Below are positions 1-41,313 of a stretch of DNA of 41,313 bases, piece by piece. Position numbers and translations under genes: made by a program. The notes beneath the pieces were generated by a model. It was not told the DNA's origin and did not search any database. It saw nothing but the letters and a program-made list of their open reading frames with translations. The stretch spans positions 1 to 41,313 of IMG/VR virus record IMGVR_UViG_3300037119_001263; one strand, written 5' to 3'. The stretch comes from a virus. Every line of letters begins with the position of its first letter. The stretch's first letter is position 1.

Positions 1-1
1 G

Positions 2-108
2 GCCCGAGCCGTGGGATATTGCATTTCCCACCGAGGATCACTTGCGGAAATATGCGATGATCCGCACTGGCTTTTGCACCATCACCAAGGTGGTTGGCAA
101 CAAGCGCG
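2..108. repeat. Left copy of the 107-bp terminal overlap
   Basis: These 107 bases are identical to the last 107 bases of the window. Base 1 differs from base 41206, so the identity starts at base 2. An exact overlap at both contig ends that lies inside a continuous reading frame is the usual mark of a circular or circularly permuted genome in an assembly. The unique length would be about 41205 bp. It could instead be a short direct terminal repeat, but its position inside a gene makes an assembly overlap more likely. Confidence 0.9.
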
Positions 109-296
109 TGCCGGTCGATGGTTATGCGATCGTGTGCGAGGAAGACGGCGTAACGACAATCTATCAAGCCAAGTCGCAATCGTACAAGGCCATGGGCGCG
201 GAGGAATTCCAGAAGAGCAAAACCGCAGTCCTCGGCTACCTCGCCGACATGGTGGGCGTGACCGCCGAGCAATTGATGAAAGAGCGCGCGGCATGA
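3..296 (+). CDS. Conserved phage protein, C-terminal part (5' part at the right end of the window)
   Basis: This is the continuation of the gene that starts at 41019; across the circle join the whole protein is about 160 residues. The frame is open from base 3, and the first codons reproduce the residues read at the right edge (PEPWDIAFPTEDHLRKYA). I recognise the pattern of an early-region phage protein with a central SHRQY motif and a FPTEDHLRKYA motif, but I know no assigned function. It sits at the end of the recombination operon after the exonuclease, so a role near DNA metabolism is possible but unproven. The stop at 294-296 overlaps the next start as ATGA. The ATG at 42 is internal and not the true start. 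Confidence 0.85.
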   Translation, partial: PEPWDIAFPTEDHLRKYAMIRTGFCTITKVVGNKRVPVDGYAIVCEEDGVTTIYQAKSQSYKAMGAEEFQKSKTAVLGYLADMVGVTAEQLMKERAA

Positions 297-505
297 CCGA
301 CATTGAGCTGCTGCGGGAACGCATCGACACCATGATTGCGGAACGCGATGCGGAGCGGATAACCTATAACGATGCAATCGCTGATCTGATTGCCACCAAC
401 GAGCGGCTGCGGGCGACACTACTACAGATTGCAAACCTCAACGGGGTAAGCACACGACTAGACGCCCAGAAAATTGCCAACCGCGCCCTGGAGCCCAAGC
501 CATGA
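293..505 (+). CDS. Small coiled-coil protein, unknown function
   Basis: The product has 70 residues and is not recognised. Residues 1-50 are rich in Glu, Arg, Leu and Ile with heptad-like spacing (MTDIELLRERIDTMIAERDA), which predicts a coiled coil. The start ATG at 293 overlaps the upstream stop in the sequence ATGA, and its own stop overlaps the next start at 502 the same way. It is therefore a coupled member of the rightward early operon. There is no signal peptide or membrane segment. The longer frame opening upstream at 11 was not used because the upstream gene covers that stretch. Confidence 0.75.
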   Translation: MTDIELLRERIDTMIAERDAERITYNDAIADLIATNERLRATLLQIANLNGVSTRLDAQKIANRALEPKP

Positions 506-840
506 GCCGGGCTGAATTCTCCAAAGCCACCAAGCTCGCCGCCTTCCGCCGCGCCATGGGCCGGTGTGAAGGCTGCGGCGGGTTGCTGGTCTTCGGAAAG
601 TTCGCCTACGATCACCGCAACCCATCGGAATTCAGCGGCGACAGCAGCCTCGAAAATTGCCAGTGTCTTTGCCTAGGATGCCATGGTGCCAAAACTGCCC
701 TGAAGGATGTCCCAGCGATTGCAAAGAGCAATCGGATCCGGGCGAGCGCCGCCGGCATCCGGCGCGATCGCACCATCAGGGCGTGGCGGTCGTTCTCGGG
801 CGAGATCGTCCGCAAGCCGGGGCGACGGGATCAGGAATGA
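502..840 (+). CDS. HNH endonuclease
   Basis: The product has 112 residues. A Cys pair at 22 and 25 (CEGCG) is followed by D37-H38, N52 and a second Cys pair, C57 and C60, with H61. This is the layout of a compact HNH/beta-beta-alpha-metal nuclease with a structural zinc site. The basic C-terminal half, with AGIRRDRTIRAWRSFSGEIV, resembles many small phage HNH proteins. Such proteins often cut DNA during packaging or replication; here it lies at the end of the early operon, far from the terminase genes. ATGA overlaps link it to both neighbours. The family call is firm; the biological role is inferred. Confidence 0.85.
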   Translation: MSRAEFSKATKLAAFRRAMGRCEGCGGLLVFGKFAYDHRNPSEFSGDSSLENCQCLCLGCHGAKTALKDVPAIAKSNRIRASAAGIRRDRTIRAWRSFSGEIVRKPGRRDQE

Positions 841-938
841 ACCCGCATTTGCAAGGGCTGATGATCAGCGGCTTGGTGCTGGTGGTCCTGCTTGTCGTGC
901 TGCTATTCGTCATGGGCTGCGCGGTGCCGATGCGATGA
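837..938 (+). CDS. 33-residue single-pass membrane peptide
   Basis: The ATG at 837 overlaps the HNH stop as ATGA, so the start is well supported. A polar N-terminus (MNPHLQG) is followed by about 18 hydrophobic residues (residues 8-26, Leu/Val rich), then GCAVPMR. The VMGC sequence looks like a weak lipobox, but the peptide left after cleavage would be only six residues, so a plain membrane peptide is likelier. Its TGA ends at 938 and the stop codon of the oppositely oriented endolysin begins at 939, so the two operons meet with no gap. A lysis-related role is possible from this position but not shown. Confidence 0.6.
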   Translation: MNPHLQGLMISGLVLVVLLVVLLFVMGCAVPMR

Positions 939-1928
939 TTACGCCGGATAGACCACCGTTACCTCGTCGTCAGTGGTGACCCCAAGGCTCTCGGCCAGCG
1001 CCGGCGAGAGGTCCGCTGCGCGGCCGGTTTCAGCCTCATGCGGCCCCCAATCGGCAGGGTGCGCCAATCTTGCAACACCCGTTTTTTTGTTGGTGACCAA
1101 CGCCATTTGTCCACTGTTGGCGAGCATGTCCTTGGGCACACCATCATCATATGGCCACCGACAGGCAACATAGAACACGCTCGGATCCATGCGCCGAGCG
1201 AGGCCCGTCGTACCGGGCGGTTGCTTTGCGAGGAATAGCCACGGGGCGTCCTCGAATTCGTAGAAGAATGCCAAACCTTCGCTCGGCGAAACGCCGGTAT
1301 CGTTGGGCCCCCCAAAAGTCGAACAGGTGCCTTCCGCCGCGAACAGCACATCGCTCGGCGGCTCGGGCGTGGGGCCGGGCGCGGTATCGCCGGCGCCACC
1401 AACAGCACAGATTGCCTCGGAGATAGCTTCACAGATATTGTCAAACTCATCGAAATATATGAGGCAGTCACTCTCATTGTCCCCGAAGCAAATTTCCAGA
1501 AGGACAGCTACCTCATTAGTGTGTGACAAGAAATAAAGCCCGCCGATGGTGTCGTCATTCTTGGCACCGCGATCAGTCAGCCCGGAAGCCTCGCAGATGG
1601 TGTCAACAATCGCTTCTGCATATTCCTTGCCGGCGCTGGACGTGTAGAACACCTCGCAGCCGTGACCCTGCCCATTGCTGGCATTAAAATGGACACTGAC
1701 ATCTAGGGCGTGTGCGCCCTGCGCATTGTGGAAATCACAAATGCGATCTAAATTTTCGCTCTGGGTCGTAGAGATGTCGTCCCAGTAAGTGACGACATCG
1801 ACCCCGGCATTATCCAGATTGTTGCTAACCTCGGTCGTGACACGCCTCGCCTCGTCAACTTCGTCCAACCACTCAGACGACATTCCTCGTATCTTTTTGC
1901 CGTGCCCGGCGCTGATAACCACCTTCAT
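939..1928 (-). CDS. Endolysin: N-acetylmuramoyl-L-alanine amidase (Amidase_3) with C-terminal beta-barrel-like domain
   Basis: The product has 329 residues. Residues 1-175 form a zinc amidase of the Amidase_3 type: H9 in SAGHGKK, probably E26, H80 in SVHFNAS as the remaining zinc ligand, and the catalytic acid E145 in LLEICF. It would cut the bond between MurNAc and the peptide stem. A Pro-rich linker (about 182-193) leads to a C-terminal domain of about 135 residues that ends with a pattern like double-psi beta barrels (AADLSPALAESLGV). That part may bind cell wall; this is a weak inference. There is no signal peptide, so a holin is expected; two small membrane proteins lie just upstream. 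It is the last gene of the late operon, and its ATG overlaps the previous stop (ATGA). Confidence 0.88.
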   Translation of the reverse strand: MKVVISAGHGKKIRGMSSEWLDEVDEARRVTTEVSNNLDNAGVDVVTYWDDISTTQSENLDRICDFHNAQGAHALDVSVHFNASNGQGHGCEVFYTSSAGKEYAEAIVDTICEASGLTDRGAKNDDTIGGLYFLSHTNEVAVLLEICFGDNESDCLIYFDEFDNICEAISEAICAVGGAGDTAPGPTPEPPSDVLFAAEGTCSTFGGPNDTGVSPSEGLAFFYEFEDAPWLFLAKQPPGTTGLARRMDPSVFYVACRWPYDDGVPKDMLANSGQMALVTNKKTGVARLAHPADWGPHEAETGRAADLSPALAESLGVTTDDEVTVVYPA

Positions 1929-2320
1929 GGCGCAAACCCTCCGAGTAGCCGCACCCGCAATTCATTGCCGGCGGGCGCCGACGGCCCAAGCACGTCGAGC
2001 GCAACCGCGAACTCCCGCAATTCGTTCTGTGGCTTTGGTTGCTCGCGGGTGCCGGATCGAAACTTGACGAAACCGGTCGTCAGTCGCGGCACAAAAATGC
2101 CGGTGCCGGCAATCACGGTGTAGGTGAGTTCATGCCCGTCAGGCATGAACATATCATTGAACATGAGGCCGTCGCTGCTGGTCATGAAGGTCAGCGCCGC
2201 GGCACCGTTCCAGTTGCCCGGCATCGTGATTTTGACGATTGCCCCAGCAGAGCAATCAATGCCGCTGCTCAGGCTCTCGCCGGCTTGGATGATCGGCCCG
2301 TTGATGATGACAAGCGGCAT
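1925..2320 (-). CDS. Conserved hypothetical beta-rich phage protein
   Basis: The product has 131 residues starting at MPLVIINGPII, with a GGAG box 8 bases upstream. It is almost free of Cys and rich in Gly, Thr and Val, with alternating hydrophobic residues and a SSDGLMFNDMF segment, suggesting a small beta sandwich. I recall similar proteins in phages and prophages of Rhizobiales but know no function. It lies between two lysis-type membrane proteins and the endolysin, and its stop overlaps the endolysin ATG. The long upstream extension in this frame is not used because the membrane protein gene 2322-2711 covers it. Confidence 0.75.
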   Translation of the reverse strand: MPLVIINGPIIQAGESLSSGIDCSAGAIVKITMPGNWNGAAALTFMTSSDGLMFNDMFMPDGHELTYTVIAGTGIFVPRLTTGFVKFRSGTREQPKPQNELREFAVALDVLGPSAPAGNELRVRLLGGFAP

Positions 2321-2321
2321 T

Positions 2322-2711
2322 TCATTTCTCCGGTGGACAGGGTGGCGGGGTCCAATCGAGCGTGAACTTGCGCGCCCGAACATGGGCGTTGACGGCGTTG
2401 ACGATGCCGACGCGGGCGCGTTTGGGCTGCTCGGTATTGGGGTCTTTATACCAAACGGTGTAGAGGTGCTGCACAGCGTCTTCAAAACCCTTGTCGATGC
2501 CGTGCAGGGCCATATCCCGCACCCGCTCACGTTCGGTCGGGTCCATGCAATCAAACGGGATGTTGGCGGTTGCAGTCTCGATGCTCGCCAAGGTAAACCC
2601 ACCCACAACAAGATCCTCGATCGGATCTCCCTCGAACAACGCAAGCAGCAATAGAGTGTTGGCAACGGTGAAAATCAATACGAAGATTCCGGTGAACCGC
2701 TGCTGATCCAT
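2322..2711 (-). CDS. Small inner-membrane protein of the lysis region
   Basis: The product has 129 residues starting at MDQQRFTGIFVLIFTVANTL. Residues 7-26 form one hydrophobic helix; the rest is soluble, with a charged stretch (DPTERERVRDM) and a Pro-rich end (WTPPPCPPEK). One N-terminal membrane anchor followed by a soluble domain fits an inner-membrane spanin-like or holin-accessory protein, but no family is recognised. The ATG at 2711 overlaps the stop of the preceding two-helix protein as TGATG, giving coupled translation. The four-base gap to the next gene supports one transcript. Confidence 0.7.
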   Translation of the reverse strand: MDQQRFTGIFVLIFTVANTLLLLALFEGDPIEDLVVGGFTLASIETATANIPFDCMDPTERERVRDMALHGIDKGFEDAVQHLYTVWYKDPNTEQPKRARVGIVNAVNAHVRARKFTLDWTPPPCPPEK

Positions 2712-2929
2712 CAGTGCCGCCAAGACGGGAACCGCACACCTCCACCCGCCAGCGCCGTAATCAGCGCAATCAGCGCCAATAACAACACCACGACCCAGAT
2801 GCCTTTTTTGACCTGCTCTGGAATGGCCATAATGAAATTTTCGATCACCCAGATGGCCAAGTAGATGATCCCGCAGAGGATCACCAAGCCGATCAGGAAC
2901 CAAAGGACCGAAATCGCGATGTCGATCAT
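2711..2929 (-). CDS. Holin-like protein with two membrane helices
   Basis: The product has 72 residues. Two hydrophobic helices (about 3-29 and 44-62) are separated by a short charged turn (IPEQVKKG), as in class II holins. A GGAGG box lies 6 bases before the chosen ATG at 2929; the longer frame upstream reads through the GC-rich hairpin and is rejected. Position supports lysis: the amidase follows two genes downstream. A holin would form membrane holes that release the amidase, which lacks a signal peptide. Sequence alone cannot prove holin activity. Confidence 0.65.
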   Translation of the reverse strand: MIDIAISVLWFLIGLVILCGIIYLAIWVIENFIMAIPEQVKKGIWVVVLLLALIALITALAGGGVRFPSWRH

Positions 2930-2954
2930 AGTGGCCTCCATGCTATAATGCGCA

Positions 2955-2979
2955 ACGGCGGGGTTCGAGGCCCCGCCGT
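2955..2979. repeat. GC hairpin resembling a tRNA T-arm
   Basis: Perfect 9-bp arms ACGGCGGGG and CCCCGCCGT enclose the 7-base loop TTCGAGG. Stem plus a TTCGA-type loop is what a tRNA T-arm looks like, but no tRNA body fits upstream, which holds the start of the holin-like gene. No T-run follows on either strand, so it is not a classical terminator. It lies between the divergent holin-like and HNH genes. Confidence 0.6.
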
Positions 2980-3011
2980 CACTTGACACGCAAACCCGGT
3001 AGGGGGTCAGC

Positions 3012-3509
3012 ATGCCCAAATTCAAGGATATCACTGGACAGCGTTTCGGGCGATTGGTTGCTCTCGCTCCCTCCGAGCGCACCTCTCGACATACGCGCTG
3101 GCTTTGTCACTGCGACTGCGGCGCGGAAAAATCCATTCTCAGCACGCATCTTGTGCGCGGATTGATCCGCTCATGCGGTTGCAACCGCGGTCGAGCCATC
3201 AGCAAGGGCAAGACCACCCATGGCCAAGCCGCCATGGCAACTAGAACGGTCGAGTACACAACATGGGCCACGATGCGCGATCGTTGCTGCAACCCGAATA
3301 GAGCAGACTTTGCGCGTTACGGAGGTCGCGGGATCACGGTTTGCGAGCGGTGGCGCAACTCATTCGAGAACTTTTTTGCTGACATGGGGCCGCGCCCGGC
3401 GGACCATTCCATCGATCGCATCAGCAATAACGGCCCATATTCCCCCGAGAATTGCCGTTGGGCAACGCCGAAAGAGCAGGCCGCTAACCGCCGCCCGCGC
3501 GGCGGTTAG
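3012..3509 (+). CDS. HNH homing-type endonuclease, opposite in strand to its surroundings
   Basis: The product has 165 residues starting at [15 protein letters not shown], with an AGGGGG ribosome site 5 bases upstream. Residues 30-60 carry a Cys-rich module (CHCDCG and later CGC), and the C-terminal half has the HNH pattern: [19 protein letters not shown], then [13 protein letters not shown]. This architecture is common among free-standing phage HNH genes that move between genomes. It is the only clear plus-strand gene inside 28 kb of minus-strand late genes and runs into the ejection-protein gene, overlapping its end by 26 bases (3484-3509). That supports later insertion. A possible TATAAT at 2944-2949 could serve it. 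Confidence 0.82.
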
Positions 3510-5154
3510 TTTCCTGCTGCCGCTGCTGTGCTGCCGAAACCAGCCCTGCCCGCAAAGCGATGTTGTAGAGCTGTTGGAGTGCTCGTTGCGTCCTTACCGG
3601 ATTGCCGCGTAGCTGCGCGCGGGTGACCGCTGACGCCGCCCGCACAATCGCCGGCCTGGCCAAGGCCTCGGCGAGCAATCGAGTGCCGACCATGCCGCCG
3701 ATGATGGATATCGGATCGGCCAGGGCACCCGTCAGCATGCCGCCACCGAACATTCCGCGCGAGGTGCCACTGACGTTCTCAAACCGCCCAATACGGTCTT
3801 TGACGTATTGCGACACTGTGAACAGGTCTTGCAACGCAGCATGCTGCTGACCGGTGAATAGTTCATTCCTGGCAGCCGGCGCCATGTTGCCGAAAGCGGT
3901 GACAAATCGCTGGGCGCTGAATTGCCCATCCGGGGCTTGTCCTAGCCGATGGATCAGCGCCGAGCCGACATCGTTCCAGGCATCCGGCCCCATTGCCCGC
4001 TTGGCCAGCCGTAGCCGGGCAAGATCGGCCCCGCCCTTGCTCTGGGCAAAGCCCACCAGCCGGTTAAACACCATTTCCGGGGCGGCATCGCCGGCCGCGC
4101 CGGTGACCTTGGATAGTGCCGTACGCTGCATGTTGGTCAGCCGCGCCAGCGCATTGGCCTCCTGCCATTTGCCAAAGGCTTCCGGGCTGCTCTCGCGCAC
4201 CACGGCGCCTAGATCCTTGGTCAGCGCCCCATAGAGCCGCTTCACCTCGGTCGGCGCCAAGCCGCTGACCGCAAGTTCTTGCGGGCTTTTCTCGCCCAGA
4301 AACGAGCGCAGTCCCTTGGTGCCCTTGTAATCCATGCCGGCAGGATCCTGCACGGCATCGAATACTGTCTCCACCGCTTTGCTGCGGCCCGGAATGCGCG
4401 CGGCGGTACGCTCGGCCATGATCTCCCCGACCATGGCGCGGGTGTTGTCCAGCGGCACCCGGATTGCCGGATCAATCAACTCGTCGGCGGCCTTGTAAGC
4501 CTCGCTGACGGGCCTCTGGCTTTCAGTCTTGATGAAGCCGGTCAGGCCGGCCTTTGCCCGCTCCCCGGCTGTCTCTGCGGTTCCTGCGCCCAATCCCCTC
4601 TTGACCGTGCCCAATTGCTCGGCCAGCCGCTCGGCCGAGTTCACGATCGGCTGGCCAGCGAGTGGCACATTCTTGATCCCGGCCGCCAACTGCGGGATGG
4701 CGGTGCTCTCGGTCGCCATATAGCGCGGGATGTCTACGCCCAGACGGCCAGCGGCCTCCAACGCCGGATCGACGGCAGACGGCCGCGGTGCTGGCGGCGG
4801 TGGCAATATCGGCGTTCCTGCGGGGGCAGTCGAACGAGCGAAGATGCCGCCGGTTCCGCGCGGGGCCATTGGGGTGGCAATACTGGCAAGCTCGGCCGCC
4901 CGGCCTACCGCTTCCTCGCTCAGTGGATCAACCCGCCCAGCATAGACATCACCCGGCAGCGTCACCGCGCCAGAAACGGCCTTTGCCACCGCGCCAGCCA
5001 GCGGCGGCGGGTTCTCATAGACCTTGCGGGCGAAGTTGCCGAGCTTTTCGAGGAAGGGCTTTTGCGGTGCGACCGAGCCAAGCGCCTTGGCAACATCAGC
5101 GTCACTGAAATCATCAGGAAACTGATGCTGCTGGCCCTCAAAATCGACAATCAT
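3484..5154 (-). CDS. Probable DNA ejection / internal virion protein
   Basis: The product has 556 residues. It starts with [20 protein letters not shown], a short N-terminal motif seen in phage virion proteins; Pro/Ala-rich segments (about 60-130) and then a long helical body follow. Near the C-terminus are a Gly/Ile-rich stretch ([19 protein letters not shown]) and basic helices ([15 protein letters not shown]). It is the last of three tandem proteins of this kind (6458-7384, 5151-6443, 3484-5154), placed as ejection proteins are in P22-like phages, after the tail genes. The ATG overlaps the previous stop (ATGA). Role by context; no enzymatic domain is visible. Confidence 0.65.
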
Positions 5155-6443
5155 GGTAGTCGAACCGGATTACCGGCGGCATCGCGGCCCCAGCGCACTG
5201 GACCGCCGGCCGATGTCCCGCCGCCTGCTGCCGCGCCTTTCGGCCGCTGACCTTCTGGTAACTCGAATTGTGGCGGCGGTGCCGTACCGGGACCGTGAAT
5301 GATTTCGTGCCGAATGCGCTTCACCCGGTCGAGGTTGTATAGAAATTGCTCCGGCGTCTGCGACTGATCCAGCGCGCCGATGCTGTCCTGCAACAGCTTG
5401 TGCTCGCCTTGGGTGACGGCGCCGAGGCCGGAGGCGCCGGTGGGCGACTGCGCTCGCATCTGGCTGAGCTTGTCCAGGGACGCATTGGCCTTGATCGTGT
5501 CCACCAGTTTGCCAACGTCAGCCGCCTGCGAACCGGGAATATTCTTCATCAGGTTGCCGAAAGTACCAGCGATCATGCCCGGATATTGCTTGGTCTGATT
5601 AATGGCCCGATCGATGTCCTCGGTAACCGGATCGATCATGCCGGCGTTTCTCTTGCGCGCTTCTTCCGCGGTCTGCTGCTGCACCCGCAGCTTGGTCTGC
5701 TCTTTGCGCCATTCCTTCGGATCAGAGCCAGGAGGCGCCGGCGGAATGCCACCAGTAGATGGTGCTGGCGCGGCACCGCCGGTTGTGGGCGCTGGCGTGC
5801 TGTAATCGCCGCCTGTGCCATAAACAGACCGCCCGACGCCGGCCGTAAATGGATCCGCAGCGGTAGCGGCGTCGGGTGCCGGTTGGCCGGTAAATGGCTG
5901 CGTTTCGCGCGTGCGCTTGTTGGCCCATGCCGGCACGGTTTCGCCCGGATAGGTCGGATGTGGCACCTGCACAATCTGCCAGTCACCCTCGGTTTTCGGG
6001 GTATAGTATTGCTTCATGAACGCCGCTTTTTGCTCCGGCGTGGCATCGGACCCCAGTACATCCTTCATTGCTCTTTGAGCATCGGTGACATCGCCTCGGG
6101 CAAACTGCCGTTCCTTGAGATCACGATCCAGCGCGGCTTGCTGCCGCTGGAATGCATCGTTGGCCGCCTGCCGCGCCTCCTGCGTCTTCTGATGCTGCAA
6201 TTGAGCGGTGCGGTAGCCGCGATTGCTGTCGGCCACCGAGCCGGCCTGATAGCCCTGCAGCGCGGCGGCGTAGGGGCTTTCCCCCGGGCGGTAGGGCGAG
6301 AGCAGCCCCATCCCGAGCCCAACCAAGGAATTGCTGTTTTGCGCAATCGCATCGCCGATGCCGATTTGATTGCCGGCATAGTCGCGCGGGGTAAACGCCA
6401 TCGGCGCATTGCCGCTAAACATGTCCATTAGGCTGGCAGGCAT
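5151..6443 (-). CDS. Probable DNA ejection / internal virion protein
   Basis: The product has 430 residues. The N-terminal 60 residues are Gly/Ala-rich (IGIGDAIAQNSNSLVGLGMG). Residues 80-120 are a Gln/Arg/Ala-rich helix likely to form a coiled coil (QEARQAANDAFQRQQAALDR). Low-complexity Pro/Thr/Ala segments sit near 190-245, and a second helical block follows. No catalytic motif is present. It is coupled by ATGA to the following ejection-type gene and lies 14 bases after the preceding one. Length, helical make-up and place behind the tail genes fit an ejection protein; the exact counterpart cannot be named from sequence alone. Confidence 0.6.
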   Translation of the reverse strand: MPASLMDMFSGNAPMAFTPRDYAGNQIGIGDAIAQNSNSLVGLGMGLLSPYRPGESPYAAALQGYQAGSVADSNRGYRTAQLQHQKTQEARQAANDAFQRQQAALDRDLKERQFARGDVTDAQRAMKDVLGSDATPEQKAAFMKQYYTPKTEGDWQIVQVPHPTYPGETVPAWANKRTRETQPFTGQPAPDAATAADPFTAGVGRSVYGTGGDYSTPAPTTGGAAPAPSTGGIPPAPPGSDPKEWRKEQTKLRVQQQTAEEARKRNAGMIDPVTEDIDRAINQTKQYPGMIAGTFGNLMKNIPGSQAADVGKLVDTIKANASLDKLSQMRAQSPTGASGLGAVTQGEHKLLQDSIGALDQSQTPEQFLYNLDRVKRIRHEIIHGPGTAPPPQFELPEGQRPKGAAAGGGTSAGGPVRWGRDAAGNPVRLP

Positions 6444-6457
6444 CTTGTGGCTCTCCC

Positions 6458-7384
6458 TTATCCCATCATCCCGAGCAGCCCGCCGCCGAGCGCGCCGACG
6501 CCCGCCCCTACCGGCCCGCCGAAGCTGCCGCCAATGCCGGCACCCGCCAGCCCGCCACCGAGTAGTTTCTGCAACGTCGAGGGCGAATTGATCGGCGTGG
6601 TGGTCGTGCCCGTCATGCTGCCGCCGAGCCCGCCAGCTTGGCCACTAATTGCGTTATAGCGAGCAAGTTGCTCCCACGGATAAGCCTGTTGGGCGTTGTA
6701 GAATTTGATCTGATCGTTGAGTAGGGACTGATCGCGCTCTTGCTGATACTCCCCTAGCGCCATCAGCCCTTGCGCCGGCGCCAACCGCGCCTCGTCCAAG
6801 GTCGGCATGAGTTGCGCCCATTGTCCGGCGCGTTGCTGCCCGCTCTCTAGAATGCTTTGCTGTTGCGCCTGCCGGCGGGCGTAATCCTGCGCCAGGATCG
6901 GGTCGGCCGCCTCACTCATAGCGCGGGCCGCCACGTCGCTGTGCATGCCGGAGCCGTAACGGCCGGCACCGCTCATAGACGAGCCGATCTTGTTGCTGAT
7001 TTGCCGGTTGCTGGTGTCCAGCATCGCCTGCAAATACGGGTTTTGATCGCCCTGCGCCTGCTCGTAGAGCGAGCGCAATTCAGGGCTCAAACCTTGGTTC
7101 TGCATCAGGTCGGTGCCGAGCGTGCGCGCCGCCAGCACGCCCTCGGTGCCGCCGCGGGCCGCATCCGGGGTCAGAGTGTCCCGCATATAGCCCATGGCGG
7201 AGGTGATATCCGTATTGAGCGGCGCCTGCGTCGCACCGCTCCACGGCCGGTAACCCGTATCGGTGTTGTACAGAGCTTGCGCGGCGCCCATGGCTTGCTG
7301 CAGATACGGCTGCGCCGGCGCCCATGGGTCTTTGGTCTGCTGCGTTTGCGCCGTAACCGGTTGCTGACTGCTGCTTCCGCCCAT
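6458..7384 (-). CDS. Probable DNA ejection / pilot protein with hydrophobic glycine-rich tail
   Basis: The product has 308 residues starting at MGGSSSQQPVTAQTQQ; this ATG overlaps the upstream stop in ATGA, so the 30-residue upstream extension is rejected. The KDPWAPAQPYLQQA motif at about 18-31 recurs in phage virion proteins found near the tail genes. The middle is Gln/Ala-rich helix with few charges. The last 45 residues are Gly/Leu/Ala-rich and uncharged (GGGLAGAGIGGSFGGPVGAG), like a membrane-inserting segment. It is the first of three tandem proteins of this kind. Function inferred from composition and position. Confidence 0.65.
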   Translation of the reverse strand: MGGSSSQQPVTAQTQQTKDPWAPAQPYLQQAMGAAQALYNTDTGYRPWSGATQAPLNTDITSAMGYMRDTLTPDAARGGTEGVLAARTLGTDLMQNQGLSPELRSLYEQAQGDQNPYLQAMLDTSNRQISNKIGSSMSGAGRYGSGMHSDVAARAMSEAADPILAQDYARRQAQQQSILESGQQRAGQWAQLMPTLDEARLAPAQGLMALGEYQQERDQSLLNDQIKFYNAQQAYPWEQLARYNAISGQAGGLGGSMTGTTTTPINSPSTLQKLLGGGLAGAGIGGSFGGPVGAGVGALGGGLLGMMG

Positions 7385-7797
7385 CAGAGCACCTTTTCCA
7401 TCTGCACATGTGTCATGCGGTAGCCGTGCCGCTTTAGCAGCTTCGACCAGCCGGGCCGGCACAGCGGCCGGCACTCCTTCACTCCTGCATCGCGGAGGAG
7501 ATTTTCGAGATCAGACAAGAGGTGTTGCCATTGTTGCCGGCCATGGCCGGCCGTCCACAGCAACTCGCCGATCAGGTCGGCACCGCGGTAATGCAGTCGC
7601 ACGCCGATCAACCCGGTCGGCTTGTTGGCGGCCTCGTCCCATATCAGAACGATCCGCATTTCCTTGGCCGTTACCTTGCGGATTAATTCAACCAATGTTT
7701 CCTTGGTGCGCCGCGCAATCATCGGGAGAAACGGCATCCAGTGCTGTGCCGTGTCCTGCAACGCCTTATCATCGATTGGAACCGGAATCAGTCGCAT
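7384..7797 (-). CDS. GNAT-fold-like phage protein
   Basis: The product has 137 residues starting at MRLIPVPIDDKALQDTA. The order (helices, a beta strand around IVLIWDEAANKPTGLIGVRL, and a late segment LCRPGWSKLLKRHGYRMTHV) resembles reduced GNAT-like proteins found among T7-type internal virion proteins. The canonical acetyl-CoA loop (Q/RxxGxG/A) is not evident, so it may be structural rather than an acetyltransferase. A second protein of the same type is encoded at 29410-29778. ATGA overlaps couple it to both neighbours, and it directly precedes the ejection-protein cluster, which agrees with a virion role. Confidence 0.6.
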   Translation of the reverse strand: MRLIPVPIDDKALQDTAQHWMPFLPMIARRTKETLVELIRKVTAKEMRIVLIWDEAANKPTGLIGVRLHYRGADLIGELLWTAGHGRQQWQHLLSDLENLLRDAGVKECRPLCRPGWSKLLKRHGYRMTHVQMEKVL

Positions 7798-8009
7798 CAG
7801 GGCCCGTTGATGACTGCCTTTAGCTCCGCAATGGTAAGACCGAACGGTCTGCCCATCCGCACTATTTTTTCCGCCGCGGTGGCGGCCAGAGCCGGTGGCG
7901 CCGGATTGCTGCTCCAATCGGCGGCATCGCGGGCAGCAAGCACGACCTGATCTCCCGCGTTGCAGGTTGTTAGCGTGCCGTTGACGACCTTTTTGACATA
8001 GGTGGGCAT
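7797..8009 (-). CDS. Small hypothetical protein of the tail region
   Basis: The product has 70 residues and is not recognised. It begins MPTYVKKVVNGTLTTCNAGD with an AGGAG box 6 bases before the ATG. It has an alternating N-terminal part, then an Ala-rich middle and a short helix (IAELKAVING). There is no membrane segment. Between the fibre-like gene and the GNAT-like gene, and coupled by ATGA to the latter, it is probably made with the late genes. It may be a minor virion protein, but nothing in the sequence shows this. Confidence 0.65.
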   Translation of the reverse strand: MPTYVKKVVNGTLTTCNAGDQVVLAARDAADWSSNPAPPALAATAAEKIVRMGRPFGLTIAELKAVINGP

Positions 8010-8017
8010 GTTAGCTC

Positions 8018-9067
8018 CTATGGAGTAGTAGGCGGCGCGAGCCGGTAGCCGACCAGCGAAATCCGGGCCTTGGTAATGTTACCCTCGTTGCACCATAGCC
8101 TGATAGCGTTGGCCGCCGTCGTGTTGCGGACATATCCGCGCCCGGTGCTGATGGTCGCGAACGTGGCCGTATTTTCATAATAGCTGTTGTCCCAGTGGAT
8201 GACCGGCGAAACAGCTGCCTCGAAGCCAAACAGCGAAAGCTTGATATTGGTTGGGAATTGCGCCGTCTGATCCGACACTGCCCAGGTCAATGCCAAAAAC
8301 GTGTTGTCGTTTTGCTGATAGGCTAGGGCGTTGGTGTAACCCTCGAGCACATAACCCTGGGATTGAAACAGCTCGATCCCATTATATTGCGCCGAGTCGA
8401 TGGGAAAGGTTACACCGTTGTCGGTGCTGACATTGAGCACCAGAAAAGCGCCGAGCGTTTCCGGCATGAAGCCCGACACCACGATTTCGTAGTACTGAAA
8501 TTCGGTCGTATCCAAGTCGGTGAAATCCACAAACGCCACCGCTCCGCTGGTGGTGTCGATTGTGGTATTGTTGATGATAAGCGAGGTGCTGTTGTTGTTG
8601 ACGATCGTAGTGGCAATGGTGGTGGCTACCTCCAGGATCTCGCTTTCAACCCAGATCCAGTTGGTACCGTTGTAGATGAATTCGGCATAGGTGCCAGCAA
8701 TCAACCCATCCTCAACATTCTCGTCGCGCTGGTTTTTAATATTGACGGCGCCGATCCCATCCATGTTGAGTGTGGTCGGTGTGCCCACCACGCTGGTCAA
8801 CGTGGGGCCGATCTTGAGCACCGCATGCAGCCCGGTCGGAATGGTGGTGTAGCTAACGCCGGATGTGAAAATTTGCGTGCTGGCGGTACCGCCGGTGACA
8901 ATCGATCCACTCAACAAGTTGCGGTTTTTGGCATGTGCTGCCATCTGGCTGCGCGAAGAATTGTTAACGCTCGCGCGCGATTGCCCCTCGGCCCAATTAA
9001 TGGAACTGTCAGCAGTACCATTGCTTGCGGCCGTCGTTGACCACGACTGATAATCTTCACCGGGCAT
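8018..9067 (-). CDS. Tail fibre-like protein
   Basis: The product has 349 residues. The N-terminus has the pattern SWSTTAASNGTADSSINWAE, then SRASVNNSSRSQMAAHAK, which is common at the virion-attachment end of phage tail fibre proteins. The rest is Thr/Asn/Ser-rich and beta-rich, with few charges, including a run of Thr, Ile and Asn near 190-205 typical of trimeric fibre shafts. No enzymatic residues are visible. It follows the Gly-rich fibre gene and one small gene, so the two fibres may work together in host binding. Start ATG 9067 follows AGGGACACATC, a moderate ribosome site. Confidence 0.75.
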   Translation of the reverse strand: MPGEDYQSWSTTAASNGTADSSINWAEGQSRASVNNSSRSQMAAHAKNRNLLSGSIVTGGTASTQIFTSGVSYTTIPTGLHAVLKIGPTLTSVVGTPTTLNMDGIGAVNIKNQRDENVEDGLIAGTYAEFIYNGTNWIWVESEILEVATTIATTIVNNNSTSLIINNTTIDTTSGAVAFVDFTDLDTTEFQYYEIVVSGFMPETLGAFLVLNVSTDNGVTFPIDSAQYNGIELFQSQGYVLEGYTNALAYQQNDNTFLALTWAVSDQTAQFPTNIKLSLFGFEAAVSPVIHWDNSYYENTATFATISTGRGYVRNTTAANAIRLWCNEGNITKARISLVGYRLAPPTTP

Positions 9068-9076
9068 GATGTGTCC

Positions 9077-9370
9077 CTAGATGGTTTTGTTGACGCTGGT
9101 TTCGAGCGCACTCTGTAGGTCGGCGTCAGTGATGGCGCCGCCAAATTCTTTCACCTTGGGGTCCATGATCAGAACTGACATGATTTCGTTGACCGCGTTT
9201 TCGCTGTTGTCGAACGTGCTCTGCGCCCATTTCAGGCGCGTTGTGTGCGCGGGAACGGTGATGGCCTCATCGGCGATATAGGCGGCATAGGTGAGACAAG
9301 CGATCCGCGTGCGGCCGTTGAATTCGGCATCATGCATCAGGTCGGACGCGGTCTTGTAATCCATCGCCAT
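9077..9370 (-). CDS. Small helical hypothetical protein between two fibre genes
   Basis: The product has 97 residues from MAMDYKTASDLMHDAEFN. Three in-frame ATG codons are possible (9376, 9370, 9364); 9370 is chosen because AGGAG lies about 7 bases upstream. The sequence is helical and mildly acidic (MDPKVKEFGGAITDADLQ), with no Cys pairs, no signal and no hydrophobic helix. Its ribosome site overlaps the stop of the upstream fibre gene. A fibre chaperone or minor structural protein would fit, but no family is recognised. Confidence 0.7.
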   Translation of the reverse strand: MAMDYKTASDLMHDAEFNGRTRIACLTYAAYIADEAITVPAHTTRLKWAQSTFDNSENAVNEIMSVLIMDPKVKEFGGAITDADLQSALETSVNKTI

Positions 9371-9379
9371 TTGCATCTC

Positions 9380-11266
9380 CTAAAGATATTCCGTGATGAT
9401 CACGAAGCCGGCCGAACCCGCGCCGCCGGCGCGCGTGGTCGAGGCATTGTTGCTCACCGCCCCACCGCCGCCGGAGCCATAGTTCGACGCCGCCACCCCG
9501 ACCGCGGAGGTACCTGCCGCCACCCCCGTGCCGCGACCGCCGCCGCCGAAGAAGCTCGAACCGCCAGTGCCGCCGGTCCCGGTCGGATTGAAGCCCCCGG
9601 CGGGGATAATCATGCCGCCCACGCCGGACTGACCCGCCGCAACGACATCGCCAACCGCACTGGCAATAACGCCGCCGGCACCGCCGCCCATATTGCCAGT
9701 CGAGCCAACACCGCCAGCGCCACCATTGGCAACGCAGATCGTCCCGACGCTGGTTGCGGTGCCGGCTCCACCCGTGCCGCCGCCGGCCGTCCCGGCCGTC
9801 CCGGCCGATCCGATAGTGACCGTTTGGCTGGCGCCAATGGTCGCCGCGTTCACGGTCTTGCGCGAATAACCCCCGGAGCCGCCACCACCGGAGCCGGTCG
9901 AGGTGCCGGTGCCATCGCCGCAGCCGCCACCACCGCCACCGCCGCCCACGCATTCGATGATGCAGTAGCGCATGCTTGCGATGGGCGTGTAGGTGCCCGA
10001 GGCCGTGAACGTCTGCACGTTGACGGTGACATTCCCGGCACCGCCGCCGGCGGCCGACAAGGTGCCACCGGTGAACGTCAAGTTGGTGCCGATCGTTACT
10101 GCTGACCAAGTTGATGCCGCCGAGCGATAGTAGATCGTATCGGTGCCGGTCAGTGCGGCAATGGCCGTCAGATCGGCGTCGAGCGGCTGCCCGGTCGCCG
10201 CGGTCAGGATGTTCTGGCCCTCGATCGCCACCACTCCGGCAGACACCCTGGACAGCGTCGTATCCGTTGCCCCTAGTTCGATGTTGCCGAGTACTACAAC
10301 CGTACCACTGGATTGAACCTGAAACTGACCAGTAGAGTTAGCAGCAGTGTTGGGACGGAGATTGACGACGCCCGATGTTGTTTCAGTGCCAAAAATAGCA
10401 ACAGTTCCAAGGCACCTGAACAGGGAGCCCTGAATAGCAGCATTGGCCTGCAAGCTATTGCCGACGCCTCCTGTAATCGTGATGTTTCCATTTACGGTCA
10501 GTAAATTTGTTGTCTTGTTCCACGTTAGGTCCGCGTCACCTCCGAATGCGCTGCTGTCGTTGAATTGCACCTGAGTGTTGGAGCCGCCGGGCGTGCCGCC
10601 GCCACCGGTCGCCGTCAGAACGCCGCCGGTGAACGATAGGCCGGTGCTGACCGTTACCGCGGTCCAGGCCGAGGTGCCCGAGCGGTAATAGATCGTGTCG
10701 GTACCGGTCAACGCCTCCAGCGCGGCGAGATCATCGGCCAGCGCCAGGGTTGGATTACCGGCTACGCCGTTGCCATTGGTGACGGTCAGGCCGGCCGCCG
10801 GGCCGGTAATGGTGCGGCCGGTGAAGGTATCGGCCGCGGTCTGCGTCAGCAGGCCGTTGGTGTTGTAGGCGGCGAGTGCCGTCAGCGTCGCATCGAGTGG
10901 CTGCGCGCTGATGTCAGATAGCACCGTGGCCGCCGAAACACCCTGGATCGTGGTCGCCGTAACCCACCGGGCGTACTGGTTAACCGTGGGCGTGCCCGAG
11001 TTGCTGACATTGCCGCCGCCGGCCGAGGTGCTGGCCTTGGCCTGCCCCGGCGTCGAAAAGTCCCAAGTTACCGACGCCGTATTGGTTAGCACCCGCTCGT
11101 TGGTCAGGGTCGGATCGGATGCCGCGACGATATATTCGGCATCGACCGGAGCTCCACCACCGCCGCCGCCGGTTGACGTGATGCCAAGCGCGTTGCGCGC
11201 GGTGTAGGGATCGCGGGCGTTGTCAAACTGGATGCGAAACGGAGCGGGAGCGTCAACCCCGCTCAC
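9380..11266 (-). CDS. Tail fibre with duplicated modules and glycine-rich C-terminal domain
   Basis: The product has 628 residues from a GTG start (GTGA overlap with the hub gene). The N-terminus ([20 protein letters not shown]) likely attaches to the tail. Two copies of a module with [11 protein letters not shown] and FTGG lie around residues 185-223 and 370-406. The last 200 residues are about half Gly with Ser, Ala and Thr, in runs separated by short beta strands, ending [13 protein letters not shown]; Gly-rich tips like this act as receptor-binding adhesins in other phages. Only one Cys is present inside the Gly tract near its start. Adhesin role is inferred from this architecture. Confidence 0.78.
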
Positions 11267-12759
11267 GCCACGCTACCATCTTGCTGCGCTTCGACCACCA
11301 CCCCCTCGGCATGGGTCCACACCGTCGCCGCCGGAATGACGCGGCGAAAGCGGTGCAGCCGCCCCGAGGTATAGCTAGCCGCCGAGCCGGTAACTTCGAT
11401 CTGGGCATTAGCCTGGAATACCGGCGCATCGCCCAGCCGCTCGCGGGTGCCGGCCGCGACCGTGCCAGCACCGCCGATGGCGTCATCGATCACGTAAACA
11501 TCGCTAATGAATGCGCGTGCACCCGGCGCAAGATGTACCTCGGCGGTTTCCATGATCGCTTGTAGGTTGGGTCCGGTCAGCGTGCAGAGCAGCCCGTTTG
11601 CATCGATTGCGCCCACGATTGGCCGGCCGCCCTGGTAGCGAAAACTGTCGAGGGGCGGCGAGGTGCTGTCTAGAAATGTATCGTCGGGGAGGTCGCTGGC
11701 GTCGTCAGTGTCCAAGTCAATTCCAAGCGATGCCAGCATCGCCCAGACCTCGGCTTCGATCGAAGCCCGCGCCCAGCGGCCGTTGCTCCAATCAAAGATG
11801 ATCTGCCGGTCATAGCGCGGCGAGGCCGACGATGCCCGATAAACCCATACCACCCGCGGCTTGTTGACCGGCACGAGGCAGTGAACGACGTTGCGCGTAG
11901 TGATGTCGGAATTGTCCAACCACCATTGGTTGACCTTGTCGCTGCCGATTGGCGTCACCTGCTGACCGGTCAGGCTATAAAATCCATCCTCACTTACGAA
12001 ATACAGCACGTTACCGAGCGAGCTATAGCCGTATTTTGAAACCGAGCCGCGATCGTGCAGCACGCGCGAGAAGTTGAAAATAAAGGTGACATCACCGGGC
12101 AAGAACTGCAGGGTGCGCACCGCGCGCTCTTGCACCACATAGCCGATCTCGGCGCCGGTGACGCCCTGCACCGGGCCACCGTCTGGAAAGAATTGCTCGT
12201 CGCACAAATTGACCCCGATTGACCATCCTGTAATGTCGTTAATGGCCGACCAGATAATTTTTTGTTGATCCGGCTGTGCCAAACCAGACAAAAACAGAAA
12301 GTCGCCCATCTGGCGCACGTTGGTAGCCATGGGCGGGCTACCGGGCAGCGCCTCGAATGCTGCACCGGTGTCGATCACGGCATATTGTGGCACATCGTTT
12401 ACATTGACCGCGATAATGTGCGGGCCGGATTGCTCAAACATCCAGAGGTCGCCTGGCTGCAAATGATAGTCGCCGCCGGTGGTGCGGCTGATATCCACCC
12501 AGCCGGCCGAACTGTAGCGATAGAGCTTGGTTGCGGTGCCGGCGTAGATCTTCCACTCGCCGGTGGTCGCACGCGCCGAGTACAGCCCGCGCGCTGGTGC
12601 CGGTAAGACAAAGTTGCTGATCGGCTGCAGCGATGGAAATGGCAGATAAGAATTAACCCCGGCGAACACGTTTTCCACATCGGCGGCGAACTTGGTATCG
12701 AGCAGCGCCACGTCGGGCCGCCACTCGCCAAATTCGACCGGTATCTTCTGCGCCGGCAT
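11263..12759 (-). CDS. Tail hub / packaged-DNA stabilisation protein, P22 gp10-like
   Basis: The product has 498 residues, close to the P22 gp10 length. It is beta-rich with repeated Trp/Tyr/Gly strands ([51 protein letters not shown]), which fits a propeller-like hub. It begins [20 protein letters not shown], an N-terminal pattern frequent in this family. It lies right after the gp4-like adaptor and ahead of the fibre genes, the expected order for building a short tail. The start overlaps the previous stop (TAATG) and its stop overlaps the fibre start (GTGA). Confidence 0.75.
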
Positions 12760-13019
12760 TAGGCATTCTCCCGCGCTGCCTTGATGGCGCGTTGCAGGTC
12801 GGCATAACGGCGCAGCACATTGGCATCACGCACGATGATCCGTTGCCCGAGCTTGTGCAGAACGAATGTGCCGGATTTATCGCCGAGCACATAACGCAGC
12901 GTCTGCGGGGTGTGATAGATCACCACTATTTCCTCGCCGGTTTCTAGGACGGCGCGCTGCTTGACCGACAGCACGATGTCGGCCACTTCATTGCCGTCGG
13001 TGTCGTGTATGATCGGCAT
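12759..13019 (-). CDS. Small head-tail region protein, unknown
   Basis: The product has 86 residues starting at MPIIHDTDGNEVADIVLSVK, with GAGG 7 bases upstream that also overlaps the stop of the adaptor gene. The first 60 residues alternate in beta fashion; the C-terminus is a basic helix (RRYADLQRAIKAAREN). No family is recognised. Position between adaptor and hub suggests a minor connector or accessory protein. The upstream ATG at 13067 would overlap the adaptor gene by about 40 bases and is less likely. Confidence 0.72.
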   Translation of the reverse strand: MPIIHDTDGNEVADIVLSVKQRAVLETGEEIVVIYHTPQTLRYVLGDKSGTFVLHKLGQRIIVRDANVLRRYADLQRAIKAARENA

Positions 13020-13026
13020 CGGAACC

Positions 13027-13650
13027 TCAGAAATATTCGGCCGTGCGGACACTCGGGCTCGTCGCACCGGTGGTCAGCGCCGACAGTTGAGTGATTTCTG
13101 CAAACACCTCATCGCGCCGCGATTTATAGAGTTGCGCCATTTCCGTATTGCGCCCGTGGGCCGCGGCCTCGGTCATCAGTCCGAACAGGTAAGCGTCTGG
13201 ATATTCGAGCAACAGCCAATTGTCGTTGGAGTTGTTGCCGGCTAGCGATGGAATTTGGCGGTAGTAATGGAATTCGTAGGCGTTGACATCGTCCACCGGC
13301 CGGGTGCGCAACAGGGAGCCCTCGATGGTGAACAGTCGCGGAACGCTACCAGTGCTTGCCGTGGTCGGTGGCAAATAGGCTGGGTGCACATAGTCCAGTT
13401 CATCCCATGGCCAACGGGTGGCGGCGGCACTCGGCTTGATGGTGCGCCACACCAGATAGTCGCTCGGCAATGTCACCTCGCCGTTGGTGGTGGTGAGATT
13501 GGCCACCGCCTCCATCTGCCGCACGCGCAAGCGCCGGTTGGCAGCGAGTTCGAACGTCGTGGTGAAGCTGTCATAGTCGCTCAGAAACCGCTCGTGAAAC
13601 AGCTTTTTGTTAATCTCGGCTTTGAGCTGCCCGTAGTTGCTAAACGCCAT
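13027..13650 (-). CDS. Head-to-tail adaptor, P22 gp4-like
   Basis: The product has 207 residues. It starts MAFSNYGQLKAEINKKLFHE and contains FELAANRRLRVRQMEA, then a PSDYLVWRTIKPS segment and an acidic/aromatic helix (WLLLEYPDAYLFGLMTEAAA). That layout is typical of phage adaptor proteins that ring the portal after packaging. It sits between capsid genes and the hub gene as expected. The start overlaps the end of the preceding small gene by 11 bases. The call rests on motif pattern and synteny. Confidence 0.78.
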   Translation of the reverse strand: MAFSNYGQLKAEINKKLFHERFLSDYDSFTTTFELAANRRLRVRQMEAVANLTTTNGEVTLPSDYLVWRTIKPSAAATRWPWDELDYVHPAYLPPTTASTGSVPRLFTIEGSLLRTRPVDDVNAYEFHYYRQIPSLAGNNSNDNWLLLEYPDAYLFGLMTEAAAHGRNTEMAQLYKSRRDEVFAEITQLSALTTGATSPSVRTAEYF

Positions 13651-13975
13651 TGTCTTTCACCTTGTTGCGCGGGCGCCCGGGCTTGCGCTTGGGCTCTTCT
13701 TCCGGCGGATAGTCGGGCGGGTAGTCGAGCGGTACTTCGGGCGGGTCGTCAAAGAAGCTCACACCGGGCGGCTCATCGGCCGGATCGGCCTCGGTGGCCG
13801 GCTCGCGCCATTGCGTCGGTTGCTCATCTTCGACCTTGAAGTATTGGTTGCCGCGTGCCTTGGCGATCATCCATGGATCGTCAACCTCCACGGCCCGCCC
13901 AACCGGGAACGCAATCCCGTTCCAGGTGCAGGAGGGAGGCCCTTCGGCCTCCCCCTTCCATGTGATCTTCGTCAT
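13640..13975 (-). CDS. Small acidic/proline-rich head-region protein
   Basis: The product has 111 residues. The first 48 residues (MTKITWKGEAEGPPSCTWNG onward) look like a small folded domain; the rest is acidic and Pro-rich (PPEVPLDYPPDYPPEEE), then a basic tail (KRKPGRPRNKVKDNG) resembling an AT-hook. It is placed between the decoration candidate and the adaptor. Proteins with this N-terminus occur next to capsid genes in other phages, without a known role. The ATG overlaps the upstream stop (TAATG). Confidence 0.72.
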   Translation of the reverse strand: MTKITWKGEAEGPPSCTWNGIAFPVGRAVEVDDPWMIAKARGNQYFKVEDEQPTQWREPATEADPADEPPGVSFFDDPPEVPLDYPPDYPPEEEPKRKPGRPRNKVKDNGV

Positions 13976-14364
13976 TATGACAACGGCTTGACGTATTGCA
14001 CGATGACGTAGGCATCACCGGTCGCGGTGCCGGTGACGTTGGCGTACACATCGGTATCAGCCGCCAGCGGCTGCACCAACGCTGCCACCGGCACCGTATT
14101 CAAACTGCCGGCCGTCAGCGCAACGGCCGAGGCGATCTCCGAGCCAGTGGCCGTGGTGCCGATGCCGAACGCCGGCGTTGAGCCGGTGATCGCGGTTTCA
14201 ACGTTGGTCGAGGCGGCGGTGATGATCGCACCCGCCGGTAGTGTCCCGATCTTCTTGGTATAGACCGAGATAGCGCCGGCCGGATTAACACGGCCGGCGA
14301 TGTACTGCACCACGCCATAGCCGATCTCGCGGGCCGACGTGTTGGACATCAGGGTAGTTGTCAT
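13975..14364 (-). CDS. Probable capsid decoration protein
   Basis: The product has 129 residues, rich in Ala, Thr, Gly and Val and poor in charge, with alternating strands (VETAITGSTPAFGIGT, DTDVYANVTGTATGDAYVIV). It sits immediately downstream of the major capsid gene with a clear GGAG ribosome site, the usual place for a decoration or cement protein. Size and composition agree. No diagnostic motif is seen; another minor capsid role cannot be excluded. Confidence 0.65.
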   Translation of the reverse strand: MTTTLMSNTSAREIGYGVVQYIAGRVNPAGAISVYTKKIGTLPAGAIITAASTNVETAITGSTPAFGIGTTATGSEIASAVALTAGSLNTVPVAALVQPLAADTDVYANVTGTATGDAYVIVQYVKPLS

Positions 14365-14403
14365 AGTTGGTTCTCCTATTCGGGTGTTTCGGTTAAGTAG
14401 GGA

Positions 14404-15570
14404 TCAGTCCGAAGCCGAGTTGAAGAACCCGGTGGCAACACCCCATTGCACCAACTTGGTGCCCGACTTGGGGTGTTTCTTGAACATCTTGCCTACGCCG
14501 TACGCGGCCTCGATTCCTGTGCCGGTGATAAAGCCATAGTCATCTTCTTTTCTGAAGGTGGGCTTGGCCATCTGCCCGTACGCAATCACTGCCGCCTGCT
14601 GGCCGCAGAGGAACACCGGCTCGACGCGGGTGCTACCGTTACCGGCAAGCAGCAGGTTGCCGGTTGTGGGCGCGCCCCAAACGGTACTAACGAAGAGCGA
14701 GATCTCCGGCACGCTGCGGACGATCACGCCATCGTACAGCTGATCTCCATCTTGGAATAACGGATTGTCGGGTGCGCCGTTTACCTCACGTCCTTCGCGC
14801 GGGCGCGCATCCTTGTTGACTGTCTCCAATGAGATTTTCAGATCCCGGAAGGTGTTCAATCCGGCGAAGCAGACGAAGTACTCATAACCCGAGCGGGTTT
14901 TGTATGGTCTAATGCGCGGGTTGGCTCCCATCGCCACCCGCTTGAGCAACGACAGGTTAGCCGCCGTGAACTTGTCGGCGGTGGCGTCGACGTTGCCGAG
15001 CGAGGTGGCGTGGTTGGTCGCCGAGTTGGCCGTCGATGCACCGTACAGGATGCGGTCGAGGTTGTTGGTGCGCCATGTGTTTCGTTCAACATCCGTCGCA
15101 AGATCGTACTGGATGCCGTTGACGCGGGTGCCCGCCGCCGGCTGGCTCTCCGATGGCAGGGCCATGAATGCCGCAATGATCTCGTCGCGGGTGACCTCGG
15201 CAAGCCAATCACTCAACAGCGGCTTGGCCTCGCCGAAGATGTCGGCGCTGTCCTTCTGCTGCTCGGCTTTGGTAGTTGCTACTGCATTTCTTACCCATTC
15301 TAGCCAAATTCTCATTCCATAGTCGTCTATCTTTTCTTCATTCCCGACCAGTGGGCCGGTGCTGACACCGGCGCCTTGCAGCCGGGACACCAGCGGGATG
15401 TTCATCACTTCGCCGCCGGCCTTCAATTCCATCCGCTTGCGGATGATGGCGTTGAGATCCTCGCCCATGTAGGGCGAGAACATATTCTCGCGCACCCATT
15501 CGCGATTGATCTGCTGGGTGAACTTAATCAGTTTATTGTTGGTTTGGATGTCGGAGATGGCCATGGCCAT
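14404..15570 (-). CDS. Major capsid protein (DUF4043 / N4 gp56-like)
   Basis: The product has 388 residues. The motif order fits this capsid group: an N-terminal helix (IKFTQQINREWVRENMFSPY), then MNIPLVSRLQGAGVSTGPLV and GNEEKIDDYGMRIWLEWVRN, a kinase-free central domain with CFAGLNTFRDLK, and a C-terminal part with FLCGQQAAVIAYGQM. It would assemble the HK97-fold shell around the scaffold encoded next to it. Two in-frame ATGs exist (15570 and 15564); AGGG sits 5 bases before the first. A stable hairpin with a T-run lies between scaffold and this gene and may separate their messages. Confidence 0.88.
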   Translation of the reverse strand: MAMAISDIQTNNKLIKFTQQINREWVRENMFSPYMGEDLNAIIRKRMELKAGGEVMNIPLVSRLQGAGVSTGPLVGNEEKIDDYGMRIWLEWVRNAVATTKAEQQKDSADIFGEAKPLLSDWLAEVTRDEIIAAFMALPSESQPAAGTRVNGIQYDLATDVERNTWRTNNLDRILYGASTANSATNHATSLGNVDATADKFTAANLSLLKRVAMGANPRIRPYKTRSGYEYFVCFAGLNTFRDLKISLETVNKDARPREGREVNGAPDNPLFQDGDQLYDGVIVRSVPEISLFVSTVWGAPTTGNLLLAGNGSTRVEPVFLCGQQAAVIAYGQMAKPTFRKEDDYGFITGTGIEAAYGVGKMFKKHPKSGTKLVQWGVATGFFNSASD

Positions 15571-15601
15571 GCACCCTTTCGGTTAGGCCATCCCCGAAAT
15601 G

Positions 15602-15630
15602 AAAAACCCGCCACGGGGGGCGGGTGTTTT
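15602..15630 (-). terminator. Hairpin with T-run between scaffold and capsid genes
   Basis: Read on the minus strand, the arms CCCGCC and GGCGGG (15619-15624 and 15607-15612) enclose six bases and are followed by TTTTTC. This is the form of an intrinsic terminator, yet the next 32 bases up to the capsid ATG show no promoter. It may act as a partial terminator or as a 5' stabiliser of the capsid message. Confidence 0.6.
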
Positions 15631-15652
15631 CAGATCAAAGCTATGGCCGGGT

Positions 15653-16615
15653 TTAGCGGTTGGCGAAGCTCCACAGACTATCGGAGCTTAGATCGCCCGG
15701 CGCCTCGGTACGGTTGGCGGTTGACGCCACCGACGAAAGCGAGGGCGGAAGTTGAACGTTGGGCGGATTACCCCGAGCACCGTTGCCTTGTTGTTGCCGA
15801 GCGCGCATCCGCTCCATCATGGCGCGTTGCGCATTCGGGTCGTCGAGCCACTGCTCTTGCTTCTGCTTGATCCACGCATCAGGATCGGCGCCGATTGACG
15901 AATACGCCGACACTTGCTTGTGCCATTTAACCAACTCGCCGTAAGGATGCCCCGCGCTCATGATCTGGTTGAACACGAAGTTGCCCTGCGGCGTGTGCCG
16001 GAATTGCGCCATCGCCGCCAACGCCGCATCCACCACGGGCTGGGTGAATTGCGTATTGGCAAACTCGCGCGAGAGCCCATCCTTCATCTGCATCATGTAG
16101 CGAGTGGCTTCTTGACGCAGAGGGTCAATCACCCGGGTGTTGAGATACTGGTCCGGGTTGTCGAAGATGGTTTCCGGTTGCTGCTGTTGCGCTTGCCGGT
16201 TGGGATCGGTTCGCTGCTGCAACTCCATCACCGCCCGCGTCAATTCTGCCGCGTGCGCTTCCAGACGTTGCCTCGCGTCGCGTTCCGCCAGTAATTCGCG
16301 CAACGGTACCCGACGATCTTCCGGCTGCCGCTGTTGCGGCGGCTGCTCCTGCGGCTTGGGCGCGAATTTCCCGTCAGGGGCTCGCGGTTGCCCGGGCTGT
16401 TGCTGCTGCTCTCCTTGCTGCTGCAGGTCCGGCCGTGTCGACGGCGGCGGCGCGTCCGTATCTCCACCCGGTGATTGCGGGCTTTGCGACGGTTGCGACG
16501 GGGACGGCGACGGTGCCGGCGTGGGATCGGAGTTGGCGTGGTCAAATAGCTGTCTATCGGTGATCGTGGTGGCTTCGCCGCCAACACTCCCACCGAGCGG
16601 TTGCTCGATGCTCAT
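15653..16615 (-). CDS. Scaffolding protein
   Basis: The product has 320 residues, highly charged and rich in Gln and Pro. An unfolded N-terminal third (Pro/Ser repeats, then Gln runs) precedes the motif RRVPLRELLAERDARQRLEA at about 102-121, which I know as a hallmark of phage scaffold proteins. The C-terminal half is helical, with KWHKQVSAYSSIGADPDAWI. It precedes the major capsid gene, as expected. There is no protease domain. It would guide shell assembly and leave or be degraded afterwards. Confidence 0.82.
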   Translation of the reverse strand: MSIEQPLGGSVGGEATTITDRQLFDHANSDPTPAPSPSPSQPSQSPQSPGGDTDAPPPSTRPDLQQQGEQQQQPGQPRAPDGKFAPKPQEQPPQQRQPEDRRVPLRELLAERDARQRLEAHAAELTRAVMELQQRTDPNRQAQQQQPETIFDNPDQYLNTRVIDPLRQEATRYMMQMKDGLSREFANTQFTQPVVDAALAAMAQFRHTPQGNFVFNQIMSAGHPYGELVKWHKQVSAYSSIGADPDAWIKQKQEQWLDDPNAQRAMMERMRARQQQGNGARGNPPNVQLPPSLSSVASTANRTEAPGDLSSDSLWSFANR

Positions 16616-16652
16616 GGTGTCTCCTTGGCTGTTTCGTCAGCCCATACGGGAA

Positions 16653-16672
16653 CGCCCGATATCGCTCGGGCG
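16653..16672. repeat. Short inverted repeat upstream of the scaffold gene
   Basis: Arms CGCCCGA and TCGGGCG enclose TATCGC. No T-run follows, so it is not a clear terminator. It lies in the 111-base gap between the beta-helix gene and the scaffold gene, which is otherwise GC-rich and without an evident promoter. Confidence 0.5.
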
Positions 16673-16726
16673 GTGCGATGCGGGCCCTGCGTGCGCGGCC
16701 CGTGCGCCCGGCTGTGTCGTCGCCGG

Positions 16727-18925
16727 TTACGAAAGAAGGTTGAGTAGAAGCTCGATCGCCTCTTCGTCGTCGTCAGGATCATCGGTGACGACGGCGCGCT
16801 TGACGATCTTGCGTTGCGGCGGTGTCAGGCCTGCCGCCTGCATCTTCGGCATAAGCTCGATCAGCGCCGGTGAAGGCGGTTGCGGAATTTGCGGAATTTG
16901 CGGAATTTGCTGCGCAGGTTGCGCAAGCACCGCGTCGATCAGTTCCTCAATCTCGTCGCGTTTGCGCTTCCGGCGCGTGGTCTGGGCCCAAGCGCCGGCA
17001 TAACCGGAGCCGGGCGACGGCTGCGGTTGCGGCGGCAACACGTCATAACCCGGGAACGTGGCGGCCGTGCCGCTGATAGTGTAGGCGCCGGGTTCGCAGA
17101 ACAGCGTGAAGTCGCCGCCGGTGATGAACGTCGCCGCAGTGCCGGTCAGCGTGTAGGCGCCGCCCGCGGCAACAGCCTTGCCCGCCAATCCCGCCGAGGT
17201 GCCGGTCAACGCATAGTCGCCGGCATTTGCCGTGACCACCACCGCCGCCCCGGCAGTGTCAATGACAAAGCTCGCGGCGGTGCCGGTCAGCGCGTAGCTA
17301 TCGCCGTCGTAGATCACCCCAACCTGCGGCGCCGGATTGGGTAGGACTGCGTTGCTTTCGTCGCGGTTATTGATCCATTGCCAGTTGATCGTGTTGTCAA
17401 CCAGCGCGGTGTAGCCCCACAGTGCCGAGGGCCGGATGATGCAGTCCTGTACCGTTACGTTCCACATCGGTTCCGATTGGAACCGGCCATCCGAATAGAT
17501 CGGCGAACTCCCGCCGTCGATAATCAGGCAGTTGTCGATCAGCTGGCTGTTGCTTGAACCCGAACCAAAGAAGTTGTTGAGGTTGATGCAGGCAGTTTGC
17601 GATTGCGTATCGTTCCACAGCGCGCAATGCCGGATAATAAGGTTGTCGATGCCGGCATTAACCTCGATGCAATCGTAATGCGGATCGCCTGCCACCGTGT
17701 TGTTGAGATCGTGAATGTAGCAATCGCGGATCAAGGTGTTATGGGTGCCGACGTTGACGCCATTGTCCACGCCGCTGATGTTGCAGCGCAGAACCGTCGC
17801 CCCTGTTGCCCCATTGAGCAACATCGCGTTGGTGCAGTTGTCATGACCGTCGAAGGTGCAGTCCTCGATCAGCACATTGTTGCCGCCGCCGAGGCCGTCG
17901 TCATAAACCCGCAAGGCGTTGTTGGCCGCTGCACTGTCGAACCAGCAATTGCGGATGGTGACGTTGTCGTGGGTGACGATCATGTCCGCATTGGTCAGAT
18001 GCAGATTTTCGATCACCTCCCCGTTGGTGCTGGAACGGAACGTGTCGCTGTCGAACAGCGTGAACGACGTTCCCGGCGCATAACCGGTATTGGTCGCGTC
18101 CGGCCACTTTCCTTGAAACGTGACCGGCGAGCCGGTGAGCGTGTAGCTGCCGGCCGAGACAATGGCCTTGCCCGCTAGCCCCGCCGAACCGCCGGTGATG
18201 GTGTAACTACCGGCCGAGAGAATGGCCCGGCCTGCCACCCCCGCCGATGAACCGGTGAGCGCATAGCTACCGGCCGCCGCCGTGAATGTGGTGCCGCCCG
18301 CAGCCGCCGCCGTGAACGCGATCACAAGACCGGAACGGGCTTGCGGCGTGCTGCCTACGGTCTGGGTAAAGGTGGAGCCATAAGCGGTGGAGCCGTTCGC
18401 GGTAACAAGCAGATAGGCCGACACCGACACGTCAATGGTGCCAACGCCGCCAAATTCCAGATCGGTGAAGCTATTGCTGGCCGTGCCGGTGAAGCCGGTC
18501 AGATTGCTGCCGGCGGAAAACCCCCAGCCACCGACCAGCAGCCGGTCGCCCGCAGTCGGTGTAATGTTGGGCGTTGCCTGCGTGCCGCCCGATGCCTGCG
18601 TGAACGTCCCGTTGGATATGTCGTAAGGCGTCGGATTAACGCCGGAGAATTCTCTTAAGGTCCAACTCGATCGGGTGGCGCTCCCGATCGTGTATTGCAG
18701 GCTGTTCGAGCCATCACTGATCCGCCACCAGATATAACCGCCGTGGAAGGTCTGCTGCTCCATGCCGGTGGATTGCGTCCAGCCGGCATTGGGCGAGGCG
18801 TTGTAATCGTCGGAGGCGAACGTCAGAACAACAAGATTGCCGGATGTCGGCGCGACGCCAAAGCTGGCGGTGGTGGTGGCGGTGGTGCTCGTCCCGTTTG
18901 CTTTCTGGACGAGAGCGATAGCCAT
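16727..18925 (-). CDS. Large beta-repeat and beta-helix virion protein
   Basis: The product has 732 residues. Residues 1-205 look like a beta-sandwich domain (GGYIWWRISDGSNSLQYTIG). Around 212-270 and again 545-640 are repeats of the form AGSYxLTGxxA with LAGKA. Residues 290-520 resemble a right-handed parallel beta helix, with successive strands NVTIRNCWFDS, NVLIEDCTFDG, TVLRCNISGV, TLIRDCYIHD and LIIRHCALWN. The C-terminus turns helical and carries the micro-repeat IPQIPQIPQ and an acidic end. Beta helices are common in tailspikes and glycan-cutting enzymes, but this gene lies between portal and scaffold, so a capsid-surface role is as likely. No catalytic residues identified. Confidence 0.72.
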   Translation of the reverse strand: MAIALVQKANGTSTTATTTASFGVAPTSGNLVVLTFASDDYNASPNAGWTQSTGMEQQTFHGGYIWWRISDGSNSLQYTIGSATRSSWTLREFSGVNPTPYDISNGTFTQASGGTQATPNITPTAGDRLLVGGWGFSAGSNLTGFTGTASNSFTDLEFGGVGTIDVSVSAYLLVTANGSTAYGSTFTQTVGSTPQARSGLVIAFTAAAAGGTTFTAAAGSYALTGSSAGVAGRAILSAGSYTITGGSAGLAGKAIVSAGSYTLTGSPVTFQGKWPDATNTGYAPGTSFTLFDSDTFRSSTNGEVIENLHLTNADMIVTHDNVTIRNCWFDSAAANNALRVYDDGLGGGNNVLIEDCTFDGHDNCTNAMLLNGATGATVLRCNISGVDNGVNVGTHNTLIRDCYIHDLNNTVAGDPHYDCIEVNAGIDNLIIRHCALWNDTQSQTACINLNNFFGSGSSNSQLIDNCLIIDGGSSPIYSDGRFQSEPMWNVTVQDCIIRPSALWGYTALVDNTINWQWINNRDESNAVLPNPAPQVGVIYDGDSYALTGTAASFVIDTAGAAVVVTANAGDYALTGTSAGLAGKAVAAGGAYTLTGTAATFITGGDFTLFCEPGAYTISGTAATFPGYDVLPPQPQPSPGSGYAGAWAQTTRRKRKRDEIEELIDAVLAQPAQQIPQIPQIPQPPSPALIELMPKMQAAGLTPPQRKIVKRAVVTDDPDDDEEAIELLLNLLS

Positions 18926-18932
18926 GGGTCAT

Positions 18933-19343
18933 TTACACCAACGTGAACAGCGACGCCTGGAAATCGATTTGCAGTGTGTTGCCCGAGGTGACCGTGGTGG
19001 ATGACCCGTTGTCCCAGTACGCCACCAGATTGTCTGATGCCGAGGTGTCGTTGTAGAGCGCGGCATAGCGGAAGGTGATGCCGGCGCCTGATGCCGTCCA
19101 CGCCGTCGGATCGGTCGCGGTGACCGTCACAGTGCCGCTGCTTTCCGATACGCCGATGGTGGTGGCCAGCCCGCCCGCGGTGTAGCCGTTGGCGGTCGAT
19201 AGCTCGGTGATCGCCGACAGTGTGGTATGCGCCGCCGATGGCGTGCCGTTCGACAACGCCACCTTGAAGGTGTGCGAGCCGAAGTTATGCACGCCGTTCA
19301 CCAGTTGTTCGACAAAGTCGTTGTATTTGGAATAAACGGCCAT
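18933..19343 (-). CDS. Small beta-rich virion protein
   Basis: The product has 136 residues. The pattern GSHTFKVALSNGTPSAAHTT, then a GYTAGGLA loop and FRYAALYNDTSASDNLVAYW, belongs to a phage protein type found beside head genes and usually labelled structural. It is beta-rich with few charges. The ATG follows the portal TAA directly, with a GGAGG ribosome site inside the portal's last codons, giving tight coupling. A decoration or head-fibre function is plausible; not proven. Confidence 0.7.
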   Translation of the reverse strand: MAVYSKYNDFVEQLVNGVHNFGSHTFKVALSNGTPSAAHTTLSAITELSTANGYTAGGLATTIGVSESSGTVTVTATDPTAWTASGAGITFRYAALYNDTSASDNLVAYWDNGSSTTVTSGNTLQIDFQASLFTLV

Positions 19344-21590
19344 TTAATCCTCCGATGTCAGCGCCGCGCCGATCACCTTGCCGGTGCGCGGGTCGCGGTG
19401 GATCACCGCTTTACGCGGCCTGCTCATGGCCTCGATCAGCCCTTGATGCGATTTGCCGATGCTTTCCATCATGTGGGCCAGCATATCGTCGGGCGTCCGG
19501 GTCATGCCGCTGGCCTGCCGGATCTGCTGTTGCTGCATGGCAGCGTCGGCGGCTTCCCGCTGCTTGGCCGCGGCTTCCTGCTGCTTGAGTTGCGCCGTCT
19601 GCTCGGCCTTGAACATCTCGATTTGAATTTGGTTTTGCGCCTTCTCGCGCTCCAGCGCCATTTCCTGGGTAGCGCGCTCGCGCTCGGTCTGCGCCTCAAG
19701 CGCCGCCGCTTGCTGCTTGAGCGTCATATCGGCGGTGGCCTTTTCCTTCTCCAGCGCGAGCTTGGCCTGTGAGGTCTGCTGCTCCAACTGCAGTTTGGCC
19801 TGCGCTTCCGCCTGCTTCGGATCAGGCTGCGTCTGCTCCTGCTCGCCGGCGTCGCGGAACCGCTTCTTCACGTCGGCAGGCAATGGCGAAGTCTCGATGA
19901 GCACATCCATCACCGCCGCGCTCTTGGTCGGCGATAGCATCGGCGCCACCGCCGGTAAGGCTTGGCTGATCGCGTCGTAGGTGTCTTGCATCAAGGTGAC
20001 GGTGTCGGGGCCCTCGTCCAGAATGATGTCAACGTCAAGCTCGCCGATGGCGTTCTGCTTTTGCGGCATGCCATCGGGCCCGGGCACCGTGGCGTTGATC
20101 TGCACGAATTGCGGCTCGCCCTGCGCATCGGTGACGCGGATCCAGCGTTCATTGACCCAATAGCTCTGCGCGGCATTGAACAGCGAGCGATAAACCCGGA
20201 TTTTCCATGATCGTAGGTTAGTCATGTAGGGCCCAAGCTCGGCAATGCCGGCTTGCTGCAACAGCGCGATGGCGCGGCCGGACGAGCCCTTGCCGACATC
20301 GCCGCCGGCAATCGCCGCGTTGGGCCCGAAGTTTTCGATCTCCTGCGCCGCGTCGCGCATGAATTCGAGTTGGCCCATCACCGCCGCCTGCTTGGCTTGA
20401 TCGTCAAAGCGCAGGTCATCGAGCCCGGTGTTGACCAGCACGATGCCATCGGCCCGCGCCGCCTCCTGCCGCAGTTTCTCGACGTTGGTGTCGGCCACCG
20501 CCGCCTTGGTGGCGATGATGCGGCGGTTGTTCAATTCGTGCAGCCCTTTCGAGCGGCGCTGATTAACTTCATCCTGCGGCGATTGCAGGTTACGAACGAA
20601 CCCATACCTATCGCCGTCGTGATCGACCGAGGCCGAGAACATCAGGTATTTGGCGAACTGCTTGCCGTTCTCATCGGTGAACGGCGATTGCCCCTGCATC
20701 AATATCTTGGAGCCGGTGAACAGCGCCCACTTCCACCCGCCCTTCGACTTGTACCAAATGTCAACAAGCCTGACCTGCTTGAAATCGCCGCTGGCCTGGA
20801 ACCATCTGGTGTCGCGGTCGGAATTGCTGGTCAATTCAAGCGAGCTATCGCACGCCGCCTTGATGTCGTCTGCCATGTCGGGAAGAATTTCATTCATCAA
20901 TTCCTCATCGACATATTTGCCCATTCCGACATAGCGCGCGTCGGAGAAGTCGTGCTTGAACGATCGCGGGTCATAAAAAAACCCGTCGTTATCGACGGGT
21001 CCGAAGATCACATCATAGTCGGGCTGTTGTGGTTCTGGTGGCGGCATGCCCGGCATCATGCCTTGTCCGGTCTGCTTCGGGGCCGGCATCGGTTGGAGGT
21101 CCAATTCGATGCCGCCGATGCCGTCCACCGCCGCGGCTTCGTTCACCAGCGGCGCCACCTCGTTCCACTTGTTGCGGTCCATCAGATAGCGCAGCACCGC
21201 GGTCGCCAGATCGGCACCTTCCTGATGCTGCGGCGTACGCGGATAGGCTTTGGGGTCCTGCTTGAGCCGTTCCACCAGCCCGACAATGCCATCGACCTTG
21301 CGGCCGATCTTGTTGTAGGTCACCACCGGCTGCTTGCGCTCATTGAAGGTCTTGATCTGGTCGGATGTCCATTGCGCGCCGTGGCGATAGCGTCGCGCGT
21401 TCTGTTGCTCTTGGATCTCCAAGGTCTTGTTGTCGAGATACGTGGTGTAGGCGTTAATGCACTTTTCCAGCGGCCAAAAGCCCTCTTTGTCTTCGCCCTC
21501 GGGGTCAACGATCGGCGCATTGCGGCCAGCCGCCGAGCCGCCCTGCGGATAACCGCCGCCCCGGATCGACAAGACGTTGCTGATGGCCAT
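19344..21590 (-). CDS. Portal protein, P22-like
   Basis: The product has 748 residues, near the 725 of P22 gp1. The core includes QPVVTYNKIGRKVDGIVGLV, the NDGFFYDPRSFKHDFSDARY segment and SGRAIALLQQAGIAELGPYM, all in the expected order for this family. The last 150 residues are a long Gln/Glu/Ala coiled coil (EKEKATADMTLKQQAAALE) like the barrel of P22-type portals. It would form the dodecameric ring for DNA entry and exit. It lies after the large terminase and a 49-residue coiled-coil gene. The coding sequence contains an intrinsic-terminator-like hairpin at 20974-21000. Confidence 0.88.
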   Translation of the reverse strand: MAISNVLSIRGGGYPQGGSAAGRNAPIVDPEGEDKEGFWPLEKCINAYTTYLDNKTLEIQEQQNARRYRHGAQWTSDQIKTFNERKQPVVTYNKIGRKVDGIVGLVERLKQDPKAYPRTPQHQEGADLATAVLRYLMDRNKWNEVAPLVNEAAAVDGIGGIELDLQPMPAPKQTGQGMMPGMPPPEPQQPDYDVIFGPVDNDGFFYDPRSFKHDFSDARYVGMGKYVDEELMNEILPDMADDIKAACDSSLELTSNSDRDTRWFQASGDFKQVRLVDIWYKSKGGWKWALFTGSKILMQGQSPFTDENGKQFAKYLMFSASVDHDGDRYGFVRNLQSPQDEVNQRRSKGLHELNNRRIIATKAAVADTNVEKLRQEAARADGIVLVNTGLDDLRFDDQAKQAAVMGQLEFMRDAAQEIENFGPNAAIAGGDVGKGSSGRAIALLQQAGIAELGPYMTNLRSWKIRVYRSLFNAAQSYWVNERWIRVTDAQGEPQFVQINATVPGPDGMPQKQNAIGELDVDIILDEGPDTVTLMQDTYDAISQALPAVAPMLSPTKSAAVMDVLIETSPLPADVKKRFRDAGEQEQTQPDPKQAEAQAKLQLEQQTSQAKLALEKEKATADMTLKQQAAALEAQTERERATQEMALEREKAQNQIQIEMFKAEQTAQLKQQEAAAKQREAADAAMQQQQIRQASGMTRTPDDMLAHMMESIGKSHQGLIEAMSRPRKAVIHRDPRTGKVIGAALTSED
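20975..21000 (-). terminator. Intrinsic-terminator-like hairpin inside the portal gene
   Basis: On the minus (sense) strand the perfect 8-bp arms ACCCGTCG and CGACGGGT enclose ATAA and are followed at once by seven T. All parts of a strong Rho-independent terminator are present, yet they are codons for the segment VDNDGFF of the portal protein at about residues 197-205. It may reduce or time expression of genes beyond this point unless antitermination or coupled translation prevents it. Confidence 0.65.
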
Positions 21591-21594
21591 TTAT

Positions 21595-21744
21595 TTATTC
21601 CTTGCCCGCGACGCGCTCGACCAGTCGCTGTACCGCTGCCACTTCCTGCTTGAGCTTGCCGAAATCACGGTGCAGCACGCGCAATAGCTCTTCAATCCGA
21701 TCCAATTGCGTCCCGCTTTGGGATTGGATCAGCGATTGCGCCAT
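21595..21744 (-). CDS. 49-residue coiled-coil protein between terminase and portal
   Basis: A short gene with a GAGG site 8 bases before its ATG; its TAA stop lies just ahead of the portal ribosome site. The product begins MAQSLIQSQSGTQLDRIEEL and continues as an amphipathic helix of alternating Leu, Val, Glu, Lys and Arg, ending ERVAGKE. One uninterrupted coiled coil is predicted. Nothing else covers this 164-base interval. Similar tiny genes between terminase and portal occur in other phages; a bridging or assembly role is only a guess. Confidence 0.65.
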   Translation of the reverse strand: MAQSLIQSQSGTQLDRIEELLRVLHRDFGKLKQEVAAVQRLVERVAGKE

Positions 21745-21754
21745 TCGCGTTACC

Positions 21755-23212
21755 TCAATAAGTGCGCCAATCCCCGGGCTGCTCGCCGCGCGGGTGGATC
21801 TGCGCGTAGCCGCTCACGTCAGCCGGCTTCGGCTTGTCTTTTTCCTTCGCCCATGGTCTACTCATACACGCATAGCGTGCACAATCTCCACTATGATCTT
21901 CTGAGTCACTCAACACGTCTTCCGGCCGATCGGGATCGTGCTGCAGAAATGGAACGGTTCTAATGAAATCCACCGCGGTGGAGAAGACCACCATCATCGC
22001 GTGGCCGTCGTCGTTGCCTTCCATGCGCCAGCGCATCACGTCCCAACCGCCATTGGCCCAGCCGCCGGGCTTGTGCACCCGGGAATTGTCGGCGCGGCGA
22101 AACCACACCTTGCCCTGCGAGCCGGTGCCCATGCGCTCGGCGATCGAGGGCCCGCCGTCCTGAATGAAGGCCGAGGGATCGAGCACCCCGTAGGAGATTT
22201 CTTCGTCCTTTTCCCGGGTAGATATCCCCTTCCCCACCTCGTCGGCATTCATCTTGATCCCGACATTCGGCTCGCCCGGCTTCATGCCGTACCATTCGCG
22301 ATAGAGCACCATGGCGCCGCGCGGCAGGAACTTGCCGCCGTAGGTGCCATCGTCCGACACCACCGCCCACCATTGGACGCAGAACGGGTGCGCGGAGCCC
22401 CAATCCATCGCGCGGAACTTGAGCCACTCCTTCGGGATCTCGAATGGTCGCACCACATGCCGCGCCGTCGACCAGCAGTCGAAGAAGGCGCCGAGCGTGA
22501 CGCTCCAATCACCATCCAGCCACGCCTGCACCAATTCCTTGCTGCCCGACGATCGCAGCCGCTGCTTGTAGCTCTCCGCGTCGATGAACGGGTTATTGTC
22601 CACCTTGCTCGGGATGAAGATCCGATCCAGCCCGGTGACGGGATCGTGGATCACCTGATTGCCGAGCGGGAACGGATCGATGTAGCGCGCCTTCACCCAC
22701 TGGTGGCCGGGCCCACCCGGGTTGCCGGTGGCGCGGAAACCTACCGGAACACCCGCACCCGAGCGTAGCGTGGCAAACAGTTTGAACACCGGCGCCGGCG
22801 AGGGGAAGTTGCCGATTTCCTCGATGTAGACGCGGGTATAGCTGTGGCCCTGATAGCCCTCGGCGTCACTATCACGATCCAAGTATGCGAACCGTAGCCG
22901 CGCGCCGCGGGGATCGCGCCAGAGCTTCTCGGTTTCGTTATAGGTCCATTTCAGCGGGCCGTAGATCGCCCGCGACCGCTCGATAGTATCGACCAACTCC
23001 TTATAGGTGCGCCGCACCATCAGGCCCGCGGCGTGCTGCCCAAAGGCGTTGGCGTGCACCATGAACTCGCCCAGCGCGCCGTCGGTCTTGCCACCACCAC
23101 GGGCGCCGCCAAAGAACACTTCGAAAATTGGGCACTCCAGCAGCGCCCACTGCGCCCAGTTTGACCCGGGCGACCAGATGACCCGCTCGATGCGATCGGT
23201 TACGGCGTCCAT
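21755..23212 (-). CDS. Terminase large subunit
   Basis: The product has 485 residues. The Walker A loop GGARGGGKT is at 35-43 and a Walker B strand, RVYIEEIGNF, at about 127-136. The nuclease half has an acidic strand, FRAMDWGSAHPFCVQWW, near 262-278, then a DPSAF motif. The protein would pump DNA through the portal and cut it into genome units. It follows a small-terminase-like gene and a Gly-rich gene, and precedes the 49-residue coiled coil and portal. The ribosome site is weak, so translation may depend on the upstream gene. All key ATPase residues are intact. Confidence 0.92.
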   Translation of the reverse strand: MDAVTDRIERVIWSPGSNWAQWALLECPIFEVFFGGARGGGKTDGALGEFMVHANAFGQHAAGLMVRRTYKELVDTIERSRAIYGPLKWTYNETEKLWRDPRGARLRFAYLDRDSDAEGYQGHSYTRVYIEEIGNFPSPAPVFKLFATLRSGAGVPVGFRATGNPGGPGHQWVKARYIDPFPLGNQVIHDPVTGLDRIFIPSKVDNNPFIDAESYKQRLRSSGSKELVQAWLDGDWSVTLGAFFDCWSTARHVVRPFEIPKEWLKFRAMDWGSAHPFCVQWWAVVSDDGTYGGKFLPRGAMVLYREWYGMKPGEPNVGIKMNADEVGKGISTREKDEEISYGVLDPSAFIQDGGPSIAERMGTGSQGKVWFRRADNSRVHKPGGWANGGWDVMRWRMEGNDDGHAMMVVFSTAVDFIRTVPFLQHDPDRPEDVLSDSEDHSGDCARYACMSRPWAKEKDKPKPADVSGYAQIHPRGEQPGDWRTY

Positions 23213-23220
23213 GTTTCATA

Positions 23221-24012
23221 CTAGACATTTGTTCCCGTGGGCCAACGGTCGGTGTACCCGCCGAACGCCGCGCCCGGCCAGTAGTAGTTATCGCTCCACC
23301 GATTGGGCGTGCCGCCGCTACCGCCGGTTCCGAGTATCGAGCCTCTCTGCGCGCTCATTCCGTGCTCGGCACTGATCCCCACTCCCATATCGGAGCCGAT
23401 CTGCCCGCCGCGCAAGCCTTCGCTCGACTGGGTGTTGATGAGTTCTCCGTTGCGCATGATCCAGCCCGGCCCCATGCCAAGCAAGCGCCAGTTATTGGTC
23501 GAAGGCCCGCTCATTTGATGGGTCGCTATCCCCGGAACATCGCGGCCGAGTTTTCGGAATAAATCTTCGGCCCTGAAAAACCCGCCCCGATCGCTGCCGT
23601 ACTCGTATCCTATGCCGGTCCTGCCATATCGCGGCAGAAATCCGCCCGCCAATTGGGCCAAGCTTATGCCGGACTCTGCCGCCACCTGATCGGGATCGTC
23701 AAACTTGTAACCGCCGTAAGCATCGAAATACTTTGCCCGATCTTCGGGCGCCATGCTTCCACCGCCGAACAGACCACCACCCATCTCCCAGGTAGAGGCG
23801 CCGGGGCTGCCAATGTTGAAGCCGCGGCTGACATCGTCACCGCCGCCACCACCGCCGCCGCCGCTGAGCGCCTGTTGGGCCTGTTGAATTAAAGCGTCGG
23901 TGTCGCGTAGTGCCCATGTGCCGTACGATTGCGGCGCCATCTGCTGCAACCCGGGCTGCTGCTGGGAGCCCCCCCCTACGCCACCGTACATTCCGTAAGG
24001 TATATCAACCAT
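23221..24012 (-). CDS. Glycine-rich hypothetical protein beside the terminase
   Basis: The product has 263 residues. It begins MVDIPYGMYGGVGGGSQQQP and holds a run of eight Gly near residue 52-60. The rest has many Gly, Ser, Trp and Tyr (NYYWPGAAFGGYTDRWPTG at the end). It shares its Gly/aromatic style with the N-terminal part of the giant protein encoded upstream. It has no Cys, signal or membrane helix. It separates the two terminase-type genes, which is unusual. No function is recognised; a virion component is likely from composition and strand. Confidence 0.65.
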   Translation of the reverse strand: MVDIPYGMYGGVGGGSQQQPGLQQMAPQSYGTWALRDTDALIQQAQQALSGGGGGGGGDDVSRGFNIGSPGASTWEMGGGLFGGGSMAPEDRAKYFDAYGGYKFDDPDQVAAESGISLAQLAGGFLPRYGRTGIGYEYGSDRGGFFRAEDLFRKLGRDVPGIATHQMSGPSTNNWRLLGMGPGWIMRNGELINTQSSEGLRGGQIGSDMGVGISAEHGMSAQRGSILGTGGSGGTPNRWSDNYYWPGAAFGGYTDRWPTGTNV

Positions 24013-24030
24013 GGTTGTGTACTCCGGCGA

Positions 24031-24372
24031 TCATTGCAAAGAGCCGTTGCCGCTTCCATCGTCTGGCACCGGCAGTGCCTTCAGATCGAGGTGGTCGGCG
24101 CCATACTTGGCCACCCATTCCTCGCGCGTGAGCACCTTGGGAAGCTCGGCGACATAGCGCACGTTGAGGTCGGCCGCGATTTCGGTGCGGGTCAAATCGG
24201 GAATGATCTTCTTGAGCAGGATATCGATCGCTTTGATCTGGCTCATGCTCAACTCGAGCCCGTCGAAGATGTGAGCCTGCAGCCGGTGAATGAGTTGCGA
24301 CGCCTTGATCTTGGCCCGGCATTCCGCGGTGTTGAACGGGGCCAATCCCTTCGGTCGTTTGCGCGCTGGCAT
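24031..24372 (-). CDS. Terminase small subunit-like protein
   Basis: The product has 113 residues starting MPARKRPKGLAPFNTAECRA. A basic N-terminus precedes a helical core, KASQLIHRLQAHIFDGLELS, then MSQIKAIDILLKKIIPDLTR. I associate this pattern with small proteins encoded just before the large terminase in Rhizobiales phages and prophages. It would bind the packaging start site as an oligomer. The start is 1 base past the TAG of the giant gene, so they are nearly joined. The identification is by pattern and position. Confidence 0.65.
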   Translation of the reverse strand: MPARKRPKGLAPFNTAECRAKIKASQLIHRLQAHIFDGLELSMSQIKAIDILLKKIIPDLTRTEIAADLNVRYVAELPKVLTREEWVAKYGADHLDLKALPVPDDGSGNGSLQ

Positions 24373-24373
24373 G

Positions 24374-27300
24374 CTAGTAACTCTGCCGCCCGATCCGCAT
24401 CGGACGACGGGCGATCGAGCCGTACCCGAGCGCCTGTGCCATCGGATCTTCCGGATCGGGAGGCCCCTCGGCCAGCGGCATCGGCTCCCCTTCCGGTAAG
24501 CCGCCTTCGCGCCTGTCTTCCATGCGTGATCTCCCGAGCGCAATCAGCCTTGGATCGTTGAGCATACTGCGCCAGTTGGCCTCGTTGAGCGGCAAGCGCC
24601 CGCTGTCGATCATATCCATTAGGACGGGAGAGGGATCCTGTGCATTGCGCGTCTGCCGCAGTATCTCGCGCTCAACGCCACCAAATCGGCCGGGATATTC
24701 TGGGGCCGGTATCTTGGGCCAACGGTCGATATTCTTACCTTTTCCCGGCTGCGGAATATGGGGCCAGACCGTGCCCGGCTGATCCGGCACGAAGTATTCC
24801 GGGCCTTCCTCACCCACCACCACCGGCTCGTTCTTGGCCACACGGCCGCCCTTGGCCAAGGCGCGGATCGAACTGCCCCGCAGGAAGTCGAGTAGCGAGG
24901 CTTGTCGCTCTCCGGGGGGGTTTGCTGGCCCGGGAGGAGCAAAAGGCGGGGTAATCATAAAAGGCAAATCGGGGGAGTTAGGGTCGCGTAATCCGACCGG
25001 AGGTGCGGGAGGTGCAAGACCAAAATCACGGTCCTCAATTATGAGATCAGGATTGCCAATGATCTCCCCTTCCCCATAATCCCGTCCCGGGAAACCCTGA
25101 ATTGCAGGTGGCGCCCCAACATCACGGCCGCCGGCCGCTAAATGAAGCAATCCAGGCGCTTCAGCGATCATCGTTCGGCCGCCCCGCGCAGGCGGCGGGG
25201 GCGGGGCGTTTGGATCTAGCGGCGGGGCGTTTGGATCTGGCGGTTTGGTTAATTCCCGAGCAAATTGTTGTCCGAACGGCACGTCGCTACGCTGCTGCGC
25301 GGGCGAGGGCGGCCCCTGCACGGGACCACCGAACGCTTCCGTTTTTCCGATGACGCCGCCGGAAGCCGCAGGCTTGTAGCCCTGCATCGCTTCGGCAACA
25401 CTTTCGGCAATCTTCTCTTGAACCTTCGATTGGGGAATGGGGAGAAATCCTAACACAGTGGCATTTTTGCCGCCGGGACCGTAACCCATCAAGACGGCGG
25501 TCTTGGCGCCCGTGTCCAGCATCGCGGCCCGGGCCATGGCAGGGGGGACGCCGGCCGCAATCAATGCGGCCCTGCCCGCGGCGCCCTTCGCCATGGCTTC
25601 TTCTTTGGTGGTGTTAGGGTTAATCCCCCGCAACGCCTCCTTCTGGATGGCTGCTATAGTCCGAGCGATCATTACGGGGTCCAATTGCCCGGCGCGCGGC
25701 AGCGTCACCGGAATGTCGAACTCGTTGGGCCTATCGATCGGGGTCCGAATATCGGCTGGCGGGCGCGCGTCGGGCAGCGGCGCCTCGGGCGGTGGCAGTG
25801 CCGCTGGCGGCGGGATATCGGCCGGCGGGCGCACAATATCGGGCGGCTGCAGAACAGTCGGCGGGATATCGGCCGGCGGTCGCGGAACATCTACAGGCCG
25901 CTGCGCTGCTTCCCGCTGCGCGCGGTCTTGCGCCTCTTGTTTCCGTGCAAAGTTCGGGTCCGGCTTGCCGTCGTCGGTCTGGTATTTTCCCGTCAGGGGA
26001 TCGAAGCCTTGGCGGATTTTAGCGGCCAACTCGCGAAAATTTTCCGTCGGTTGAATGTGTGCCGGATCATATGAACCTCGATTGGCATATGTGCGGTTAA
26101 CACCAAATTTCCCACCGTTTTGATCGATCCAACTCCAAACCTGACCCTGATTACCCCTAGTGCCCGTCACATCGAAAGCACGTCCTAATCCGTAGGCATA
26201 GCCTCCCTTTGCAATATCCTCTGCGGAAAGGCGGTTGGCGGATTTCGACACATCGGCATATCCCGGCCAATTCGGCACCGGATTAATACCGCCATAAAGA
26301 GCACGGTTAGCCCTCACGGTATCGGTGCCGCCGTGCCAAGAACCCAGCCCGCGGGCAAAGACCCCTGATGTAATCAACCCTTGCCGAAAATTGTCACGGA
26401 AGGCTGCGGTGATCGTCCAGGGAACGCCGGCCTTATCCATGGCCTTGCCCATGGCTTCGACAACAGTCTTAAAGTCGGGATCGACGCCACCAATAGCATA
26501 TTGCGTTTTTTCCAATGCAAGACGTGAGCCGGACAGAGGGTCTTTAAATGTAAAATTGCCGCCGGCGTCGCTCTTATTTGGCACGCGATCGTAAACATCC
26601 GACAAGTATCGATCGGCCGTCGTTGGCCCCTGCCATGGGGGAGCATCATAAGTACCCTTGATCCCGGGTGCGCCCGCCGATGGTGGTGGTGTTGTGGTCG
26701 GCGGCGCCCCGAGCGGAGGGGCCGGCGGCTGTATGTCGACGAGGCCGGGCTGCGGCGTGGATGGAGCTGGCGCCGGCGGAGCCCCTTGCTGCTGCTCGCT
26801 GGGCGGTGGGGCCGGCGGCGGTGCCGGCGAACCGGAATATTCCCAATTCGTTACTTGGCCGCCCGGGATGAATGATTGAGCCCGGCCCGCGGTGTCGGCA
26901 TAACTCTGTTGCGAAGTGTCGTCCGTCAGGGGAGTGTTCGGGTTGCCCGTAGGCATCCCAGGAGGGGTATCGCCATACACTGCGGCTTGAATGTCTGCGA
27001 TCGTATGGCCGCCGTAAACATTACCCTCCGGCGTGATGTACGGACCACCTGTGCCATAAACGGCGTCTTGAACCTGCCCGAGCGTGATGCCTTGCGATTG
27101 GGGCCGGCCACCGCCCTCTTGGGCCTGACCATAAACGCCATTGGCGATTGCCATCGCCTGCTGTTGTGAAGCACCGGCCTGCTGGGCGGCGGTGGCGGCA
27201 GCTTCGGCTTGCTCGGCGGGACCAGCACCGCGTCCTGCGGCTGCATATGCGGCAGCGGCAGCGGCCCCGGCGGCTTCCGGGGATGCGCCGGCTAGCTGCG

Positions 27301-29413
27301 CGGCCGCGGCAGCAGACTGGGCCGCAGTCTCTGCCGGTTCGGCGGTTCCCTGATACCCGAAATCTGTCTGCTGATTGCCCGGGATGAATGCTTCGATGTT
27401 GCCGCGCTCGCCCTCGAAACTCGTTTCTCTATCCCCTGGGATGAATGCCTCGATGGCCGGCACTACATCTTCGGGTGTGGGTGCCGCGCCCTCGAACACA
27501 TCGCCCCAAGCAGGTTCGCCATAGTTTGGTGCGGCACCTTCGAACACATCACTCCAGGGATCTTGCGGGGTTAACGCCGACTGCGTCAGATCGCTGAGTT
27601 GCTGCGATGCCTCTTGATAGGCTTGGGTAGGCCCAGCGGCACCTTCAAACACATCCGCATCGTTGGGCGCCTGTGCAGGGGCATCGAACACATCTGCATC
27701 GTTGGGCGCCTGTGCGGGAGCCTCGAACACCGACCCCCATGGGGTGGTGTCGGTACTGCGATCACCCACGACATCGGGACCGGCAAAGGGCCCATTATAG
27801 ATGCCCATCGACGATGTCTCATCAACGGGGCTCAGTGCACCGCGAATAGCGTTAAAAATGGAGGTAGTAACCGGGCCCTGGTTCTGCGGCGATAGCCAAG
27901 TGTTAATGTCTGATAGTGGTTTCGATTCTATTCGACTTTCCGCCCGCGCCCCCGCACTGGGATCTACCCAAGGATCGGTAACCGATCTCGTTGAATTTTG
28001 CGCCCACGCTGGAGAGGGAATGGAAATGCCGGGATTGAGCATCCACGATGGAACGGCGCTTATAAGCGATTGCGGCTCAGGCCCTCGCGTCATTAAGTCC
28101 GAGAGCAGAGGATTAGAAGACCACTGCGGGGCCCCCTGATCTGGGCCTAGACGACCACCTCCTACAACATCGGGACCGGCAAACGGTCCAACGTAGGGAC
28201 CCGGCGCCGTCTGCGTCCCACGATCACCAACGACATCAGGGCCGCCAAAGGGTCCATCATACGGGCTTTGCGGCGCGGTCGCCCAGTCCCCGAACGTAAA
28301 GGCTGTCCCGCGATCACCGGCAAGGTCCATGCCGGAGGGAGTGTCCTGCTGCGCCAGCGACGTTTGCGTTAGATCGCTGAGTGTCTGCAGCGCACCGGTC
28401 AGGCTTTGCGGCCCGAAGGCTGACGGCTGTTCTGATGGATTAGCCTCCCGGCTGGCGACCGCTGGCGATGCCTGAGGCGCGACATCTGGAGTAGCAACAG
28501 ATGGCGCAGCTTCAGGTGCAACTTCGCTGGGGGAAACTTCGGCTGCGTGCGGCGAGCCTAGTGGCTCGGCCTCGTCGCCCTTGGATGGCGCGGGATCTGC
28601 AGCGGGTGTCTCAGGCCCCCCGAATTGACTTGTGTCTGGGTCGGCATCGGGCGCGGCCTTACCGGCATCAGGATCGGCACCTTTGCCGCCGCCGGCATCT
28701 GGGTCGGCATCGGGTGCCGCTTCGGATCCACCCTTGCCGGCCGACGCCGGTGCCCACCCCGGGCTGGCGCTAGGACTGCCGGCATAGCTTTTGCCGCCAC
28801 CCTCGCCGCCAAAGTTGCTGGAGCCAAAGTTGCCGAAGGAACCGCCGCTCTTCCCGCCGCCGCCCCCGGTGTAACCGCCGCCACCGCCGCCACCGGTTAA
28901 GCCACCACCGCCGGTGTAACTGCCACCACCACCGCCGCCACCACTCCCGCCAAACAGGCCACCACCGCCTTGGTCGCCATAAAAGCCGCCGCCCTGCGTC
29001 GCGCCAAACATGGCGCCGCCTGGCCCGCCACCGGTCCCTTCCGCGCTGAATGCGCCGGCCGAGCCCCAATCGCCGCCGCCGGTGAATACGCCAGGGTTGG
29101 GGCCGGCAACGTCAGTGAAGATCGCATTCGGGGCGTTGTAGCCGCTGTAATTCGTGGCACCGAAGCTGCCCCAATCACCGCCGCCGCCGCCGGCATAACT
29201 GGCAGAATCGTAGGCGCTGCCCGCCCAGGCGCCGAGGTCGCCGCCGGCATTGTAGCTCGATGCATCGTAGCTTCCGGAACTGCCCCAATCGCCGCCGCCG
29301 GTGGTGACACCGCTGCCCTCGCCGCCGGGGCCGCCGCCGCTGCCCCAGCATAGCCGCAGGCTTCGCGGCAACCATTCATCAACGGTGCCGGAATCCCATG
29401 GCCGCTGCATCAT
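24374..29413 (-). CDS. Giant repeat-rich virion protein with degenerate M15 peptidase-like domain
   Basis: The product has 1679 residues. Parts in order: a Gly/Tyr-rich N-terminus with GGGDWGS repeats (about 20-225); Pro/Ala/Asp repeats including GPFAGPDVVGDR, APAQAPNDADVF and AFIPG motifs (to about 680); an Ala-rich helix region; Pro-rich linkers; then a domain near 930-1130 like M15 D-Ala-D-Ala peptidases, with ITAAFRD, YGLGRAFD and DPAHIQ. There the usual zinc-ligand His is Tyr1074, while D1081 and H1119 remain, so activity is doubtful. A VVGEEGPEYFVPDQPGT motif near 1532, seen at the end of tape-measure-like proteins, follows. The protein ends RIGRQSY, a tag shared with neighbours. It starts with an ATGATG overlapping the previous stop. 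Confidence 0.72.
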   Translation of the reverse strand: MMQRPWDSGTVDEWLPRSLRLCWGSGGGPGGEGSGVTTGGGDWGSSGSYDASSYNAGGDLGAWAGSAYDSASYAGGGGGDWGSFGATNYSGYNAPNAIFTDVAGPNPGVFTGGGDWGSAGAFSAEGTGGGPGGAMFGATQGGGFYGDQGGGGLFGGSGGGGGGGSYTGGGGLTGGGGGGGYTGGGGGKSGGSFGNFGSSNFGGEGGGKSYAGSPSASPGWAPASAGKGGSEAAPDADPDAGGGKGADPDAGKAAPDADPDTSQFGGPETPAADPAPSKGDEAEPLGSPHAAEVSPSEVAPEAAPSVATPDVAPQASPAVASREANPSEQPSAFGPQSLTGALQTLSDLTQTSLAQQDTPSGMDLAGDRGTAFTFGDWATAPQSPYDGPFGGPDVVGDRGTQTAPGPYVGPFAGPDVVGGGRLGPDQGAPQWSSNPLLSDLMTRGPEPQSLISAVPSWMLNPGISIPSPAWAQNSTRSVTDPWVDPSAGARAESRIESKPLSDINTWLSPQNQGPVTTSIFNAIRGALSPVDETSSMGIYNGPFAGPDVVGDRSTDTTPWGSVFEAPAQAPNDADVFDAPAQAPNDADVFEGAAGPTQAYQEASQQLSDLTQSALTPQDPWSDVFEGAAPNYGEPAWGDVFEGAAPTPEDVVPAIEAFIPGDRETSFEGERGNIEAFIPGNQQTDFGYQGTAEPAETAAQSAAAAAQLAGASPEAAGAAAAAAYAAAGRGAGPAEQAEAAATAAQQAGASQQQAMAIANGVYGQAQEGGGRPQSQGITLGQVQDAVYGTGGPYITPEGNVYGGHTIADIQAAVYGDTPPGMPTGNPNTPLTDDTSQQSYADTAGRAQSFIPGGQVTNWEYSGSPAPPPAPPPSEQQQGAPPAPAPSTPQPGLVDIQPPAPPLGAPPTTTPPPSAGAPGIKGTYDAPPWQGPTTADRYLSDVYDRVPNKSDAGGNFTFKDPLSGSRLALEKTQYAIGGVDPDFKTVVEAMGKAMDKAGVPWTITAAFRDNFRQGLITSGVFARGLGSWHGGTDTVRANRALYGGINPVPNWPGYADVSKSANRLSAEDIAKGGYAYGLGRAFDVTGTRGNQGQVWSWIDQNGGKFGVNRTYANRGSYDPAHIQPTENFRELAAKIRQGFDPLTGKYQTDDGKPDPNFARKQEAQDRAQREAAQRPVDVPRPPADIPPTVLQPPDIVRPPADIPPPAALPPPEAPLPDARPPADIRTPIDRPNEFDIPVTLPRAGQLDPVMIARTIAAIQKEALRGINPNTTKEEAMAKGAAGRAALIAAGVPPAMARAAMLDTGAKTAVLMGYGPGGKNATVLGFLPIPQSKVQEKIAESVAEAMQGYKPAASGGVIGKTEAFGGPVQGPPSPAQQRSDVPFGQQFARELTKPPDPNAPPLDPNAPPPPPARGGRTMIAEAPGLLHLAAGGRDVGAPPAIQGFPGRDYGEGEIIGNPDLIIEDRDFGLAPPAPPVGLRDPNSPDLPFMITPPFAPPGPANPPGERQASLLDFLRGSSIRALAKGGRVAKNEPVVVGEEGPEYFVPDQPGTVWPHIPQPGKGKNIDRWPKIPAPEYPGRFGGVEREILRQTRNAQDPSPVLMDMIDSGRLPLNEANWRSMLNDPRLIALGRSRMEDRREGGLPEGEPMPLAEGPPDPEDPMAQALGYGSIARRPMRIGRQSY
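27643..27720 (-). repeat. Two tandem 39-bp repeats inside the giant gene
   Basis: Copies at 27643-27681 and 27682-27720 differ at a few bases; a third partial copy follows. Each unit encodes 13 residues of the form VFDAPAQAPNDAD. Recent in-frame duplication is the simplest explanation. Confidence 0.75.
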
Positions 29414-29778
29414 TCGGTCAGAACCTTTCTGCGCCTAGTGCCGCAACTCTGCCAACCCGGCATCGCCTTGACCCAGCCGTCACGGCCCCAGCCGATCAGC
29501 CAGTCGCAGCCCTGCGCTCGCGCGTATTTCTCGATCGCGGGGTACATGGTCTTGAGTTCGGCAAGCTCGCCGCCCTGCAACCAGACCGAACAGCATTTTA
29601 TGCCGATCGGATAGGTCACCATGGTAGTGACGATGACGGCCTGCTCGCCCGGCCACAGGACAGAGTGGCCGCGGTTGATCGCTTCCCAAACCTGATCCTT
29701 GGTATGGGTAGCGCCGAATTCGTTCAGCGAGGCTTCAAGCCACGGCCAGCAGCGGCTGAATTCGGCGCTTATTCGCAA
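29410..29778 (-). CDS. GNAT-like phage protein, second copy
   Basis: The product has 122 residues from a TTG start with AAGGA 6 bases upstream; it overlaps the preceding exported-protein gene by 10 bases. The order resembles the GNAT-like protein at 7384-7797: helices with DQVWEAINRGHSVLWPGEQ, strands (VIVTTMVTYPIGI), then a late helix (ELKTMYPAIEKYARAQGCDW) and GWVKAMPGWQSCGTRRRKVL. The acetyl-CoA loop is not clear, so enzyme activity is uncertain. ATGATG couples it to the giant virion gene downstream. Reduced GNAT folds occur among internal virion proteins of T7-like phages. Confidence 0.6.
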   Translation of the reverse strand: MRISAEFSRCWPWLEASLNEFGATHTKDQVWEAINRGHSVLWPGEQAVIVTTMVTYPIGIKCCSVWLQGGELAELKTMYPAIEKYARAQGCDWLIGWGRDGWVKAMPGWQSCGTRRRKVLTE

Positions 29779-30035
29779 AGCACATCCTTTTTCTGCTTTG
29801 CGGCTCCAACACCCTTAACGCGCTCTGGACTATTACCGCTGGGGCAACCCCAACCATATTCGTTCGGATCGGTGACGTAGTTTTTCGGATCGCATAGGCG
29901 CTTGGCTGTCGCCATCTCGCCGATAAGGTGAAACATCTCGCGGATGCATTTGCGACGATCCGCAAAGGGGTCTTCGGCCTGTGCGGCCACGCTACCGACC
30001 GCGAGCAACACAATACTGAGCACGAGTATTCGCAT
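29769..30035 (-). CDS. Exported small four-Cys protein
   Basis: The product has 88 residues. MRILVLSIVLLAVGSVAAQA is a clean signal peptide with a likely cut after AQA; mature start EDPFADRRKCIREMF. Four Cys in the mature part (KCIREM, LCDPKN, GCPSGN, VLCE) could form two disulfides in the periplasm. A GGGAG site lies before the ATG at 30035, and a strong promoter (30059-30087) sits directly upstream, so this is the first gene of the transcript that continues into the late operon. No family is recognised. Being exported and placed first, it may alter the host surface or act in lysis timing. Confidence 0.72.
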   Translation of the reverse strand: MRILVLSIVLLAVGSVAAQAEDPFADRRKCIREMFHLIGEMATAKRLCDPKNYVTDPNEYGWGCPSGNSPERVKGVGAAKQKKDVLCE

Positions 30036-30058
30036 GACATTTCTCCCTGTCTGCAGGG

Positions 30059-30087
30059 AGTATCCCACAAGACGTGGGCCACGTCAA
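30059..30087 (-). promoter_or_regulatory. Promoter A with operator, ahead of the late operon
   Basis: Minus strand: -35 TTGACG (30082-30087), 17-base spacer, -10 GATACT (30059-30064). The spacer holds the inverted repeat CCCAC-N5-GTGGG (30064-30078). The same -35 and repeat design occurs at 31661, 37103 and 37359, so a shared regulator is likely. Confidence 0.78.
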
Positions 30088-30094
30088 GTGGATA

Positions 30095-30496
30095 TCAGGC
30101 CTCGCCGCCATAGCTCTGGCGGCCAATCTGCATCAGCCCGGGAGGGGGCGCGGCCAAGCTCACCGCAGGGGCAACCACCGCAACCTTCTTGCCGCCCTTG
30201 AAACTGTCCTTCTCGCCCTCGCGGAACGGATTGTCCTGACGCAGATAGCTGTCAGAGAACCCGAACGGAGAAATGTCGCCCTCGACCACATCGCAACTAT
30301 GGCCCTTGCTGTCGAAGTGGCCGCACAGGCCGCAACTGCGCTGCGGGTTACCCTCGCGGTAGTTGGCCGCCTCCTGCGTCTGCTTGGCAGGCTCGGCGGG
30401 CTCGGCGGGCTCGCTGGCCTCGCTGGCCTCTTCCTGCGGTGGCTGCGGGCCTTCGGCCATTTCGTCATCGGGCATGGTCGAATAGGTGTCGCTCAT
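30095..30496 (-). CDS. Cys-containing accessory protein ending in the IGRQSY tag
   Basis: The product has 133 residues. An acidic, Pro/Glu-rich N-terminus (EEASEASEPAEPAEPAK) leads to CGLCGHFDSKGHSCDVVEGD and ISPFGFSDSY. This spacing recalls high-potential iron-sulfur proteins, but where their fourth Cys would be (GWC) it has Ser, so a cluster is doubtful. The C-terminus is PPGLMQIGRQSYGGEA; the same tag closes the next protein upstream and, shortened, the giant protein. Start ATG 30496 overlaps the upstream stop as ATGA. Promoter A lies in the gap just after this gene. Function unknown. Confidence 0.68.
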   Translation of the reverse strand: MSDTYSTMPDDEMAEGPQPPQEEASEASEPAEPAEPAKQTQEAANYREGNPQRSCGLCGHFDSKGHSCDVVEGDISPFGFSDSYLRQDNPFREGEKDSFKGGKKVAVVAPAVSLAAPPPGLMQIGRQSYGGEA

Positions 30497-30939
30497 CGCG
30501 GACCGCCATAGATTTGGCGGCCAATCTGTAGCAACCCAGGCGGTAAGCCGCCTTGCCCGCCTAGCCCAGGCATCCCAGCCGGCGCATTGGGCGGCATGCC
30601 GGGCGGTGGTCCGGGCGGCATGCCTTGGGGCCGCATGCCCTGCATCCATGGTGGCGGCTGCATGCCGCCGGGCGGCATCCCAGGTGGCATACCCTGACCC
30701 ATGCCGGGCGGCATGCCCCCCAGACGGGGCCCCGGTGGCATTCCTGGAGGCATCCCTGGAGGCATCCCTCCCGGTGGCCGCGGCGGCATCCCCGGAGGAC
30801 CACCGCCCGGCCCCGGTAGCCCCGGAGGCCGGTTCAAAGGGCCGGGGCCGGGCATACGCTGGCGGCCGATCATCAGGCCGCCGCCGGGACGGCCCAAGTT
30901 CATACCGGGCTGACCGGGCATCGTGTTATCGTAGGGCAT
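30493..30939 (-). CDS. Pro/Gly/Met-rich low-complexity protein with IGRQ tags
   Basis: The product has 148 residues, nearly all Pro, Gly, Met and Arg, with repeated GMPPGMPPGMPPG units. It starts MPYDNTMPGQPGMNLGRPGG, carries LMIGRQRMPG at about 22-31, and ends LLQIGRQIYGGPR, so the tag is present at both ends. Such a protein should be disordered or form collagen-like helices; no fold is recognised. GAGG sits 7 bases before the ATG. The opening MPYD is shared with the next upstream gene. It is probably a virion or assembly factor, inferred only from the tag and setting. Confidence 0.68.
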   Translation of the reverse strand: MPYDNTMPGQPGMNLGRPGGGLMIGRQRMPGPGPLNRPPGLPGPGGGPPGMPPRPPGGMPPGMPPGMPPGPRLGGMPPGMGQGMPPGMPPGGMQPPPWMQGMRPQGMPPGPPPGMPPNAPAGMPGLGGQGGLPPGLLQIGRQIYGGPR

Positions 30940-30957
30940 CGCATCACCTCACGGACA

Positions 30958-31305
30958 TTATCGCGGGGGCCCGCCGCTGCCGAGGTTTCCGAGGAACGCC
31001 CACGGGCTGGCCGTGACCGTGCCGTCCGGCTGGCCATACTGGACGGTATGCTTAGATCGCGGCCGCTGCCTGTCGTGATAATCCACCATCATGTCGAGCA
31101 AGCTCGGCGGCTGCTTGGGCCGATCGGGATCCTGGCTTGGATCCTTGTCCTGGTCAGCCGGCTGATCCTTGCGCTGCGGCAACGGCTGCTCCCACCATTC
31201 CGGCGCCCGCCGCTGCTGTTGCTGCGGCGGCTGCTGGAACGGCGGTGCCATCATGCCGATCCCCATGCGGCCGATCGCCTGCAGCATGCGCGGATCGTAG
31301 GGCAT
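30958..31305 (-). CDS. Gln/Pro-rich hypothetical protein
   Basis: The product has 115 residues, starting MPYDPRMLQAIGRMGIGMMA with AGGAG 6 bases upstream. A Gln/Pro stretch (FQQPPQQQQRRAPEWWEQP), a charged Asp/Lys/Pro segment and a short helix (SLLDMMVDYHDRQR) follow; the end is Gly-rich. The first ten residues resemble those of the following gene, suggesting partial duplication. No domain recognised. Same transcript as the IGRQ-tagged genes. Confidence 0.65.
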   Translation of the reverse strand: MPYDPRMLQAIGRMGIGMMAPPFQQPPQQQQRRAPEWWEQPLPQRKDQPADQDKDPSQDPDRPKQPPSLLDMMVDYHDRQRPRSKHTVQYGQPDGTVTASPWAFLGNLGSGGPPR

Positions 31306-31321
31306 GACGGCTCCTATGATA

Positions 31322-31558
31322 TCAAAGATCGCCCTCGGCCTTCTGGATGGCGGCGCGCACAGGCACTAACCATTCATCGGGGATAGCGGCGCAACGACTG
31401 ATTTCCTTCAGTGCCGCCAGCAGATCGGGCGCGGCGGCGATTAGACGGGCGGTTTGCTTCTCGCGGGCGGTGCACACTGTGCAAAGTTCCGCATCGTAGA
31501 CGTGATAGCCTTTGACGCCGATATCAAACGTCCACGGCCCCGGTGTGTGTTTGCTCAT
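31322..31558 (-). CDS. Small conserved phage protein (HTPGPW type)
   Basis: The product has 78 residues. The opening MSKHTPGPWTFDIGVKGYHV and later TARLIAAAPDLLAALKEI are a signature of a very widespread small phage protein of unknown function. Its ATG overlaps the stop of the 26-residue membrane peptide gene (ATGA), so both come from the promoter at 31661-31689. Family recognition is firm, function is not known. Confidence 0.8.
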   Translation of the reverse strand: MSKHTPGPWTFDIGVKGYHVYDAELCTVCTAREKQTARLIAAAPDLLAALKEISRCAAIPDEWLVPVRAAIQKAEGDL

Positions 31559-31635
31559 AACAGCACCAGCACGGCGGTAAAGAACACCACGCCACCCGCC
31601 ACCATTCCACAGAGTAAAATTGCGATACTGTCCAT
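31555..31635 (-). CDS. 26-residue membrane peptide
   Basis: A GGAGG box 8 bases before the ATG, a promoter ending about 25 bases upstream and an ATGA overlap with the next gene support this tiny gene. The peptide starts MDSIAILLCGMVAGGVVFF and is hydrophobic to its Leu-Leu end, so it should span the membrane once. One Cys at residue 9. It may mainly provide translational coupling for the HTPGPW gene, or act on the membrane itself. Confidence 0.6.
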   Translation of the reverse strand: MDSIAILLCGMVAGGVVFFTAVLVLL

Positions 31636-31660
31636 GTTGTCACCCTCCATTGAGGATGGC

Positions 31661-31689
31661 ATCATGTCACAGAATGTGGCCCACGTCAA
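31661..31689 (-). promoter_or_regulatory. Promoter B with operator
   Basis: Minus strand: -35 TTGACG (31684-31689), 17-base spacer, -10 CATGAT (31661-31666). The spacer contains CACA-TTC-TGTG (31668-31678) at the same distance from the -35 box as in promoters A and C. It drives the membrane peptide and HTPGPW genes and probably the tagged accessory genes. Confidence 0.72.
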
Positions 31690-31700
31690 GTGGATATTAT

Positions 31701-31796
31701 ATGAGCGGCGATGTTGAGGTGTTGCTAACCGCCGTCGGTGTGCTGGTTATCGCCCTGACGCTCGCCTGCGTTATCGCCTTCATTCTCTGGCGCTGA
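31701..31796 (+). CDS. Possible 31-residue membrane peptide on the opposite strand
   Basis: The frame begins MSGDVEVLLTAVGVLVIALT and closes with a Trp-Arg end, giving one clean hydrophobic helix between polar ends. No good ribosome site precedes it, and 72 bases overlap the 3' end of the opposite gene 31725-32300, whose tail there is very polar. One of the two frames is probably accidental in this stretch. Confidence 0.35.
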   Translation: MSGDVEVLLTAVGVLVIALTLACVIAFILWR

Positions 31797-32300
31797 GCAC
31801 TCCGGGCAACGGTCGCGCCAGCCGATGTGGGTCCAGCCGCTCTGCGCTCCCACCGCCCGCAGGCCCGCCGCCATCGCCTCACGCTCGCCGCGGCCGTAGT
31901 CCAATTGCGGACCGAACGCCTTGTCGCACTCGTCACAGGTCAATTGGATAGTGCCAATCCGCGGTTCCCACCATGGCGGGAATGGCGGCAGCTTGGGCTT
32001 GGGTCCGGGCCTGCGCTTGGCCGGCTTGGCCGGATCCTCCACCGGTCGGCGGCGGTGCTTGGCTTCCCATTGGGGATCCGGCGGCGCTTCCTTGTAAGCC
32101 ACTGGCGGCAAGCGCCGTTTTCGCAGTAACCATCTCAACGGCAGCGGATCGTGATTGCCCCAGGCGTCGGGGTGCAGCCCCCACCGGCCGGCGGCAATCG
32201 CCCGGCACAGTTCATGGTCGGCCACGACGTCGGGCGTATCGAACGCCTCATCAAGGCAAGTCTCGGGCGACGGCCAGCATATTGCGCCGTAGAATGTCAT
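31725..32300 (-). CDS. Hypothetical protein with zinc-ribbon-like Cys pairs
   Basis: The product has 191 residues. The N-terminus (MTFYGAICWPSPETCLDEAF) and a Pro/Lys-rich middle (KPAKRRPGPKPKLPPFPP) precede a region with two Cys pairs, LTCDECDKAFG and RCPEC, 45 residues apart, which could bind one zinc ion. The tail is rich in Asn, Asp, Glu and Gln and overlaps a possible membrane peptide on the other strand. The ribosome site is weak (CTGGG). A nucleic-acid-binding role would fit the basic linker and zinc pairs, but no family is recognised. Confidence 0.65.
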   Translation of the reverse strand: MTFYGAICWPSPETCLDEAFDTPDVVADHELCRAIAAGRWGLHPDAWGNHDPLPLRWLLRKRRLPPVAYKEAPPDPQWEAKHRRRPVEDPAKPAKRRPGPKPKLPPFPPWWEPRIGTIQLTCDECDKAFGPQLDYGRGEREAMAAGLRAVGAQSGWTHIGWRDRCPECSAPENEGDNAGERQGDNQHTDGG

Positions 32301-32608
32301 CCCAGCAGATTAATCCACAGAACGTATTAACGTAAAGGCAACATCCCGTTGACGGTCATGGCGTGGAGGGTGTATTCCACCATTCGAGCCGGTCGCGTTG
32401 GCCTACGCCTTGTCCGCTCGGGCTACTGATCGGCTCATCTACCCGGAGGGTTACCGGACGGGCCGTGCGATCCGGCCCATTGCTCCAGAGGAAACGCTGG
32501 CACGTCCAGCCCCCGGGGGGTCATGCAAATCCCCGGGGGTTGGCGCGTTTCCACCACGTTCCGAGGTCCGAGGAGGTCGCCAGCGGAACGATCGGGGGCG
32601 GAAACCGA
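32301..32608. other. Non-coding stretch with twin GC palindromes
   Basis: No convincing gene is seen here. An ACGT-TAAT-ACGT inverted repeat lies at about 32323-32334, beside a sequence one base away from a DnaA box (TAATCCACA). Farther on, CCCCGGGG occurs twice 20 bases apart (32511-32518 and 32531-32538). Their role is unknown; they could be protein sites or RNA hairpins at the end of the short upstream gene's message. Confidence 0.45.
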
Positions 32609-32758
32609 TTACCAACTACAGCGGCAGATGGTGTTGCCGAAGCTCTGGGTGCAGGTTACCGATTGACCCGGTCGACAACTCTGCGCCCACGCCAGCGTCG
32701 AAATGCCGATCGTGGCTGCCACAACCATGGCACCAATGGCCGTAGTGAATAGTTTCAT
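32609..32758 (-). CDS. 49-residue exported Cys-rich peptide
   Basis: GGAGA lies 8 bases before the ATG. The first 25 residues are a textbook signal peptide (MKLFTTAIGAMVVAATIGIS, then TLAWA with AWA as cut site). The mature 24 residues begin QSCRPGQSVTCTQSFGN and contain four Cys in the order C-x7-C-x8-C-x-C, so two disulfides are possible. Toxin, antimicrobial, adhesion or signalling roles are all open. An inverted repeat like the promoter operators lies 46 bases upstream (32804-32816). The gene is below usual length cut-offs and easily missed. Confidence 0.65.
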   Translation of the reverse strand: MKLFTTAIGAMVVAATIGISTLAWAQSCRPGQSVTCTQSFGNTICRCSW

Positions 32759-32803
32759 ATCCAAGTCTCCTGTCCTGTGGTTACCTTGACAGGCAGACCA
32801 TCC

Positions 32804-32816
32804 CCACAGATTGTGG
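32804..32816. promoter_or_regulatory. Operator-like inverted repeat upstream of the exported peptide gene
   Basis: CCACA-GAT-TGTGG is a perfect 13-bp inverted repeat and matches the consensus of the repeats in promoters A-D. No good -35 box flanks it on the minus strand; on the plus strand TTGACA (32786-32791) lies 12 bases away, but no plus gene follows. Confidence 0.55.
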
Positions 32817-32919
32817 CTTATCTACGGCGCGTGGATACCGTTCTTGCTCCTGCCGATCTGCAGGATCAATTGCATGTAGCGATACTGCAGCAGGCGCAGC
32901 AGCCGCCTGCGCGCTAACC

Positions 32920-33255
32920 CTAAGGATGCCGGGCCTCGTTCTTGTGCTCGACCTTCTCGGCCTTTTTTGCCGCAGCGGCTTCATCGTCCTCGGCCTTGCG
33001 CTTGGCCAATCGGGCGTCCTCAACGGCCTTGGCCTCGTCGGCCGCGATCTTGTCCGCAGCAGCCTTGTTGACCTTGTCGATCTCGGCCTGAATGCCGGCG
33101 TTAAGCTCCATCAACTGATGCCGCGCTGCGCCATGGACGGCCCTTAGCCCGGCGTCGTTCGCCGAGTGGTGGGCGATGGTCAACAGCTTCATCGTCAGAT
33201 CGATATCAACAAGCTCGGGGCCTTTAGCTTTACCTTCGTTCTTGTGCTCTGCCAT
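32920..33255 (-). CDS. Charged helical protein, unknown function
   Basis: The product has 111 residues starting MAEHKNEGKAKGPELVDIDL, with GGAGG 6 bases before the ATG. Residues 60-105 are almost only Ala, Lys, Glu and Asp (DEAKAVEDARLAKRKAEDDE), a long single helix. The end EHKNEARHP echoes the start MAEHKNEGK. No domain recognised. The gene follows the long non-coding region with inverted repeats at 33321 and 33368, which may regulate it. Confidence 0.7.
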   Translation of the reverse strand: MAEHKNEGKAKGPELVDIDLTMKLLTIAHHSANDAGLRAVHGAARHQLMELNAGIQAEIDKVNKAAADKIAADEAKAVEDARLAKRKAEDDEAAAAKKAEKVEHKNEARHP

Positions 33256-33320
33256 GGTCGCCTCCGTTGGGTTAATTATGGTGAACAAATAGGGATCGGT
33301 CGCTTTGGTCGCCCGTATCC

Positions 33321-33341
33321 CATCAAATCGCTGATTTGATG
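33321..33341. repeat. Perfect inverted repeat upstream of the charged-helix gene
   Basis: Nine-base arms CATCAAATC and GATTTGATG around GCT. The core AAATC-AGC-GATTT (read on the minus strand) returns at 33654-33666. It looks like a protein-binding site about 65 bases ahead of a gene. Confidence 0.6.
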
Positions 33342-33367
33342 GTGTATAACCCAAGGTTGTAGCGCAA

Positions 33368-33401
33368 CCGGCCGGCTGCACAGGACAGGGAAGCCGGCCG
33401 G
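33368..33401. repeat. Strong GC hairpin in the 33.3-33.7 kb non-coding region
   Basis: Ten-base perfect arms CCGGCCGGCT and AGCCGGCCGG enclose a 14-base loop. No T-run follows. The surrounding 33256-33732 stretch has no convincing gene and also holds GGTTG-N5-CAACC just before this hairpin. It may be a structured RNA or a DNA site. Confidence 0.55.
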
Positions 33402-33653
33402 CCGCTAATCCGACGCGGTTGCTAGAGGGCGCCGCGACCGGAAAGCTCCTACTCTTCCTAGTCCCTGTCGGATGGTGAGCCAGAGGGTTCGAGCCATCAC
33501 CCCCTTACCCCCATGGAATGAACCATGCAGGGTAGGAGGGAAACGGCCGATGATCCTGTCGGACGGAGCCGCCGTCGGGACATCGCCATTACTCGGCATT
33601 TACCACTACAGGCATCCGAGTTGGAGCAAGCCCCTACACCCTGCCTGTTGCGG

Positions 33654-33666
33654 AAATCAGCGATTT
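33654..33666. repeat. Second copy of the AAATC-AGC-GATTT inverted repeat
   Basis: This 13-bp inverted repeat equals the core of the longer repeat at 33321-33341 and marks the other end of the same non-coding region. A partial copy (CGCTGATTTG) lies at 36163-36172. Confidence 0.5.
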
Positions 33667-33732
33667 GAATTATTTGCCCAATTACGGGCTGGGCGTTTTC
33701 GCTAGGAGATCCGCTCGGTCAGCGCCGGCAAG

Positions 33733-34323
33733 CTACAACTTGGCCGGCGCAATCTTTTCAGATTGCTTTTCCAAAGAAAATGATTTGCGGGCTGAGGTCA
33801 AGCCCAGCTCAAAAACTAATTCATCCAGCCCGGCGCACAGTAGCGGAAGTTCGGCCTTGGCCACCGGCACCTCGTAGGCCACCAGATCGGTCACCAGTGC
33901 TGCCGCATCCACCCGCTGCATGGCATCCCACGACCGCCTCCACAGTCGCGCCGCGAGCCCACAGGCGCATTTTGTGATGTCCCCCGCTGTCGGACAGCCC
34001 CCACAGGCTAAAACTCGCCCGCCGCCCCCTTTGCCGGTCCAGCGGGGGCCATCCAGGGTCGCTAGGTAGGTTCGCCACTGCCGGGCGTAGGTTTGGCCGG
34101 CGAGGTGCTGGAGGAGTGTGATCTGACCGCGAATGACCAGGCGACCGAGTTCGCTCTCCGCGAGTTGATCAGCCATCCGTTCACCCAGACCCTTGCGATG
34201 TGGCTGTGTGGCCGCAATCGCCGCAGGCGAAATCGCCGGTTCATTCGTGGGCCTCAGATTGCCGGAGGGGTAGCGGTGACCCGTCTTGCGCGGCCTGCCG
34301 CGCCGTCGCCGCTTGCTGGCCAT
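33733..34323 (-). CDS. Conserved phage protein with basic N-terminus and Cys cluster
   Basis: The product has 196 residues. It begins MASKRRRRGRPRKTGHRYPS, an AT-hook-like basic tract, followed by RTYLATLDGPRW and a Cys group (CGGCPTAGDITKCACG) that could bind zinc. The C-terminal half is helical. I recall proteins with the opening RRGRPRKTG in Rhizobiales phages, often with no assigned function. DNA binding is likely from the basic tract. It ends the leftward early block and overlaps the previous small gene by 83 bases. Confidence 0.68.
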   Translation of the reverse strand: MASKRRRRGRPRKTGHRYPSGNLRPTNEPAISPAAIAATQPHRKGLGERMADQLAESELGRLVIRGQITLLQHLAGQTYARQWRTYLATLDGPRWTGKGGGGRVLACGGCPTAGDITKCACGLAARLWRRSWDAMQRVDAAALVTDLVAYEVPVAKAELPLLCAGLDELVFELGLTSARKSFSLEKQSEKIAPAKL

Positions 34324-34447
34324 GGGTGTCCACCCTCATCGCGTCGATCTGGGCGAATATAGCTTGCAAATTTGCCGCTGTCCCGTTTGCAAAAATGCAA
34401 ACTACGTTTTGCCACGCATTAGTCATTTGGAGTTGAGCCTTGTTCAT
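34241..34447 (-). CDS. Small helical protein overlapping both neighbours
   Basis: The product has 68 residues, beginning MNKAQLQMTNAWQNVVCIFA. The first 45 residues form an amphipathic helix, the rest is Gln/Ala-rich. It fills an interval (34324-34418) that otherwise has no gene, but overlaps the next gene by 83 bases and the previous by 29, and has no clear ribosome site. Residue use looks like real protein rather than a shadow frame. Moderate support only. Confidence 0.45.
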   Translation of the reverse strand: MNKAQLQMTNAWQNVVCIFANGTAANLQAIFAQIDAMRVDTHGQQAATARQAAQDGSPLPLRQSEAHE

Positions 34448-34781
34448 GGTCGTAGCCGTCGTCGCTGCGTTCGCGGGTTTCGAAGAAGTCTGGAAATTCG
34501 GGATGGCGCTTGAGCCACCATCGCGACATGGCGGAGGTCCAGTTGTGATTGATCTTGAATGGTCGATCGGCATATTCGAGGTGGCGGTGCCAGCACATGA
34601 CGGAGGTGATCATTCGGACTGAGTAACGCGGGCGGCCGGTGCGGGCCATTTTGAGGGCCATGTCCTCGAACATCTTGACGACGTCGCGCGGTACTATTCT
34701 GCCATGGCAGTCGAACAGCAGATAGGGGTCTTGGGGCGGCGGCTCCCCCGGTGGTAACCATGAGAACAGGTCGTCTGCCAT
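34419..34781 (-). CDS. Conserved phage hypothetical protein
   Basis: The product has 120 residues starting MADDLFSWLPPGEPPPQDPY. The motif FKINHNWTSAMSRWWLKRHP, then EFPDFFETRERS, is one I know from small early phage proteins that lie beside replication genes; the function is not established. The ATG at 34781 overlaps the previous stop (TGATG); a GTG one codon earlier is also possible. Helical, no zinc or membrane motifs. Confidence 0.72.
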   Translation of the reverse strand: MADDLFSWLPPGEPPPQDPYLLFDCHGRIVPRDVVKMFEDMALKMARTGRPRYSVRMITSVMCWHRHLEYADRPFKINHNWTSAMSRWWLKRHPEFPDFFETRERSDDGYDHEQGSTPND

Positions 34782-35248
34782 CACACCCTTGGGGGCTCCC
34801 GCCTACTCCATTGATCACCGGCAAATTCGAATGGGCCGGTCGGTCGCCCATATTTCTTGAACATCATCTCATAGCTATCCTCGGCGCTGAATCGCGGTGG
34901 CGGCAACTTCGGTACCGGCGACAAGCTTGAGTTCTGGGCTATCTTCGTTCGCCAAGCGATTTCCGCCGCGCATGCCTCGACCACCTCCGCTGGCGTCGGC
35001 GGCCATTTGCACCGCCGCTGCAGGCCGGTCTTCGGGTCGGTCACGTATTCCACGATCGCCGGCGGGTAATCCTCCAGGATCGCCCCCAGCGTCGCGATGA
35101 AACCCTCTGGGTTTTGGTAGTCGGTCTTGCGGTATGAGGACATCAGGAGGTCGATCCGCGTCAGCACCCAGCCGGGATCGCACTTTGGCGATGGCTTCGG
35201 AGAGGCTTCCGGCTTGTTGTCCAGATGGTCGAACGTGAAGTGATCCAT
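34781..35248 (-). CDS. Replication-region protein, unknown
   Basis: The product has 155 residues starting MDHFTFDHLDNKPEASPKPS with GAGGG 5 bases upstream. A helical domain (TRIDLLMSSYRKTDYQNPEG, then ILEDYPPAIVEYVTDP) and KWPPTPAEVVEACAAE are clear coding features. I recall proteins of this type next to replication genes in Rhizobiales phages. It overlaps the upstream replication-organiser-like frame by 374 bases on the same strand, which is extraordinary; either that frame is read on by accident or an indel separated one gene into two. A helicase-loader-like job is a guess. Confidence 0.7.
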   Translation of the reverse strand: MDHFTFDHLDNKPEASPKPSPKCDPGWVLTRIDLLMSSYRKTDYQNPEGFIATLGAILEDYPPAIVEYVTDPKTGLQRRCKWPPTPAEVVEACAAEIAWRTKIAQNSSLSPVPKLPPPRFSAEDSYEMMFKKYGRPTGPFEFAGDQWSRREPPRV

Positions 35249-35615
35249 TTCGCCCTCGATAGGGGGATGTACGCCAATTGCGCCACGCCGCATCCCAATC
35301 GGCGTATAGTTTTGCGTTGGCTTTGCAATAATTGGCGAAGCGTTCGAATTCGAGCGCATCTTCCTCCGCTACCGTCGGTCGCCAATCGACGGGCATAACT
35401 GTCTTCCTTCCTTTTCTTTCTTTCTTACTAACTTCTTTCTTTATATGGCTGTCATCAATGTCAGCCCGTAAAGCACCTTCGTGCTGACGTGACCTATGAT
35501 TTATCTGGGCTTTCCGGTTTCGTTCGCGGCGATCGGCTTCGCGTTCCTTCATCAGCTTAACGATCTGATCGTTGGTCATGCCGGCGGCTTGTAGCTGGGC
35601 GATCGATACCCTCAT
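34875..35615 (-). CDS. Replication-organiser-like protein with long out-of-frame-style tail
   Basis: The open frame gives 246 residues. Residues 1-20 (MRVSIAQLQAAGMTNDQIVK) look like a helix-turn-helix, 55-75 are very basic, and the motif FERFANYCKANAKLYADWDA with WRNWRTSP at about 92-115 is typical for the end of phage replication-initiator proteins. After about residue 122 the composition becomes Arg/Gly/Asp/Pro-rich like a shadow frame, exactly where the next gene starts in another frame. So the real product may have ended near 35250 in an ancestor. The ATG overlaps the nuclease stop (ATGA). It would act at the origin. Confidence 0.65.
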   Translation of the reverse strand: MRVSIAQLQAAGMTNDQIVKLMKEREADRRERNRKAQINHRSRQHEGALRADIDDSHIKKEVSKKERKGRKTVMPVDWRPTVAEEDALEFERFANYCKANAKLYADWDAAWRNWRTSPYRGRNGSLHVRPSGQQAGSLSEAIAKVRSRLGADADRPPDVLIPQDRLPKPRGFHRDAGGDPGGLPAGDRGIRDRPEDRPAAAVQMAADASGGGRGMRGGNRLANEDSPELKLVAGTEVAATAIQRRG

Positions 35616-36049
35616 CGCCGTCCCCACAATTGGAAAATGATTTCCTCGGCGCACTTCTGGGCGTTGCGGTGGATGTCCCGGCCGGAATATCGGAACATTG
35701 CCAAGCCGGCTTGCTCCGCTGCCTGATCCTTGGCAGCGTCCCGCGTACGCTGTGTGGGCGTTGAATGAAATTCCCAGCCATCGCACTCGACCAAGGCGAC
35801 GATGTTGCCATCCCAGAAGAGCGCCAAATCGTAGCGGTAGCGACCGAGCTTGTATTGCTGGGCTACAGTGAAACCGTGTTTCATCGCGTGCGGGACAAGA
35901 CGATAGGCGAGTTGCCGCTCGATCGGGCTCTCACAGGGGATATTGCCAATCGGTATCCACCAATCCTCGCATTCCCCATCCTCGCGGATGCGCGCCCACT
36001 TATCTTCCTCATCGTCACGCGCCCATCGGCGCCATAGCTCCTTATTCAT
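35612..36049 (-). CDS. Vsr/DUF559-like endonuclease
   Basis: The product has 145 residues starting MNKELWRRWARDDEEDKWAR. Expected PD-(D/E)xK residues are present: E44 in ESPIERQLAYRL, D74 in RYDLALF, then E88 and D90 in ALVECDGWEFH, with H95; RTRDAAKDQAAEQAG follows as in Vsr-related folds. It may nick or cut DNA in replication, repair or host attack. It lies directly after the probable origin region and is coupled by ATGA to the replication gene. The upstream extension in frame runs into non-coding repeats and is not used. The ribosome site is weak. Confidence 0.75.
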   Translation of the reverse strand: MNKELWRRWARDDEEDKWARIREDGECEDWWIPIGNIPCESPIERQLAYRLVPHAMKHGFTVAQQYKLGRYRYDLALFWDGNIVALVECDGWEFHSTPTQRTRDAAKDQAAEQAGLAMFRYSGRDIHRNAQKCAEEIIFQLWGRR

Positions 36050-36203
36050 GGATTGTCCGCTCTGTGCCGGAGGTGGCGCCGGGGCCCCGTCGTCGTGGAA
36101 CACGGGAGGGCAAGTCGGTCGGGTGACAATACCCGCCCCTCTGCCCCGGCAGCACAAGGCTGCGCTGATTTGCGGCGAGTCGCAACGACTAATTATCGGC
36201 TAG

Positions 36204-36213
36204 TTGTGGATAA
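36204..36213 (-). promoter_or_regulatory. DnaA box
   Basis: The minus strand reads TTATCCACAA, a perfect match to the consensus DnaA box. It lies in a 245-base non-coding stretch with palindromes and tandem repeats and ahead of replication genes, which supports an origin. Confidence 0.6.
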
Positions 36214-36236
36214 GGTGGCGACCTACAACCGGTGGT

Positions 36237-36253
36237 GTAGAATGTTATTCTAC
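36237..36253. repeat. Perfect inverted repeat in the origin candidate
   Basis: Arms GTAGAAT and ATTCTAC enclose GTT. The right arm runs into the first of two 21-bp tandem repeats. Such a site can be an initiator or repressor target. Confidence 0.6.
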
Positions 36254-36290
36254 GGCTTGTCGTTCGACATCTACGGCTTGTCGTTCGACA
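36249..36290. repeat. Two tandem 21-bp iteron-like repeats
   Basis: Perfect copies at 36249-36269 and 36270-36290. Each 21-base unit (two helical turns) ends with TGTCG-TT-CGACA, an inverted repeat. Two-turn spacing puts the sites on one face of DNA, as in iterons or cooperative operators. Confidence 0.75.
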
Positions 36291-36294
36291 AAGG

Positions 36295-36507
36295 TCATAG
36301 CAGCCGCTCGGAGCGGGCCAACTCCCGCAGAAGAGCCTCGATGGCTTCCATCATCATGATCTCGGCGGCGGCCTTTTCCACCGCCATGCGGCCGCTTTGG
36401 ATCCGCACAGGATAGACCCGCTTGCGGCGGCGAACCTCACGGATTGCGCAGCCGTGAAGCTCTTCGGTGGAAAAGGCTGCAAGCCGGGACAGCGGCAGAT
36501 CGGTCAC
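36295..36507 (-). CDS. Small helical early protein
   Basis: The product has 70 residues from GTG 36507, which overlaps the upstream stop (GTGA). It has basic (REVRRRKRVYPVRIQSGRMA) and then helical (AEIMMMEAIEALLRELARSE) halves. I associate the RRRKRVYPxR pattern followed by a helix with small phage proteins of unknown role. It is the last gene before the origin candidate, in the same operon as the repressor-like gene. Confidence 0.72.
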   Translation of the reverse strand: MTDLPLSRLAAFSTEELHGCAIREVRRRKRVYPVRIQSGRMAVEKAAAEIMMMEAIEALLRELARSERLL

Positions 36508-36785
36508 CCCTGCGCGGCCTTCGGGCCCTGCGCCACCACCCGCGGCATCTTCTCAGCGGTATCCTGCGGCAGCGCCGGCCGCGCCCGTTCCACCGGCATG
36601 AACTTCTTACGCTCCTCAATCAGCACGCTGCGGACCTTCTCGACCATGTCGAGCTGCTGATCGAGCCAGCCGATGTGATCGTAGATCTCCTGATGCTGCA
36701 TGTAGCGCAGGTCGTCGCCGCGCTGGGCGGCGTTGTCGGCCATGCGCTGCAGCCCGACCACAAGGTCAGCCAATCGGTCAGCCAT
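36504..36785 (-). CDS. Helical early protein, unknown
   Basis: The product has 93 residues starting MADRLADLVVGLQRMADNAA, with AGGA 8 bases upstream. Long amphipathic helices (YDHIGWLDQQLDMVEKVRSV) suggest a coiled-coil dimer. The C-terminus is Pro/Ala/Lys-rich. It has no known domain. It lies 4 bases after the helix-turn-helix gene and is coupled to the next one, so all three share promoter D. Confidence 0.7.
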   Translation of the reverse strand: MADRLADLVVGLQRMADNAAQRGDDLRYMQHQEIYDHIGWLDQQLDMVEKVRSVLIEERKKFMPVERARPALPQDTAEKMPRVVAQGPKAAQG

Positions 36786-36789
36786 TCCG

Positions 36790-37095
36790 CTATCCTTTCA
36801 GGGAGAGATATTGGGGGGCTTCGGCGTCGGCCCGGGGTCGCCCGCGCTTGCTGAGCTTGTGCTGCACCGCGATCATGCTGCGCTGCGAGAACAGCGCATC
36901 GTTGAATTTATAGCCCTGCCCGCGCAGCAGCGGCGCCAGCACGGCGAAGGTGTCGGGGGGCAGGCCCCTTGCGCGCCAGTTAGACACTACCCTGTCGTCA
37001 ATCCCGAAAATCGCTGCTGCCTTGCCAGTGCCGCCGAGGGCGTCGATCACATGGCTCGCGGTGGTCAGGTTCATCGGGGGATACGTTCTTGCCAT
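36790..37095 (-). CDS. Cro-like helix-turn-helix regulator
   Basis: The product has 101 residues. SHVIDALGGTGKAAAIFGID and DRVVSNWRARGLPPD at about 14-47 form a Cro/YdaS-type helix-turn-helix. The C-terminus is basic and Pro-rich (HKLSKRGRPRADAEAP). AGGA stands 7 bases before the ATG. Its own promoter (37103-37131) contains the 13-bp inverted repeat also found in three other promoters, so this protein is the natural candidate to bind it and control itself, the early operon and the late operon. That link is inferred. It stands at the divergent switch between the two transcription blocks. Confidence 0.78.
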   Translation of the reverse strand: MARTYPPMNLTTASHVIDALGGTGKAAAIFGIDDRVVSNWRARGLPPDTFAVLAPLLRGQGYKFNDALFSQRSMIAVQHKLSKRGRPRADAEAPQYLSLKG

Positions 37096-37102
37096 GGAAA
37101 TT

Positions 37103-37131
37103 CCTATATGTCACATTGCGTGGAACGTCAA
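37103..37131 (-). promoter_or_regulatory. Promoter D with operator, ahead of the repressor-like gene
   Basis: Minus strand: -35 TTGACG (37126-37131), 17-base spacer, -10 TATAGG (37103-37108). The repeat CCAC-N5-GTGA (37111-37123) lies in the spacer, shifted two bases relative to promoters A-C. Transcription starts about 15 bases before the ribosome site. Confidence 0.75.
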
Positions 37132-37150
37132 GCCGTGGGGAATGTATAGC

Positions 37151-37345
37151 ATGAAAGCGAGCTTTGAAAATGCCGTCAAATCACTGGTCAGCGATGAGGA
37201 GGTAGAAGCTGCCGCCGCTGCCTTGGCGTGGAGCATGGGGCGGCTGTGGGGTGCCGGCAAGCCGGCCGACAAGGCCGACCTGCGCGATCATGCCCGCGCC
37301 GCACTCCATGCCGCCGCTTGGGTGCGGATATCGGGAGTAAAATAG
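37151..37345 (+). CDS. First gene of the rightward early operon, small acidic protein
   Basis: The product has 64 residues starting MKASFENAVKSLVSDEEVEA. The ATG at 37151 follows GGGGA at 9 bases; an ATG at 37142 is too close to it. The sequence is helical (AAAAALAWSMGRLWGAGK, then DLRDHARAALHAAAWV). No domain recognised. It lies divergent from the repressor-like gene with about 55 bases between, and before promoter C, so it may be under separate control. Confidence 0.65.
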   Translation: MKASFENAVKSLVSDEEVEAAAAALAWSMGRLWGAGKPADKADLRDHARAALHAAAWVRISGVK

Positions 37346-37358
37346 TTGAGATATCCAC

Positions 37359-37387
37359 TTGACGTGGACCACGGGATGTGGAACAAG
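37359..37387 (+). promoter_or_regulatory. Promoter C with operator, ahead of the early operon
   Basis: Plus strand: -35 TTGACG (37359-37364), then a 17-base spacer with CCAC-N5-GTGG (37369-37381). The -10 position reads AACAAG, which is weak, so an activator may be needed. The 16 bases GATATCCACTTGACGT with GG are the same as in promoter A. Confidence 0.65.
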
Positions 37388-37414
37388 GGGACATCGAAAC
37401 GAGGAGCACAGGAC

Positions 37415-37642
37415 ATGAAAGCAACCAAGGTGAAGCGCGGTTACTGGACGCTGGAAAGCGAAAAGGCTCCCGTCTACGCCGCAATTGCATATTGCACCGA
37501 ATATGACGTGAACGACGTGTGGGGCACGGGTTGGTTGCTTGCTTTCCGAGACAAGACAACCGGCGTCATCGTGAAGCGTGGCACACGTTATTCGACGTGC
37601 GAAGCCGCAATGACTGCGGCGCGTGAGGAGGTGCAGTCATGA
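37415..37642 (+). CDS. Small early protein, unknown
   Basis: The product has 75 residues starting MKATKVKRGYWTLESEKAPV. GAGGAGC and AGGA precede the ATG. It has a beta-like layout with aromatic residues (VWGTGWLLAFRDKTTGVIVK). The frame opening at 37346 would start inside promoter C and is rejected. It is coupled by ATGA to the next gene. Not recognised. Confidence 0.7.
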   Translation: MKATKVKRGYWTLESEKAPVYAAIAYCTEYDVNDVWGTGWLLAFRDKTTGVIVKRGTRYSTCEAAMTAAREEVQS

Positions 37643-37890
37643 CCCTCGATCAGATCAAGACCGCAGTCAAAGCTGGGAAGACCGTGCATTGGGTAACCGA
37701 AGGCTACCGAGTGATCAAAGGCAAGGGCAAAGATAATTGGCTAGTCGTGTTTGATGACAACAACCATTGCATCGGCCTGACATGGCAGGACGGCATAACC
37801 ATGAATGGCAAAGAAGATGAATTCTTCATTGCTGGTTCCCGCACCCAAGCCGAAATCGATCGCTTGGCAAAAGCGCGAAGGGGCTGGTGA
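37639..37890 (+). CDS. Small early protein, unknown
   Basis: The product has 83 residues starting MTLDQIKTAVKAGKTVHWVT. One small alpha/beta domain is suggested: a helix, strands (NWLVVFDDNNHCIGLTW), an acidic loop and a helix at the end (QAEIDRLAKARRG). I have seen this N-terminal pattern (IKxAVxxGKxVHW) in small phage proteins without known function. ATGA overlap with the upstream gene. Confidence 0.72.
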   Translation: MTLDQIKTAVKAGKTVHWVTEGYRVIKGKGKDNWLVVFDDNNHCIGLTWQDGITMNGKEDEFFIAGSRTQAEIDRLAKARRGW

Positions 37891-37891
37891 C

Positions 37892-38119
37892 ATGACCCCC
37901 GAACAAGCCTGGACGCGCGTCCGCCGGATCGCCTTTGAGTTGGAGCGCGCCGACTACGGCATGGGCATGCCGCGCGACTATCGGCGCGTGCTCGAATTGC
38001 GCGCGGCATTGGAGCAGGCCCGCAAGGATGCCGCTGCGGCCGAAGCCGCCGCCAACGATAACACCCGCAATGACGGCTACGACATCCTGTCGGATGGCTT
38101 CGAGGAGCTGCAGCCATGA
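37892..38119 (+). CDS. Small helical early protein
   Basis: The product has 75 residues starting MTPEQAWTRVRRIAFELERA. Two basic/acidic helices (ELRAALEQARKDAAAAEAAA) and a short acidic end. The in-frame ATG at 37805 lies inside the previous gene and is not used. It is followed by an ATGA overlap with an exported protein gene. Not recognised. Confidence 0.68.
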   Translation: MTPEQAWTRVRRIAFELERADYGMGMPRDYRRVLELRAALEQARKDAAAAEAAANDNTRNDGYDILSDGFEELQP

Positions 38120-38433
38120 GAACCCTCATCCTCGCGGCCTTGGCCGTTGCAGTCATCACGCCGGCGGCAGCACAGCAACCAGCGCCCGGATGGTTCCCCA
38201 CCGGGGAATGGCAGTGCGGTCCCTATGTGCGGATCATCACGTCGACCGATGGCAACATGGGCGTGAACTTCGAAGTCATCGGCGCATGGTTCAATAACAA
38301 CTACACCTTCCGCCGAGGACAGTTGTTTTACAACGGGATCCCATGCGGTGCGATCGGCCGCCCGTTCGGCTTTGGCGAACCCCCGCGCCGGAAGGCCCGG
38401 CTCGTTGAGGAGCCGCCGGAGGAAGACAAATGA
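38116..38433 (+). CDS. Exported protein of the early operon
   Basis: The product has 105 residues. MRTLILAALAVAVITPAAAQ is a signal peptide cut after AAA. The mature part has two Cys (EWQCGP and GIPCGA) and beta-like aromatic strands (FEVIGAWFNNNYTFRRGQLF), then a charged tail ending PPEEDK. It should fold in the periplasm with one disulfide. An exported early protein may alter the host envelope, for example against further infection; this is a guess. Translation is linked by ATGA on both sides. Confidence 0.7.
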   Translation: MRTLILAALAVAVITPAAAQQPAPGWFPTGEWQCGPYVRIITSTDGNMGVNFEVIGAWFNNNYTFRRGQLFYNGIPCGAIGRPFGFGEPPRRKARLVEEPPEEDK

Positions 38434-38624
38434 GAACCAATGACATCGTTCTGCGACAGGTGTTCCCCCCGATCCCCGACCACAACTTTGATTGGGCCTG
38501 CTGGCACGACGGCTTGGAGGAGGGACATATCGGCTACGGCGCCACCCCAATTGAAGCCGCGGTTGATCTCGCCCGCCTCGATCGGGAGCGCGCCGAAGCC
38601 GAGGAACCGGAGGAAGACAAATGA
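38430..38624 (+). CDS. Small conserved phage protein
   Basis: The product has 64 residues starting MRTNDIVLRQVFPPIPDHNF. The sequence DWACWHDGLEEGHIGYGATP, then IEAAVDLARL, matches a common small phage protein type (DWxAxxDGxEEgxxGxGxTxxEAxxDL). Function unknown. Its end EPEEDK and the bases there (GGAGGAAGACAAATGA) repeat the end of the previous gene and carry the ribosome site for the next gene. Confidence 0.72.
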   Translation: MRTNDIVLRQVFPPIPDHNFDWACWHDGLEEGHIGYGATPIEAAVDLARLDRERAEAEEPEEDK

Positions 38625-39283
38625 CCTACGAAGCCCAGAACGTGGCGCTACGAAACCAAGCACTTTCCGAGCGCCTCGCTCCCTCCATACCCATGCAGAG
38701 ACAAATGAACACATCCGAGCAAATTAACGAGTTGGCCGCTGCCTTGGCTCAGGCACAGGGCATGATGGAAAATGCCATCATGAACCGGATTAATCCGCAT
38801 TTTAAGTCAAAATATGCCGATCTCGCCGCCATCTTCGATGCCGCGCGCAAGCCGTTGTCGGCCAATGGCCTCGCCATCGTCCAGACCATTGGCGACGGTG
38901 TGTTGCATACGCGGCTGTTGCATACATCCGGCCAATGGATCGCCAGTGAGCACCCGATACCGATGTCCGGACGACCGCAAGAGATCGGCTCCGCACTAAC
39001 CTACGCGCGCCGTTATTCGCTGTCTGCCCTGATCGGCATTGCCGCCGATGAAGATGACGATGCAACCGGGGCAGAAAAGGCGCACAAGGCCAACGGGCCC
39101 AAGCCGCCCGAGCGGCTGGCCGATGCAGCGATCAGTGAGTTGGAAAACGCTATCGAAGATAGCGGGCGAACCCTCGAATGGTTCTGCAAATTTGCCCGCA
39201 TTAACCTAGTGTCAGACCTAGCCCCTGAGCGTTTCGACTCCGCGCTGGCCTACGTCAAGAAGCTGCCCAAGGTGGAGCCGTGA
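38621..39283 (+). CDS. ERF-family single-strand annealing protein
   Basis: The product has 220 residues from ATG 38621 (GGAGG 8 bases upstream, ATGA overlap); an internal ATG at 38705 could also serve. The ERF core is clear: MENAIMNRINPHFKSKYADL and AAIFDAARKPLSANGLAIVQ, then GSALTYARRYSLSALIGIAA and DEDDDA. ERF proteins anneal complementary single strands and support circularisation and recombination of phage DNA. The YqaJ exonuclease encoded four genes later would supply single-stranded ends. The C-terminal domain (from about 150) is variable and helical. Confidence 0.88.
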   Translation: MTYEAQNVALRNQALSERLAPSIPMQRQMNTSEQINELAAALAQAQGMMENAIMNRINPHFKSKYADLAAIFDAARKPLSANGLAIVQTIGDGVLHTRLLHTSGQWIASEHPIPMSGRPQEIGSALTYARRYSLSALIGIAADEDDDATGAEKAHKANGPKPPERLADAAISELENAIEDSGRTLEWFCKFARINLVSDLAPERFDSALAYVKKLPKVEP

Positions 39284-39606
39284 CCGTGCCGCAGGATGGC
39301 AAGCGGTTGCCTGACGACACGCCGCTGTCGGATGTGGTCCTAACGGGCCGCGCCAGAAATGTCTGCCGGTACCCCGAGCCCGAGATCACGACCGTAGGGC
39401 AATTGCGGAAGATGACCGATTTCGAACTGATATGCCGCGCCAACTGCGGAAAGATGACCCTATTGGAACTGCGCCTCCTCACCGGACAATGGCAACCCGG
39501 TAAGCGTCAACAATCTGATGTGACGCTAAAGGCAAGATGGGTCAGTGCCGTCGCTGCTGGCATGTGCGAATGTTCCTTTGAGGAATGGAAGAATGTCCCA
39601 GTGTGA
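39280..39606 (+). CDS. RNA polymerase alpha C-terminal-domain-like protein
   Basis: The product has 108 residues from GTG (GTGA overlap with the ERF gene). Residues 14-70 line up by eye with the E. coli alpha CTD: PLSDVVLTGRARNVC against the segment with R265 and N268 (here R24, N27), ITTVGQLRKMTDFEL, then ANCGKMTLLEL, where G57 matches G296. These are the residues that contact promoter UP elements. The protein may bind DNA or compete with or replace the host alpha CTD. The C-terminal 35 residues are unrelated. The alternative is a simple helix-hairpin-helix DNA-binding protein. Confidence 0.65.
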   Translation: MTVPQDGKRLPDDTPLSDVVLTGRARNVCRYPEPEITTVGQLRKMTDFELICRANCGKMTLLELRLLTGQWQPGKRQQSDVTLKARWVSAVAAGMCECSFEEWKNVPV

Positions 39607-39790
39607 ACGATGCAAGTGTAGTCCTAATCGCATGTTCATTGAAACGGCGGCCAATCAGTCGCCCCGCTACTTCTGCGCGGTTTGCGTGATCAGCATCGCG
39701 GCCGGCTATGTCTGCAAGGCACAGATGCGCAAGGTGCAGGAACGCGAACGCAGGGCCCGCCGCCACACCGCACTGGAGGTCACACAATGA
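39593..39790 (+). CDS. Small zinc-finger-like protein
   Basis: The product has 65 residues starting MSQCERCKCSPNRMFIETAA. Cys pairs (CERCKC and, after 33 residues, CAVC) could bind one zinc ion. The C-terminus is a basic helix (AQMRKVQERERRARRHTALE). Such small zinc proteins in early operons often bind nucleic acid or host proteins. It overlaps the previous gene by 14 bases and the next by ATGA. Not identified further. Confidence 0.68.
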   Translation: MSQCERCKCSPNRMFIETAANQSPRYFCAVCVISIAAGYVCKAQMRKVQERERRARRHTALEVTQ

Positions 39791-39960
39791 ACTATGTTGT
39801 GATAGCCCTCGCCTACGGCGACGGTGATGACCCCGGTCTGAATGTTTATTCCGTCAGATTTTTCACCCAACAAGCAGCAATAGAAGCCACTGACTGGTTA
39901 AACTCCATTGCAAGCATTTCCGAAGCAAAACTATTCGTTGATGCGTCCGAGGAACGATGA
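39787..39960 (+). CDS. 57-residue early protein, unknown
   Basis: It begins MNYVVIALAYGDGDDPGLNV and continues with a strand (YSVRFFTQQAAIEATDWLNS) and a helix. The layout looks like a small alpha/beta fold. ATGA overlaps on both sides (39787 and 39957) support it as a real gene despite its size. No domain recognised. Confidence 0.68.
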   Translation: MNYVVIALAYGDGDDPGLNVYSVRFFTQQAAIEATDWLNSIASISEAKLFVDASEER

Positions 39961-40592
39961 CAATGCAGCAGGGCAGTGAAGAATGGAAACAAGCCCGCTG
40001 CGGGCGGGTGACGGCATCGCGAGTACATGACATCGTGGCCGTCACCCGTTCCGGAGGCTATACGTCAGGCCGAAAAAACTACATGGCCGATCTGGTGATC
40101 GAGCGGCTTACTGGCCAACCGGCGCCATCATATCAGAGCGCCGCCATGCAATACGGCATCGCCACCGAGCCCGAGGCGCGGTTTGCCTATGCTCTCCGTA
40201 CCGGCGCCGAAATCACTGAGGTGGGGTTTGTCCCCCATCCTACCATTGCCATGGCCGGTTGCTCGCCTGATGGCCTCGTCGGCAATGATGGCTTGGTCGA
40301 GATCAAATGCCCCAACACTGCAACCATGATCGAGGTGCTGTTGGGCGGCAAGCCTGATGTTGCCTACGCCACCCAATGCCATTTCCAGATGTCCTGCACC
40401 GGCCGGCAATGGTGCGATCTGGTCACCTTCGACAACCGCCTGCCACTCGGCATGCAGGTGCACATCTTCCGCATTCACCGCGACGATAAGATCATCGCCA
40501 AATTCGATCTTGAGGTAGAGCAATTCCTAATCGACCTTGATGCCACCGTCGATCTGCTGCGCAAGCGATACCTGCAGGAGGCGGCAGCATGA
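39957..40592 (+). CDS. YqaJ-type (lambda-exonuclease-like) recombination exonuclease
   Basis: The product has 211 residues. The family pattern is present: QGSEEWKQARCGRVTASRVH near the start, then YGIATEPEARFAYA with a conserved Glu, and AGCSPDGLVG with D105 followed by E115-I-K117 in VEIKCP as the metal-binding D...ExK site. A QCHFQMSCTGRQWCDLVTFD segment follows. It would degrade one strand from double-stranded ends and load the ERF protein on the product. All active-site residues look intact. Start and end overlap neighbours as ATGA. Confidence 0.9.
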   Translation: MTMQQGSEEWKQARCGRVTASRVHDIVAVTRSGGYTSGRKNYMADLVIERLTGQPAPSYQSAAMQYGIATEPEARFAYALRTGAEITEVGFVPHPTIAMAGCSPDGLVGNDGLVEIKCPNTATMIEVLLGGKPDVAYATQCHFQMSCTGRQWCDLVTFDNRLPLGMQVHIFRIHRDDKIIAKFDLEVEQFLIDLDATVDLLRKRYLQEAAA

Positions 40593-40783
40593 AATACCAG
40601 CGCAAGCACCGGTTACCGGTTGGCTATGAGCTAACCAAGGAACTGGAAAAAACCAGAAACTTCACAGCGAAGCCGTGGCAGAAAAAGGCGGTAAGCGCGA
40701 GAGGTCAGGGGGCTAGCATTCTGAAGCAGTGGGGCCTGCGTCGATCCCGCAAACCCGTAACCTTGGCAAAGCCAAAGCCATGA
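40589..40783 (+). CDS. Small basic protein
   Basis: The product has 64 residues starting MKYQRKHRLPVGYELTKELE. It is strongly basic (Lys/Arg nearly a quarter), with a tail RRSRKPVTLAKPKP. Binding to nucleic acid is possible from charge only. It is coupled by ATGA to the exonuclease and to the next gene. No family recognised. Confidence 0.65.
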   Translation: MKYQRKHRLPVGYELTKELEKTRNFTAKPWQKKAVSARGQGASILKQWGLRRSRKPVTLAKPKP

Positions 40784-41022
40784 CACAGCTTCGCGACGAT
40801 CTGCACCGCCGCATTACCGAGCGCCATAACCAATGGCACAACGATAGCGTCGACCTTTACCAGATGGCCGGCCTGCGCGCACACCACCTCGCACAAGACG
40901 TGTTCACCATCCTGATGGTGGAGATTGTCGGCTATTGCTTCCGCTTCAATCTGGAACCGGAGGAAATTGCCGACGCCATCCAAACGGCTTTGATGGTCAT
41001 GAAAAAGGAACGCGAGCAATGA
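40780..41022 (+). CDS. Small helical early protein
   Basis: The product has 80 residues starting MTQLRDDLHRRITERHNQWH. Helical with an aromatic centre (TILMVEIVGYCFRFNLEPEE) and a basic end (MVMKKEREQ). No membrane segment long enough. The upstream ATG at 40729 is rejected because it lies in the previous gene. Coupled by ATGA on both sides. Function unknown. Confidence 0.68.
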   Translation: MTQLRDDLHRRITERHNQWHNDSVDLYQMAGLRAHHLAQDVFTILMVEIVGYCFRFNLEPEEIADAIQTALMVMKKEREQ

Positions 41023-41313
41023 GCGCCCCGCCACCAGTTTATTTCACATGGAACGGCGAGGCGATGGAGCCCATCGGGCGGTTCTCGCGGCTGGCCGAAC
41101 GCACGTTCACTTCGGGCCACGCCTATCGCATGATCGTGGAGGAAGAGCGCAGCGGCGCTAGCCATCGGCAATATATGGCGGCGGTGCATGAAGCATGGAT
41201 GCAACTGCCCGAGCCGTGGGATATTGCATTTCCCACCGAGGATCACTTGCGGAAATATGCGATGATCCGCACTGGCTTTTGCACCATCACCAAGGTGGTT
41301 GGCAACAAGCGCG
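41019..41313 (+). CDS. Conserved phage protein, N-terminal part (continues at the left end)
   Basis: The gene starts at ATG 41019, overlapping the previous stop, and runs off the window; its remaining part is at 3-296. It begins MSAPPPVYFTWNGEAMEPIG and then RLAERTFTSGHAYRMIVEEE and SGASHRQYMAAVHEAWMQLP. That N-terminal pattern (SHRQYxAxxHEAWxxLPE) is a conserved feature of an early phage protein with unknown function, usually near recombination genes. The whole protein has about 160 residues. Confidence 0.82.
   Translation, partial: MSAPPPVYFTWNGEAMEPIGRFSRLAERTFTSGHAYRMIVEEERSGASHRQYMAAVHEAWMQLPEPWDIAFPTEDHLRKYAMIRTGFCTITKVVGNKR
41207..41313. repeat. Right copy of the 107-bp terminal overlap
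   Basis: It is identical to bases 2-108 and joins the two parts of one gene in frame. This supports a circular map of about 41.2 kb. Confidence 0.9.

Follow-up and report, generated by a model that had tools for sequence, protein, structure and literature searches.

Proteins with at least 11 kinds of body, among which BLAST clustering detects no similarity, end in the same short peptide in a single clade of soil bacteriophages. The peptide, [M/L/V/T]-x-I-G-[RNSK]-[QKR]-x-Y, is conserved throughout the clade, and homologous bodies found in other phages lack it. The shared end is thus well supported, from these sequence comparisons, as a functional signal that would act at the protein level. 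The best reading of this signal, drawn by analogy and from the roles that some of the tagged bodies have elsewhere, is head entry or binding to one common partner. We think it somewhat probable that the peptide is a modular virion-loading tag, which would dock its bearers on a component of the head so that they are delivered as cargo with the DNA.

Three genes of the window end in IGRQxY

The window, by which we mean the whole stretch of 41,313 nucleotides analysed here (an IMG/VR virus record), is a podovirus-like genome. Its ends overlap exactly by 107 bases (1-108 and 41206-41313), which indicates a complete circular assembly of approximately 41.2 kb, and the count of three tags within it is, therefore, final. 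The virion module is P22/Pam1-like, with terminase, portal, a Phage_capsid_3 capsid protein and ejection proteins (Table 1). Between the portal and scaffold genes lies a reading frame (16727-18925) for a 732-aa protein with GSYTLTGS-like repeats and a beta-helix-like middle, which matched no family.

Table 1. Positions of the tagged genes, their tags and the head genes of the window
Feature	Positions	Strand	Remarks
Second canonical ejected protein	5151..6443	(-)	phrog_2534 'released from the phage upon host infection'; untagged, ends AAGNPVRLP
DNA ejection protein (canonical)	6458..7474	(-)	phrog_4287; untagged, ends GGGLLGMMG
Major capsid protein (MCP), candidate docking partner	14404..15570	(-)	Phage_capsid_3; matches PDB 7eel_A 'Major capsid proteins', 186 bits
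Likely scaffolding protein, candidate docking partner	15653..16615	(-)	Assigned by position and composition; gene order as in Pam1/Pam5
Portal protein, candidate docking partner	19344..21590	(-)	phrog_156
TerL	21755..23212	(-)	phrog_2; untagged; anchor for the phylogeny of the tagged clade
Giant Gly/Pro-rich protein, 1679 aa	24374..29413	(-)	Ends ALGYGSIARRPMRIGRQSY (RIGRQSY); weak VanY/M15-like domain
Tag IGRQSY of the giant	24377..24394	(-)	Codons ATC GGG CGG CAG AGT TAC, adjoining the stop
Cys protein, 133 aa	30095..30496	(-)	Ends LMQIGRQSYGGEA; three invariant Cys, Pro/Ala/Gly linker, tag, tail GGEA
Tag IGRQSY of the Cys protein	30110..30127	(-)	Codons ATT GGC CGC CAG AGC TAT
Pro/Gly/Met-rich protein, 148 aa	30493..30939	(-)	Ends LLQIGRQIYGGPR
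Tag IGRQIY of the Pro/Gly/Met protein	30508..30525	(-)	Codons ATT GGC CGC CAA ATC TAT
Internal tag-like IGRQ of the 148-aa protein	30859..30870	(-)	GGGLMIGRQRM, LMIGRQRMPG; near the start of the protein

The first-pass annotation had reported that three unlike proteins share an IGRQxY C-terminus. Every coordinate and sequence that it gave proved to be correct, and the bodies are indeed unrelated, in that no mutual similarity could be detected. A search of the 41,313-base genome for the DNA pattern ATHGGNMGNCARNNNTAY gave exactly three hits, which are the three ends, and none for its reversed control; no further gene ending in the tag was found among the plausible genes of the window. When all ORF ends of the window were compared blindly, other chance pairs of 7-mers scored similarly. 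From the window alone, the resemblance of the three ends is suggestive only; the relatives make the tag certain. The internal LMIGRQRMPG, to which the first-pass annotation had also drawn attention, is present near the start of the 148-aa protein but has no counterpart in the relatives; its significance is doubtful, and it may be incidental.

The VanY domain of the giant scored 16.9 bits, where Pfam requires 25. A search of 50,697 phage records returned homologues of neither the giant nor the Cys protein. Within the family of the Cys protein, a fourth site is occupied by Cys in one subgroup and usually by Ser in the others, and the protein loosely recalls HiPIP-type Fe-S proteins; an AF2 model of its fold was too poor for use.

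The tag is conserved throughout one phage clade

A search with the window's TerL yielded 53 IMG/VR contigs, and further relatives came from alignments of three proteins: TerL, the Cys protein and an approximately 105-aa protein encoded directly 3′ of TerL. A strict tag was defined as I-G-[RNSK]-[QKR]-x-Y at most six residues from the C-terminus, with a hydrophobic residue or Thr two places before the motif. When conservation in the relatives was examined, at least one tag was found to end a protein in 86 of the 89 loci of one clade (TerL at least 66% identical), the three others being short fragments of 5-9 kb. In the 89 clade loci, strict tags ended 139 of 7,356 ORF frames on the TerL strand as against 0 of 8,591 on the opposite strand; the untagged relatives gave 2 of 12,710 and 2 of 14,549 ORF frames, which is background. 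In all of 90 non-redundant tags, the stop follows the motif after 0-5 residues and M, L, V, F or T occupies position −2; the linker ahead is 49% Pro plus Gly plus Ala.

A search by motif presupposes I, G and Y, and the unbiased check is therefore one in which homologues are fetched by their bodies alone and their ends are then read. The family encoded after TerL was tagged in all 33 cases, and two small families in 8 of 8 and 3 of 3 cases inside the clade. The Cys family was tagged at 21 of 23 distinct C-termini, both exceptions lying in one frame-broken contig, and the giant at 14 of 16, where the exceptions are that same contig and L090. The tag is truly absent from the L090 giant, which ends PPGSWPY; this giant (L090/G002) and the Gly-rich protein of G001 are among the giant proteins of the clade that lack the tag. 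Outside the clade, homologous bodies are untagged (L108, Pseudomonas phage 201phi2-1, Erwinia phage Hallingskeid and Escherichia phage Bas106). A protein of L151 ends PPWLQIGSKRYG, whereas the protein at the equivalent place in L155 ends PYPWI, which shows that the tag is gained and lost as a whole.

The 28 truly tagged rows group together in the TerL tree as a single clade (support 100), and the boundary between tagged and untagged phages falls between 66% and 65% TerL identity. A 29th row scored as tagged, L059, was discarded as a 52-aa chance ORF. A scan of the whole of IMG/VR for PGL-x-x-IGR[QK]xY returned 18 stretches, 16 of them in contigs of the clade; the other two (L220 and L227) are chance antisense matches inside a large ORF. 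IGRKTY in L003 and L008 is also a chance match, out of frame inside TerL. The tag is absent from Pam1, Pam5, Pan3 and ctMlz233, and no other shared C-terminal tag was found in the sister phages. Sister prophages reside in Nitrobacteraceae and other Hyphomicrobiales, so hosts of this kind are likely for the tagged clade. In one member (G001, contigs L205-L207), the MCP gene is split over both contig ends with an overlap, which makes it, too, a complete genome, in circularly permuted form.

Tagged bodies and their place in the genome

Besides the three proteins of the window, the tagged bodies include the approximately 105-aa KFAAFxGSLSP... protein after TerL, a 112-aa EPGNIDL...RPVVKNPDGSISTVRS protein, an approximately 70-aa AQRRLMAAAAH...VGKEFNEAD protein, an 85-aa MPTPDMTNWPPEYIREY protein, a SPRY-like 238-aa protein, and proteins of 148 aa (L016), approximately 194 aa (L084) and 124 aa (L151). 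A further body of approximately 410 aa (L161) carries an ART-PolyVal domain, which at 30.5 bits is just under the Pfam cutoff of 31.2. The stand-alone 112-aa protein corresponds to a domain that Bas106 has in its P22-gp16-like DNA transfer protein and that structural proteins of SPN1S-type phages also contain. The approximately 70-aa family matches virion structural families, and the SPRY-like protein matches virion structural proteins weakly; no tagged body other than the 112-aa protein matched ejection families. In an AF2 model of a tagged protein of approximately 90 aa, two helices are followed by approximately 55 residues that are almost unstructured.

All tags of the window lie upstream of TerL on the strand of the packaging and structural genes. 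The tagged genes of the relatives are found in the late packaging module, either upstream of TerS/TerL or in the interval from TerL to portal. Among the genomes examined that were complete or long, the tail, lysis and replication genes proved to be untagged. No receptor gene or domain specific to the tagged clade stood out, and the core head genes are common to tagged phages and untagged relatives. Upstream of the Cys gene, in L012, L150, L152, L153, L154 and L159, a gene for a small protein (GPCYSACTLV...FHAVRS...GGWxxLPLxGYW) replaces 29769-30068 of the window; the protein has a signal peptide in L152, L153, L154 and L159 and, judged only by eye, recalls a ClpP-like fold. In L009, L045 and L157, tandem genes that look, again by eye only, like phosphoribosyltransferases lie upstream of the Cys gene.

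A proposed virion-loading role for the tag

One interpretation of these results, and the one that we prefer, is that the tag, held on a flexible linker rich in Pro, Ala, Gly and Lys behind unlike bodies, would bind one common site on a head component during head assembly, most likely the inner capsid face or the scaffold. Binding would bring diverse proteins into the virion: the cell-wall hydrolase-like giant and the Cys protein in the window, and an ADP-ribosyltransferase, an ejection-protein domain and others in the relatives. The cargo would then be delivered along with the DNA, and any gene could turn into cargo by gaining the tag. The scaffold candidate is 50-56% identical among tagged relatives as against 27-35% in untagged relatives. 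Head loading is suggested by the virion or injected roles that some of the bodies have elsewhere, together with a core and linker that recall those of encapsulin cargo. Against it speak the untagged giants of the clade, the absence of tags from the canonical ejection proteins, ART-PolyVal and VanY matches that fall under their cutoffs, the missing S-L pair, and the fact that no receptor domain peculiar to the tagged clade emerged.

Encapsulin targeting peptides are C-terminal, follow Gly/Pro-rich linkers and conform to GSLxIGSLK or SDGSLGIGSLKRS, with GGDLGIRK in T. maritima (PMC10960027, PMC8346489), and encapsulin shells belong to the HK97 lineage, as do tailed-phage capsids (PMC9698820). 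Like the Family 1 encapsulin peptides, the phage tag is short and C-terminal, has a Gly/Pro-rich linker and is found on unlike cargo bodies; the core common to both is hydrophobic-x-I/V-G (LxIGSLK, LTVGSLRR and LGIRK in encapsulin cargo). However, the tag departs from the encapsulin consensus (G)SLxIGSL(K/R), with which it agrees at the hydrophobic residue of position −2 (M/L/V/F, or T), at I and at G; S-L is replaced by [RNSK][QKR], and an invariant Y stands at the end. Nor is the shell an encapsulin, given that the MCP belongs to Phage_capsid_3, is related to PDB 7eel_A and is accompanied by the portal and terminase of a DNA-packaging phage. We, therefore, rejected the tag as an encapsulin peptide, the S-L pair and the encapsulin shell both being absent. 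A further difference is that about a dozen body types bear the tag within one phage clade. Encapsulin peptides bind a luminal pocket in the P-domain of their shell, and a corresponding docking of the phage tag would be expected by analogy.

In phage T4, the capsid targeting sequence (CTS) is N-terminal and is removed by the prohead protease. The proposed tag would resemble it in that a brief signal directs proteins of different kinds into the head for injection. A T4-type CTS was nonetheless rejected, because all of the tags stand at the very end of the C-terminus, where a protease would have almost nothing to remove; nor did the module show a prohead protease. The first-pass annotation had suggested a sorting, assembly or cleavage signal. 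A functional signal at the protein level is upheld by the clade-wide occurrence, the variety of bodies and the free variation of synonymous sites, whereas cleavage is disfavoured, since cutting so close to the stop would free almost nothing.

The window also encodes proteins of the type of the P22 ejection proteins (gp7, gp16 and gp20) or T7 internal virion proteins, and these are untagged. We know of no shared C-terminal signal in the P22 or T7 proteins. Because the canonical ejection proteins of the window lack it, the tag would serve at most a second route of loading. Another related system is that of the polyvalent proteins. The portion of Iyer et al. 2017 (PMC5512222) on which we draw presents T4 Alt, the prototype of the ART-PolyVal enzymes, as packaged in the head and injected. 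A putative ART-PolyVal domain, just under its cutoff, occurs on one tagged protein, and the cargo is presumably packaged and injected in both systems; polyvalent proteins join many effector domains, such as ART, MPTase or ArdC, in one chain, whereas here single domains on separate chains have a common tag. That portion of the article describes no shared C-terminal tag for polyvalent proteins.

No precedent for such a C-terminal tag was found in the literature and phage records searched. How proteins are chosen for head entry is known in only a few phage models. If the virion-loading reading is true, a six-residue C-terminal address on about a dozen bodies would amount to a simple rule by which virion cargo could be predicted from sequence, applicable to a widespread soil phage clade and pointing to undescribed injected effectors. 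It would also link phage and encapsulin cargo loading in HK97-lineage shells and provide a tool to load chosen proteins into phage heads. More tentatively, it is possible that the address is an open one, in which any protein ending ...I-G-x-x-x-Y would be loaded and delivered, so that the phages would maintain an open set of effectors apart from the ejection route and convergent with encapsulin loading.

Alternatively, the tag might bind a common phage partner without leading its bearers into the interior, either by anchoring them as decoration on the outer capsid surface, on the portal/terminase complex or on the tail, or by recruiting assembly factors absent from the mature virion. The clustering of the tagged genes at TerS/TerL and portal is consistent with such a partner, and the SPRY-like 238-aa protein and the Gly-rich proteins would be suited to surface display. 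We consider this scenario rather unlikely, as a polyvalent-type ADP-ribosyltransferase and an ejection-protein domain make most sense if they are delivered into the cell. Another scenario, for which we see still less likelihood, is that the tag addresses a host protein, such as a chaperone, a protease adaptor, or a membrane or nucleoid partner, for localisation or controlled turnover of phage proteins, whether early or late. Short C-terminal motifs are commonly degrons or binding motifs, and the tag is always 0-5 residues from the end; however, the tagged genes are embedded in, and co-oriented with, the late packaging and structural module, early and replication genes lack the tag, and several bodies are virion-type domains. 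A final aromatic Y with an optional G, E, D or R is also unlike the hydrophobic C-terminal degrons that are known.

Selection on the peptide

Across 54 distinct pairs of tags within loci, the codons at shared residues were identical in 134 of 235 cases, compared with 112 ± 7.5 expected from codon usage. The synonymous codons thus differ nearly as they would between independent genes, which argues for selection on the peptide. An RNA or DNA signal was rejected because synonymous positions vary freely; a CCGCCA/TGGCGG inverted repeat is present in one or two of the window copies and is absent from that of the giant. That the shared ends are relics of duplication or of a recombination hot spot, and the peptide functionless, is very improbable: tails do seem to have been swapped between bodies (for example NKKKPxLxIGRQxY), and the neighbours 30095-30496 and 30493-30939 are alike (4 of 5 tag codons in common, 16 of 18 nucleotides identical in the tag and 14 of 24 upstream), but nucleotide identity drops from 69% inside the tag to 39% in the 24 bases upstream, the tag of the giant has 0-1 of 5-6 codons in common with either other window tag, and peptide and position have been retained across deep divergence within the clade. 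Recent duplication without conservation, which the first-pass annotation had named as the counter-explanation, is thus refuted for the clade as a whole, and duplication appears possible only for the origin of the tail of 30493-30939.

That tail may be a local copy of the one in 30095-30496. The Pro/Gly/Met protein begins with MPYD, as does an untagged conserved neighbour (MPYDPRMLQMARxGIGMM...WWEQPLP...SPWAWLGSLGGG; 30958-31305 in the window, and also in L145, L146, L147, L152, L153 and L156), and it is apparently a chimera of its neighbour's start and a tag that resembles that of 30095-30496. A 24-aa ORF, MPTPDMTGWPPGLLTIGRQRYEGR, at 1884-1955 of L021, with copies in L022, L026, L029 and L195, corresponds to the 85-aa tagged protein of L024 after loss of the body, which lay between WPP and QPP; start and tag are still in frame.
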